From: Sinohyriopsis cumingii
Taxonomy: Eukaryota; Mollusca; Bivalvia; Unionida; Unionidae
Direction of reading: 5' to 3'
Assembly: GCA_028554795.2 (NCBI GenBank)
Contig: CM068829.1
Span: forward strand, 137,771,579 to 137,835,578
DNA length: 64,000 nucleotides
Of this stretch, positions 1 through 64,000 are shown piece after piece. A program made the position numbers and the translations under genes. Under the pieces are notes generated by a model. It made no database searches. It was given only the letters and a program-made list of their open reading frames with translations, and was not told the DNA's origin. Each line of letters opens with the position of its first letter. The stretch's first letter is position 1.

Positions 1-1420
1 CATAGATTTGTCCAGGTCTGTGATGTAGAGCTCAAGTTATTCTGCAGAAACCATTTTTCTTTTATCAGCCAGTGGGACGTTTGACTTTTAATCCCGAAAT
101 CAATATATCGGCAGAAAATTCAGTGCATAAATGCCCCGACTTAAGACAAGGATGTGCCATAATGAGTCTCCACCAATTCAGTGGAAGTGTCCAAAACGAA
201 TCTATTCCAATTCAGTGAAATGGCAAAACAGACTTGTAGCACAACACTAGATGGCTAAACAATTATGGAGGAAAGTTCATTATTAATTATAAAGTGACCA
301 GTTTTGAAAAAGAATTTTATGACCCTGAAGATGCAAAACCTTCAAAAGATTTAAATACTGACCACATGCTATCTTCACATGCGACAGTAATATTGATACA
401 ACCCTTGGCATATAATGTAAAAATCTGGCAATGCCACAAATAGCAAACATTTCTTTACAATTTGCACAAGTCAAATAAAAATGATGGACTGTCCTCAAAG
501 ACAAATTGCTGGTGTAACATTTGTGACAAGATTTAAACTTAAAACAGTTTCTGATGATCACAAATTTCTTTTCTTACATCACCATAATAGAGGAGTTAAT
601 TCACCTTTTCTTATTACAACTCCTCGGGGGGAAAAGCAGCTTAATGGTTGTATTTTATGCCTATAAACTGAACAGAAATGCATCAAGGAATTTTAAAATG
701 CATATAAAAAAAGCAAACAGTAAATAAAATCTGTTGTTTTTTGCCTATTTATCCTGCTGTAGGCAAAATGTTTATTTAACAAACAAACGAACCTGTACAA
801 TTTCAACAAGTTCTGGATGTTCTGTGCATGTTGGAAATTGTACAGACCCTAAAATGGGTAAATTAACCATTTAATTTTTCATTTTTATATTCATTCTGCT
901 TTGTAGCTATCATCTCACTTTTTATTGAGTCTCATAAATGCATTCTGATTTTGCATTTATTGCTTCTATTTGATCATTTCCTTCCATTGTTTTTTCATTT
1001 TGGAATGCACTTAAAAGTCAGGATTCCCATTTGAAATAGTATTAATGGAGAAAATTATTGATTTTATGTTTTGTTTATTAAAAGTGTGCTTTAATAAAAT
1101 AAAAAAAATGCATAAAATTCAAAATAGAGCACCGCATTTACAATAAATAAAATATAACTGCAACTGCAATAAAATGCTATTTCTCATTTTGTTTTATTCA
1201 ATGAAAATTGCACCAATACAACTACTGTGATGATGACGTCACAAGGGTGGTCAATAAAAACAATTTCATGGCTTGTAAGAAGTGAAAAATTGTGTCAAGA
1301 ATCTAATTCATTATTCTGAATTTGTATTATCTTTTTCCTTAAAATTACATTCATCATTTCATTTGCATTCATTTTGCTTGTAGTTTCATTCCACTGGTCA
1401 AAATACCATTTCAGGGTCTG
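1..1420. other. AT-rich flank beyond ANKLE2, no gene recognised
   Basis: No coding region with a recognisable family is visible on either strand. A 92-codon minus-strand ORF at 283-561 has paired Cys residues but matches nothing I can name. A TGACGTCA (CRE-type) octamer lies near 1236. The region may include distal 3' UTR of ANKLE2. Confidence 0.4.
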
Positions 1421-1424
1421 TAGT

Positions 1425-2495
1425 ATTTAATCACAATGAAACACTCATTAAAGACAAACATAAAATCAAGCAAACCATGAGGTACTCAATCACAGTGAGA
1501 ACACTCATAAAAGATAGCCATATAATCAAGCAAACCACGAATTACTCAATCACAGTGAGAACACTCGTCAAAGACAGCCATATTTTTTTGTTGATCTAGG
1601 GTTTAACGCCATTTTTCAGCACAAGATAGGCTATACATGGCGGCCAGTATAACTGGTGGAGGAAGAACCCTGGAAAACCCAGGGAAGAACCACCGACCCA
1701 CGAGAAGCTACTGGCAGGCTTTCCCACGTATCCACGCTAGCCGAGCCTTGGACTCGAACCCACGCAGACAGAGGTGAGATGGCAGTGATCCGGAACGGTG
1801 AGTGCTTTAGACCACTCGGCCACTCGGGGCCCCCAAGACAGCCATATAATCAAGTACATCCTGAGTACTCGAATCAGTGAGAACACTCATCAAAGACAGC
1901 CATAAAATCAAGCAAACCCAAAGTACTCAATCACAGTGAGAACACTCATCAAAGAGAGCCATATAATTAAGCAAACCTCAAGCATTCAATCACAGTGAGA
2001 AAACCTATCAAAGACAGCTATATAATCAATCACATCATGAGTACTCAGAACACTCATCAAACAAAGCCATACAATAAAGCACTTCCTGAGTACTAAATCA
2101 CAGTGAAAACACTTATCAATGAGAGACATACAATCAAGCACATCCTGAGTGCTAAATCACAGTGAAAACACTTATCAAAGAGAGCCATGCAATCAAGCAT
2201 ATCATGAGTACTCAATTACAACAAGAACCCTCATCAAAGAGTCATATAATCAAGCAAATCATGAGTACTCAGTTACAATGAGAACCCTCATCAAAGTTAG
2301 CCAAACAAACAAGCAAATCACGAGTACTCAATTACAGTGAGAAAACGCAAAAAGAGCCATATAATCAGGCAAATCATGAGTACTCAATTATAATAAGAAA
2401 ACTTAAAAAGAGCCATATAATCAGGCAAATCATGAGTATTCAATTATAATGAGAAAACTCAAAAAAAGCCATACAATCAGGCACACCCTGAGCTA
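1425..2495. repeat. 59-bp minisatellite, split by a SINE
   Basis: Degenerate tandem units of about 59 bp, with the recurring pieces AAGACAGCCATATAATCAAG and GTACTCAATCACAGTGAGAA. A SINE at 1584-1834 interrupts the array. Units to the right of the SINE are more diverged and shorter. Confidence 0.85.
1584..1834 (-). mobile_element. tRNA-derived SINE, family A, copy 1
   Basis: On the minus strand the element starts with a tRNA Leu/Ser-like head: box A GGCCGAGTGGTCTAAAG and box B GGGTTCGAGTCC. A unique body follows, and the tail ends at GCGTTAAACC plus a CAA/A-rich stretch. The 13-bp target duplication AAGACAGCCATAT flanks it at 1571-1583 and 1835-1847, within the 59-bp minisatellite. Other copies lie at 17001, 20974, 33830 and 56190, all in the same orientation. 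Confidence 0.88.
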
Positions 2496-2992
2496 GCCTG
2501 GACCACTAAGATGTTTCACAAATTCTCAAAGGAATTATAAAAGTCTAGATGACTAACACTCAGTCTCATTTCATACATTATGCCATACCATGTTCACAAA
2601 ATACCTGTTAAATATTTTGAAAAACACCAATGGTTCCAATTCAGCAAGTAAAATCCCCAAGTCATCCTAATCTGTAACTGACATACAGAGATTCCTCAGA
2701 ATTTGGGATCCTCGCTAGTTTTCATATGTCCTCACTTTGCATCAAGTTCTGTAACTTAAACAGTTAATAAAATGTATCTTAAGATTCTTAACAGAGTCAC
2801 TGTCTTGCTTTTAAATGAAATCCACCACTGCAGCATAGTGTCCAAATTAACCTTATTATGAAGGCAAATAGTTCTTTAAAAGCAAATTAAGTGTATGTTT
2901 GTATTTGGTATATTTACGATGAAAGTTATTTGACACTAAACAGATGATAAAAAGTGCTCTTTCAGCACAAAAGTAAACATGCTGAAATTTCA
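2496..2992 (-). other. presumed ANKLE2 3' UTR and downstream sequence
   Basis: This sequence lies directly after the ANKLE2 stop codon. I found no AATAAA on the minus strand between 2520 and 2992, so the poly(A) site is unresolved. No other gene is visible. Confidence 0.4.
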
Positions 2993-3179
2993 TTAAAGTG
3001 GAAACAATCTTGTGCGAATTTCTGGCATTGATGGTGAGGTCTGAATTCTGGGGCGAGAAATTATTCTTCCAGCAGGGCTTCCATAGGAAATTACAGGTAA
3101 GTCTGTTGTGGTATGGTAGAGCTGTGGAGACGTGACAGAATGCTTCATGCTACTCTTCATCTTGGCTGGACTTTGCCAT
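2993..3179 (-). CDS. ANKLE2: ANKLE2 exon 11 (C-terminal, with stop)
   Basis: 187 bases ending in TAA at 2993-2995. Encodes WQSPAKMKSSMKHSVTSPQL, then GSPAGRIISRPRIQ and the C-terminus EIRTRLFPL. The Ser/Pro/Arg-rich tail fits the family. Acceptor TTCTCAG|ATGGC. Phase joins exon 10 exactly. Confidence 0.9.
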
Positions 3180-6100
3180 CTGAGAAAAACAAATTATCCT
3201 GTGTATATATTTGCCATCTGAGAAAAACAAATTATCCTGTGTATAAACACACACATAAATATATATATAAAGCAGGCAAATCAAATGCCATAGTGTAGAC
3301 CTGGATTTACAGCTGCATGATTCAAAAACAGAACAGGCTCTACTTGTCTTTATATCAAATATAGAATCAATTCACTGGCTGGTCAGGGTCTATCGTGCTT
3401 GTTCTACTGATGACTCCTAACAAACTATATAGAACCAGATCTACCAGTCCATTATATGATGGCAGATCTACCAGTCCATTGTATGATGGCAGATCCACCA
3501 GTCCATTATATGATGGCAGATCTACCAGTCCATAATTTGGTGGCAGATCTACCAGTCCATTATATGACGGCAGATCTACCAGTCCATTATATGATGGCAG
3601 ATCTACCAGTCCATAATTTGGTGGCAGATCCACCAGTCCATTATATGATGGCAGATCTACCAGTCCATTATATGATGGCAGATCTACCAGTCCATTATAT
3701 GATGGCAGATCTACCAGTCCATTTTATGATGGCAGATCTACCAGTCCAGTCTATTATATGGTGGCAGATCTACCAGTCCATAATTTGGTGGCAGATCCAC
3801 CAGTCCATTATATGATGGCAGATCTACCAGTCCATAATTTGGTGGCAGATCTACCAGTCCATTATATGATGGCAGATCTACCAGTCCATTATATGATGGC
3901 AGATCTACCAGTCCATAATTTGGTGGCAGATCTACCAGTCCATTATATGATGGCAGATTTACCAGTCCATTGTATGATGGCAGATCTACCAGTCCATTAT
4001 ATGATGGCAGATCTACCAGTCCATAATTTGGTGGCAGATCTACCAGTCCATTATATGATGGCAGATCTACCAGTCCATAATTTGGTGGCAGATCTACCAG
4101 TCCATAATTTGGTGGCAGATCTACCAGTCCATTATATGATAGCAGATCCACCAGTCCATAATTTGGTGGCAGATCTACCAGTCCATAATTTGGTGGCAGA
4201 TCCACCAGTCCATTATATGATGGCAGATCTACCAGTCCATTATATGATGGCAGATCTACCAGTCCATAATTTGGTGGCAGATCTACCAGTCCATAATTTG
4301 GTGGCAGATCCACCAGTCCATTATATGATGGCAGATATACCAGTCCATTATATGATGGCAGATCCACCAGTCCATTATATGATGGCAGATCTACCAGTCT
4401 ATTATAATCTGGTTCTGTGCAGTCTGCAGCTGGATCTGACTTGATGCAAATATATACACTACATCAATATCAATGAATTTCAGTCTACATCGAATGCAGG
4501 AACAATGGTATTCCAAGGTCTGTAAATTAAGAAATATATAATATTGTTCTATCAAGCAGGTAAGAACCTCCACCATAAACCTTTCATGCTTTGCTCAATA
4601 CATATATTTTCACATGTACTTCACTGGCCTGAATATGAAGTTTGGGCACTGATCAGACAAGGTGTACACTTTCTCAAATTTTGGAAATTTAACCAATAAT
4701 TGCAATTTCTCTTCCCCAGAGTAAGTTAAATGAAAACTGTTGAGTCAACAGTAATAATCAGCACTTCAGGCTATACTGTATTTAAGACCAAATTAAAAGA
4801 GTCAAAAAGAACTGTAGACTCAACAGTATGAACACAGCACTTCAGGCTATACTGTATTTAAGACCAAATTAAAGTGTCTAAAAATCCTATAGACTCAAGA
4901 GTATGAATGTAACATTTCAGGCTATACGGTATTTAAGATCAAATTAAAAGTGTCCAAAAAAACTGTAGACTCAACAGTAGAATGCAACACTTCAGGCTAT
5001 ATTGTTTTTAAGACCAAATTAAAGTGTCTAAAAATTCTATAGACTCAACAGTATGAATGTAACATTTCAGGCTATACGGTATTTAAGATCAAATTAAAAG
5101 TGTCAAAAAAAACTGTAGACTCAACAGTAGAATGCAACACTTCAGGCTATATTGTTTTTAAGACCAAATTAAAGTGTCTAAAAATCCTATAGACTCAACA
5201 GTAGAATACAACACTTCAGGCTGTACTGTATTTAAGATCAACATTAAAGTTTCAAAGAAAACTGTAGACTCAACAGTATGAATGCAACACTTCAAGCTAC
5301 TTACGATGATGTTCCTGCCAAAGTCTTGGACTTATATAAAAAAAAATTTAATAAAACAGTACTACTGATATTTTTACATATGAATTTTTACCCTTTTTAC
5401 TGTTTATCATTGTTCTGAATGCCTTTATTGTGATACCCTAATTTATTTGGCATTATATAGCCTGGCTTGTGCTGATGTGACATACATACATGCATGCATG
5501 CATGCATTCATACATACGGCACTGTAACAAAAGCGTGTAAGACAAAAGCGTGGCAACAACTGCATGCAATGATAAACAACCCGACAAATACACAACGACA
5601 AAAACGTGCAGATATACAAAGACAAGCTTGAGAAGACAATAAAAAAGGTAAACTGAGATGACAATACAAAAATGTTAACTGAGAAGACAATAAGCACAAG
5701 TAAATTGTATGGTCTTCTTTACAATTTAACTGTGTGGATCAACTAACTTTTTCTCATAGTACATTAATTCTAAGCAATGCCAACTTCTCAGTCTTCTCAA
5801 CCATTCAAGTTTATTGATCCACACAGTTATATTGTAAAGAAGACTGTAAGATTGAGCTTTAAGATGTCTGCTCAACCTTTTCCACTCATTCTTGTTTCAG
5901 TCAATTATAAATAAGTTTAACCCTCCATCGATCGGCAATAATTGACCAGTGAATCGTGTTAATTGGCAATGCATGTGGTCTGTTTGAAAATGTTATAAAT
6001 ATGTATGCCTACATTTTTTTTAAGTAACACAAATCTGCAATCATGGAGAAAATGCTATCGCAGAAGCAAAAGGATGCAGCAGCTTTCGAAGATTTGGTTA

Positions 6101-9100
6101 ATAATTGTCCTCCACAAATGACAACATTGGTCAACTACTGGGAAGACACCTATACAGGTAGACAAAGAAGAGGTCGATGTACAAATCCAAGATTTGCCTT
6201 ACAACTCTGGAACATCCGAGATCGAGTAATCAACAACCTGCCACACAAAAACAATTCATTTTAAGCCCGGCATTGTTCATTTCAACAGACGGTAGATTGT
6301 CATCATCCATCAGTATTCAAGCTAACTGAATACTTTCGTAAAGAACAAGATCACTACAAAATGAAATTTAAGAGATTTCGTTCAGGCATTTGACAATCAA
6401 AGTATGTACGTCTTAATCGCCATCTCCAGTCTTTGGTCCTAACATATGGAACAGCCCCGTTAGAAGATTACTTGCGAGGAATAGCTCATAACATTAACAT
6501 CTAACATTTCTACTTATGATTTATAAAAAAATCAGGCTAGTTTAGCACAATATTCTTCTTTTTTTCAATATTTTGATAAGTCAATAATAGGTTTGTTAAC
6601 ATTTCACAAGTGTGTATAGGGCGCCCGCCATGTATAGAGTAATAAAGATTCTAAGTAAATAAACCAACTTTTTTAAAGCAAATTTATATGTTTTATTTAT
6701 TTAATGCATTATACTGTAAGAACATTTGTTCACACAGTCTTAGGCTCGCTTATGTCTGCATGCTTATGTCCTGCGTGCATTTGTCGCTGCATGCTTTTGA
6801 CTGTGCGCTTATGTTGGCATGCATTTGTCTTGCACGCTTTTGTTGGGTCACCCATACCTACATACATGACTGCCAAATATATTTAGGTAAAAGATAACTT
6901 AAGAAATCAACTTAAAATAGTTTAAAAAGGGACTTTAAAACCCCTAACTTTCATTACAGGTTGACACATCTGTAAAAAAAATTGTGACAGAAAAAGGAAT
7001 ATAACGTAGTCTTTGGATTTTAAAGTATTCTATAAGGTATTATCAGAAAATATATACACCATTAGAGTCTCTTTCCCAACCTAATGAAAATGTAATTTTT
7101 CAGTGTATCATGAAAATCACTATCCCGAAAAAGCAATAAATCAACAATATTTACATACCTGAAACTAGAATCTTTAGTAAATCGCAGCAGATTGATCCTC
7201 CAGTGAAATATATTCGGGTATCTCTCAAACTGTACTGGTGTGCAACCCAGGGCTCTTAAAACATCTTGGTCTTCTTGAGTGGGCTTTGGCCTAGAAATGA
7301 GAATTCATGCACATGATAAGTACCTAGTTTATATCGAAGTTAAACAGCTCCACAAATAATATAACAAAGCTACAATCAGAAAAGTACCTGCTACCAGGAC
7401 TCATGTTTCTGGTCCCTGATTCTCACTTTTCCATATACAGCACTCACTCACTACAAGTACCTTCACTATAACACCATTCTTGTCACAAAGAGAGTACGAC
7501 CAATGGATCCCATTTTCATTACATAGTGAAATTATCATGCACCTCATTATAAGGCAGTTTCACTATAAAGTAGTATAATCTGGTTCCCAATATAATGCAC
7601 CTCATTATAAGACTTTCACTATAAGGAAGTATGCTCTGGTTCCCAATAATATCATTATAATGAGGGATCACTTTATCATGCACCTCATTATAAAGCATTC
7701 TCACCATAAGGCAGTACACTTTATGGGTCTCGTGGACATCATTATAATGAGTGAGTACTGAATCATGTCCTTCATTATAAGATGGTCTCACAATTAGGTG
7801 GAATACTCTATGGTTGATACTTATAGCATTAAAATACTTTATTATGTACTTTTTTAACAGGTTGCCTCTTTATAAAGAGGTATACTCTAAGACTCCCACT
7901 AACAGCATTACAATCATGGACTAATGTATCATGTTCTAATGTATCAAGTACTTCATCATAAAGTTGTCTTACTAATGGTGGTACACTCAATTGCTCCCAC
8001 AGATGACACTACAATGAGTACTGTATCATGTACTTCATTACAAGGTGGTATACTCTATGGCTTCCATGGACATCATTATAATGAGAGAGTACTGTATATC
8101 ATACTTCATCATAAAGTTGTCTTACTAATGGTGGTACACTCAATGCTCCCACAGATGACATTACAATGAGTACTGTATCATGTACTTCATTACAAGGTGG
8201 TATACTCCCATGGACATCATTATGAGAGAGTACTGTATATCATACTTCATTACAAGGTTGTATACTCTACGGCTCCCATGGACATCATTATAATGAGAGA
8301 GTACTGTATATCATACTTCATTACAAGGTGATATACTCTATGGCTCCCATGGACATCATTATAATGAGATAGTACTGTATATCATACTTCATTACAAGGT
8401 GATATACTCTATGGCTTCCATGGACATCATTATAATGAGAGAGTACTGTATATCATACTTCATTACAAGGTGATATACTCTATGGTTCCTATGGACATCA
8501 TTATAATGAGAGAGTACTGTATATCATACTTCATTACAAGGTGATATACTCTATGGCTCCCATGGACATCATTATAATGAGAGAGTACTGTATATCATAC
8601 TTCATTATAAGGTGATATACTCTATGGCTCCCATGGACATCATTATAATGAGAGAGTACTGTATATCATACTTCATTACAAGGTGGTCCCACTATAAAGT
8701 GGTATCCTCTAGGGCCTCCATGAACAGCATTATAATCAGGGAGTAATGAATTATGTACTTCATTACAGGCTGGTATAATCTATGCTTGCTGTACAAGCAT
8801 TATAATATGTACTGCAAATGGAGTCCTAGTTGGAGAGAAATGCATTCCTGAACTTCAGTTTTAAGTCCTACATAAAGCCCTGAATAAAATACATTCTTAA
8901 CTGATATAACTGTTTTATAGTCAACTAACTGATAACACATGTGAAATTATGTTTTCAAAATGTGTCTACTGACCACAACACTGAAACATTATTGATATTA
9001 CTTTTTCAAGCAGGAAAAACTATGCATGAAATAAAATATTTGTTCCCAACTTATGGCTGAAAAAAGGAAGATAAAGCATGACATCTTCTTTAGCAAAGGC

Positions 9101-12100
9101 TATGTTATTTCTGGCCAGAATACTGTCATACGCAAGTACCACATAGCCGCCAAACCCTAAGTAAAAAATATACTTACTGCTTATGACACAAATACTGATT
9201 TTTAAGAACAAATAATCTTTAAATTTTTATTGCTCATGTAACTATTTACAACATCTACAACCATCAGTAAATTAGGACAGTACCTCACTTAATTGTTTAA
9301 TGCTGAAGATGCATGTATTGCACTCTTGCACCTTCTGAATGGGCACCTTGCTCCATTTGGGGAACCATTTACATGGTTCATTAGTGAAACACACACTCAG
9401 ACACAGGCTGTTTATAGAAGCCTTTTCCACACCTTGTTTTTTTTTTCTCCCAATCATTATCGATTCCAATGTACCATCTTTCATTGATGATCTGAATGAA
9501 TTCTGTGTGATTTTCTTACTGAACTCTTTTCGTTCAAGCAAAAGTGAAATCCTTTGCGAAAAAACCCATCTGGAAAATCTGTGAAATAAATTGCCAGCAA
9601 CAAAAGTAACTGAAAGAGGAAGGTTCATTTGTAAAAGAAATTTAATAAACCAAATTTGATCTAATTACATCAAGGTTCTCTCTTGTATTTATATAGGTTC
9701 TAAGTTCAGGCTGAGTTGTTGATGATGAAGCAGCATGCTGATGTTTGTTAGCTTTTTCATGCTCTTATATTTCATGGGCACCTCCATGCCAAACAGCAAA
9801 ATCACATTACACAATTTGCAAAACGTAAAGTTTTCTCCTTTACTACATGGTTTCACAAATCTAAACAAGATGGCACAATTGTCCTTCCAGTTCTATTTTC
9901 TTGTCTTTCCTGGAAAAAATTCTGAATATTCTGCTTTCCTATTCAACATGATTAGAAGCTGAATATTACAAAGATGAGAGACAGTGATATCGGTAACTGT
10001 TTGTGCAATCCAATATGGCGATTAAAGACAAACATGGTAGCCTCAATTTCGAATGAACCAACCATATTTTAGAACTCTATTCCTTTATACATGCAATACA
10101 TTTCTATCTGAATGGAACCAAGTGCCCGTTCTAAACAGAAAATTGGAAGGAAATATTTTTTTAAAAATTATAATGGGACAAGTAAGTGAAAAATGGGACA
10201 CATTGCAGTTTTGGTACCATTAGATATTTCCCATTAAAAATACACGTTTATGGCCACAAATTTATTGCCTGTTTCAAAAATTTCTTAGACTTGTACAGTA
10301 ATTGACACATTTTAAAATGTTCATCATTAATTATACATAGGTGACAGCCGTGTACATGGATCTTTGTTTGCAGGAAAATAGAAGTATTATTTTAAGTGAA
10401 TAAATAACCTTTTTACGTGCTTTGTACGAAAACAAAAATATTATTTTAAGTGAATAAATAACATTTTATATTGAATGCACTTAAGTTAGAAGGCAATGAG
10501 CACAGCTAATACTTGCAAATAAGTCGAGACCAACTGCAAACTGCACAGACATAGATCTACCATTGCATAATGCAGCCACAGATCAGGGTCTATGCCATTT
10601 GCTAAGAGTACTCAGAAGAACAAAGTGCACACAGATCTATTGGTGCATTATGTGATGGCAGATCTGAGTCTGTGCAGTTTGCAGTTGGAATCCATTTATA
10701 AGTGATTTTATATGGTGCATTTGTGTTTGTAAGACACACATGCTCCCACTGCAGACCAAAATGTTTCAATCCCAAACAAATTTGAGAAACTGCCATAATG
10801 GCATGCAAGTGATTCCAGATCATCTACATATGTATGCATACATGCATACCAAATTTTAATTGTCGACCTTAAGTTGCTTTATTTTCCATAAAAAAATTCC
10901 AAACATGGTAAAATACATAAAATACTGAAAATGCGTGTAATGGACTGAAAATCTAATCAGATCACCTCCATATAAATACAAATATACCTACCAAATTTCA
11001 GTATACCTATCAAATTTCATTATGCCTGCCAAACTTCAAACTGCCTACCAAATTTCATTATACCAATCAAATTTCACTATGCCTACCAAATTTCAGGATG
11101 CCTACCAAACTGCATTATGCTTGCCAAATTTTGTTAGACCTACCAAATTTAATTATGCCTACCTATTGATACAAACAGGTCTACCTATGGATACAAACAG
11201 GGCTACCTATGGATACATATTGGGCTACCTACTACTTATGGATACAATCAGGCCTACCTATGGATACAATCAGGCCTACCTGTGGATACAAACAGGGCTA
11301 CCTATGGATACAGACAGGGATACCTATGGATACAAAGAGGGCTACCTATGGATACAAATTGGGCTACCTATGGATACAAACAGGGCTACCTATGGATACA
11401 GACAGGGCTACCTATGGATACAAATTGGGCTACCTATGGATACAATCAGGCCTACCTATGGATAAAAACATGGCTACCTATGGATACAAATAGGGCTACC
11501 TATAGATACAAATTGGGCTACCCATGGATACAAATTGGGCTACTCATGGATACCATAGCTGCCAACCCCTGAATACAAAAATATTGACTGCTTGTGACAA
11601 AACTACTAATATTCAGGAACAAATACTGATTTTTAAAATTTTAATCCATATGTAACTATTTACAACATATACAACCATCAGTAAAGTAGGACAGTGCCTT
11701 ACATAATTATTTAATGTCAAAGATGCACACTTGTACCTTCTGGACAGGCACCATGTTCCATTCAGGTGCCCATTCATAAGGTGGAAGAGCGCAACACACT
11801 CAGACACAGGCTGTTTATAGGAGCCTTTTCCACACCTTATTTTTTTCCCCAATACTATCAATTCGAATGTACCAACTTTCATTGATGATCTCAATTCTGT
11901 GTAATTTTCTTACTGAACTGTTTTTGTTCTAGCATACGAGTAATCCTTTGTGATTTTACTGTCTGGAAAACGTGTGCAAAATAAATCTCATGCAACACGT
12001 GCAACTGAAAGAGGAAGGCTCATTTCTAAAAGAAATTTAATAAACCAAATTTCAATTCAATTACATCAAGGTTCTCTCTATTATTTATATACATCGTAAA

Positions 12101-15100
12101 TTCAGTCTGAGTTGCGTCTGATGAAGCACAAGCTGGTGTTATTAGCTTTTTTGTGCTCTTGTATTTCATGGGCACCTCCATGTCCAATAGTGAAATCACA
12201 TTACACAATTTGCACAATGTAAAGCTTTCTCCTTTACTAGATGGTGTCACAAATCTAAACAAGACAGCACAATTGTCCTTCCACTTCTGTTATCTTGTCA
12301 TTCCTGGAGAAAATTCTGAATATTCTGCTTTCCTATTCAACATGATTAGAAGCTGAATATTACGAAGATGAGATACAGTGACAACAGTAATTGTTTGCAA
12401 AATCCAATATGGCAGATAGACAGGCATGGTAGCCTTGATTTTGAATGAAACAATCATATTGTAGAAATGTATTCCTATATACATGCAATACATTTCTATC
12501 AGAATGGAACAGAGTGCACATTCTAAACTGATACTTGCAAGGAAATTTTTTATCATTTTAAATTAAAGAGCTTATTTTTTGCACAAAAAAACGCACACCA
12601 GTATTCAGGTCCAAAATACCGGACAAATACTGGAAAAAACGGGACACTTGGCAGCTATGGGATACAAACAGAGCTACCTATGGATACAAATAGGGTTACT
12701 TATGGAGATAAACAAGCTTTAAAAATGCCAACAAAGTTTCACTTGTCAACAATGAGTACTGTTGTGTAAACTCATTAACAGGGTGACAGACTAGAAAAGT
12801 ATGGATGGACTTACAAACAAATCGGGAGTGACAGTCAGGTCCTAATCAAGATGACTCAGCTGCATGGACATATTAAACAATATGAACTTATAAGTCACAA
12901 CAATCACAACACCAAAGCTTTTGATTATAAAAATATTGCCTACAATTTACAAACAGTATTCCAAATTCACACATCTTCATATTAAAGATTTAATGATAAT
13001 CAAATGCACATCACCAGATGAATTTCCTACTGACCTGGCATCATTTCACTGTCATGACTCTAAGTTTTAAAATAAGTAACACAAAGAAGTAAAACGAACA
13101 ATTTAAGTAAAATCAACAGGCAATTTTTTTCTCTCCTCAAACTGTAAACATTCAAGAGACATGTACATATTGTGAATTAAATCCCAACTAATCCTATATG
13201 CCCCATCAAATGTTCAAAATATAGAAATGTTCTGAATGAATTGCAATAGTCTTGAATGTGCTGACGTACCAAAATGATGCAGTCCAGAATGTCTTGGAAT
13301 GAGTTCACAATAATCCCAAAGTAATGTTTTAATCCAAAGTCAATAAACACTTCAGTAATTCCAATGAATATTTTTATAGATAATTCCTCTTAACTATATA
13401 TGAACAAAACTGTAAATTCTGATCTAAACGGATTCCCTCAAACTGACCTAAAACAGGAATGAATTATTTCCATATTTATACACATTTTTTCTTGACCCAT
13501 AACACAACAGAATGTGAAAATTTCCAATGCAAAAAACCCTAGTCTAACTCCTAAAGAAGACTAACTTTGAATTCTTTTTACATATACATGTTGTGTACAA
13601 CATGTTAGACATGTAAGCATGCAGCTTACAACTCAAAAACACTGATAAATGTTAGGAACACAATATAAATTAAATATATATACCAGTGACTAGCATACCA
13701 TGCAATGAATTTACCTTACATGAACAATCTCTTTGCACTTTATTTCCTGTCACATTTATGTGGAAGAATGACAAAGAAATGATGGGTGACACAATCACAA
13801 AATTACATCATTAGTGATGTTATGCCACACACACCTGTTATGGTCTTGTACTGGGTCTTCAAGTGACTCGCTTTAATCAAAAGACAATATCAGAGGATTC
13901 TGGAAATCAAAATGTTCTTAAATGTAACAGAGTATTTTTATTTATTGTTCTAAAATTTGGTGAACAATATTTTAAAGCATATAGCTTCCTTTCCTATCAT
14001 AAGAGACCACTGCTATGAGAGACCACCTGTTTTGAGAGACTAGGATCTCCTTGCACAGATTTAATGATTTTATAATGTTAAGACCTGCAATGAGAGACCA
14101 CCTGTCTTGAGAGACCATTGTTTTTTTGGCAGAAGGGGTGATCTTAAAGACAGGTTCTACTGTATGTTCTAATTTTGTCATTGCTAAACTTTTTGACTTG
14201 CAATGCATAGTTTAGAATATCATGATTACTGAATCAAAGAAATTTCCACCCCATATAACTCCACAGAGGTTTGGGATGTAGAACAGGTGCAATGTAACCA
14301 TTTGTATTTCATAAGAGGCAATTAAATGAGGCAGCAGCCATAGTGCCACAGTGGTTGGCATGCTAGACTTGTGACTGAAATGGTCCAGGATCGAGACCTA
14401 CATGCTGGATCAAATTGGGTCGATGATGGCGATGAGCTTTTGGGCAAGGCACCTTATTACAACAGCCACTGCAAAAGTTAACATGCCTGTCTTGCTGTGC
14501 TGTAAAACCAAACCAAATCAAACCTAATAAAACAATGGCTGAATTTAAAATCTGGCCATGTGGTCAAGCAACTCAACTTACCCATGTAAGAAAGTGACTT
14601 TTGCAAGCTTGAGTTCCTTGGTAATGATGGCCTTGACTTCATGACCTTCCTTCTGACTTTGGCTTTTGTTCCAGACAAGAACATTGACAAAACTTCCATC
14701 TTTCTGACCGTCTATGCCAACAAGCTCTACATTTTCCATTACAACAATGTCCATAACACGATCTGTATAGGGTACCCATACAACATCAACAATACTAACA
14801 TCACAGTTAAGTGACTCACTAACTTTCAAGTTCTTGATTTTTAATAACATCTGCACTCTGTTCTGATTTATCTCACAAAATACGTCACTTGTATCCAAGA
14901 AAGAAGTATCTTCAAGTTCTAGGGATATGCTGAAATCTGTCTTCAGTGAATCATTGCTTGGACAAACTCTTTGCTGATTATTTCTGATAGACATGTCAGC
15001 ATCACATCTTGATCTATCAGAGTCTAACTTAGGATCTTCTTTCAAATCAGTGTTCAAATCATGCTGTGTAGAAGAAAATTCAATGTTCACATTGCTCGTG

Positions 15101-18100
15101 TCAATTTCTTGTACACCATCAGCAGAACAATTGGATGACTGACTTAATATGGATAAATTTGCAAAGCTTTCTGCAAGAATTGAGACTGGACTCAGAACAT
15201 CAACCACACTTTTATCAGAATTAAAAGCTTCCTGTTGTGTCTGAGAATTCTCATCTTTAACTGCCACAACCTTGTTGGGTGAGCCTTGTACCATCTGATC
15301 ACAGACTTGTGGGATATCACAGCAGGTAGCTGAGATATCTAAATGTCCTATAGAAACATCAAGGCCAGACAAATGACTTCTAATTTCATCTTGATACTTA
15401 TCAATGGCACTATTAAATAAAATGTGCCACGGCTTCTTTTTGAGGTACGTCTCCAGCAGATCTAAACCCTTCTGGGAGGACATGTCAAGAAAGGCCCCTA
15501 AAAAATACCAATATTCTGTCCAGGGCACCTTCATCTCATGAGCAATGTCCCTGTAAAAATAAACAGATGCGTAATTAAGTTTAGTAAAATTTAACAATTC
15601 ATAAAAGAATAAAAAATTAAAGAATGATATTTATCACAGTATGTATCATGTTAATTGCCCTCAACATCATATTACCACATTATGTATCATGTTACTTGCC
15701 CTCAATATTAATGTATCACAGTATGTACCATTTTACTTCCCCTCAATATTATATATATCACAGTATGTATCATGTTAATTGCCTCAATATAATATGTATC
15801 AAAGAATGTATCATGTTAACTGCCCTCAACATTATATTATCATAGCATGTATCATGTTACTTGCCCTCAATGTTATATGTATCACTGTATGTATCATATT
15901 ACTTGCCCTCAATAGTATACACATCACACTATCATGTTCCTTGCCCTCAATAGTATACACATCACAGTACGTATCATGTTTATTGTCCTCAAATTTATAT
16001 TTCAGTATGTATCATGTTTTTTGAATTCAATATTATATGTATCACAGTATGTATCATGCTAGCTGCCCTCAATATTATATACATCACAGTATGTATCATG
16101 TTAGCTGCCCTCAATAGTATATACATCACAGTATGTATTATGTTTGTTGAATTCAATATTATATGTATCACAGTATGTATCATGCGAGTTGCCCTCAATA
16201 TCATATACATCACAGTATGTATCATGCGAGTTGCCCTCAATATCATATACATCACAGTATGTATCATGCTAGCTGCCCTCAATATTATATCACAGTATGT
16301 AACATATTAATTGCCTTCAACATGACAGTACAGTATGTATTATGTTAATTGCCCTCAATTAGATATGTATCACAATAGTAATGCATACATAAATAATCCA
16401 ATAATTATACATGCATTCCTAAATAATCAGAAAATTATACAGGTCAGCCCATGTTTTAACAACAAACAGCTCTTGAATCACTGCATAAATCCATTGCAGA
16501 AAATGCTCAATTCCCAAAAGAAAAATACAAATGGGTTTTTGTTTATATTGTGCTCATTAAACATTGCTTAGATACACTAAAATAATTTAAAACATGTTTA
16601 TTATTGTATTATGCAAATAGATGCACTCAGTATGTGACAATAAATGAGTGTCTCTATTTTTGACCCCCTAATGTATCTTCCACCCACCCCCCGGTGCAAT
16701 TTTTGGTACATGTACTTTACAGTTATCAGTTGTTCATATGGTCCAATTGAGGCAAAGATAAAAATATCACTTAAGGTCTGGAAACCAAACACAACATGTG
16801 TTGATGTAATATTCCTTCTATTAATATATGCATGAACAAGTTGAATTGCAATGGCCAAGTTCAAAACACCAGTTAGGTCACAATGTTGTGTATTGAATTC
16901 ATTTCTTCTAGGACATAATGTGCATAAAATGTTACATCATAAATATTGTAGATTGTGCATTCCTAAATGATTTTCATTAAAGGATATACCTAAAGTCAAA
17001 GGTTGTAGTTGTAGGGTTTAGCACCATTTTTCAGCACAAAATAGGCTATACCTGGTGGCCAGTATAACTGGTGGAGGAAGAACCCCAGGAAAAACCAGTG
17101 ACCCACAAGAAGTTATTGGCAAGCTTTCTCATGTACCCACATTAGCCAAGCCTGAGACTTGAACCTACACAGACACAGGAGAGATGGCAATGATGCAGAA
17201 CGGTAATCGCTTTAGACCACACGGCCACTAAGGCACACCCCAGCCCCCCAAGTCAAAAGTAAGAACCTGCTTATATTTGTATGGAAGTAGAAAGTTTTTA
17301 GGCAGAATATGATGTGCACTTTATGAGGTGGTACATTAAGAATCAATGGGGTAAGATTACTTATGTAAAAACTACCCAGGTGGAACAAATATTTACTAAA
17401 GTCATTCCAAATATAGAGTATTACTAATGTAAAAGCTACCCAGGTGGAACAAATATTTACTAAACCCAATCCAAATAGAGAGTATCATTTTAACAAATAC
17501 TTTTAAGTACTGTTAACTGCTGCCAAAAACAAAAATACCTTAAATTTTCAAAGCTCTAAGGTAGACACAGTGGATAGAAGGAAACTGTTTGTATGCTCTT
17601 TGTTAATCCCTTCATTTATTTTAATTCTTCACCTGCACCTAACTATGTGTTTGTCCCCATAAACATCTGAACAAAACCGAATATTGGTACATAAATCCAG
17701 ATCAGAAAACCAAGTTAATGTTCAATGATACTTTCCTTTTCTGACAAACTCATTCAACTTTCGGTTAACTTAGCAGTTTTATATCAAACTGAAACAGAAT
17801 TCCTAATGAGAATCAGCATGTACTGCTGATATTTTAAACACAGGCTAAGACTGATCACTTGATCTTGCAAAATGGGGTAATACTGCTATAACAAAGAGTA
17901 CTACTGCACAAACTGCATCCAAGTGACATTTTTTGCTTCCAACAAAACTGTATTTCCTTTTAAAAACTAAACTGAAATCACAACTTAAAATGTTAAAAGC
18001 AGACTGATAATAGATACAAATCAGTAGAAAGCTTACACTAGATTATGTCTGATTTTACACGACCACATGACCCATCTTTACATGTGCTTAAAAATACGAC

Positions 18101-21100
18101 AGTAGCAACTTTTACCAAGTACTGTTTCAGTTTGGGAACAACTTCTTTCAATGCTGAAACTGAAATAAGTTCTGAAAAAAAATGTATCATTCATCAAAAT
18201 TTTCATTTTTTTGTTGTGGACTTTTATACCAGTGATGAAATAAGTTTAAATCTTAACAATGTAAATTACACACAGTTCTCCAGAGCTCTTCAGATGATAA
18301 TAAAATTGTACGTTTTAAAAGTTTTACATCCTCTAGTTTGTTTCATTCTACTGTGTATAAATAGTTCAAGTTCACCATCATAAACTACTGCCAGAGTATA
18401 TATTGTCAATTCATCAATAATATCAAACCAGTTCTACTTTGGCATAAATTTTCATCAGCGTGCAACCTAGGATCCGAGTTGGGGTGTAATAAAATGAATA
18501 TACAGGCCATTCAGGCATGGAAAATAGGCCTAAGTTTCATAACAAAAAAAATGCATAAGTAATAAATAACTTATTTTTACATCGAAAAGAAAATTTTATG
18601 GAAGAGGGATATCATGAAAAAAAATAACAATGAATAATAATTATTACACAGAGCCACTATTCAAAACATTTAGGCAATAATAACTAATGAATTGCTTCTC
18701 ATATTTGTAATGTCTAATAATCACTTATCTCAATAACTATTAATAATATATATAACCCATATTTATCACACTTTAATGAAGCACAGGTGTGTTGTTTCCA
18801 AGCTTTTGATTTCATTTGATTTCCATCCGTCAAAGTAAGGAAGCTCTAGATATGTTGGTGTGCTTCATGTAAAAAACAAATAGATGTATCTGCATGACAT
18901 CCTAAAGAAAAAGCTCTTTTAGAGCCATGATTTAAAAAATCTGTTACATCTGAAAGCTTGATGATTTGATAATTTTCAGCTGCAATAGACTTGTGTCCCA
19001 TTCCAAGGATCTAATTCTGTTGGACATTCCATGCTACATAAATTAATGTCAGCTCATGTCATGTAAACCACTTAGTAAAAGGTATATACCTGTGACCAGC
19101 ACATATAGAGGAGATTCAACAATAAAGTTTCATAATCACTTACCTTCCTATTCTCTCTAAACCCTTTTCACTGTCTCCTCTTGTGGTGGCAAGGAACTTC
19201 TGTTTCTTCTCTGGGCTTCCAGATGGGGGAATAGTCCAAGATTTATGGAACACTGCAGCCTATAAATTTAAAGCCATTTATGACTGTTGTAAAAGTATGG
19301 TTTCTATTTTCCAGCTGTATGACTGATAATGCAAAATCCTGAAAATGTTTGAAATTTAGCTTTCAAAGATTAATCTTCTCTTGTAGCAAAATTTCACTTT
19401 AAACTGCCCGACTTAACTGATGTTATTTCATGAGGCAAAGATAAAGTTGATCTCTTAATAGCTGATTTGAAACAAAGATAGAAAATTCGTATGAGCTGGC
19501 TCATCTGGTTCTATGCAGTTTGTTAAAGGAGTAATCAGCAGAACAAACATAGACCCTAATCTGCCAGCCAATTATGCAATGGAAGATCAGGATCTATCTT
19601 GGGTGCAGTTGGAGTCAACTTACATGCAAATGTATACAGCATGTGTTCACAAATATAGAAAATTCCTTCTCATCAGAAATTTTTAATTTAAAATATAAGT
19701 CATGAGGGAATGAATGAAAGAATTCTGCTCTGTGGTTATTTAAATAATGTTAGCATATCTCTCAATTAATTTAATATTCAATGCAATGCTTCACAATTCA
19801 CCCCATACCCCATCTGCATACATGCCAACCCCCCAAGAAGTATTAACATAATTACTGCAAACATAAGTGGCAAAAAAAAAAAGCATAAGCTGGGTACAAA
19901 AAAGTGTGATCTATATATTACGTCATAATAACAACACAGTATATGAAAAAGATACATTTATTTTTCTACCGACCTGGTTCTGCAGATGGTCAAAATTCTT
20001 GTCACAAATGTGCAAAATTGATATGGATTATAACCAGAATACAAACACAGAACATACTGACAAATTATTAGCACTCACTTTAACTATTCTACACATTCAA
20101 GTTTTGCTGAATGATCATGAATGTGCAACAAACATGATATGCTCAATCCAAGTGTTGTATTACATTACTCTCAGATTCTTTGTTTAAAGTTTGTAAAGCA
20201 GTGTTAATTTGTCCTTATCTCTGATCTGAGATGTTTTGAAGTTTGAAAAGATCCATCTGCTATAACATATTTAGTCATATAACATCTACAAGTCACACTG
20301 TAAAGCCATTTTCGCTTAACATCTAGCACTATGTTCTTTGAAAGTATAGACTAGTCTGCTACCTAACTATATTATCAGTATAATAAATCTGTGAGGCAAA
20401 GTTTCGAATTCAAGAAACTCATCTATTTTCTTGGAAATGTGTCATATTCAGTTGCTATAAATAGAAAATAAGGAAAGCAGATGCATGTCTAATAGTCTAC
20501 AGTCATCTTTTTAAGAATAATCATGAATTTATATGAGTGGAATTAAAAAGATGATAAGAAAAGGGCAAAAACTATTATTTTACTTCTTATATCTAATTCA
20601 TTTTTTCAATATATTTCAAAAAAGTGTAATCCATGTACAGGCTAGAATAAGATGTAATTTGGTGAAAAAAGAGCAATGTTTATGCCAAAAGCACAATGGT
20701 TGGCATGTATGCATTTTTGTATACATGTTGCTGCGATGTAGGCATACTGAAATGAACATAAATGTAAAACTTTCAGCATTTGATATATTTTACCCCGAAG
20801 ACATCTGGATGTCATGATGAAATCCAAGATGAAGGAGCTGGTCCCCATGCACAAGATAATGGTGGATGGAAGAAAATGTTACCATTGCAACACTGAAAGT
20901 ATCATATTTGTTAACAGTAAAAGAGTGCCTCAAGTCACGTTTCAAAGACAACATGGATGTACTCAACTCCAAGTTGTTGTTGTTGTTGTAGGGTTTAACG
21001 CCATTTTTCAGCACACGATAGGCTATACATGGTGGCCAGTATTAATGGTGGAGGAAGAACTAGGGATAACCCCGGAAAGAACCACCAAACCACGTGAAGC

Positions 21101-24100
21101 TACTGGCAAGCTTTCTTACATACCCACATTGGCCGAATCCGAGACTCAAACCCATGCAGACAGTGGTGAGATGGCAGTGATCCATAACGAAGAGCGCTTT
21201 AGACCACTCGGGGCCCCCACTCAACTCCAAGGAGCCAGATCTTAATAAATAACTGCACTGTGCAAATAACATAAACACATTTGAAATGTGTATGGGAAAT
21301 TATCTTCCAACCCAAACCAAGTGCACCTGTGAATTCAAACTTTTCATTGGGGGAGAAGGGACTTCTTAAATTTCTGACCTACCCTGATGATAGCAAAAGA
21401 ACACGAGTCCCTCAAAGGAAGTGATTCTCCATTAGCCAAAAAAATGTCCAAGAATCTGTGACAATACCATTTCTTTCTTTTTACCAGCCAAGTGTTCAAA
21501 CCATGTTTTAGAAAGAAAAAGTTTAAACTAAAATGTTACCATGTCTGAATAATATATGTAACAACCTTTGACGGGGACATGGGCCCTGCACAAGCTTTGA
21601 CAGCCAATGGTGGATCCTTTGGATTCCAGAATAAATTGGGAATTTCTATATGTGACTCTGTGCCATCAGGGGACCATGGCTGACCAATCATAGGAGGTGC
21701 TGTATTGTCCTCAGATCGGATCAAAGGAACATACATCTGACCTGCACAAAGATGTAATAATAGATAAGTTACTAGTATCATAATACAATGATATGTAAAC
21801 TAAAAGTGTTAAAAATACCCATCCCTATACTGGACACTAATTGTTTTAAAGAGTTGTATACAGCATACAGGTTTGATCAGCATTATAGTGGTCTTATTGG
21901 GAACAAGACTGCCAGTTTCCAGAGTAACTCAGGTTATGTAGGAACTGGTCAAAATTTCACTATACACAAACTTAATAGAACATTTTGCCCTTTTTCTCTT
22001 TTAAAATGACAAAAATATGAAGACTGATTGAACCTTGTTGAACACTGCAGCATGTACCCAGCCAAACAAACAGACCCAGTGCATCCATTATGCATCTCAG
22101 TAACCGCTGCTCTGACTGGATGCATGCAAAAACATTTTCATTTGTGATGTTGCTATGTTTACCCAAATGTCATATACCAAGATTTAAAGGGAAAAGATTA
22201 ACCAAAGATACCAATATAGTCATGGTGGTCAGCAATTAATTTTAAAGGAAATAAATAGCTATATTCAAATATTTAAAAAAAAAAAGATAAAATTCCTTTC
22301 ACAGTAAACAATACTGAAGGCACTCTGTTTTTAAATAAGAAAGTTTTTTTCCTCTGTAAATAGAGTATGTAAGGGGAATAAATCTGTGAGGAATTCCAAT
22401 GTCATGAGGGCAACAGTAGCCTCATTCTATCTACGTACAGTCTAAGAACATCTGGCAATACTTATTGGGCAAATGATCCCTGGGGTCTTCCAAAGTAAAG
22501 CAATCAAGACATGATAATTGACATTGACTATTATTTTTGTCTTTACTGCACGAATGAAACTCAAAACTAACTGTGATTTATACAAGTCTGATTCACTATG
22601 TCTAAAAAAATCTACATCGCAGATGTCAAAGATGGCACCTTAACAGTTCAAAAATGGGTGTGACACAGAAAAGCTGTATTGAATGCCTAATTAAGCATGT
22701 CAGATTAAATAGGCATGGAATAAATATATATATAAACTTTAATTACATCAATAATCCCGACTGCCACTTCAATTACAACTAACCTTTCAAGAGTTCTGCA
22801 ATAAGTTCCTTTGTCTCTTTTGATGCTGACTGACACCTTGCACATATCACCTTTAATGGAGAAATACAATTTCTTCACATTATGTGTAAAACCAACAAGG
22901 ATTGGGACAACTAGCATTCAGAACACAAATGCTGAATCATTCTAGTCTGATCAGTACAGGCTGTTCCATTTAAACATACATGGTACCCAGGATAGGCAGT
23001 TTTTCTAAAAACATATGCCAGGGTACTTTGATTTCACAGAGTTCATAGTAAAATGAGTGTGTGTGCGTGCTTTAGATTTTTAACATAGCTTTAACAATTT
23101 TTAAGTCATATCGCTATGATGTCTGCAGTGTGACAGTTTATAGTGGTGTCTAGCACTGGGGCATCATGCCGCAGACATGTAGCATGATGTCCCACCCTGT
23201 CACATTATCCTGACACCAGGCCGACCAGTCCTAACACTAACCTTTTAATGCTGAGCGCCAAGTAGGTACCATTTTTAAAAGTCTTTGGTATGACATGGCC
23301 GGGGATCGAACCCACGACCTCCCACATCTGAGACGGTCACTCTAACCACTAGGCCACCGGAGCAGTCCATAGTAAAATGATAAAAAAATCAAAATTGCAT
23401 CTATGGGTGAGTACCCCACTCTAAAAATGCATTCCCTGGGTCCCACATGTTTTACTGGAACAGCACTAAATTTCAATTTTTTTACATGCATAAAAACTTT
23501 TATGATTTTAGCATGATCTCTAAACCCTTCAAAATTATATTATTAGCAACATATAAATAGTACAGTAAAACCTGTTATGAGAGACCGCCCCTTCTGCCAA
23601 CCAAAAGCGGTCTCTCAAGACAGGTGGTCTCTCATAAGAGGTGTGTGAAAATGGACTGGTTTTCAGGGTCAATAGTTAGCATTGTTGAAAAATAAATAAT
23701 ACCCATACTCACTGTACATGTATCATATCCTTTATTCATGAATCTTGTTAAATAATGCATGCATTCCTCTCAAAATATCTTTATATAATAAAGATATACA
23801 TCCATCAAACGAGAATAAAATTTATATTTCAACATCACATTAATATATAAAAAAAATGAACAGTTAGATATGATGTATATATCTTATTTTATACACTTAT
23901 TCACTTGTTTTTTTAAAAGAAATCCATTATACTTCTTTGTTGACATGTTTTACTCAGCTATTTGGTCTGAACATGTATCTCAATTATTGCCCTTTCATGA
24001 ATCAACTTCCCACTTACTGGTATGTTTTTACTCCTTGCAACACAAAACCACTCCCATACTTGCTCGTTCAGATCTCCGTAAACTGTCCGTCGTGCCGTGG

Positions 24101-27100
24101 CATATTTCCTCTGTGCTTGTGCACCTTTCTGCCATTCGTTTCTAATGGACTTCTTGTCTTTGATTACATTTTGAACTTGCGTTTTACCGACGCTTAAGCT
24201 GACTGCTATTTTGCGAGTGGTCTCGCCTTTTTCATTTCTTTCAATGACATTAATCCTTTCTTCCAGTGTTAAAATTTTTCTTTTTTTCAGCGGAGATTCT
24301 GCCGTTGTTATTAGTGTTGACGTTATAAAGACTATCGGTTTTGATCAGGTTTTGGGGAATTGTGGAATAAATATATATTATGTACCAATGAATGAAACCA
24401 AAAGACATAATTAACTCATCAGGAAACAATACTGTACATTTATTCTGAGACGAAGTTTAAATCAACAGCGTTATAGCTCGATAAACAAATGTTCCGACCA
24501 TCTGCACCCACGTAAACAGATTGTGGCTTGGTGAAACACTAACAAAAGAAATAAAATATAATTTTAAAAAAATCCGGAAATGATTCTCACTTACTAGTAT
24601 TAAAGACAATGAGCTCATTCACCCTCCAGGCATTATGGATTAAATGGAAAGAAAACGACGTACTCAAACCAACACTGAAGCCCTTTCAAACGATTTCTCA
24701 CTTGGACATAAGGACTACCGGCGTTTTGTGAGTTTTCATACAGATAAAGAAAAAATACAAACCTCTAAATTGACTGCGTATATCCATCATTACTCCCTTC
24801 GATGTTACTCTTACTGGCTATTCACATGACTTCGGCACTACAATGGCGGTTAGTGACATGTACTTTAGTCTGGTTTACTGCAGTTTACAAATGACACCGT
24901 ACGCTGGAGTTGTAAATTTCACATAACTGATACTGTAGCAATACAAATTATTTTTAAATACTTTATTAGAACAATCTTTGCTATTTATGCAGTCTTTGTT
25001 ACAAAGGATTAAATGATGGTTAGAGGTGTTTATCCCGATATATGGTTGTTCAACTATAGTGTTATTTAATGTGCACTTTGTTTGCATACTACATTTATCC
25101 CGAGCTCTTGTGTTTACAAAGGATTAAGTTAAGGTCAGTGGTGTCAATCTGTTTTGATTTTTTGGCGATGCGGTCGTTCATAGCAGTGTCAAAATGCATA
25201 TTTTGCCAAGAAATCGCGGTCGCTGGTCGCGTTCAGCAGGTGGTCGTTCATAACAGAGCGTTTATATAGTAAAATCGATCCGTGCATTACGATTGTGGTC
25301 GGAAATAACAGGTGGTCGCTCATAGCAGAGGTCGCTCATGACAGGTTTTACTGTAATACATATACACATTACAAAATTATTAAAATGCATATATTTTATA
25401 TCACAAATAGGCTAAATTTGACTAAATTCATGAACATTTTATAATAATAAATTTTCTGAATGTATCTACTTTTAATTAGAAATTCATACACTGTTAATTA
25501 AAAAGGTGATTCATACCAGGCTTACTGAACGGTCATGGTCTATTTATACTGACTGGTCCATGCCTATTTATACTGAATAGTCCATGCCTATTTATACTGT
25601 CTGGTCCATGTCTATTTATACTGAATGGTCCATGCCTATTCATACTGAATGGTTCATGTTGATTCATGGTGAATAGTTCATGTTGATTTATACTGAATAG
25701 TTCATGTCTATTTATGCTGAATGGTTCATGTCTATTTATACTGAATGGTCCATGCCTATTCATACTCACTGGTTCATGTCTATTTATACTGAATGGTTCA
25801 TGTCTATTTATACTGAATGGTTCATGTCTGTTTATACTGAATGGTTCATGTATATGCATACTGAATGGTTCATGTCTATTTATACTGAATGGTCCATGCC
25901 TATTCATACTGAATGGTTCATGTCTGTTTATACTGACTGATCCATGCCTATTTATACTGAATTGTCCATTCCTATTTATACTGACTGGTCCATGTCTATT
26001 TATACTGAATGGTTCATGTCTATTTATACTGAATGGTCCATGCCTATTCATACTGACTGGTTCATGTATATTTATACTGAATGGTTAATGTTTATTTATA
26101 CTGAATGGTTCATGCCTGTTTATACTAAATGGTTCAAGCCTATTTATACTGTATGGTTCACACCAGGTTTAATACACATACTAAATAGTTCATATCTATT
26201 CATACTGAACCGTTCATATATGTTCACAATGAATGGTTCATATCTGTTCACACTTAATTGTTCATACTGAATGGTTCATTCCTGTTCATACTGAATGGTT
26301 CATACCTGTTCATAGTGAATGGTTTATACCTGTTCATATTAAATGGCTCATACCTGTTCATATTGAATGATTCATACTGAATGGTTCATACCTGTTCATA
26401 CTGAACTGCTCATACAAGGCTTTATTAATGAGCAGTAACTAGATGTTTAAATATTCAAAAGATGTGCCAAAAAATACCTGAAATACTGCCTACCATGAAT
26501 TTAAAATTTTTTGTGGGTTTGTCTTTGCTAAAAATCACAAATTTTAAGTATCAATGAACAATAATCCTTCTGTGCAAAGAGTATAATCTCTTAACAAAAA
26601 TATAATGGGTAAAAAAGCCATTAAGATATATATCTGTGAAAATAAATGATCCGTTTTGTGCAGCAATGTCAATAGTAATTAATACAGTGGTCCCCCTCTT
26701 GAACGCAACTGCCCCCCTCCGACTAGTGGCCACCTGCTTCTTACAGCCAGAATCCCTTGGCACCAATGAGAATGTGTTCAAAAGTACCCCTCAAGAATGG
26801 CCATCCTTCTAATGTGACCAGCAGCCAGCATATTAATACAAAAATGTAAAATGTTCCCCTCACAAGAGGCCACTTTTTATTTCAAATGTGTCCAAAACCA
26901 ATAATTCATAACGTAAGGTAAGCAATCAAATTATCTCAACCATCGATGCCGGTCTCCCAATGTCAGGTTTCCGTTACTTAAAGAAGTGTTGACTAAAGTA
27001 CATGTAAGACTAAGATTAATATTATATCATTATCTATAAAAACCTACGTTTACAGGAAATGGGCTCAACAATATTGTGATAAGAGTTATGGGTTTCAAAC

Positions 27101-30100
27101 ATTTGTTGAGTTTTTCTCTTTGATGATCACAACCGGACATAATTGTCAAGATCACAGCATAGGCTAGATATAGATTTTGTGGATCAACACACACAAAGAA
27201 ATTAACCTTGAACAAAACATGGTATCAGACGAAAACTGAAAAATCACGTGACAATACATATATCGCTTACTTTGTGAAGAAGGCAATTTGTCCACTCTAC
27301 AAAAGTTTTGTCTGCATAATTAAAATCACATACAGTTAGCAACATCCAAATAAATCATTACCAAACAATAATGACATCACGTAAACAGAGATGTATTACT
27401 TTAGAAGAAAGTTGGTTATTCTACTCAAAGACATCGGGGTGTGGGGAAGGCGGGACTTGCCAAACAATTTTATGTAGAAAAGACTAGAATAAAGCAATTT
27501 TAAGCTGAAAAAACATGAATAAACAACGTCTTAAGGAGATTATTCTGCAGCAGTTAGCAAATGGAAATTACATTTTTTAATGGTTTTGCAATGTGCATGA
27601 CAAAAATACCCACTTGCATATCGCGCTTACATCAAGAATAAGAACTATTAATGTATATTCAGTTGAAATAAGTCTATTTTTAAGGCAAGAAGAACCTTTT
27701 AGTAGTTAATGTTACTTTTAAACGAAGATATTAACTGAAGATATTAAATGAAGATATGTAGCTTTCCTACTAAGTACATTACATATACTTCTCACAAAAA
27801 CTTTAGTCCCCCTCTGGAAAGGCCACCCATCTTATAAGGCCACTTTCCCAGTTCAAAACAGGTGGCCATTTAAGAGGGAGACCACTGTACATCAATTTAA
27901 TCTAATAAAACAATTTACATATAATCATAAGAAATTTTCTTAGGAAATGAAAGTTTTACTCTTTTATTCAATTACTTTTTCAAAATTCATTCAACATTAA
28001 ATTTGACCTTCGATGGCATGACCAATCAGACAGAGAAAATGTGACATCAACTTTAAAAAAAAATATGATAATGAAATGAATGAATTCTGAATACATAGAG
28101 TAACTTTTATATATAAAAAGCTGATCCAAACTGTACCCAAGACTACTCTATGTCGGGGTTAGCATCAGGACAGGGAAATGTCAGCAAATAAGGATACATT
28201 ACCTGTGTTATACAAGACTCTGCCATGCAGAAGAAAAACTTATGACTTTTCTTTTACCAGTGCCATACACAATCTTGTCTTCTGCCATAAGAAAGCAAAA
28301 TAGTAAAATAATTTTTCTTCATTTCAACATATCATTAGCATGCTTCATTGCAAACATGAAAATCAAAGAATCAAAGTGAGTATTTCCATATCATGATGCC
28401 AACCAAACTGTCGTGTGGCAATAATCCAAGACAATCAAACTGTCATGTGGCAATAACCCAAGACAACCAAACTGTCACATGGCAAAAACCAAAGGCAACT
28501 AAACTGCCATGTGGCAAATTACCCAAGATAATCAAACTGTCATGTGGCAAATAACATATTACAACCAAAATGTCATTACAATATCACAGCCCTTACCTCA
28601 AAGGGTGTCTCTCCATATTTATTCTTGGCCTTTTTTTCTGTCTTTGGATGACAAATAAGCACTTCAACAACTTGTATGTGTCCAAATTTACAAGCAAAAT
28701 GGAGTGGTGTTTCACAGTTCTAAAAAATAAAAGGACAGCATTTTTAACATGTATAAATATGTAATATCCCAGTACTGGAAACATGGTTGCTCATTTGGCA
28801 TATAGCCTAATCCCATTACATGTATATGGTTGTAATATCAACACATGGTTGTACATTGGCATACATTTATGGCAATGGGAATAACATAATCCCATTACAC
28901 TACCTAATGAAATGTTGTGTATGCAAAAGACAAATAATTCAGCAATAAAAATACCAAAATAGAAGGCTTTAAAAATTGATGGCTTATATTCCTGCAGACT
29001 TTAATTCTCATAAAGCCAGTTAGTTCTGGGTGAAAGAAGAGATTAGTTATGGCTAAGTGTAGCGATTATTTTTGAAGAACTGTAGTGATTAGTTTTGGCT
29101 AAGTGATTATTTTTGGGTAAATAAGTATAGCGATTATATTTGGGTATTAAAGTGTAGTGATTAGTTTTGGGAAAATAAGTGTAATGATTATTTTGGGGTA
29201 AATAAGTGTAGTGATTAGTTTTGGGTAAATAAGTGTAGTGATTGTTTAGGGGTAAATAAGTGTAGTGATTGTTTAGGGGTAAATAAGTGTAGTGATTGTT
29301 TAGGGTTAAATAAGTGTAGTGATTGTTTAGGGGTAAATAAGTGTAATGATTAGTTTTGGGTAAATAAGTGTAGTGATTAGTTTTGGGTAAATAAGTGTAG
29401 TGATTGTTTTGGGGTAAATAAGTGTAGTGATTGTTTAGGGGTAAATAAGTGTAGTGATTGTTTAGGGGTAAATAAGTGTAGTGATTGTTTTGGGGTAAAT
29501 AAGTGTAGTGATTATTTTTGGCTAAATAAGTGTAGTGATCATTTTTGGCTAAATAAGTGTAGTGATTATTTTTGGGTAAGTATAGCTAAGTACGCAACAA
29601 AATGATAGGCATCAGGTGTTTTGTTCCAGAAATGAAAATTTGAATGTTTGATCACTGACGAACAGACAAAACCAGAAAATACCCCGAAATTGATCCTTAT
29701 TTGTTGAACTTGAGGAAAATCATGATCAAAATTGGTAACGGAAACATTGATGTATCGCTCATTTTATTGTCGTAAATTGTAGATAGGAACTGGAAATTAT
29801 AATCTACACTGTGAAATATCAAATTTAAAAATAGGCATACAATTTTTTATATTTTCTTTCCAAACGACATTCTTAGTACACCACAATTAACGATATGTAA
29901 GGAAATTTTGATCAATGAAAATGTAACTCACTCTGAATGGAGGCAGTACTTTAATAAATAGATACAAATTAAATAATTCTTTATCAATTGAAATTTGTGT
30001 TCTAGTTCTATCTTTTAGTTCCTTTTAAGTGTAATCATTATAAATGCAATGTGTCCTCTTGTAATTAAACATAAAATGCATCAATCTACCATAACAGCTT

Positions 30101-33100
30101 TGTCCGTGAGCGTTTCTCTGAGAAGCAAGTGCCGACCGTGTTTTTATAACTGACTTCCGTCAGTATTTGTTGTATTGTTGCACTGAATTAAAAGCTGGCC
30201 TCCTTTGTATTATCATGTTAATTATGTCTTCTGAATCAAAAAATGGAGGTAGAATAAAGGAAAAGTTAAAAGGCACCAAAATCCTACAAACTTAAAATCT
30301 AGCGGCCCTGGTTGTATGTCAGGTGAAATCACTTCATTTGATCAATCGAACACTTATAAATCTTACTGTGTATGTAACATATACTATCTTAAATTAACCG
30401 ACTCTTTCATAACTGATCAAAGATAACAAGGCAGCCAAGCGAAACGAATACTTCGTAAAATAAAGAGCTTGATTTCACATACAGACCATTGTAAGCATTC
30501 AGAGAATTCTTGAACTGGCAATTAGAGATATCCTCAAGGATGATAAGAAGTTTCATTATTAATTCCAATTAATGAATTCACAACATCAATATTGTACTAA
30601 TTGAGCAATACAAAAATTGAGTTTCAACGTAGATGATTGTCTCACAAAATAAATGTAGCATGTTTTTGAAAAAAAGGAATCTTGTTTGGTGGTATATCAA
30701 GAGTTAGTCTAGTTCCCTGCCCTGTGGATTCCCGTTTCGGCAGGATAATAGTAAACACCACTACGGGAACCAGCCTCATCAAGAAAAACCAAAAACAATG
30801 ATGCAATACACAGATTTTTTCGCATGCATGTGATGGTTGTTGAAACCAGTCAGAACTATCTTTCATGTGTTGGACATTTTGAAAATAAATGTTATTTTAA
30901 CAGAATAACGAACTACTTCATTAGAAAAAGCGCGTTATTGACAATTATTATCAATGTGATTGTAAAACGAGAATTCAATAAACAGCTCAGTTCCCTAACG
31001 CCCTGCCCCAATGGTTTCCTCAATGTCAAAGCAATCTTTTCAAAATGGAAAAAATATTGGAAGTATGGAAACTGAAAATCTGTGACTGCAAAAGGCACAC
31101 ACAGACCACTAGTCTAATATGTGTACCAAAAGGCACACAAAGACCACTAGTCCAATATGTGTACCAAAAGGCACACACAGACCACTAGTCCAATTTGTGT
31201 ACTAAAAGGCACACTTGGATGACTAGTCCAATATGTGTACCAAAATGTACACATAGCATACATGCCAACCCTTGACGAGGAAAAAGTGTAATCCAAGTGG
31301 ACAAAAAGAGGAATCCAAGCAGAAAAAGAGGAATCCACATATAACATGCTAAAAATTCAATAAACAATGATTTATTTGCCCCTCTTGTCTTTTAACATCC
31401 TTTACTGCTTCAAGTTTTCATATGTAGCACTTTTAGCTTTAGAAAGAAACATATTTTCATGTTGCATTTTAAAACACTTTGTACCAGCTGAGACCATGAA
31501 TGTTTTGCACACCAGTAGAGCACAAAGTACTGAGTTACTGAGCCTGGATCTGAATTCACTTTTATTTTTGTTTACAATACGGAACAATCTCTCACAGTCA
31601 GCATTAGAATGGTGAAAAACCAATATTCCTTTCATAACCTGACAAAGAAAAGGAAATTTGTATCTTCAAGTGATTGTGTCTTTTAGCTGGGAAAAAAGGT
31701 GCCTTTGCACATCAACTCTATCTGCATTAAGTATATTGTCAGGTAGAATCCCAACTTTATACTTCAGGAATTCTCCTTCCAGATGATCCAAGGTAGACAA
31801 GGATGGTAACAGAAAGGGATATCTCTTGACAAAGAATCTAACACTTTGAAGCTTTTTGACTGTCTCTCATTTACATCAGCAAATGAAGCATTTAAAGGCA
31901 CTTCATTTCCACAGGGGAATTTCTGGAGCATGTAATCACAGGCTGTAGCATAATAATCTCTATCAAAAAACACCTACACGGCTAGAGTATAGAATTGTGT
32001 TCTTTGAATTCTCTCGCTTCTGCACCAATAGCAAGATCTTCATTATCTTTCTATCAAGAGCTCTGTAAATAACACCTCTGCATTTATAACATTCATGTCC
32101 GCATTTTAGTTCTGCTATAGATAATAAGTTACCTTTGTATTGGAATTTGTAAGACGAGCTAATTTGATGTGTTTATTTGTTTTCAAGTGTTTCTCCACAT
32201 AAAATTTACCACCATGCCCAATATTAAAATCGTTTCCACACAGACTGCAATGAGCATGATGCTGCACTAAAATACACGGACTCATATCGTTGCTTAAAAC
32301 TGACCTGTCATACATGTACGATATAGTACATGTATGACAGGTCAATTTTAAGCAACGATACGAGCCCCTGTGCCCGAGAATGGAATGCTGTATTATGCCA
32401 TTCATGTATTCATCTTTGAAGGATTCGTGTTTTTGTGTGTGTCTTTTTCTGATCCACCTGTGAAATGTTTTGAAAAAATATATGTGCTCTAACACAAACA
32501 CCGACTAGAATACATCTTAAGACTTTTAGCGCCAAATAATAAAATTATTTCCACATGGCCTGCAATAGACGTCATGTGATGCTGCCCTCGAGTCCTCATC
32601 TTTGGAGGGTTCTGTTATTTTATGTTTTGTTTATTTTTGGCCTTTTTCTAATCCATCTGTGAAATTATTTGAAAGGAGATATTTCTGCTCTCATACAAGC
32701 ATCGACTAAAATAAATTATACTTTTTAGCGCCAAATACCTATAGACTGGTTCTGTACTAAATATAAATTAGAAAAAAGAATCTGCGAGTAAAGATTAAAA
32801 ATTAGAAAACCAGTCTGATCTCTCCTCGCTAAGCCATACAGCTGCTATAAATAGAATATGAGGTCGAAAGTTTGAAAGTAGAACCATCATGTTTCTGGGT
32901 AATAGGATAGTTGCTATAAATAGAACATAATACTGCTAGGAAAGTGCACGGACAAGCGTACTCTTATATTGTAGTTACGTAGAAGCCGTCTTTTCTAAAA
33001 TACGGTCTGTGGGATTAATGGGATGTTAATAAAAACGAGAAAACAAACAACTGATTTTTTTGGGAAGGTGGATATACCGAAAAAGCGTAATCCATATACG

Positions 33101-36100
33101 TTTACGTGTAAGGCGTAATTTAGTGAAAAAAAGCGTAATGATTACGCCAAAAGCGTAATGGTTGGCATGTATGACATAGACCACTAGTCCAATATGTGTA
33201 CCAAAATGTACACATAGACCATTAGACTGTAATATATGTACCAAAAGGCACACTTGGATTACTAGTGTAATATGTGTACCAAATGACACACCTGGAACAT
33301 GTCCAATATGTCTAGCAAAAGGCACACCTGGAACACTAGTCCAATATGTGTACCAAAATGCATGCAAAGACCACTAGTCTAATATATATACCAAAATGCA
33401 CACCTTGAACACTAGTCCAATATGTGTCCCAAAATGAACACAAAGACCACTAGTCTAACATGTGTACCAAAAGGTGCACCTGGAACTCTAGTCTAATAGG
33501 TGTACAATATTCATTGAGATATATGATTGGTTTTGAGTTATGCTTCAGAAACAAACGTGTGTGTGTGTGTGTGTGATTTGGATTTTTAACGTAGCTTTAA
33601 CAACTTGTCAGCAGACATGTAGCATGATGTCCCACCCAGTCACATTATCATGACACCAGGCAAACCTGTCCTAACACTAACCTCTTAATGCTGAGTGCCA
33701 AGCAAGGCAGCAGAAACAAAAGTGTGAATTATAAATAAACAATATGATGAAAACATTAAACATATTCAAGCTCAAAAACTGTGAATAGTAAAAGTCAAAC
33801 ATAGATTCCTACATGTTTAATTTGGTATTGTTGTTGTTGTTGTAAGTTTTAATGCCATTTTTCAGCACACGATAGGCTATACACGGCATCCAGTATTAAT
33901 GGTGGAGGAAGAACCTGTGAAATCCCCAGAAAGAATCAACGACCCTTGAGAAGCTACTGGCAAGCTTTCTCACATACCCACATTGCCTGAATCCGAGACT
34001 CTAACCCACGCAGACAGAGATGAGATGGCAGTGATCTGTAACGGAGAGCGCTTTCGACCCCTCAGCCACTCGGGGCCCCTTATTTGGTATTATTTTAATT
34101 CATCTTGGAGTTTAAACAAAAACATGGACAATGGATACCTGAATGGACAGTAAAGTGGAAGAAAAAAATATACTGAGGAATTGTGAATAGCAAAAGGCAC
34201 ATCTGAATCACTAATCCAGCATGAGTATGAAGTGCTATATCCTGCCTTATTACATAAATGGGAGGCTGGGGACTGGGTGGGGTGGGGTGGATAAATACAG
34301 ACATAATCAAAATTATGTCACAGATTTTGACAAAATTACTACAAGATTTTACCAACATCATCACTGACAGTGCAACCTATGTCACGCTGACAGTACAACC
34401 AATGTCACACTGACAGTGCAACCTATGTCACACTAACAGTACAACCTATGAGACACTGACAATGCAACCTATATCACATTAACAGCACTGCATATGTTAA
34501 AATGTCAATACAAGCTATGTAACACTGCCAGTACAACCAATGTCACTGACAGTACAACCTATGTTACACTAACAGTACAACCTATGGCACACTGACAGTA
34601 CAACCTATATCATACTGACAGTACAACCTATGTCACACTAACAGTACAACCTATGTCACACAGATGGTACAACCTATGTCACAATAGCTGCTTGCTGAAA
34701 GACAAAAATCTGACCCCTTCATGTTGCATGTTGAGGTACAAGTCAAAAACTGACCCCTTTGTCTGGCATGTTTAGGTACAAGTCCACCAGGAAGTTGATC
34801 CTCTTCGTCATTGTCTCCTCTGTGTCCTTACTGCCAACATACAGCTTCCGGACAAACTGAGGGTCCTCAAGGGTATCCAAAATCAACTGACACATCTCAG
34901 GTTGGTTCTTCATGGCAGCCAGATGCATGGCCGTGTAACGGGAACCTTCCTGGAATATAGTTAAACTTTAAGGTACAATTATCACAGAAATGCAACTCTG
35001 AAATTAACACACTGACATATTTCTTGTCTATCAGAGGAAGATGCACTTTATTTCAGAATACAGGTACAGTTTGGATGACTATAAGTGATGCTATTAGAGA
35101 TTTCTCCCTAGACAGCACTGGGTAGGCAGCATTAGTCCTGCAATATAAGATGCCTACCCTGATATCTTTGTGTTTTTAGGTCACTGTCTTAATAATGGAC
35201 ATGTGTAGTGTGTTCTGACGTCAACTAACATTTGAATGAGAAGTCATGCAGGAATATCTCACACACTTGGCAACCCATAGTGACATTCCATCAACTGCTC
35301 AGGGGGAATGGAAGGACTGCCATTACATGCAGACTTTTTAATGGGATGAGTTTTTATGGGGATAAGAACACTTCTCATCCCTCCTAGATCATCTAGGGAA
35401 TGAGGACTGCATCCCTCCTTTTTGTATGGCTTCACATAAGACAATGTTGGTCTGCAACCTGAAACAACTGCTCTGAGACCACAGCATGGGCATCCATGCT
35501 ACAAATGATGGGGGAGGGAAGATTCTCAATCCTGGAATGGATGTCCCCTCATTCTACAGGGACTGAATATGAACGTAAGAATAGGTTGATGATCTAAGCC
35601 CTTCCCTAGGCATATGCAAAAATTGACAGATTCCTATCACCAAAAAGACTGATCCACAAAATAGAGACAAGGGGAGGGTATTGACCTGATCCCTGTCCCT
35701 ATACTGCTGGTGGGATGGTAACATGAAGACCAGTCAAATATATAAACCCGTATTTCAAGTCCGATCTAAGCTGGATCAGGAAGATGGACTCTAGAGTGGT
35801 AACAAACAATTGCTGTTGGATGGGGGATAGATGACACACACAGGGCCATTCCATAAGCTCACCTGATAGGGAAGGGCTTAGATCAGCAACCCATTCCAGG
35901 TGAGCTAATAAATAATCAAATACTAATGTAAATTCATTCAGGACTGAAATTATAATATTTTAGAGTTGGTTTCTTTGCAATTATCATTGCATGAATTGCC
36001 AGCTGCCAAATCACACATCTTATTAAGTGATTCGGCAGATGACAGTTAATAATACAATAAAATGAGAAAATGAGGGGAAAAAAACATTCATTCTTTATTG

Positions 36101-39100
36101 AAATAAAGGTAGTAATGCTTAATGTTAACTGACTATATGTCCCATGAAAAGTTGTTCTTTTTTTCAAATGACCACAGCTAGTTCTCTAAATACCCCCCCC
36201 AAAATGCACTAATGTCTGCCCTGTGGATGTTTGTATGTGTACATGATTCTTTTTTTTTTATAGTGTTGCCAACAATAACCTGGAGTTTTGCCCTGAAGAA
36301 GAAAAGAAAACCAATTTAAAATACCAAAGTCCTCGCTTGAACCAAATTGTGCTTCCAGTTGCATTACATTTGGTTCAAATCCAGCCTTAAGACATCTGTG
36401 TGGAATAAGACAAAGTATCAAATCCAGCCTTAAGACATCTGTGTGGAATAAAACAAAGTATAAAATCCAGCCTTAAGACATCTGCGTGGAATAAGACAAA
36501 GTATAAAATCCAGCCTTAAGACATCTGCATGGAATAAGACAAAGTATAAAATCCAGCCTTAAGACATCTGCATGGAATAAGACAAAGTATAAAATCCAGC
36601 CTTAAGACATCTGTGTGGAATAAGACAAAGTATAAAATCCAGCCTTAAGACATCTGTGTGGAATAAGACAAAGTATAAAATCCAGCCTTAAGACATCTTT
36701 GTGGAATAAGACAAAGTATCAAGTATCAATTATAAACTGGTTCCATGAAATATTAAATTTTTCTGCAAGGTCGTTATCATGATACACAGGCAAGTCAAGA
36801 ACTGCAAACATGTCATGGTACAAGGTTTAAACATGTAGTACTATTACTGTAAAGTTTCTGAAGAATACAAAGGATTTTCATAAACATTAACACAAAACTT
36901 TTTTCACAACAACTCAACAGCTTTCTGCTTGCACAGATGAAACATAAACTCCCATTATAAAGTGTACAATCTTTATTTTTAGACACATGGCAATATTATA
37001 GCAAGTTTAAATCAGGGCTTTCCTTATCACTTTACACCCTGCTACTTAAAAAAAAAAACTGTATCCCCATTGTGGTAAGTCCCCCAACACAAAATCCTGC
37101 ACCCCCCCCCGCCAGCCAGCTTTGGACAGCTCCCCCCCATCAACTTTAAATGTAATGGAAGGCCCTGTTAAGTTGAATATAGAAACTGATGAAAATGATA
37201 TGTTACTTTCAAAGCCTTTAAAACTGTTGACACCAGCAGAAAAGTGTAACCCATGTCTAGCCATTCACAACCCATTATATATTACAGCTGCTGCAGTAAT
37301 GTCTTTTTATTCAACCATAATGCAACATTCCCACGTCTTTTCTAAATTATCCAATCTGACCAACTATTCTCTCTACCCCCATACAACAAACTGACCATCT
37401 ATCCCCCTACTCAAAAACTAATGCCCAAGATGACCACCTATTCCATCTGCCCCAATACCAATGCCAGAGCTGACCATCTATCCCTTCTACCCAGATACCA
37501 ATGCACAAACTGACCACCTATCTCATATATATGGCTATCAATGCCCAAGCTGATCACCTATCTCCTATGCCCTGATACCAATGCCCAAGCTGACCACCTT
37601 TCTCTTCTGTTCGGCTATAAATGATACAGCTGACCAACTATCCCCTCTGCAATGATACCAATAAACAATGACTACCTGACCCCTCTGCCCCCAATACCAA
37701 TACCCAAGCTGCCCTGATACCCATGTCCAAGCCGACCATCTCTCCCACTCTGCCAATCATACCCATGTCCAAGCCGACCACGTCTCCCACTCTGCCCTGA
37801 TGCCCATGTCCAAGCCGACCACATCTCCCACTTTGCCCTGACACCAATACCCAGCTGACCACCAATCCCAAATTCCCCAATACCAAAGACTTCACATCTA
37901 AAATATGAATCACGTCTGAGATCTAAAACTATTATTAAAATGTAGCTGCACATTTTGAGTGTAATTGTTTCTGAATTTAAGGATACAAGGATAGTCGCAT
38001 GACATTTCACATGCTAACGCATGAATGGACAAAGAGGATCATAAAATCTGTTTCAGACACACAGACAGAATGAAACTGATAGTGACAGAGAAGAAGGCAA
38101 GGAGGAAATATTTCTTTTATTGATATGCATTAAACATATTCAATTATTCTGCTGACATCCAAGTAAAAAACTGATGGAAATTTTGATATTATTTGTTATA
38201 ATACATTTAATTTTGTTATGATACATTTATATAAAAAAGTCACAATGTATAGCATGAGATGTAATTTCTCAGCCATGTTATTGTGTGATATTTAGGACTA
38301 ACATATTCCTATATTAATTTAATATTTCTGCAATGCGTGCAACTTATCACAATTACACCTTGTAAGATACACCAGAGCCAATTTGATTATTTACAAATAA
38401 AATCAATTTCAGTTCTGATATATCACTGACATCGGAGCACAAAATGTGTTAATTACAGTAAGTATTTAAACTCACCTGGAAAATAACAGGTGTATCTCCA
38501 CTGCTGACAAGGTAGCGTGGATTTGAATTGATGTACTCCTTGAATAACCTACAATCCCCACTCTCTATTATTTTCTTCAGCTGTAGTATGTCCTGTACCT
38601 TGGGGGCCCTGTATGGAGAGCTTTCTGGTGACATGGCACTAGCTTGTTTACCTCCATTGTTCTATTGAAAGAATACATCACATGAATTTTCAAATTGTGC
38701 AAGGTATTTACTGATCATCAATGAAGAATATTCTGCATCTATTTCAAGACATCTGTATGCAAGGTGATCTATATACATGTAGAGAGTAATATAACTCTAC
38801 ATGGAAATAGAGGAAGGCTTTCCACATTTACTGTGTGGTCTTCATACCACCATACATGCCCAATGTCTCGTTACAATTTAACCTAATAGGTTAAATCAGT
38901 CTCAATAATGGATCTTATGTATCACAGCCATATTAGATGGGAATGCATCTCCAAAATGGACATTTCCCCACACAGCCATATTAGATGGGAATGCATCTCC
39001 AAAATGGACATTTCCCCACACAGACATATTAGATGGGAATGCATCTCCAAAATGGACATTTCCCCACACAGACATATTAGATGGGAATGCATCTCCAAAA

Positions 39101-42100
39101 TGGACATTTCCCCACACAGACATAGCAAACTAATGCCTCTGTTTTGTAAAGCACAGCTCATGTAATGTCATGTTTCCACATCCGTCATGGTGGAGTAATA
39201 AAACCCCACTCATTCACCTGACACTGAAGTAAAGTACTCCCCATTATAATGCTGTTAATACAGCCTTAATCATCTATATTTAGTTTATATTAATAAAGCC
39301 TTAATCATATATCTACATTTAGTGTTTATTAATACAGCCATAACCATATCTACATTTAGTTCATTAATACAGCCTTAATCATATCTACATTTAGTTTATT
39401 AATACAGCCTTAATCATATATCTAAATTAGTGTTTATTAATACAGCCATAATCATATTTCAACATTTAGTGTTTATTAATACAGCCTTAATCATATCTAC
39501 ATTTAGTGTTTATTAGAGCGTCCACCTCGGATGCAGGAGATTGTGGGTTCAATCCCCGGCCGAGTCATAAAAAAGACTTACAAAAATGGTATGATAAGCT
39601 TCCTTGCTTGGTGCTCAGCATTAAGAGGTTAGTGTTTGGACTTGTAGGCCTTGTGTCAGGATAATGTGACTGGGTGGGACATCATGCTAAATGTATGCTG
39701 CGTGATGCCCCAGTGCTAGACATCACTATAAACTGCCATTCTGCAGACATCGTAGCAATGTGACTGACTTTTTTTAAAGCTACGTTCAAAATCCAAATCA
39801 AACACACACACACATGCAAAGGCAACTACACGTATTTTATGTACAGCTTGGAGTGCCGGACTTTGATTCAATGGCTCAAAAACAGTTCTGAATACACTTT
39901 TATTTATTGCTTTATAAGTGAACACAACTAATGCCAATCAATTATTCAATTCTTGCACAATACAATCAACTAGGTATGAGACAAATCCACAATCATGACT
40001 AAATTTTGTTACATGTACAGAAATCTGCTTGTTATCATGGAAGTTTCAATACATCCAGCATGTGATATTTTCAATACTTTGCTGACATACATAGGTTGAT
40101 CATAAAAGTTCTAGAACAAAAATTAATGCAGTATCTCCTAACATAGCAACCCAACATCATAAAAAATTGACCATCTATAATAAACCTTCCAATTTGTGAC
40201 ATTAGGTCATCTTTAAGTTCATGACATCACAAGTTCTCTGACATCTGTATGCAACAGTGATTATAATGTTTCATGCAAAGTAAGTAAAAATCCATTTCAA
40301 TGATAAAAGCTGACTTGCTGTTGAAGGACCTAAAACACTTGCTAAATATGGAATCAGTACATGCATTAAATGGTTTAGTGATTTTAAATTTTCAGCACCA
40401 TTTTCAAAAAGAGTAAAATAGTTGTCTACTTCTTTTTCTCTGAAAGGGAGCACTAATCTAATATTCTTTGCAAGATCAAAACTTAAACTTGGATTTGAAG
40501 TGTGAATATGCTTTTCACTTGCCAGCTCCATTTCTTTTATTCTAACTTGACATTCCCACTCTTCCTTCTCTCTTTGCATTTGCATCTCTCCCTCTGTCTC
40601 CCTTTTGCATTGGTTCTTTTTGTAATTGCATTTGTCTTTCTCTTTTTTCCTCTGCTTGTAAATGCATTTTTCTTTCTCTCTTTTCTGTCTCTCTCTCTCC
40701 TCTTTCTCATATCGTAACTGCATTTGTTTTTCTTTCTTCTTTCTGAAGTTCCAGCTTCCTCAACTCCAATTCCATCTTGTATTTTAATTCTAATTCCTTC
40801 ACTTTTATGTCAAGAGTCTAATACAGACTTACTGATCGAAACCAAAGCACTTTTATCCAAAACATTCTTTTCTACCAAATACTGAACCAAAATATTTCTT
40901 ATTTCTTGGTTTGTTAAGGAAGCCTTTAACTCAGAAAGATTGTATTTTCTGGCAAGTTAAATCAATTCATCCTTTTTGAAAAGATCTAATTGTTCTTGAG
41001 TAGGATCTGAAAGAAAGATTTCCACTTTTAATGACATTTTAGAAAAAGCTTGCCTATTTCACTAAAGATTTCAAAAACTAGGGGAATTCAAATTTAAAAA
41101 AACAAAGATTTCTGAAATATTCTAGCCAAAATTCAAAATTCGGACAAACAAACCAATTTGTATGTTATGTGTTTAGGCTCAAATAAACAGCAACACAAGA
41201 AGCTTTGAAAAATTTAACAAATTATTATTTCCCTGGAAAAATACTGTAAAAATGAAAAAAATAAGAACTTACGGTTTTAAGAATCAAATCCAAAAATAAT
41301 CCAAGAATAAAATTTAAGAAGACCTAATACTGAAATGTTCTAATGAATTCGAGCCCTGACGAAGAATCCAAGATGGAAGACGATGACGTATGCTGTATTC
41401 TGTACTCTGTTGAAGTCTACAGTTCCTTGTTTCTAAACACAAGAAATAATCTGGTGTTTAAATTGAAAAGAAACTTCTTTGTTCAAGAATTCTGCATGAG
41501 CACTCAAAATATTTCCAGAGACACAAACTAATCTTTTAGAATCCAAATAATTTGAATAAATATTAAAATGTAATTCCCAAAATGACACAACAATAGAAAC
41601 ACATTTAAGTCTCAGTGTTTAGAAGCCTGACTGAGATATCTCTCTCTCAGCAATGGTTTAAAACTTGAATATTAAGCAAAACAGATGCCCAGGTAAGGGT
41701 CACATGATTAAGTTTACATCATGTACTCTCAGCATGGCCCTGACAAAAACCTATCATTTTACTCAAAGAATAAAATTTAAAAAATGTTTACTTCACTAAA
41801 ATCTATTTACAAGTCGAGGGTCACCTATCCAAAACAGCCTCGATCTCAACTGTATCAATCCCACAATAAAAATAAATTTAAAAATAACTTGTTGACATGA
41901 CTGTTATTAATTTTTAGTTAAGGTCTGGAACCACATCAGCTTTAAGTGTTTAAAAAATGAACAGGCAAGGTCAAACTATCTTCTGGAAAAGTACTGAGTT
42001 CCTAGTTAACGAAGCTACATTATTTTGACATATAAAGAAATTAAAAACTGAACTCAAACGTTTTTTGAAAAACTGCAATGATAATCTTCATTGACATTTC

Positions 42101-45100
42101 TGCATCAATTTCCAGTTTCATGCTAATTCAGAGCTCCTGAATGATGCTAAGAAAAGCTAGCAGACAAAAATTGTACAATCAAGCTTTTACCTGTGGAGTT
42201 TTAATGGGAGATGAAAACACTGCATCAGCAGAGAGCTTGGAAAATTCCTCAGCATCCTTTTGAGTCTTGAAAACTTTGAATCTAGCTCCGCTGTACTTCT
42301 TGGCCATCGAGAGTGCCTCTGCTTTATCTGTGAAGACAAGGTTTCTACCTGAAAAAATATTATATCTGAAATTTATAGTGAGCTATTGTGACAAAATAGG
42401 TGATTATAGAAAATTGGTGTTTAATATCTGCTGTCAAAACATCTCCTTGTATGTCATGAAATACTGGATAAATTCATTTCTTTTCATAAGTCCAACAAGA
42501 TGAATATGTATGTTTCTGGGATATAAACATATGCATGATATTTAACATGCCTCTTGCAGGTCCGTGTATGAATTTTTGGCAAGCCTCATGTAGATTTATA
42601 TATATACACTTCTTCCCAATAATTCACAAGCAACAGAGTCTCCAAACATTACCCATAGCATAAGTGAGGGAAGTAAATATTGGCTAACACTGGCAGTGGG
42701 GAAAGAGGATGGGTGCATTGCTACATGAAAATTAGAATCTCCTTTTCTAACAAAAATATTTGTATAATGGATTTTAATATGAATGGATGCTAGATCTTAC
42801 ATGTACAAAGTCAAATAAAGTTGATAAACTGATGGCATACTTTTAATATAAATCAAGCTGACATGCTATCCTCAAAAAATTGTACATCAGTAAAATTAAA
42901 GTTGCATTAAATCTCAGTATTAAACAACATGTATCCACTGTAGACAAATAGATATGAACTATAGCCTCACAGCTCATAGTGATGGGTCCAAAGACATCAA
43001 TGTTGCTGCTCAAGCTACAGATGGCAATTTTAAATGTCACTACATGTTCATCAATAGCACATGGAAATTAATGAATACAACTCCATGCTGTTTGCATTAA
43101 CAAGGATCTCATGCTGCAGTCCTGGAACACTAATATATCAAAGTTAAACTAAATTCAAATAAGTTTAAACATTCTTTTAAACAGCATGGCCATTGCAAGT
43201 TTAAACATTATATTAACTAGTGTGGCCATTGCATGTTTAAACATTATATTAACTAGTGTGGTCATTGCATGTTTAAACATTATATTAATTAGTATGGCCA
43301 TTGCCTGTTTAAACATTCTTTTAACTAGCATGGCCATTGCATGTTTAAACATTCTATTATCTAGTGTGGCCATTGCATGTTTAAACATTCTATTAACTAG
43401 CGTGGATATTGCAAGTTTAAACATTCTATTAACTAGTGTGGCCATTGCATGTTTAAACATTATATTAACTAGTGTGGCCATTGCATGTTTAAACATATTA
43501 ACTAGTATGGCCATTGCCTGTTTAAACATTCTTTTAACTAGCATGACCACTGCATGTCTAAACATTCTATTAACTAGTGTGGCCATTGCATTTTTAAAGA
43601 GTCTATTAACTAGTGTGACCATTGCATGTTTAAACATTATATTAAACAGTGTGGTCATTGCATGTTTAAACATTCTATTAACTAGCATGGCCATTGCAAG
43701 TTTACACATTATATTAACTAGTGTGGCCATTGCATGTTTAAACATTATATTAACTAGTGTGGCCATCACCTGTTTAAACATTCTTTTAACTAGCATCGCC
43801 ATTGCATGTCTAAACATTCTATTAACTAGTGTGGCCATTGCATGTTTAAACATTCTACTAACTAGTGTGAACAACAGTATCATCCAGTCTCTGATTTAAT
43901 TTCTGTGTAGTTGCAATTATTTATGTACACATATGTGTTTGTGTGGTGATGATATTTGGCAATACAAAGACAAAGTCTACTATATTCTGTTTGAAAATAT
44001 ATTAAATGCTTCAAAGAAAACTTCTATTTTTTATATTTAGATTTTAATTTCCAGTCATTTTGTATAGGCTTTTATGTGTAAAAAAAACTTTTTCCAGTTG
44101 TATAATCTAACTTTCTGGGTCACATCCACTGACCCCAATTGGGACCTCAAAACTCTCTTTAAGTCGCAAATAAACCCCAACTCTGTCTGGGAGGACAACA
44201 GGTATGTGACACACCATTTAACATTTTGTCTAAACAGTCAAGTTCAAGTGTAGAAACAATCCAAGACAATGACATTATGAAAGGTCCAAGATTAAAGTTA
44301 AATTAGCCCCCATTATTTGATCATATTCACAAATGGCATTTAGTTTTTTCTTAGTATATTGGTCATTGTGAATTGTTTTATCATGTGATTCATTTCTTTA
44401 CACACTGGCTATGTTGCAGATTATCTGTAAATTCCAAGTGGGGATACCCCCATAATTTGATGCTACACAGTCCTTTATTATTTTTATTTCTGAAAACTGG
44501 GTAGAGGGATGGAAGGGGGATAGTTTCATTTCTTTAATTTTTTAACTGCATGCTGAATTTTACCTGGGATGGCAGGGTGGGCCCCTAAAAACAAAAATGG
44601 AAGGTTAGTGATTTAAGTTCTGTATAATTTTAGTGTCACTTATTAAAAATATGCCTATGATACTAGTTTGGCTTCAAATAAGAATAAAGACACACAGGGT
44701 AGTCAAGATACCTAGGAATAAAGACACAACGGGCAGTCATATAACTGTGCAGTGCTAAACACCTATGCACAATGAATATCAAAAATATGAAAAATAAAAA
44801 TATATTTTAAAAATAAAAAAATATTAATATTACAAATATGACTCTGAATAAAAAAAATGGCACATCACAAGTTCTTAATTATTTCTACTAAAAATTTATA
44901 ATGTATATGGGATGAAAATTATTTCATTTTCTCAGAAGGAATCAACTTTTCTTGATTCTTTGGATGATAATCCTCTCAAGGATTTCAACTCAGTTTATTT
45001 TTATTTGATTTTCATTGCCAACTTTACCAGTTCTATGCGAGTATTTGGAAAAATTGTGTGCATTTGATCAAGTTAACATTGGAAATAGTTTCATGTTTGG

Positions 45101-46387
45101 AAGAAATGTCTGCATCAATCTTCAAATCATCTTGCACCACTAATACTTTAAACACAGATTAATCAACTGATTATGTGAAACTGAGTGGAGTATGAGTGCT
45201 GTTGTGTGTTGTTAAATTTCAAAGTGAACCTTTAAATCAGATAAAAACATGAAAAGCAGTCCCTTATATAATGAAGCAAATCTGTAAAATATATAAACAT
45301 ACTATATCTAGCTGTGATCATTTGATCATATGACCAGTACTGTGTGTGTTCAAAATGCTGGCAGTTCAGTGTGATATTCTTTGGCTGTTCGTTCCAATTT
45401 TGAATTTGACTGCTAAGAAAGCAATACTCTAAAAACTGACTGAATTTGTAAGAATAATGTATCATCCAACAACAGCTTTCAATTAAAATGTTTTTTCAAT
45501 GTTAAATGAATTTCAAATGAACACAAGTTTCCAGAAAACCCCTCCTTATACCCTGTAATGGGAGATTTCAACAAGGCTTAACAAAAATCCATTAATCAAA
45601 ATCCCTACTGAGATTAGTCATGTGTGTTTCCAGTTTTCATGGCATTTTGGGAGTTTCCTTCTGGGTTTTTTGGGGGGTTGGGTTGGGTGGGGGGACATGG
45701 ACAAACTTTGCCTCTGATGTACCTGTAGCACCCAATTAAGATAAAAATGCACCCACCCCCTCCGAGGATTGGATATGTCATTATGGCATATGAAAAAGAT
45801 TGTTTACTGCAACATGACAACCCCTTGTAAAAACCGAAATCTATTTTGCTTCGGTAGTTAGCATAAACCAATCAGAATAATTCAAAGTTATTTAGTAGTT
45901 CTCAAGTTTGACAATCAGAACCAATCAATCAATATATGAAAATATGCATTACTAGTCCAATAATCACACACACACTCGATCTGTGTTGATACTAATGGAT
46001 GAAAATCAACATCATCACGAGTGAAGGACAGATTCATCGGCCTAATGCATTACCAGAAGCAACATCGATCTCGGCTGGTAAACAAACACCATAGAAAGCG
46101 CTAATGGGTACGTGAGGGTCGGAAAACTGCTTAGGTTTATTTTCAGTATTTTCAACTTTAATTGTATTTTCTTCCGCTACTGTTTTGTTTTCGTCCTCTG
46201 TAACGGTTTCTTCTTTCTTCCTTTCTTCTCCACTGCATGTCGACAGGAATATTAATCTTGCCAGTCTTTTATCGAAAATTGACCTTGTCGTTTGAGTTAT
46301 GGGTCCCACATTTACTCCGAAGTCATCTAACTTCTGTCTCAATACTTCAACACTCAGCTTTCTAACGTCATTCAAAACGTCATCCAT
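2993..46387 (-). CDS. ANKLE2: ANKLE2, ankyrin repeat and LEM domain protein 2 (11 exons)
   Basis: The join of 11 exons (listed separately) gives 2643 coding bases and 880 residues, close to the roughly 900 residues usual in the family. Domains in order: LEM domain (about 5-45), viroplasmin/RNase H1 N-terminal-like domain (about 112-150), two ankyrin repeats (about 230-325), a conserved central region rich in Pro/Trp (355-475), a low-complexity acidic/Ser-rich linker (475-760) and a conserved C-terminal block (775-820). All junctions have GT/AG and phases agree throughout. In animals ANKLE2 sits at the ER/nuclear envelope and controls BAF (BANF1) phosphorylation through VRK1 and PP2A, allowing envelope reassembly after mitosis. 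The usual N-terminal membrane segment is not encoded in exon 1, so an upstream exon may exist. The start ATG has A at -3. Confidence 0.95.
3172..3243. repeat. 36-bp tandem duplication of the exon 11 acceptor
   Basis: TTTGCCATCTGAGAAAAACA and ATTATCCTGTGTATA occur twice in tandem, so the last intron has two identical 3' splice sites 36 bases apart. Confidence 0.93.
3438..4410. repeat. 27-bp satellite, about 36 copies, two unit variants
   Basis: Units are GATCTACCAGTCCA followed by either TTATATGATGGCA or TAATTTGGTGGCA. The two variants alternate irregularly. The flanks (CTGGTTCT, CTGTGCAGTCTGCAGCTGGA) are arms of a dispersed element also present at 10.53 and 19.5 kb. Long ORFs on both strands are not genes. 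Confidence 0.95.
4728..5300. repeat. 75-bp tandem repeat
   Basis: About 7-8 units with ACACTTCAGGCTATACTGTA and TTTAAGACCAAATTAAA. Alternating subtypes suggest a higher-order two-unit repeat. Confidence 0.92.
5711..5844. repeat. foldback with about 31-bp arms inside the MULE element
   Basis: GTCTTCTTTACAATTTAACT with TGTGGATCAA on the left is mirrored by TTGATCCACACAGTTATATT and GTAAAGAAGAC on the right. Confidence 0.88.
6043..6505 (+). pseudogene. MULE transposase C-terminal fragment
   Basis: Reads MTTLVNYWEDTYTGRQRRGR, FALQLWNIRDRVINNLPHKN and, after a stop at 6264 and a frame change, FQQTVDCHHPSVFKLTEYFR and LQSLVLTYGTAPLEDYL. This matches the tail found after the FLYWCH/MULE transposase domain in invertebrate proteins. 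The catalytic DDE part is missing. Confidence 0.75.
7159..7290 (-). CDS. ANKLE2: ANKLE2 exon 10
   Basis: 132 bases. Encodes PKPTQEDQDVLRALGCTPVQ, FERYPNIFHWRINLLRF and KDSSFR, the conserved C-terminal block of ANKLE2. Acceptor TTCTAG|GCCAAA, donor TTCAG|GTATGT, phase 2. Confidence 0.95.
7520..8800. repeat. 71-bp minisatellite with degenerate left part
   Basis: Units include CTTCATTACAAGGTGATATA and CATGGACATCATTATAATGA. Units at 8.2-8.7 kb are near-identical; 7.5-8.1 kb is older. Confidence 0.92.
9120..10200. mobile_element. older relative of the 11.55-12.66 kb element
   Basis: About 900 bp align with 11.58-12.53 kb, including ACTATTTACAACATCTACAA and ATTCTGCTTTCCTATTCAAC. The left end CCACATAGCCGCCAAACCC is a drifted version of the same terminus. 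Interior ORF fragments (9272-9628) are decayed. Confidence 0.7.
10530..10702. repeat. foldback (MITE-like) element
   Basis: Arms CCAACTGCAAACTGCACAGA and TCTGTGCAGTTTGCAGTTGG are exact inverses and enclose AGATCTACC-type sequence related to the 27-bp satellite unit at 3.4-4.4 kb. Confidence 0.85.
11000..12720. repeat. 22-bp minisatellite plus older 20-bp-type units
   Basis: 11000-11160 has CCTACCAAATTTCATTATG-type units. 11160-11552 has 22-bp CTACCTATGGATACAAACAG-type units. The array resumes at 12660-12720 after an insertion. ORFs in three frames are artefacts. Confidence 0.9.
11553..12660. mobile_element. hAT-like inverted-repeat element inside the 22-bp array
   Basis: The ends CCATAGCTGCCAA and TTGGCAGCTATGG are inverted. 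The array unit continues on both sides with a shared GATA. The interior carries minus-strand remnants: a zinc-finger-like stretch (FTLCKLCNVISLLDMEVPMK at 12026-12262) and a second fragment at 11613-11894, both paralogous to pieces at 9.27-9.96 kb. Confidence 0.75.
13970..14166. mobile_element. Tigger-type terminal fragment
   Basis: Contains GAGACCACCTGTCTTGAGAG and the end GACAGGTTCTACTG, matching the termini of the 23563-25353 element. The other end is not found. Confidence 0.7.
14340..14515 (+). mobile_element. possible third tRNA-like SINE family
   Basis: CACAGTGGTTGGCATGCTAG resembles box A and GGTCCAGGATCGAGACC resembles box B. It ends in an AAACCAAACCAAATC tail. Single copy here, so the family is unproven. 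Confidence 0.5.
14582..15550 (-). CDS. ANKLE2: ANKLE2 exon 9 (largest)
   Basis: 969 bases. Starts with the conserved DIAHEMKVPWTEYWYFLGAF and LDLLETYLKKK helix region. About 250 residues of acidic, Ser/Asp-rich linker follow, probably disordered and a phosphorylation target, then KELKLAKVTFLHG. Acceptor TTTACAG|GGACA, donor CATGG|GTAAGT, phase 2. Confidence 0.94.
15620..16370. repeat. 42-bp minisatellite
   Basis: Units containing CACAGTATGTATCATGTTAG and CTGCCCTCAATATTATATAC. Open frames on both strands are periodicity artefacts. Confidence 0.94.
17001..17249 (-). mobile_element. SINE family A, copy 2 (oldest-looking)
   Basis: More diverged than the other copies. The short duplication AAGTCAAA flanks it at 16993-17000 and 17250-17257. 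Confidence 0.8.
19144..19259 (-). CDS. ANKLE2: ANKLE2 exon 8
   Basis: 116 bases. Encodes AAVFHKSWTIPPSGSPEKKQ and RGDSEKGLERIGR, the conserved Trp/Pro stretch. Acceptor TTATAG|GCTGC, donor GGAAG|GTAAGT, phase 2. Confidence 0.94.
19505..19650. repeat. dispersed element related to the 27-bp satellite locus
   Basis: CTGGTTCTATGCAGTTTGTT through GAACAAACATAGACCCTAAT matches the reverse complement of the sequence flanking the 3.4-kb satellite. GTGCAGTTGGAGTC matches the arm of the foldback at 10.53 kb. Confidence 0.7.
19817..20711. mobile_element. non-autonomous relative of the 31.3 kb hAT-like element
   Basis: The ends CATACATGCCAACC and GGTTGGCATGTATG match the 31257-33173 element, and so does the subterminal AAAAGC(A/G)TAA motif. 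Interior ORFs match nothing. Confidence 0.72.
20974..21218 (-). mobile_element. SINE family A, copy 3
   Basis: A perfect 13-bp target duplication, ACTCAACTCCAAG, lies at 20961-20973 and 21219-21231. The (GTT)n tail on the left and tRNA-like head on the right show minus orientation. Confidence 0.9.
21566..21741 (-). CDS. ANKLE2: ANKLE2 exon 7
   Basis: 176 bases. Encodes QMYVPLIRSEDNTAPPMIGQ, then PWSPDG and the conserved KDPPLAVKACAGPMSPSK block of the central ANKLE2 region. Acceptor GTGCAG|GTCAG, donor AAAG|GTTGTT. Confidence 0.94.
21742..22783 (-). other. ANKLE2 intron 6
   Basis: Unique AT-rich sequence; no repeat array or gene recognised. Confidence 0.75.
22784..22850 (-). CDS. ANKLE2: ANKLE2 exon 6 (small)
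   Basis: 67 bases, found by phase and homology. Encodes VICARCQSASKETKELIAEL and LK. Acceptor ATTAAAG|GTGATA, donor GAAAG|GTTAGT, ending in phase 1. Families show a short helix here that ends the ankyrin block. Confidence 0.9.
23058..23368 (-). mobile_element. tRNA-derived SINE, family B, longest copy
   Basis: The minus strand begins with a tRNA-like head, GGTGGCCTAGTGGTTAGAG (box A) and GTGGGTTCGATCCCCGG (box B). The body follows, then an AAATC plus CA-rich tail. Related copies are at 33555 and 39514. Confidence 0.86.
23563..25353 (-). mobile_element. Tigger/pogo-type element, internally deleted
   Basis: The ends CAGTAAAACCTGTTATGAG and its near-exact inverse at 25353 form inverted repeats, flanked by TA target sites (23561-23562 and 25354-25355). 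The repeat CTCATAACAGGTGGTCTCTC-like motif recurs in both termini. It contains only the N-terminal DNA-binding part of a transposase. Confidence 0.85.
23958..24330 (-). pseudogene. Tigger-type transposase N-terminus (CENP-B-like HTH)
   Basis: Minus-strand frame ending at a TAG at 23958. It shows a pogo/CENP-B first helix-turn-helix (TLEERINVIERNEKGETTRK and VGKTQVQNVIKDK), then the start of the second DNA-binding domain (NEQVWEWFCVARSKNIPVSG). The DDE catalytic domain is absent, so the element cannot mobilise itself. Confidence 0.8.
25520..26410. repeat. 24-bp minisatellite
   Basis: Units of the type TACTGAATGGTTCATGTCTA plus TTTA, about 30 or more copies, decaying towards the right. Long ORFs on both strands are due to the 24-bp period. 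Confidence 0.95.
26685..27887. mobile_element. non-autonomous Tc1/mariner-Tigger type element
   Basis: The ends are inverted repeats (CAGTGGTCCCCCTCTTGAA on the left, TTAAGAGGGAGACCACTG on the right) flanked by TA at 26683-26684 and 27888-27889. The 1.2-kb interior has no recognisable transposase. Confidence 0.82.
28395..28570. repeat. short tandem array of about 32 bp
   Basis: About five units with CAAACTGTCATGTGGCAATA, ending just before exon 5. Confidence 0.88.
28597..28719 (-). CDS. ANKLE2: ANKLE2 exon 5: second ankyrin repeat
   Basis: 123 bases, phase 0. Encodes ETPLHFACKFGHIQVVEVLI, a canonical ankyrin repeat, followed by KNKYGETPFE. Acceptor TTTTTTAG|AACTG, donor GAG|GTAAGG. Confidence 0.95.
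29020..29590. repeat. 27-bp minisatellite
   Basis: About 20 units with the core GGGTAAATAAGTGTAGTGAT. Outer units are degenerate and central ones nearly uniform. Confidence 0.93.
31080..31256. repeat. 37-bp minisatellite, left part
   Basis: Units contain AAAAGGCACACACAGACCAC and TAGTCCAATATGTGTACC. It continues at 33174 after the hAT-like insertion. Confidence 0.9.
31402..32501 (-). pseudogene. hAT-like transposase fragments
   Basis: 32115-32501 encodes an N-terminal C2-H2-type zinc finger (HCSLCGNDFNIGHGGKF with following His residues). 31764-31973 is a middle fragment. 31402-31635 resembles the C-terminal hAT dimerisation region (VFHHSNADCERLFRIVNKNK, then EFRSRLSN). These pieces lie in different frames, with most of the catalytic core missing. 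The zinc-finger part carries an inverted duplication (32281-32364). Confidence 0.65.
32281..32364. repeat. near-perfect inverted repeat, 39-bp arms
   Basis: Arms at 32281-32319 and 32326-32364 differ at two positions and are separated by 6 bases. It lies within the transposase zinc-finger ORF and keeps the frame open. Confidence 0.92.
33174..33510. repeat. 37-bp minisatellite, right part
   Basis: Continues the array at 31080-31256, with units such as ACCACTAGTCCAATATGTGT and AAAATGCACAC. The array was split by the hAT-like element. Confidence 0.9.
33555..33716 (-). mobile_element. SINE family B, head-deleted copy
   Basis: Matches the 23.07 kb copy through ACATGTAGCATGATGTCCCA and CTAACACTAACCTCTTAATG but lacks the tRNA-like head. 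A (GT)n tail lies at its left end. Confidence 0.78.
33830..34079 (-). mobile_element. SINE family A, copy 4
   Basis: Same head and body as the other A copies. The flanks TTAATTTGGTATT and TTATTTGGTATT are an imperfect target duplication. The (GTT)n tail is on the left. Confidence 0.85.
34365..34690. repeat. 23-bp minisatellite
   Basis: Units of the form ACAGTACAACCTATGTCACA plus CTG; the array ends about 60 bp from the exon 4 donor. Confidence 0.9.
34755..34949 (-). CDS. ANKLE2: ANKLE2 exon 4: first ankyrin repeat
   Basis: 195 bases, phase 0. Encodes the first ankyrin repeat (YTAMHLAAMKNQPEMCQLIL) and the family linker RINFLVDLYLNMPDKG. Acceptor TTCCAG|GAAGG, donor GGG|GTCAGT. Confidence 0.94.
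36395..36720. repeat. 43-bp minisatellite
   Basis: About 7-8 units containing ATCCAGCCTTAAGACATCTG and GGAATAAGACAAAGTAT. Confidence 0.93.
37400..37870. repeat. degenerate minisatellite of about 45 bp
   Basis: Recurring ACCAATGCCCAAGCTGACCA and CTCTGCCCTGATACC pieces. The units vary in length and have drifted. Confidence 0.8.
38476..38661 (-). CDS. ANKLE2: ANKLE2 exon 3
   Basis: 186 bases, phase 0 at both ends. Encodes the helix-rich lead-in to the ankyrin repeats, with VQDILQLKKIIESGDCRLF and NPRYLVSSGDTPVIFQ, both typical of the family. Acceptor CAATAG|AACAAT, donor CAG|GTGAGT. Confidence 0.93.
38928..39126. repeat. 48-bp minisatellite, 4 near-identical copies
   Basis: Units contain ATTAGATGGGAATGCATCTC and AATGGACATTTCCCCACACA. 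Copies are almost identical, so the array is recent. Open frames on both strands follow from the 48-bp period. Confidence 0.93.
39240..39513. repeat. 37-bp minisatellite
   Basis: Tandem units built from AATACAGCCTTAATCATATC and TACATTTAGTGTTTATT. The SINE-B copy starts exactly where the array ends. Confidence 0.85.
39514..39812 (+). mobile_element. tRNA-derived SINE, family B, 5'-truncated copy
   Basis: Starts inside the tRNA-like head (TTAGAGCGTCCACC), with box B GTGGGTTCAATCCCCGG. The body matches the 23.07 kb and 33.6 kb copies in reverse (TGTCAGGATAATGTGACTGG, GGGACATCATGCTA) and ends in an AAATC(AC)n tail. Confidence 0.82.
40271..41037 (-). pseudogene. decayed LTR-retrotransposon gag-like ORF
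   Basis: A Met start at 41037 begins MSLKVEIFLSDPTQEQLDLF. A charged coiled coil rich in Lys/Glu/Arg follows, then a SCAN-like gag block with LAKNIRLVLPFREKEVDNYF near 40450. This arrangement is typical of gag proteins of Gypsy-type elements of invertebrates. It is broken: an in-frame TAA lies near codon 27, at least one frameshift lies near 40810, and the Lys/Glu stretch again changes frame. No pol, LTR or primer-binding site was found nearby, so it is a fragment. Confidence 0.7.
42191..42348 (-). CDS. ANKLE2: ANKLE2 exon 2: viroplasmin-like domain
   Basis: Encodes RNLVFTDKAEALSMAKKYSG and ARFKVFKTQKDAEEF, the RNase H1 N-terminal/viroplasmin-type fold typical of ANKLE2. Acceptor TTTTTTCAG|GT and donor CACAG|GTAAAA; 158 bases, leaving phase 0. 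Confidence 0.93.
42349..46053 (-). other. ANKLE2 intron 1
   Basis: Holds the 36-bp minisatellite at 43170-43872. The rest (43.9-46.0 kb) is AT-rich unique sequence with G-rich tracts near 45660-45700 and no recognisable gene. Confidence 0.8.
43170..43872. repeat. 36-bp minisatellite, about 19 copies
   Basis: The unit contains AACTAGTGTGGCCATTGCAT then GTTTAAACATTCTATT. Because 36 is a multiple of 3, both strands keep long open frames (237 and 242 codons). These are artefacts of periodicity, not genes. Confidence 0.95.
46054..46387 (-). CDS. ANKLE2: ANKLE2 exon 1: LEM domain
   Basis: Begins MDDVLNDVRKLSVEVLRQKL and encodes the LEM fold that binds BAF, including the family motif GPITQTTRSIFDKRLARL. 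An acidic Glu/Lys-rich stretch follows, then the conserved ISAFYGVCLP motif near the exon end. The donor after 46054 is CTG|GTAATG, phase 1. The reading frame also continues a short way into the intron. Confidence 0.93.
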
Positions 46388-47547
46388 TATTTAAATAAAC
46401 TTAAAACTGCACCAAAGTCATTAAGAAAATACTCGAAATAACGTCATCGCATCGATCGTCGAGACATCTAGTTCCGCCTGTTATAAATCCGCCTAACACC
46501 AAACAGACATCGACATGACACTTGTTCTCATTGGTCGAACTAAATATCATAAACTAATGCAAATACATCTTACATACTTTGTGTGTAGCTAAGAAATGTA
46601 CCGGAAACCGAAACCCATGAGGAAAGAATATTATCTCCAAATATTTCCAGGTAACTGAATTGAAGAAGGATCACCGATGACCCGACACAATCCAACATAA
46701 ATATAAGTTTTTGTCATTAATTACGAGAAAGTGGAAAGATTTATGAGTACACATATATTAAATGTGACGATGAAAAAGCTGCTTTTTGTCAGCATTTTTA
46801 ATTGTTTTCGAATGACCAACAAAAATAAATAACAAAAGATATTAACAGGGACGTAGGCAGTTGAATAACTCGTGAAGAACACCGACTCAGTGATATATTT
46901 CCACCAAACTGAAGAAATAAAACAAACTGTAATTATAAAGAACATAGATTTTGTAACCTGTATAATCTAAATATAGTTTAACAAAAGCATTACACGATAT
47001 TGTTGTACCCAATAGATCTTCATATAACTACAAATAGTTGACTATGACATAAAAACCAGTTGATTAAAGGGTAAAATTTCGTGTTTAAATAATTAGCAAA
47101 AAGGAAGACAAGATTGTTCATATTTTGTGTGGATCTATATCCAGTAAAGGGATCTGAGGGCATAAAAATCAGTCTTTAACAATCATTTGACCAGCCAGAC
47201 ATGAGAGTATTACTTTATAATTCCAAATTTGTATTATGAAAAAAAAAAAAAACTATACCAGTCATACCAATACGGTTTGTCTATTTTACATTATTTTACA
47301 CGTCGTAAATAATGGTACAACGCTAGACTGTATTGAATTCAATAATTTTCAGAGAGACGATATAAACATTTTACCAGTTTAACACGACTCCAACAGTGTA
47401 GATATCAGTAGAAAGTGCCTATTTGTTTGCAAGTTTCCAAGGGATTAAAAGTGTGATCCAAGACAGATGTGTTCAAACATGGTTGTGTCGAAGACATCCT
47501 CCAGCCATAAGGTGTGTTACATATCTAGGTGCATAGTGAATGACAGT
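46388..47547 (-). promoter_or_regulatory. ANKLE2 upstream region
   Basis: Sequence between the ANKLE2 ATG and the presumed left end of the Maverick element. It must hold the ANKLE2 promoter unless an upstream exon lies further out. I see no clear TATA box and no other gene. Confidence 0.45.
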
Positions 47548-47549
47548 AG

Positions 47550-47830
47550 AGTATGGGGACGATATAGAGACAATGGGACTTGCCATTAAAAATCACCTTG
47601 GAACGATATAGGGAAAAGGGGAATTTAACATGGGAAATTTTAACATGGGTGGGACTATACAAGGACAAAAAAGTATTGGGACTGTATGGAGACAAGAGGA
47701 ATGGAACAGGGAAGGTGACGTCACCGTACTGACGATGAGCAACAATGTAGCAAGGGGCTGACCTTAATCGGAGCAAACAGCGGGGGGTGGGGGGGAACCT
47801 AGAACGCTTGTCGGGAACGTAACTGGCGGG
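47550..47830. repeat. candidate left terminal region of the Polinton/Maverick
   Basis: Starts AGTATGGGGACGATATAGAG and contains drifted subrepeats of the form GGGAC(G/T)(A/G)TATAGGGAC. Polinton termini start with AG and often have internal subrepeats. The partner terminus would lie beyond 64 kb, so this is a guess. Confidence 0.35.
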
Positions 47831-47926
47831 ACAGAGACAGACAACAGACAAGAGACAAACACTTATACAACATTTTTGTTACAAAATTGGAAGCAAGAAA
47901 GTAATTTCTTTTCGAGGCACATGAGT

Positions 47927-47942
47927 GGCCCTGAAAAGGGCC
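47927..47942 (-). promoter_or_regulatory. histone-type 3' stem-loop C (perfect)
   Basis: Minus strand GGCCCTTTTCAGGGCC: a 6-bp stem and a TTTC loop, identical to the metazoan histone mRNA consensus. It is preceded by ACAAA and followed by ACTCA, as in histone genes. A purine-rich element CGAAAAGAAATT (47903-47914) lies 12 bases further, where U7 snRNA would pair. It follows the stop at 48008 by 66 bases. Confidence 0.88.
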
Positions 47943-48007
47943 TTTGTGTTCTTCTTCTTCTTCTATTTTCTCCAGTTCTTCAGCCATCTTCTAATTTTTC
48001 CTAATAT

Positions 48008-48558
48008 TCATTTTATCTTCTTCTTTATCTCTGACTCTGATATCCAGTTAGGACGGCCTATGGCTCTGAATTTCTCCTGTATCCTTATCCATTTATTGTT
48101 GAGTTTCTTAAATCTTTCTTTTGTCTTTCTATTCTCTTCTTCTTTCCTTTCCTTTGACCACTTTTCTTTTATCTTCTTCACTTCTTCTGTCAGCACTTTC
48201 CTCATCAGTTCCTCTGCTTTCATGAGTTGGTCTAAACCCCACTTCACAGAAAATGACACTCACTCCATTCCAAGATATCTTCTAGGAAGAACCTGACTCT
48301 CGTGACATGATCCAGGGCTTCCTTCAAGCTAACTACTCTCACATACTGAGGGCCAATGAATCTTCTTAATTTTTTACTTCCTCTTCTATCATGCCCTGGA
48401 GAAGATCCATGGCTACTTTGAGACTGGTTCACTTGTATTGTCACAAAATCCTTGGTAAGTTGATACCTCCTATCCTTCTGAAGCCTATCCACTACGTATG
48501 TCCCATCCACTATCCAATACCAAGAGTCATTTAGTTCACTGAACAGTTGTATGCTCAT
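48008..48558 (-). CDS. left-arm gene C, coiled-coil protein with histone-type 3' end
   Basis: ATG at 48558, 24 bases below an initiator-like motif. The first frame (48244-48558) begins MSIQLFSELNDSWYWIVDGT and includes a basic segment (RGSKKLRRFIGPQYVR). It ends overlapping by 16 bases a second frame (48008-48259) that is a Lys/Glu-rich coiled coil (MRKVLTEEVKKIKEKWSKER, IRIQEKFRAIGRPNW). Either one gene broken by a frameshift or two overlapping ORFs. No known family recognised. It resembles genes A and B in its charged helix and in its 3' signal. Confidence 0.6.
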
Positions 48559-48581
48559 CTTCTTTGCTTATTCCTAGAATG

Positions 48582-48643
48582 GTGCGAATGACGAACGCTT
48601 TGAGTTTTTATGTGAAAAGCACAGACGTGAAGGAAAACATCCC
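48582..48643 (-). promoter_or_regulatory. promoter of gene C with shared 27-nt module
   Basis: Minus strand: GGGATGTTTTCCTTCACGTC... (module 48617-48643), then TATA-like CATAAAAA (48605-48612), then about 19 bases to GTCATTC. The module is identical at 25 of 27 positions to the one at 51112-51138 and at 22 of 27 to the one at 51858-51884. Confidence 0.75.
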
Positions 48644-48657
48644 CTACTTCTCTTTTC

Positions 48658-49041
48658 ACATTTAACCTACTATCCACACAGAGGTGAGGAGACAAACAAC
48701 TAACAACAAATCTACTGTCCACATACGGTAAGAATCATAACAAACACAAAATATACTATCCACACACGCGAAGAAGCAAAAACAAACCCAGTTATACTAT
48801 CCACACACGCGAAGAAGCAAAACAAAACCATAATCTACTATCCACACAGAAGGGAAGGTTTAGTAACCTCACACTCTACCATCCACACAAGCCTACGCGA
48901 GAGCTTTCAAACCCCAATAATCTACTATCCACTCAAACGTACGTGAGCTCTCACAAACCCCAATAATCTACTATCCACACAAACGTACGTGAGCTCTTAC
49001 AAACCCTAATAATCTACTATCCATACAAACGTACGTGAGCT

Positions 49042-49082
<41 letters not shown>
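48658..49082. repeat. 47-bp tandem repeat and (AC)n between genes B and C
   Basis: Units contain AATCTACTATCCACACAAAC and GTACGTGAGCTC. The right-hand units are nearly identical and the left ones diverged. The array is capped by an (AC)n microsatellite at 49044-49082. Confidence 0.88.
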
Positions 49083-49084
<2 letters not shown>

Positions 49085-49161
49085 ACATTAGTAAACGAGT
49101 GAGTGTTTATATTCACACTACTCCACACTCATATAAATTGACAACTTGAATAGTCTCTTTT

Positions 49162-49695
49162 CTAGAGATTGGTTAGCCCTGAGAAGGGCTGCTTTTTTTT
49201 GTTGTAAACTCCAGATGCACCTGGATCATGGTGACATCTCCCAGGTCTGGCATCACAGACACAACGGCGACTCCAATCATTCTCCCAGTTTATAGTTGTT
49301 ATTGGGAGTGCTGAGAGAGGTTGACTCGCTTCACTATCCCAGTCTTCACTTTCAGGGATAGTGAAGACTTCCCTCCTTCTCCTATTCTGCACACGTGGAT
49401 GTTGTCTGACCTCTATTTGTTGGACGACAGGTCTCTGTGCTGGTTGTGTCGGTGGTGCTGGAAGTGGTTGTGGAGGATTCCTCATCATGGGTGTAACTTT
49501 ACAGTTCTGTCTCATCATAGGGTGAGACAGGATCGTTTGTTTCCTTTCCTTCTCCTCTTCCTTATTCCTTTTATCCTCTTCTTCTTTACTTCTAACTTCC
49601 TCTATAAAAGACTCTGCTGCTAGCTCATTCAGGAATCGCCTGGCATACTCCAGGCACATTTGGAGTTCCAAAAGTTTCGCTATTCTGGTACTCAT
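49162..49695 (-). CDS. left-arm gene B, charged helix plus Pro-rich protein
   Basis: ATG at 49695: MSTRIAKLLELQMCLEYARR, then a Glu/Lys/Arg coiled coil, a Pro/Gln-rich middle, an NRRRREVFTIPESEDWDSEA segment and a Cys/His/Arg-rich end. The frame reads through stem-loop B before stopping, so the original stop was probably lost just upstream of it. The first eight residues match gene A (M-x-x-R-I/L-A-K-L). Family unknown. A TATA-like TATAATCC and an AGTCTGGCTACC initiator lie 20-75 bases upstream. Confidence 0.55.
   Translation of the reverse strand: MSTRIAKLLELQMCLEYARRFLNELAAESFIEEVRSKEEEDKRNKEEEKERKQTILSHPMMRQNCKVTPMMRNPPQPLPAPPTQPAQRPVVQQIEVRQHPRVQNRRRREVFTIPESEDWDSEASQPLSALPITTINWENDWSRRCVCDARPGRCHHDPGASGVYNKKKQPFSGLTNL
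49175..49190 (-). promoter_or_regulatory. histone-type 3' stem-loop B
   Basis: Minus strand AGCCCTTCTCAGGGCT: a perfect 6-bp stem with a TCTC loop (consensus UHUH), followed by AACCA and, 9 bases on, CTAGAAAAGAG (within 49155-49166), which fits a histone downstream element able to pair with U7 snRNA CUCUUUU. Confidence 0.82.
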
Positions 49696-49715
49696 CGTTT
49701 TGCTGTTAACGAATC

Positions 49716-49775
49716 AACAGGGGTAGCCAGACTTGTTGTTGTTGCGTTGGATTATAGTGGTGTTCACTCGCATTG
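49716..49775 (-). promoter_or_regulatory. core promoter of gene B
   Basis: CACTATAATCC, then 23 bases to AGTCTGGCTACC. The same 12-mer occurs at the matching place below the 51.1-kb TATA box. The 27-nt module is not seen here. Confidence 0.5.
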
Positions 49776-49822
49776 AGCATTTACCACTGGTTAATGGTGC
49801 CACAGGCACCTTTTTAATTACT

Positions 49823-50112
49823 CCTGGGGGAAGGAATGGTGCCACATCCCCCAGGCTTTAATGTACTCACAGAGTACTTTTTGATTCTAGCCGTTAGGTT
49901 GTAGGACTATTTGTCCCTAACAACCTAAATGTAAGGCTCTTACATGAGTGGGAACAGTGAAAGCACGCACTCATGTTAGTAAAGTTGGACTGAACTGCCC
50001 CAGGTGTCAACCCAAGCAGCATGTAACGCCCGCTGCGATTGGTCAGCAGCGATGACGTCACATTAGGACACCTGGTCGTGTGGCAAGTGGAAATCGTTCC
50101 ACATCTTGCCAC
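49823..50112. other. two hairpins upstream of gene B
   Basis: CCTGGGGGA / TCCCCCAGG (49823-49855) and a 33-nt imperfect palindrome, GTGGCAAG...CTTGCCAC, with an inner TGGAA/TTCCA pair (50080-50112). TGACGTCA (CRE) lies at about 50053. ORFs on both strands in 49.9-50.3 kb match nothing. Confidence 0.55.
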
Positions 50113-50509
50113 GTGTACGATATCCGAGCGTGGTAAAGGAGGAAAAGGCACTCGGCAAGCCAGCCATGGATGTTGTGTACTTCCTGAAACGCTAGCCCGT
50201 ACTTATTTCAAATTAAGTCCAGTTTTACTAGTAGACAATAAAAATACCAATAATGTGTAAGCCACCTCTGCAATTAATCAAATTGAAAATTTAGCAATTT
50301 TGAATAAATTTTAACGAACAAGTTAGAATTTAGTGTACAAAGTGTACATAAAATATGAAATAAGAACCAATCAGTGAAGTCTAAACGACTTATACCAGTT
50401 TGAGTCACGCATGGTTTAAAATTGAGTATAAGAATTTGGACGGCGGTACCAAAACAAGTCAAATTATGTAAGTTATGAAATAGATATTATCAAATTGGTT
50501 CTCTAGCCA

Positions 50510-51140
50510 AAATGAGAACCCAACATTCAACCAGACAATTTGATACCTTGCTCGACCTTTTCAAATCGAGTTTAGGAACGTCACCAGGTCCGGTTTGGTC
50601 TCCACTGAATATTTGATCAGCTCCGACATTTTCCGGCATCAGCGTTATTACTGTGCTAATCCGCAAGTTTCTGGTTTTCCGTTGTGTTGAACGGTTGAGA
50701 AGGCTGGGTCGTTCGGTTACCGTGGGCTGCAGGCTCCGTGTAAATGGTCGCGCCCCCTTTTATGATTATTTGATGCTGGTTAGTCACGGCCCACGTGCCG
50801 CAGCAAAGTCCACTCCTTACTCCCTCCTTTTCTCTAAATTTCCTAGTAACGAGCGGTCCGGTTTAGTTACGGTGTCTTTAGTGATGGTGTCGTTCTGTCT
50901 TCCAGTATACTCCATGCTGCAATGCCCTTTGTGCTGCAAGTTGAATTTTCTGTGTCTAGCGGCACGGTGGTAGGCTGCACTGCACTGCTTCGTAGCACGT
51001 GGTCGGTTGCCTTGCACTGCTCACGATGTTCACCGCTCGACGTTCCCTGGTTGAATGAGAATGAATGTGAGTGAGGTAGCCAGACTGCCGAGCGTTCCGT
51101 ATATATCACCCAAGCACGCACGTGAAGGAAAACATCCCAT
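50510..51140 (-). promoter_or_regulatory. two tandem promoter-leader units (D and E)
   Basis: Unit D: 27-nt module at 51112-51138, TATA (GATATATAC, 51099-51107), then AGTCTGGCTACC and a short ORF starting at MEYTGRQNDTITKDTVTKPD. Unit E: CATAAAAGGGGGCGCG near 50760, then a leader whose CCAAACCGGACC...TTGAAAAGG part aligns with D's CTAAACCGGACC...TAGAGAAAAGG. A GT donor-like AAG|GTATCA follows at about 50550. Whether these drive gene B through splicing is unknown. Confidence 0.45.
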
Positions 51141-51392
51141 GACACCAAAAACTTACATTGCCCTTATTATCCCCAAAGACGCGTGGACTTAAAAAAAAAA
51201 ACACTCACTCACCTTTTTTACTGACAATCACTCATTTTAAATTTTTGACAAGCTACGGAAACGAAGGATTTATAGCCACACTTTCTAACTAAGATAAAGA
51301 AATAATGTACTTATAAACGCACTACTATTATTTGCAAATGACTAACATACCATTGGCAATTGAATGAATATTTCTTTTCTAGAGTATTGGGT

Positions 51393-51408
51393 AGCTCTGA
51401 AAAGGGCT
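51393..51408 (-). promoter_or_regulatory. histone-type 3' stem-loop A
   Basis: Minus strand AGCCCTTTTCAGAGCT: histone loop TTTC, a stem with one C-A mismatch, followed by exactly ACCCA and then CTAGAAAAGAAA (51371-51382). It sits 32 bases after the gene A stop, the spacing typical of histone mRNAs. Confidence 0.82.
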
Positions 51409-51440
51409 GTTTTTTGTGGACGAGGAGTGATAGCAATCTT

Positions 51441-51794
51441 TTATGATCTAACATTACGACCTCGTCTGGCGGCAGGCTTTCCCACATGATAGGGTCTGCT
51501 TCTTCGGAAAGAGAAGGAGAACTCTTTCGTATCGACACGGCAGTCGATAAAACCTCTTTCAGGTTCCTGTTGCTGTTGCTGTTGCTGCTCTCTCTACTGT
51601 TTCTCAAGTCTGTACTTCTCTGTCCATTCTTCTTTGTCCCTGTTAATTTCCTCCCTGAAGAGCTATTCTATCATGTCTTCAGTGACTTTTAACATTCTGA
51701 CATTATCTATCTCTTCAGGCTTCGGTATCAGGCTTTGCCTGACACGATGCAAATTAACGTAACCTTCGTTCAGCTTGGCTAATCTTGAGCGCAT
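51441..51794 (-). CDS. left-arm gene A, small basic coiled-coil protein
   Basis: ATG at 51794: MRSRLAKLNEGYVNLHRVRQ, an acidic/basic helix (EEINRDKEEWTEKYRLEKQ), a Gln run, then an Arg-rich tail ending KPAARRGRNVRS. About 117 codons with two in-frame TAG codons (near codons 44 and 67), so probably a pseudogene in this copy. No family recognised. The start resembles gene B. It lies downstream of the protease gene in the same direction. Confidence 0.6.
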
Positions 51795-51821
51795 CTTCGT
51801 AGAAGGATGAGTCACAAATGG

Positions 51822-51884
51822 ATGGTGAGACTGGTGACTACCCAGCTTTTATTGTTAAAGCGCGGACGCGATCGAAAACATCCC
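51822..51884 (-). promoter_or_regulatory. promoter of gene A
   Basis: 27-nt module (51858-51884; ends GAAAACATCCC on plus), TATA box CAATAAAAG (51845-51853), then 20 bases to CAGTCTCACC, an initiator-like start about 30 bases above the ATG. Confidence 0.7.
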
Positions 51885-52100
51885 TACACGGTTTCGAGTC
51901 GGAACGCTAAAATAGTTTGATATAAGGGATAGAGAGAATTCAAAGAGCGTGGTTCATGATACCAATGGCAAACAAACGACAAACGCATTTGTTTTCAAAA
52001 GACAACATTTTTCATTCAAATAACTCACAACTAACAATTAACAATTTAAAAAAAAAATTAACAATTCAATTCAACAATAAATATTTTTTCAATTAACTAT

Positions 52101-52658
52101 CTATTTTGGACAAGGTTGACAACGTTGTGAATTAAATTGAGATTTCCACTGTTGGAAGTCATTGGGCCATTGATGTACACTACATTTCCTAGCTAGAGAC
52201 AAAAGATAGCCACAATGGTCACAAAACCATCGATCTACTTTCTCATCGTTTCTTGAACAATGACGATCGAAATAAGTCACTAAATGTTCTAAAGAATATC
52301 CCAGACTGCGTTGATGCAGAAAATACACACAATATTGTCCACACACCAATGAATCTGTGCCTTGTAATTTCACATTATTGAATCGTGTTGTCTGAGCATT
52401 TCTTCTCATAAAGTCAATGATATCGTCTTCCAAAGGGGGCAATCCATATGAATCAAAATACTCCACACATCCTTCCTGAGGAAAGTAGACAGCTACCCAG
52501 TGGGTTCCTAGGAGATGACTGTTGTCTGTGTTGATTACATAAGCTTGATGGTCTTGAGGTTTGCGATGAGGTAGTTCAACTTTAGCCCACACGACATGAT
52601 TCCAAGAAGCAGTGTACGAACTGTGGTTCAATAGGTAATAAAGTTCCTATGTATCCAT
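52101..52658 (-). pseudogene. Polinton PRO, adenain-like cysteine protease
   Basis: Ulp1/adenain-type protease that would process capsid precursors. Visible: catalytic His in GTHWVAVYF, acidic residue in EYFDSYGLPP, the Gln of LQGTDSLVCGQYCVYF and the catalytic Cys in CGQYC. Length about 185 residues, as in the family. ATG at 52658; the fourth codon is TAG, otherwise the frame is open. It follows the Cys-containing gene by 34 bases, and genes run MCP - Cys protein - PRO as in other Polintons. Confidence 0.88.
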
Positions 52659-52692
52659 GCTTGTGTTGTTTTCTTTTTTCCTTGTTTTTTCT

Positions 52693-53148
52693 TCACATGT
52701 GATGATAAGTGATCACTTCGATCTTGACTTTCTCTTTGAATTTGTCTGACAAGTAACCGTTTCTTCGTTTTGTCTCTGTACTCTGAGCCAAGAGAGCTTC
52801 GATGTGATAGATCTCTAGAGTTAATGGAGGACAAGAATGTTCACGCAAGTCTTTATACCACTGATGCAACACGGCTTCTTCCGAGATGAGACTCCAAGCT
52901 TCGTCCAGATACTAGTCCAATTTTTCTTCTTGACTCAGCATCAGACATTTATCGAGTTGAATTTAACTGGGATGATCGTTTTGACATCCATAGCAATCTT
53001 TCTTGACCAATTTCGTAATTTTTTCTGCCAAGTGTTTGGCAAAACAGGAGACTAAATACTGTTCTTGTTCTGGCCATCTGAACTGTATCACGATGTCCTT
53101 TTCGTCTTTGTCTTGGGGTTCTCATTTCACAGGTTCCTCACATTCCAT
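52693..53148 (-). pseudogene. conserved Polinton Cys-containing small protein
   Basis: ATG at 53148 overlaps the MCP stop by about 10 bases. Shows FAKHLAEKITKLVKKDCYGC followed by QNDHPS, a Cys-Gly-Cys/His-Pro-Ser pattern I recognise from uncharacterised Polinton ORFs located beside the capsid gene. It may bind zinc or be virion-associated; the function is unknown. Three in-frame stops (near codons 9, 60 and 77). Confidence 0.6.
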
Positions 53149-54397
53149 GTCCAAAGATGAATTTAACTGCCTCATGTAGAACTGTAGCAAACTGAAGTTC
53201 CACTCGAATCTGGCCTGATGTTATAGGGTGGAAATGTCCCTCGTCGCTCCCTTGGTCTGGAGCGAAATCAAAAGCCCAAAAAGCGTAGCCTCCTGCATAA
53301 TCCTCGTACGTAATACCATGACTGGTATTGGTCCCTAACTGTCCCGTGGCTTCGTACAGGGATAAGTACGACCTCAAGTAATTCATCTTGGCACTAAAGT
53401 CAGGTTCGAAAGGTCTGGTACACAAGGTCTTGCCATCTCGACTGACTTCAATCTTGGATATATCGTAGTGCTTAAACTGGAAAGGATTTTGATTGTGGAC
53501 TCCGCTGAAGGCTGCATTGCTCACGATACCAATGATTAATCACTTGGGTGACTGTACATGGAACAGATAATCTTCGATCTAGGATCGGAGTCCAGTGGCT
53601 ATGGTGAAAATTTTCACTTCCACTCGTCGTATCGGATAATTAGCGGTTGTTCTGCTGAAAGTGTGACTAATGTCGTTTCCCATTTTAGGTAACACTTCCA
53701 CACGTCGTACGTAGAGTTTGGATTCCTCGATGTAGGTTTTGTAATCATTTGCACCAGCCATCAAATGGAAAGTGGTACTGCTGCGATTCAGTTTCAGGCG
53801 AATATCTACACCGTTCTGCAAATACTTCTCTTGTAACCACTTGTCCAAATGCAAGCGACCAATCAGTTTTACACTTCGGCTTCCAGGAATTTTCTTTTGA
53901 CGTGCGTCAAATCCCTTATTGGTACAATCTTTATCTGCCACCTCATCGAACTTGCCCGCTGTGTCAAGTTTCCGTACCACACAAGCATCCAGATGAGTGT
54001 TTTTGGCTTCTTTTCCGTACGTCAAGAGATTGTCCAGGTACGCTAGATAAGGGTAAGTATCCATGCTGATGCTGACCAGTTTGTTATTCAAGTGCAAGTC
54101 CACTTCGCGGAACAAGGAATGCATGAAATTGTTGACAGGAGCTACTGGCTTATCGGCATATACATCGCTACCATCCTTATCGTTCACTTTGACTTTCAAA
54201 TACAAGTAACTACTGTTCAGATCAATGTAATATTAGGGCTGTCCTTTGATTTCAAACTCGATTGGAACTGAAGCTGTCAAAGAGGAGATGGGATGAAATT
54301 CGACCCATTGGGATTCTTGCATTGCCATCATGGTGAGTTGCATGGCAAACAGATCCAGTTCCGACATGGAACAGGCGCAAGATTCTCGGTGCATCAT
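53138..54397 (-). pseudogene. Polinton major capsid protein (double jelly-roll type)
   Basis: 420 codons in one uninterrupted frame apart from three stops: TAA near 54233, TAG near 53580 and TGA near 53538. It matches the Polinton capsid family often annotated in animals as F54H12.2-like. Motifs: LDLFAMQLTMMAMQESQWVE at the N-terminus, MHSLFREVDLHLNNKLVSIS, LHLDKWLQEKYLQNGVDIRL and GYAFWAFDFAPDQG near the C-terminus. It would form the hexon-like shell. It lies immediately after the penton/VI-like ORF (15-base gap). Confidence 0.85.
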
Positions 54398-54412
54398 TTC
54401 TGTTTCTAATAT

Positions 54413-54937
54413 TTAATAATCGAAAACGTCTATGTCTCGAGCAGTTCTTCTTTTCTTAGTCTTTCTGGCTTTAGAACTGTGAAGTCTTGTCAAGGGGTGT
54501 TTCCTTCGTCGTCTCTTTCTGCCTTGTCCTTGCTGTGGCTTCAGGGAAGCGGGAATGCCTGACACAGTATCGTTCAAGGCATTTATAGGAGTTTCGCGTC
54601 GGCACAAAATGTCTTTATCCGTTTGCAGCAAGACATTTTTGCCTGCTCTCAAGAAAGCTCCTGTAGGGTTTTGTTTGTCAATCATTACATTTTGGAGAAA
54701 TTCTTTGCCCGGTGTTAATGCGGCATCTTTCAAGGCGCGCAATCCTCGTGTCACCATCGGTTTCAACACCGGAGACACGGAACGAAAGGCCGACTTCAAC
54801 ATATCTCCTACATAGTGAGGATGTTCAAATTCACAGTGTACGTGATAGGTGTTTGCACCTTCCTGGTCATTGGCCGTGGTACTATCTATTTTGAAAGGAA
54901 TGACACTCAGTAACTGTACGGAGGTGTGTCCCACCAC
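54413..54937 (-). pseudogene. penton-like protein 3' part fused to a pVI-like basic protein
   Basis: The first 45 residues (VGHTSVQLLSVIPF, then CEFEHPHYV) are the late part of the Polinton penton (PX) protein. The reading frame then runs straight into an amphipathic stretch (LKSAFRSVSPVLKPMVTRGL) and a Lys/Arg tail (GRKRRRRKHPLTR), like the adenovirus VI/X-type minor core proteins of Polintons. The usual penton C-terminus is missing, so a deletion probably fused two genes. The 5' part of the penton gene lies at 57195-57833, on the other side of a LINE. Confidence 0.7.
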
Positions 54938-55137
54938 GTTATAATAATGATAATAATAATAATAATAAGGACTTTGTATAGCGCCTAATCTTTAGAAGCT
55001 CTAAGCCCTTTACAAGATTAGAGAACATCTATAAGATAAAAATAAAACATATATGATGGTATGATTACAAACACAAACACAATGAAATTAGAAAACGTAA
55101 AAAAATCATGCTGAATTATTTAAGGTAGGAAACATTA

Positions 55138-57126
55138 TTAGGTCTTTAAGTGTGTTCTTGCAGTCGCTGTGTCATTGTGTTTACGTTCAGTGGGCAATTC
55201 ATTCCACGTTGCTGGGTCGTGGTATGCAAAAGAACACTGTCCATATGACTTTGTTTTCATAGTGGGAATAATGAGTATACGATTGTCAGAAGAGGAGCGT
55301 AAGTATCTTGCTGGTGTATATACATAGGTGAGGTCGGATAGGTATGTTGGACAAGAGTCCGTCAGTGAAACGTAGCACAGAGAACAAATGTTGTGTTTGA
55401 TTCTGGATCGAATGGATAGCCATTGTAGGGTACAGAGCAGTGGGGAGGTGTGCTCTGATCGTGGTACTCTAAGTATGATCCGAGCAACTGTGTTTTGAAC
55501 TTTTTGAAGTTTCTGGAGCAGATATTGAGATGAACCAGACAGAACTGAGTTACAATAGTCCAGTCTTGAAAGTACTAATGAATACAGAAGTGTTTTAGTG
55601 GCATCAGCTGAAAGATATTTGCGAATTGATCTAATGTGTCTCAGCTCAAGATATGCAGTCTTGCATATGTTCATGACATGTTGGTGCAATGTGAGAGTAC
55701 TGTCCAGAGTAACACCTAGGTTTCGTACTGATTGTGTGAGTTTAATGTTGTGTTTCTGATATTTATTGTTTGAGGTAAAGGATGTGAATGAGAAAGTCGT
55801 TGTATTGTAATAAGATTGGCCTCAGTTTTATCATCATTCATCTGCAGCTTGTTACATGTCATCCATGATTTCACATCAGAAATGCACTTCTCTGCACCTT
55901 GGATGGTAGCATCAACTTCAGTTGGGTGGCTAGATTTATATATTTGGCTCTCATCAGCGTACAATTGGTGAGACACTGGATGATGATCTATGACACATGA
56001 GAGCGGTTGAATGTATATAATGAAAATAACAGGTCCAAGAACAGACCCCTGTGGAACACCACAACATAGATCAACTGGGCTGGATTGTATTCCATTTGCA
56101 GACACAATTTGTGTCCTGTTGACCAAGTAGGACTTGAACCACAGTAAGGCTGTATCATGAATGCCAAATACATGCTGGAGACGGTGAAGTTGTTGTTGTT
56201 ATAGCGTTAAACGCCATTTTTCAGCTAGGCTATACATGGCGGCCAGTATTAATGGTGGAGGAAGAACCCTGGAAAACCCCGGAAAGAACCACCAACCCAC
56301 GAGAAGCTACCGGCAAGCTTTCTTACATATCCACATTGGCCGAGCCCGAGACTTGTACCTACGCAGAAAGAGATGAGATGGCAGTGATCCGTGACGGAGA
56401 GCGCTTTAGACAACTCGGCCATTCGGGGCCCCGGAGACGGTGAAGTAATATACATGGTCTATTATGTCAAATGCTGCAGACAAATCAAGGAGAGTGATGG
56501 CTGTGATCTTTCCGCTATCCAACGCAGAGAGAATGTCATTAACTAATTTTAGAAGAGTAGTTTCAGTATTGTGGCAAGGGTGATATGCTGATTGTACATT
56601 GCTAAAAAGACTGTTTGAATTCAGATGAGATATAAGCTGGGATAGAACAACCTTTTCTAAGATTTTTTATATGAATGGGAGATTAGGAACTGGGCGGTAC
56701 TTCTTTAATTCTTTATGGTCTAGTGTTGGTTCCATCAGCAGAGGCTTTACAATGGCAGTTTTGAAAAATGATAGGAATTCCCCGGATGAGAGAGAGGAAT
56801 TAATAACATCAGTTAGTGAAGGCAATACTGGATCTAAGCACTCAAGCAGCAGTGATGTTGGAATTGGATCAAATTCACATGACTTTGGTGCACTCTTCGT
56901 CAGGATTGTACGTAACGAAATCCATAGAGATAGGTTCAAATGCTGCTAATGGTTGCCGCTTAAATTCTGTATCCCAACTGTATGGTGACGACGAGTCAAT
57001 TGAAATTGTGGTGTCAAGCTTATCTCTAATGGTTTGTACTTTGTCACGGAAGAAATTTGCAAACATGTCCGGAAGGTCGACTGGAGAGAAGATAGTTGGA
57101 AGTGGTGTAGATTTGTTCCTTGACAT
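55138..57126 (-). pseudogene. LINE reverse transcriptase fragments
   Basis: In order from 57126: upstream linker (PDMFANFFRDKVQTIRDKLD), RT fingers (FKTAIVKPLLMEPTLDHKEL, KYRPVPNL), LLDLSAAFDIIDHV with catalytic Asp, CCGVPQGSVLGPVIFIIYIQ, the YADD box altered to YADE (HQLYADESQIY), and the thumb/C-terminal region (LSRLDYCNSVLSGSSQYLLQ, RIILRVPRSEHTSP). Frameshifts at about 56900, 56650 and 55700 and the nested SINE inactivate it. Confidence 0.85.
56190..56432 (-). mobile_element. SINE family A, copy 5, nested in the LINE
   Basis: A perfect 13-bp duplication, GGAGACGGTGAAG, lies at 56177-56189 and 56433-56445. It splits the RT domain between the AAFDIIDHV and SYLVNRT segments. The youngest layer of a three-level nest. 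Confidence 0.93.
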
Positions 57127-57194
57127 TAGCTCGTTAGTAATGTCGAAGAACTCTTTGCAGCTCGAACTTTCGATGATCTTAGAAGTGTAGTGGA

Positions 57195-57833
57195 CACATC
57201 GGAGTACACAAAGATCAAATTGAGTCCTCCGTTCAGTTCTACCGGGTTTCCAAAAGCCCTGTAAAAATCATTGTTACTGTTGATCTTGGGGCTCAAATTT
57301 TGTGTTACCAACTATGGATGTCCACCCAAAAATAAACTACCATTAAACCTGAGGGACAATGTGTCCGTATCCTGAAATTTGATCATGAGTCGACGAGCAG
57401 CTTTATGGTACTGAATCTTAACAATCCTTTTGGCTCTGTTCAGGCCTTTGCCAAAGGCTAAGTCGAACCTGTCCGCAATAGTGTCCACCAAATGTTCACT
57501 ACTAAAATAATAACCTGAAGGAATTTTCTATGTGCTGATACTGAAGGATGGATTGCTTGCTGGTCTTGTGTCCCCTGAAAACCCGAATTTATTTATTTCT
57601 TCTTGCAATTGGGCATTTAGGATTTCAACGTGGAAAGTGTTTTGGTTTTCAGTGATATTTTTTATTTGTGTCGGATGAATGATTTCTAACAAAGCCACTT
57701 CCCAATGGGCTTCTTGATCTAATTAGATGGCCTGAGGTAATTTGGCCGTGTAACAGCACACATTGTAGTTGGGAAACACCTCCAATGAACTGTCACTTTG
57801 TATGATTAAGTAAAATTGGTTGTTACTGTTCAT
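57195..57833 (-). pseudogene. Polinton penton-like minor capsid protein (PX), 5' part
   Basis: ATG at 57833 (MNSNNQFYLIIQSDSSLEVF, PNYNVCCYTAKLP), then HWEVALLEIIHP, the canonical start of the single jelly-roll penton protein. Stops: TAA (codon 37), TAG (codon 102) and TAG (codon 173). The frame ends in GLNLIFVYSDV where the LINE is inserted; the gene resumes at 54937. Confidence 0.82.
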
Positions 57834-57909
57834 AATTCCAGAATTCTGTGGCTGTCCGAGGGGTCTACGTGAAGTGAGAGGAGTGTCTCCGCCCCAAATG
57901 GGATTGTTG

Positions 57910-58239
57910 TTATTGGAGTGGTGACTGCCACTGGACACAAGATTTCCGTTGTTGCCGTTCGAGGGGAATTTCAGGATTGGGAAGAAGGTAACCGATGCAA
58001 CTGCTCAATAAAACGGACCACAACTGATTGTCTCTTTGTTGCAAACTCAAATTGGCAATGGCTGCACCGATGACACAATACACCACAAAGATTTGGCAGA
58101 AAAAGACGCTTTGCGTTTTAGGCACACGTTCTCTACACCACACCTACAAGGGTTGCTTTTGTAGATCTTGCAGAGAAGAACTGGGTGAAGGAGTGGTCGC
58201 TGCAGTGGTAGCAGTAGTTGATGCTGTGTGAAAGGGCAT
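57910..58239 (-). pseudogene. small membrane protein of the Polinton
   Basis: ATG at 58239 with a Thr/Ser-rich start, an in-frame TAG at codon 32, then a hydrophobic segment (FFCQIFVVYCVIGAAIANLS) and SVLLSSCIGYLLPNPEIP. Location between integrase and penton, and the NLSLQ / IGYLLPNP pattern, recall small uncharacterised Polinton ORFs. About 109 codons; one predicted membrane span. The integrase stop is 5 bases below its ATG. Confidence 0.6.
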
Positions 58240-58244
58240 GATGG

Positions 58245-59354
58245 TTACTTCAATTTATAGTCGATGACTTGCGAAGCGTCGATCCAAGAATCAAAACTGG
58301 GAGAATGTCCTTTCCAACGCACTTTGACTTCTTTGACACGTCGTTTTCCAACTTTACAGGTTCTTCGTTCGAGAATACTTTTGATGTCGTACACGTCGTC
58401 TTCTTTCTTGGTGACACGTGGTAACTCGGGTAAGTAAAACGTTCCTTTTAACACTTCTCCGTTTATATCTTCCAATTTATAGACGGCAGGATGACGACCA
58501 TGCTCTCGTCCAGTGACACGAAACAATTCTGTGGTCCAGTTGGGTAAGTAACCTTTGTCGAAAGTGCGTTTGGTTTTGCCAATGCGCACCCAATCTCCTA
58601 CGGCCAACACATCACCTTTCTTGGGGACAGCCACCGTCGTGGCCGTACCAAACAGACGATCAGAAACCAGCACTTCGTTGTCGGGAGTCACATCTTGGGG
58701 CGCACATCCAATGCTTCGATGGTAAGACTGGTTGTACGCTTGAACCAGGTGCGGTAAGATGTCGATGTAATTGAGAGTGTGGTGATGCGTGAAATATTTC
58801 CACATGCGTTCTTTCAAAGTGCGTTGAAAACGTTCCACAATGCTGGTCTTGGTTTCAGGATTCTCGGTGGTGAAAAAATGAATGTCACCTTTCTTTAATT
58901 CTTTTTGGAAAGCTTGGTGGAGAAATTCGGTGCCTTTGTCAGTTTGCCATCGAAGAGGGTGACGACCGCTTTGTTTCAACACCCGTTGCAGGGCTCTCAC
59001 TAACTCGCTGCTCGATTTGGAAGTCAATGGCACGACCCAGGCAAATTTGGAAAAGACGTAAAAGAGACAAAACAAACATTTGTATCCGCGATTGTAGGTG
59101 GCCAAATGAGAGACATCGGCTAAATCGGCTTGCCATTGATGATCGATGCCTCCCACTTGGTTGCGACTTCTGGAAAACTTTCGTCGAACGGGTTTGTATA
59201 AAGTGTATGTAGCTCGTTCTTGTAACCATCGTTGCACTTGAGGTAAACGGAGACTTTTCAGTCAAGTTTTGGCAGCACGATACAATTTCTGAACTCCTCC
59301 GTAACCTGCAGGATGGGATGGATCGTAGTAAATGCTGGCTAACACCTTCTCCAT
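58245..59354 (-). pseudogene. Polinton integrase (INT) with chromodomain
   Basis: 370 codons from ATG at 59354, with one in-frame TGA near 59262. DDE core: Asp in QWQADLADVSHL, Asp in RWQTDKGTEFLHQAF, Glu in TSIVERFQRTLKERMW (D,D-35-E type). An SH3-like region (VGDWVRIGKTKRTFDKGY) follows, then a C-terminal chromodomain (VYDIKSILERR, VRWKGHSPSFDSWIDASQVI). It would insert the element with a 6-bp target duplication. It lacks an obvious zinc-binding N-terminus, which may be replaced by the GYGGVQKLYRAAKT leader. Confidence 0.92.
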
Positions 59355-59372
59355 TTTTTGTTTGTTAATAAG

Positions 59373-59958
59373 TCACCATATCTTCGCTGATACTACTCTT
59401 TTTTTCGTGTGGTATTTTCTTGGTTTGTTATGCTTTGCATGTCCGGCGAGCGATAAGTGTCGAGGAGGAGGATGTCTGAACAGGGTAATCGGTTCTTGTT
59501 TCACTTCTGTCTTCACCTTCTTTTTCTCTTCTGATGAATATGGGGTGGTCATCATCTTTTTAATCCAGCCAATTCTGGATGTAGGTGGTGTTGTTAACTT
59601 GCCTACCTTCTCTGGTGGTGTTGTTAACTTGTGTAGTTTTTCTGGCGAAGTATGAAGCTCTTCTTCTTCTCCTTTTTCTGTCTTGGTCCCTGGAGGTAGT
59701 AGTGGTGGTGGACTTTTCATCAAGGTCTTTAAATCTTTCAGAATGGGTAGAGCTGTTTCGTCTAAAGTTTTCTGGTGAAAGAGTTTTTTCTGCTTTGGAC
59801 AAATCGTGGCGATCCATCAACGACTGCAATTCGTTTTGTAACTGGGACATCTCGGTCAAATTGGGATTGGAAGGCAAATGAGGGGTTCGTTGTTCTTGCC
59901 AACGATGGTATTCCATCCATCGTTTGTAAGGTATTAACGCTAGTTTTCGTCCTTCCAT
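59373..59958 (-). pseudogene. PW-like Polinton protein
   Basis: ATG at 59958: LALIPYKRWMEYHRW, then LQNELQSLMDRHDLSKAEKT, a start I associate with the Polinton ORF just upstream of integrase. Coding then switches frame near 59720 to a Pro/Thr/Lys-rich part (KLTTPPEKVGKLTTPP repeat) ending SAKIW at 59373, 19 bases from the integrase ATG. Function unknown, probably virion core or packaging related. Confidence 0.55.
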
Positions 59959-60006
59959 TAGATGTCAAGGGTCAGGTCTGAGATCTTGGGACTCCAGAGG
60001 TCCTTT

Positions 60007-60400
60007 TTATGTTGTTCCCACGAGTCCTCCCAACATCGTTCCCAATACTTCTTCCAGCAAAGGTCCTAACAATAGAGGCAAAATTCCTCCACGTTGGATC
60101 AACATCTTCTTTTGACGAATGGGGATTTTCTTTTGAACCATTTGGCGAAGAATGTGACAATGTTTGCCTAAGCATTTTTTCTGGTGTTTTGACAAAGGTA
60201 TCGTGCCTTTCAAGACGTTCAAATAACATTCGCACACGGTATCGATGAGACCTTTGGAGGCAGTTGGAATTAGTTTTTTCGCATGGGCGGAGAAGCTTTG
60301 GGCAGAACAGACATGTCCCCATGTTTGACCAAACGAGGAGGCTGTCCTTTCCTTTTCTTTCATTTGGGTTATAAAGGGGATGACTTTTGGGGGGTGGCAT
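60007..60400 (-). pseudogene. small basic core-like protein of the Polinton
   Basis: Start at 60400 (MPPPK) in one frame; the conserved part is in the next frame (60007-60471): GLIDTVCECYLNVLKGTIPL, KCLGKHCHILRQMVQKK and a hydrophobic Gly-rich end, LIQRGGILPLLLGPLLEEVL. This is the pattern of a widespread short Polinton ORF likened to adenovirus core/X proteins. TATA box CCAGTATAAAAAAGG at about 60452-60463. Confidence 0.6.
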
Positions 60401-60559
60401 TTTTGGGTCTTCAGGAGCACAACAACATTGATGCCCAGGCTTAGTCTCAGACCTTTTTTATACTGGAACACGTCGCCACTGATTGTCTTTACGTCGTATC
60501 AACTTGATAACAGGCATCACGCGCCGTGGAGGTGCTCGCAACGGACTAAATCGAGTAAG

Positions 60560-60870
60560 TTATTGCTTGGACAAATCCAGCAAACTCTGTAACATGTCCG
60601 ATCTATCTTGGACTTTGATTTTGGGAGCAGGTACTTTGTGAGCAACTGCCACTGCAGCTAAAGAGGAGTAGGGTGTCACCACTGGAGGAGAAGTTTTTGA
60701 AGACACGGGTTTCCATGGTGTCATCAACTGAGGACGAACGGGTGTCAAATGCGGTTGGGTAGGGATCGTCAGCAACAGAGAAGTGAATCAACCTGAGGCT
60801 ACCGGACACGCGGTCACCGTCGTTGCAGGTTGTGGTTTGGGAATGTAAGGTTGCGTCCTGGCCGAAGTGC
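60560..60870 (-). CDS. Pro-rich ORF downstream of the ATPase
   Basis: Low-complexity frame with TPVRPQLMTPWKPVSSKTSP and an end VQDRSDMLQSLLDLSKQ. An in-frame stop lies near 60785. No family known. It may be the remains of a separate small Polinton gene. Confidence 0.35.
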
Positions 60871-61390
60871 CTTTCTTGCGCGTAGAAGCTGTTTTCTGAG
60901 GGCTTTACTTTGTTGAAACAAATTTTGAGTAATGTAAATGACACTGGCATTACGATGATGCCATTTGCGCGTAAACCATAGTTTAATTTCTTCTTCGTCT
61001 TCTCCTAACATGTCGTCGAAAATGACCGGATGGGTTTGACTGGGGTCAGACACGATTCCGTCGCCTTCGTTAGGAATGCCTTCCACAAACATGATGGAAT
61101 CGCCTTGCCTTTCTCGCAAGAGGCTGTACGCCGATTGCCACTCTTTGTAACATCAAACGATTCGTTGAGGTGGACGATCGATCAAATGATGTTTATGTTC
61201 CATCAAACGTTTGACAAATTCGGTTTTGCCTGAACCGATAAGTCCGGCAATTAGCATGTTAAAGGGATGGCGAAGATACAAAGCCTACCAACTGGCACGA
61301 TCTATGTGTTCGTCGATGACTTTGAAAGTGGAGGAAGAGGGATCAGAGACAGTAGTGCAAGGAAAGTCACTTGTGACACGAACACAGACA
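60814..61390 (-). pseudogene. Polinton packaging ATPase (FtsK/HerA-A32 type)
   Basis: Genome-packaging motor. Walker A in MLIAGLIGSGKTEFVKRL, Walker B in HPVIFDDMLGEDEEEIKLWF, then the sensor strand NASVIYITQNLFQQSKALRK. Breaks: a TAG before Walker A and a TGA between A and B. After SKALRK the usual C-terminal 80-100 residues are replaced by an unrelated Arg-rich frame, indicating a deletion. TATA box GTATAAAAGC near 61398-61407. Confidence 0.82.
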
Positions 61391-61434
61391 AGACATGAGC
61401 TTTTATACTTTTTCAGGACACATTTATTGATTTT

Positions 61435-61743
61435 TTAAAAATAAACACGAAAGACTAAAATACATAAAAGCCGAAGGGTTAAGTACAAAGATAAAATACA
61501 CATCAAAACGATCAAAGTGGAATAGAAACAAGTTTCTGAACATGTATTGGGTAACCAAGATGTCCTAGGGACAATGTGTAATGTTTTTACAGGCTCTACA
61601 TGGGGTAATGTCACACAAGTGTCCTCCCGAAATAGTCTTTCGGGAATGTCCATGACAGTCCTGTCCTGATGGAAGTGGTTGTCCTCAGTGACGGATTCTT
61701 CTGGCACTGTCACTAACAAAGGTTGAAAATTGACGTTTTTTTC
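61435..61743 (-). CDS. small C-terminally anchored membrane protein
   Basis: No ATG in the open frame; the frame opens after the stop at 61744. It contains an acidic segment and ends in a strong hydrophobic stretch (TLIVLMCILSLYLTLRLLCI). Possible tail-anchored Polinton protein; family unknown. Confidence 0.4.
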   Translation of the reverse strand, partial: EKNVNFQPLLVTVPEESVTEDNHFHQDRTVMDIPERLFREDTCVTLPHVEPVKTLHIVPRTSWLPNTCSETCFYSTLIVLMCILSLYLTLRLLCILVFRVYF

Positions 61744-61995
61744 CTAGGATGAAGAAATGGAGGATCCCAACTCTCGAGCTACTTCTTGAGTCCAAGCCTC
61801 AAAACCCCAATTTTTCCAGTTACGTACATCTGTCCAATGAGAGTGTAAGTCACAAGTTACACACACATCGTCATACACATATGCGGTACCCAAAAGTTGA
61901 CGAATCCTTTTTCCCCGTAGAGGTCGAGAAGTATCTAGATGAAAACGCAAATGTTTGAGCAAAATGAGTCTCTCGTGGCCATTTAAAGGAACCAC
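61744..61995 (-). CDS. small ORF of unknown function
   Basis: Open frame without ATG (first codons GTGGTTCCT): VPLNGHERLILLKHLRFHLD, then VCVTCDLHSHWTDVRNWKNW. The Cys and His pairs could bind metal. It directly follows the next small ORF and precedes the membrane ORF. No family recognised. Confidence 0.35.
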   Translation of the reverse strand: MVPLNGHERLILLKHLRFHLDTSRPLRGKRIRQLLGTAYVYDDVCVTCDLHSHWTDVRNWKNWGFEAWTQEVARELGSSISSS

Positions 61996-61997
61996 TT

Positions 61998-62222
61998 TTA
62001 TGTTTTATTGGGTGGTAAGTACTGTTGGTAAAGAGTCAACAAGGAATCGGCTGTTAAGCGAAATCCCAGAAAACAAGTCACTAAGACACACACCACACGT
62101 CGACCCCAATTAAATGAATACAGTTTTCGTCATAAGTGTTTGTAATCGTCCACTGTTTCAACAGTGTCATTGATTTCCTTCCACGGAATCTGTTGAATCA
62201 CTTCTGATAAAAGTTGTGGCAT
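61998..62222 (-). CDS. small Polinton ORF with TATA box
   Basis: ATG at 62222, 16 bases below a GGTATAAAAAC box (about 62235-62245): MPQLLSEVIQQIPWKEINDT, one in-frame TGA at codon 31, then a hydrophobic segment (VVCVLVTCFLGFRLTADSLL). About 74 codons. Function unknown. Confidence 0.45.
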
Positions 62223-62497
62223 GGTAGTTTGTTTTTATACCCTCTTTTCCGGAAGCAATAAATGTACTTTCTGCACAGAGATAATTGTACTCCAGTAGCG
62301 AATCTAAAGGGTTCAATCAATAACATACAGATCACAGTTCGTTCAGAAGTTTCCTTTTCTACTAAGTTGGCGTTGCGTATAAGATTTTGGTAACTCTCTA
62401 ACTCTTCTTCTCGAATTCGTTGCAGTATGTGTATCTCGAAGTAACGAAAATCATTAACATATCGATCCTTCTCGTCCTCGAACGGTTTAACAATGTC

Positions 62498-62677
62498 TTA
62501 CCTCTGGAACACTTTCTCCTGAATCAGTCCTCTTATAGCATTCAGGTACCAGAGGATTAAACATCGGTGACGTAACGGATGTTCTTTATGTTTCACTTGA
62601 ATTTTGACCAGTTCTCGGTATATCCGTTCTCTGAACTCCTTAGGCAAGCCCAAGATGTTCTCTTGCAAAGTATCCAT
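62498..62677 (-). CDS. ORF with MDTLQENI helix, copy 1
   Basis: ATG at 62677: MDTLQENILGLPKEFRERIY, then RELVKIQVKHKEH and LILWYLNAIRGLIQEKVF. Predicted helical; family unknown. A shorter tandem copy lies at 62773-62913. Confidence 0.45.
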   Translation of the reverse strand: MDTLQENILGLPKEFRERIYRELVKIQVKHKEHPLRHRCLILWYLNAIRGLIQEKVFQR

Positions 62678-62772
62678 AAATATATACACTTTTTTTTGAA
62701 TCAATGGGTGGTGGCCAATAGCCTCGTTTACCTTTGTGACTGAAGTAATATCCACTCATAATCAGTCTTCGT

Positions 62773-62913
62773 TTACTTTCGAAAATGAGCATAATTTAAA
62801 AATGGAGAAATGATTTTGAGTTTGCATTTCACTTGTATTTTGACAAGTTCTCGGTAAATGCGTTCTCTCAACTCCACATGGAAACCACGAATGTTCTCTT
62901 GTAAAGTATCCAT
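62773..62913 (-). CDS. ORF with MDTLQENI helix, copy 2
   Basis: ATG at 62913: MDTLQENIRGFHVELRERIY and RELVKIQVK, about 75% identical to copy 1 over 29 residues, then diverging. It starts 8 bases after the IAP stop. Confidence 0.45.
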   Translation of the reverse strand: MDTLQENIRGFHVELRERIYRELVKIQVKCKLKIISPFLNYAHFRK

Positions 62914-62920
62914 TCAGGTA

Positions 62921-63518
62921 TTACTGATATCGTCCCACTAAAGGTAAATAGTGAAAATTCGGGGACCATAGAGCATGTTCCAGGTATGCTGAATCTTGTT
63001 GTTCCACTGGTGAAGTGACACACCGCAACTGAAGCACTTCACTTTATCCCCTTCGCCCAAGTAGAAAAATCCTGCTCTGGCTAATTCTTCAGGGGTCGGT
63101 CCTCCCAAATATTTAAGAATCTGAATGATTGAAAACGAATTTCAAAGTTGCAGTATTCAGGCAAACGCACAGGGAACGAATATTCGTCTTTCACAGGTTC
63201 GTTTCGATGAGGGTAGGATGACATCGACAGGAGTTTGCTAAGGGCTGGATGACCTCTGAAGGGTGGTAGACGTGAAGGTTGACATCCACAACGAAAACCA
63301 GTAAAGAGTCCACGATCAAGAGTGGCATCGCTTTCGCATCCGTCAGGTTTGACACGCACAGCATCACTTTCCATGATAGGTGTACTGGCAGTAGTATAAG
63401 TGAGAACAAAATTCCCATGATACTTTACTGCATCACTCTCAATGCACTCCACTTGAGAATCACCGAACTTGAATTGTGCCTGTCTGAACTTGTTTTGTGT
63501 TTCGCTGAAGGTATTCAT
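62921..63518 (-). pseudogene. IAP-like gene 2 (one BIR domain)
   Basis: ATG at 63518 below a GGATAAAAAGG box (about 63574-63584). The N-terminal region has repeated ESDA motifs. Then a [23 protein letters not shown], then in the next frame [20 protein letters not shown] and [11 protein letters not shown], then in a third frame EHALWSPNF. Two frameshifts. The last zinc Cys of the BIR (C in H-x6-C) is Phe here. BIR proteins block caspases; a mobile virus-like element would use one to keep host cells alive. No RING finger is seen. Confidence 0.78.
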
Positions 63519-63598
63519 ATTGTTTGCTTGGTCTTGGTAGTCACAATGAACTATCAATCTTGCATATTGTTCCTTTTTATCCTAGTCGCAATGAAGTC

Positions 63599-64000
63599 TC
63601 AAGCTTTTACATCGTTCCGTTTTATGTCAAGTTTGGAAGTCTTGCTTTTTTTCTTCCTGGACAACGGTACTACCTTCTCTATGGTACAGTTATAATTGTA
63701 CCGTAATGTGATGGGTGGAAAGGCCATAGAAAGGTAAGGACAGTGCGGAGACCATCGATTATGTTCTAGAATAGCTGAATCTTTATAGATACATAGATCC
63801 ATTCGTAACTTCTGACCTCAACTGAAACACTGTACTTCGTATCCCAATCCAGCCTCAGGTCCCAAGTATACACACATCCTGTTCTAGCTAAAACATTCGA
63901 AGTAGGTAATCCTTCCCTATCCGTGGGCCATTTTTGAAACGTTTCCATTTGACGGGTACAATCACAATAGTCAAGCGAGAAGACCGGAAAATGGTAGGTT
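63599..64000 (-). pseudogene. IAP-like gene 1 (BIR domain), cut by the window edge
   Basis: From the edge: FPVFSLDYCDCTRQMETFQK, then LPTSNVLARTGCVYTW, and after a frameshift EVQCFS, a TGA where the second zinc Cys should be, then AILEHNRWSPHCPYLSM with intact His and Cys. About 70 residues of basic tail end at 63599. Same BIR type as IAP 2, so the pair probably arose by duplication. The 5' end lies outside the window. Confidence 0.75.

What the first reader, a model, noticed from the sequence alone, without database searches (positions are those of the whole stretch)
47903..51408. Histone mRNA 3' stem-loops at the ends of three genes in a Polinton arm
Three 16-nt minus-strand hairpins (47927-47942, 49175-49190, 51393-51408) fit the metazoan histone 3' stem-loop: 6-bp stem, UHUH loop (TTTC, TCTC, TTTC), A-rich 5' side, ACTCA/AACCA/ACCCA 3' side. 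Each is followed 9-13 bases later by a purine-rich C(G/A)AAAAGA element in the position of the U7-binding histone downstream element. Two sit 32 and 66 bases after an ORF stop; the third overlaps an ORF whose stop seems lost. None of these ORFs is a histone. If functional, a virus-like element makes non-polyadenylated, SLBP-bound, S-phase-linked mRNAs for one gene set. I know of no such report for Polintons; novelty is my inference.
Basis: partly seen in the sequence, partly recalled or inferred. Interest (0 to 1): 0.93.

Follow-up and report, generated by a model that had tools for sequence, protein, structure and literature searches.

The report
Histone-style RNA ends on Polinton genes
A virus-like jumping element (a Polinton) in a large animal genome ends several of its small accessory genes with the kind of hairpin and downstream signal that the host uses for histone genes, which suggests that the element taps the host's DNA-replication-linked, tail-less messenger RNA pathway.

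Summary
The three minus-strand hairpins are histone 3' stem-loops: RF00032 scores 34.1 (gathering 34), 23.8 and 22.2 bits, its only matches at E<=2 in 64 kb. The window's Polinton is a decayed copy. In the 2.9-Gb host genome the search scored 75 RF00032 matches, all above gathering. I read 68; all 68 lie behind non-histone genes of related elements. The family has at least five such genes: ORF3, ORF2 and ORF1 in tandem behind the protease, and a divergent pair (ORF4, ORF5) at the other end. Stems start 15-36 nt after the stop (80 ends). ORF4 stem-loops stay about 97% identical where fourfold sites fall to about 51%. The two host histone genes examined (H3, H2B) have the same stem and the same GAAAAGA element at the same distance, but other flanks. 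The protease is followed instead by AATAAA in 5 of 7 copies examined. Best reading: SLBP/U7-processed mRNAs without poly(A). No RNA was examined. Searches of an open-access library listed no such report for Polintons.

The parts
51393..51408 (-). histone-type stem-loop behind ORF3 (SL3; one C.A mismatch)
   Evidence: RF00032 23.8 bits, below gathering; sequence; fold
51373..51379 (-). GAAAAGA, histone-downstream-element-like, 13 nt after SL3
   Evidence: same element and distance in host H3 and H2B genes
49175..49190 (-). histone-type stem-loop behind ORF2 (SL2)
   Evidence: RF00032 22.2 bits, below gathering; fold -9.0 kcal/mol
49156..49162 (-). GAAAAGA element 12 nt after SL2
47927..47942 (-). 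histone-type stem-loop behind ORF1 (SL1)
   Evidence: RF00032 34.1 bits, above gathering; fold -11.4 kcal/mol
47907..47913 (-). GAAAAGA element 13 nt after SL1
51441..51794 (-). ORF3, small charged protein, no Pfam match; two in-frame stops in this copy
   Evidence: relatives
49162..49695 (-). ORF2, C-terminal CVCxARPGRC motif; own stop lost in this copy, homologues end at 49228
   Evidence: structure of a homologue
48008..48558 (-). ORF1, coiled-coil-like (by eye); disrupted in this copy (two frames)
   Evidence: relatives
51858..51882 (-). shared promoter-like motif upstream of ORF3, then ATAAAA box
   Evidence: three matches (<=5 mismatches) in the window, both strands
51112..51136 (-). shared promoter-like motif of ORF2, then ATATA box; separated from ORF2 by an insert
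48617..48641 (-). shared promoter-like motif upstream of ORF1, then ATAAAA box
   Evidence: motif with <=2 mismatches in 17 of 48 fetched loci
49733..51074 (-). insert between ORF2 promoter and start codon, bounded by GTCTGGCTACC duplications (51075-51085 and 49722-49732)
   Evidence: in other copies promoter and ORF2 are close together
47532..47540 (-). probable element terminus (TTCACTATG; TTCACTACT in relatives)
52101..52646 (-). adenain-like protease
   Evidence: 37 homologues, motif alignment, in nine relative loci too; Pfam Peptidase_C5 only 14.8 bits, below its cut-off
53138..54403 (-). major capsid protein (interrupted)
   Evidence: 40% / 33% to the ORFs beside the protease in L003 / L001; name from gene order, no Pfam or PDB match
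58245..59348 (-). integrase, rve plus chromodomain
   Evidence: Pfam rve 37.8 bits, chromo 22.6 bits below its cut-off; 47% to L003 integrase
60874..61272 (-). packaging ATPase fragment
   Evidence: 41% to L003 ATPase

Best explanation
The window holds a decayed Polinton (adintovirus-class) whose relatives in the same host genome carry at least five small non-histone genes, each ending in a histone-type 3' processing signal: a 6-bp stem with UUUC loop and usually ACCCA behind it, then GAAAAGA about 13 nt downstream, the stem starting 15-36 nt after the stop. SHOWN: the signals, their places, their conservation across divergent copies, and that the stem, the downstream element and its distance are those of the host's H3 and H2B genes. 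INFERRED: in S phase SLBP binds the hairpin, U7 snRNP pairs with the downstream element, CPSF73 cuts between them, and the mRNA is exported and translated without poly(A) and decays when DNA synthesis stops. The element thereby ties its accessory (perhaps regulatory or early) proteins to host DNA replication, while the protease end keeps a poly(A) signal.
For: RF00032 in the window; zero in 60 shuffles. 75 scored genome matches pass gathering; the 68 read lie behind ORF1, ORF4 or ORF5 by peptide motif. Ends not chosen by score, window left out: ORF4 11/11, ORF5 21/24, ORF2 16/19, ORF3 8/11; of the 9 misses I judge 6 decayed hairpins and 3 spurious BLAST hits. AAAAGA at +14 after the stem in 97 and GAAAAGA at +13 in 86 of 106. 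ORF4 stem-loop identity is 96-99% in every divergence class, also where fourfold sites are about 51% identical. ORF4 dN/dS 0.10, ORF5 0.40. First stem pair G-C in 80 of 82 (ORF1/4/5), A-U in 23 of 24 (ORF2/3). Host H3 and H2B: same stem, AAAAGA at +14, stop-to-stem 28 and 34 nt. AATAAA 99-113 nt after the protease match in 5 of 7 copies examined, but at background after the stem-loops, 14/106 against 127/1080. Mechanism of such ends: PMC7614891 (passages); decay at the end of S phase is recalled.
Against: No transcript, cleavage site or SLBP binding was tested. The window's three genes are all broken, and two of its hairpins are below gathering. The flanks are not the host's: host H3 and H2B have AAC before and ACACA / ATACA behind the stem, the elements mostly AAA (AAC in ORF2/3) and ACCCA; the host 8-mer AGAAAAGA is exact at its place in only 30 of 106. 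Only two host histone genes, from one contig, were read. Human U7 (recalled) paired no better than shuffles; the host U7 search did not complete. Five more distant Polinton/adintovirus loci have no RF00032 match; they also show no ORF1-5 relative. The 75 matches were chosen by score and are not a full ranking: the host histone stem-loops read (35.9, 38.2 bits) are not among them. The 108 stem-loops were found with a consensus scan, so their uniformity is partly by choice.
Confidence: 0.85

Rival explanations
1. Dual ends: the hairpin is used in cycling cells, but the same genes also make poly(A) mRNAs from weak or unrecognised signals, as some histone genes do (recalled); the element is not strictly S-phase-bound.
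For: AATAAA occurs within 150 nt in 14 of 106 copies, so read-through to poly(A) is possible in some.
Against: That rate equals background, 127/1080 random stretches of the same loci.
Confidence: 0.2
2. The hairpin is read by an element-encoded or other factor (terminator, packaging or stability hairpin), not by SLBP and U7.
For: No binding data; the accessory proteins have no Pfam family above cut-off; the flanks differ from those of the two host histone genes read.
Against: Stem, U-rich loop, downstream element and its distance are those of the host's histone genes, and the ends score above RF00032 gathering.
Confidence: 0.08
3. The 3' ends are passive relics of one captured histone 3' UTR that was duplicated with the genes and has no function now.
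For: The five ends are alike and could share one origin.
Against: Stem-loop identity stays about 97% where ORF4 fourfold sites fall to about 51%, and the first base pair changed on both sides between gene types: selection rather than recent copying.
Confidence: 0.03
4. Chance: purine-rich, repeat-rich DNA throws up hairpins.
For: The window is rich in tandem repeats.
Against: Zero in 60 shuffles, and 68 of 68 genome matches read lie behind genes of one family.
Confidence: 0.003

Closest known systems
Replication-dependent histone mRNA 3' end (Rfam RF00032 with U7 histone downstream element)
   Same: Stem, U-rich loop, stop-to-stem distance, GAAAAGA element and its distance match the same genome's H3 and H2B genes; the ACCCA flank is that of other metazoan histone genes (recalled).
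   Different: Flanks differ from the two host histone genes read. The genes are not histones and lie in a virus-like element scattered over many contigs, not in the host's tandem histone arrays.
Polinton / adintovirus
   Same: Integrase with chromodomain, packaging ATPase, capsid protein and adenain-like protease in the order of L003; inverted terminal repeats ending TTCACTACT.
   Different: Accessory genes at both ends carry histone-type 3' ends. The term stem-loop does not occur in the one adintovirus survey checked by term search (PMC11071296), and five more distant loci lack RF00032 matches.
RF00032 hit reported in coronaviruses (PMC7786107, passages)
   Same: A viral genome with a listed match to the histone stem-loop family.
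   Different: There one match of 14.7 bits, far below gathering, inside the coding region of nsp3; here matches above gathering sit at fixed places behind stop codons, with the downstream element.
Viruses that act on histone mRNA supply (HTLV-1 Tax, PMC2276518, passages)
   Same: A virus meets the histone mRNA pathway.
   Different: There the virus lowers host histone transcripts; here the element's own genes carry the signal in cis.

Membership tests
RF00032 histone 3' stem-loop | Score at or above Rfam gathering (34 bits) | tested here: met
   Window: 1 of 3 (34.1; others 23.8 and 22.2). Host genome: 75 of 75 scored matches, 34.5-45.6 bits (only the best candidates are scored). In L021-L040: 34 RF00032 matches over gathering, 20 of them the chosen ones.
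RF00032 histone 3' stem-loop | 6-bp stem with 4-nt U-rich loop, A-rich 5' flank, ACCCA-type 3' flank | tested here: met
   106 stem-loops (found by a consensus scan): loop TTTC in 102, ACCCA in 87; AAA in 82 of 82 for ORF1/4/5, AAC in 18 of 24 for ORF2/3. Window SL3 has 5 of 6 pairs.
RF00032 histone 3' stem-loop | Histone downstream element at fixed spacing | tested here: met
   AAAAGA at +14 in 97 of 106; same offset in host H3 and H2B.
RF00032 histone 3' stem-loop | Pairing of the downstream element with host U7 snRNA | tested here: inconclusive
   Host U7 not obtained (search unanswered); human U7 from memory no better than shuffles.
RF00032 histone 3' stem-loop | Mature mRNA ends after the stem without poly(A) | not testable with these tools
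   No RNA data.
Replication-dependent histone gene | Encodes a histone | tested here: not met
   No Pfam family above its cut-off for the proteins behind the stem-loops: window pieces and one relative each of ORF2-ORF5 and two of ORF1.
Polinton / adintovirus | rve integrase with C-terminal chromodomain | tested here: met
   Window: rve 37.8 bits (cut-off 32.6), chromo 22.6 (cut-off 25.1, just below); relative L003: 50.1 and 33.8.
Polinton / adintovirus | Type B DNA polymerase | tested here: inconclusive
   Not found in the part of the element inside the window; present in L003 and a 34% match of 120 aa in L039, an ORF4 locus.
Polinton / adintovirus | Capsid protein and adenain-like protease in order | tested here: met
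   Capsid name from gene order; no Pfam or PDB match for L003's protein.
Polinton / adintovirus | Terminal inverted repeats | tested here: met
   Outward flanks of ORF4 and ORF1 match in inverted orientation in 593 of 612 pairs; TTCACTACT in 34 of 52 flanks. The window copy's far end lies outside the window.

The most novel reading that the evidence does not exclude
A Polinton family runs a regulon of at least five genes on the host's histone mRNA pathway: a shared promoter motif in one arm, a divergent pair at the other end, and histone-type 3' ends on all five, so that its accessory proteins are made only while the host replicates DNA. Every RF00032 match that I read in this genome's list (68 of the 75 scored; the list is not a full ranking) is element-borne, so the element could even compete for SLBP or U7 or visit histone locus bodies.
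Probability: 0.7. Interest if true: 0.93.

Novelty: new variant of a known kind. Interest (0 to 1): 0.9.

Why it matters
Metazoan replication-dependent histone mRNAs are the textbook protein-coding mRNAs that end in a stem-loop instead of poly(A). Here a virus-like element appears to have adopted that ending for a set of non-histone genes, with selection holding it in divergent copies. If true, it gives a direct cis mechanism by which an integrated DNA virus senses host S phase, makes the timing of Polinton gene expression testable, and warns that poly(A)-selected RNA-seq would miss these genes. It also offers natural non-histone mRNAs for asking what the histone ending does by itself.

Tried and rejected
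IMG/VR scans with capsid, protease, ORF2-alignment, protease-alignment and integrase-alignment queries, and one stem-loop pattern, found no relatives (pattern). A promoter-pattern scan gave two contigs, in which RF00032 has no match; I did not study them further. A canonical stem-loop pattern gave five contigs; RF00032 has no match in them, and in the four where the site lies in a listed ORF it falls inside the same small phage ORF, on the opposite strand (the fifth, L008, listed, has related neighbours). The phages collection gave nothing for the capsid piece. ORF1's N-terminal piece has no homologue in the protein database.

Five MAG-contaminant loci (L001-L005) gave gene order but no RF00032 match at E<=2 and no match to the ORF1-5 C-terminal pieces at E<=0.01, so they neither support nor refute.

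That ORF1, ORF2 and ORF3 are paralogues was tested with shuffles and is not established (best case 31 of 1000 shuffles reach the score, in K/E-rich stretches). Human U7 pairing gave no signal. A structure of an ORF2 homologue shows one confident helix (residues 3-52) and a mostly low-confidence rest; no fold search was run.

Papers: ten searches of an open-access library. In the titles and abstract starts listed (one search listed 20 of 29) I saw no report of histone-type ends on Polinton genes. PMC7786107 reports weak RF00032 hits in coronaviruses (passages). PMC11071296, PMC7614891, PMC2276518 and PMC12898040 were seen as passages only; PMC6350959 only as a listing. The original adintovirus paper is not held.

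Dropped rows: of 108 stem-loops two were left unassigned and dropped (n=106), one in L032 that looks like chance and one in L051 that is probably ORF1. In one search the ORF1 set was set aside because low-complexity hits swamp it (8 of 40 non-chosen ends had the stem-loop; 7 of 39 without the window). The poly(A) check after the protease used 7 of the 9 loci with a protease match; L037 and L056 have only fragments and were left out, and distances run from the end of the match.


Full report
What was checked. The finding claims three histone-type stem-loops at the ends of three genes in a Polinton arm. Rfam's histone 3' stem-loop model has exactly three matches at E<=2 in the 64-kb window, on the minus strand and at the stated places: 34.1 bits (47903-47947), 23.8 bits (51367-51413) and 22.2 bits (49150-49195), against a gathering score of 34. 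An independent scan for the metazoan consensus (recalled) plus pairing finds only these three; 60 dinucleotide shuffles of the window contain none. Two hairpins fold well (-11.4 and -9.0 kcal/mol, 0 of 200 shuffles as good); the third has a C.A mismatch and does not stand out (-2.1 kcal/mol, 33 of 200). GAAAAGA begins 12-13 nt after each stem.

The element. The minus strand from about 61.3 to 52.1 kb encodes, in order, a packaging ATPase fragment, an integrase with an rve and a weak chromodomain match, a penton-like and a major capsid protein (interrupted) and an adenain-like protease. The order matches L003, one of five relatives found in contigs filed under bacterial MAGs, which also has a Pfam-recognised type B polymerase. 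Behind the protease come ORF3, ORF2 and ORF1, then the probable terminus at 47540. Each of the three is preceded by the same 25-nt promoter-like motif and a TATA-like box; the motif occurs nowhere else in the window at up to 5 mismatches. It was derived from these three sites, but with up to 2 mismatches it recurs in 17 of the 48 fetched 3-6 kb loci, of which 18 have an ORF1-3 stem-loop. ORF2's promoter and start are split by an insert with 11-bp duplications.

Relatives in the host genome. Only 75 of 589,472 first-look candidates were scored, so this is not a census or a full ranking; the host histone stem-loops read later are not in it. I fetched DNA around 68 of the 75. By peptide motifs in the upstream reading frames, all 68 lie behind genes of this element family: 48 of 48 in the first set (ORF1 16, ORF4 23, ORF5 9) and 20 of 20 in the second, one of these by eye. 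Seven were not read.

Two arrangements appear. In one, ORF3, ORF2 and ORF1 follow the protease; a protease match lies in nine such loci. In the other, ORF4 (about 77 aa, arginine-rich) and ORF5 (about 185 aa) are divergent, with stem-loops 1.06-1.10 kb apart facing outward in 30 pairs; one ORF4 locus has a polymerase fragment (L039). The sequence outside ORF4's stem-loop matches that outside ORF1's in inverted orientation in 593 of 612 pairs, and TTCACTACT lies in 34 of 52 flanks. I read these as the terminal inverted repeats, so the stem-loop genes sit at both ends of the element. No Pfam family passes its cut-off for the five proteins.

Is it selection or recent copying? The matches were chosen by stem-loop score, so I counted gene ends that were not the chosen ones, leaving out the window: ORF4 11 of 11, ORF5 21 of 24, ORF2 16 of 19 and ORF3 8 of 11 carry the stem-loop; of the 9 misses I judge 6 to be decayed hairpins and 3 spurious low-identity BLAST hits. 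In 25 complete ORF4 copies, the 138 pairs whose fourfold-degenerate sites are on average 52% identical still have stem-loops 97.7% identical; for non-chosen copies alone (9 copies) the figures are 51% and 96.5% (20 pairs). ORF4 has median dN 0.107 and dS 1.03 (ratio 0.10); ORF5 0.041 and 0.101 (0.40). ORF1, 4 and 5 have G-C as first stem pair in 80 of 82, ORF2 and 3 have A-U in 23 of 24: one change on both sides. The stem starts 15-36 nt after the stop in the 80 gene ends with a recognisable C-terminus.

Is the downstream element the host's? When the genome search answered again, it showed histone genes in tandem arrays with a period near 8.3 kb. Two pieces of 401 bases from one contig cover the ends of H3 and H2B (named by me from their translated C-termini) and carry RF00032 matches of 35.9 and 38.2 bits. 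Their stems are GGCCCTTTTTAGGGCC and GGCCCTTTTCAGGGCC, the stop-to-stem distances 28 and 34 nt, and AAAAGA lies at +14 within AGAAAAGA. In the elements AAAAGA is at +14 in 97 of 106, GAAAAGA at +13 in 86 and the host's exact AGAAAAGA in 30. The flanks differ: host AAC before and ACACA or ATACA behind the stem; elements AAA in 82 of 82 (ORF1/4/5) or AAC in 18 of 24 (ORF2/3), and ACCCA in 87 of 106. So stem, downstream element and distance agree with this host's histone genes, while the ACCCA flank is closer to the general metazoan form (recalled). U7 itself was not obtained, and human U7 recalled from memory gave no signal.

Contrast with a core gene. AATAAA lies 99-113 nt after the end of the protease match in 5 of 7 copies examined (absent within 700 nt in L034, at 532 nt in L044). 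After the stem-loops AATAAA within 150 nt is at background (14 of 106 against 127 of 1080 random stretches). This suggests two classes of element transcripts, polyadenylated and histone-like.

How it probably works. As reviewed in PMC7614891 (passages), SLBP binds the stem-loop, U7 pairs with the downstream element, CPSF73 cuts, and SLBP supports export, translation and stability in S phase. The element's accessory genes have the cis parts this needs. The step from signals to processed RNA is inference. What the proteins do is unknown; ORF2 homologues have an N-terminal helix and a conserved C-terminal CxC..C motif, ORF4 is arginine-rich, and ORF5 has an acidic-aromatic stretch that could be an activation domain (by eye).

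Limits. No RNA data. The feature is not shown to be general in Polintons: five more distant loci lack RF00032 matches but also lack ORF1-5. Novelty rests on ten searches of an open-access library, which would miss subscription papers; the nearest thing seen is a weak, sub-threshold RF00032 hit inside a coronavirus coding region (PMC7786107, passages).

Noticed in passing
window 49733-51074 (-): Insert of about 1.34 kb between ORF2's promoter and start, flanked by 11-bp duplications and ending in a CAA-rich tail: probably a retrotransposed sequence.
   Followed up: partly
window 55138-57267 (-): Reverse-transcriptase-like ORF pieces (by eye, not tested against a library) between penton-like and core genes: probably a retroelement inserted in the Polinton.
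   Followed up: no
window 46034-46390 (-): Probable host exon with a LEM domain (Pfam 43.8 bits) beyond the element's end.
   Followed up: partly
window 48698-49050: Tandem repeats of 41 and 46 bp between ORF2's stem-loop and ORF1's promoter, with matches in L013, L016, L017 and L018: possible enhancer or origin.
   Followed up: no
several loci among L013-L053, about 66-70 nt upstream of ORF1's promoter motif: A second copy of the promoter motif, mostly ending GCGCGT and without a TATA-like box, recurs at a nearly fixed distance upstream.
   Followed up: no
L028 and L051: ORF1-type and ORF4/ORF5-type ends lie within 6 kb of each other, as if two elements sit end to end or nested.
   Followed up: no
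L041 and L045, beyond the element terminus: Integrase-like (L041, 24-30%; L045, 63%) and capsid-like (L045) matches lie outside the terminus next to ORF4's stem-loop: probably another element close by.
   Followed up: no
host genome, for example contig C531: Histone genes in tandem arrays with a period near 8.3 kb on many small contigs.
   Followed up: partly
window 43163-43999: Minisatellite of 36-bp units, open in both strands over about 250 codons.
   Followed up: no
window 51441-51794 (-): Both in-frame stops of the broken ORF3 are TAG.
   Followed up: no
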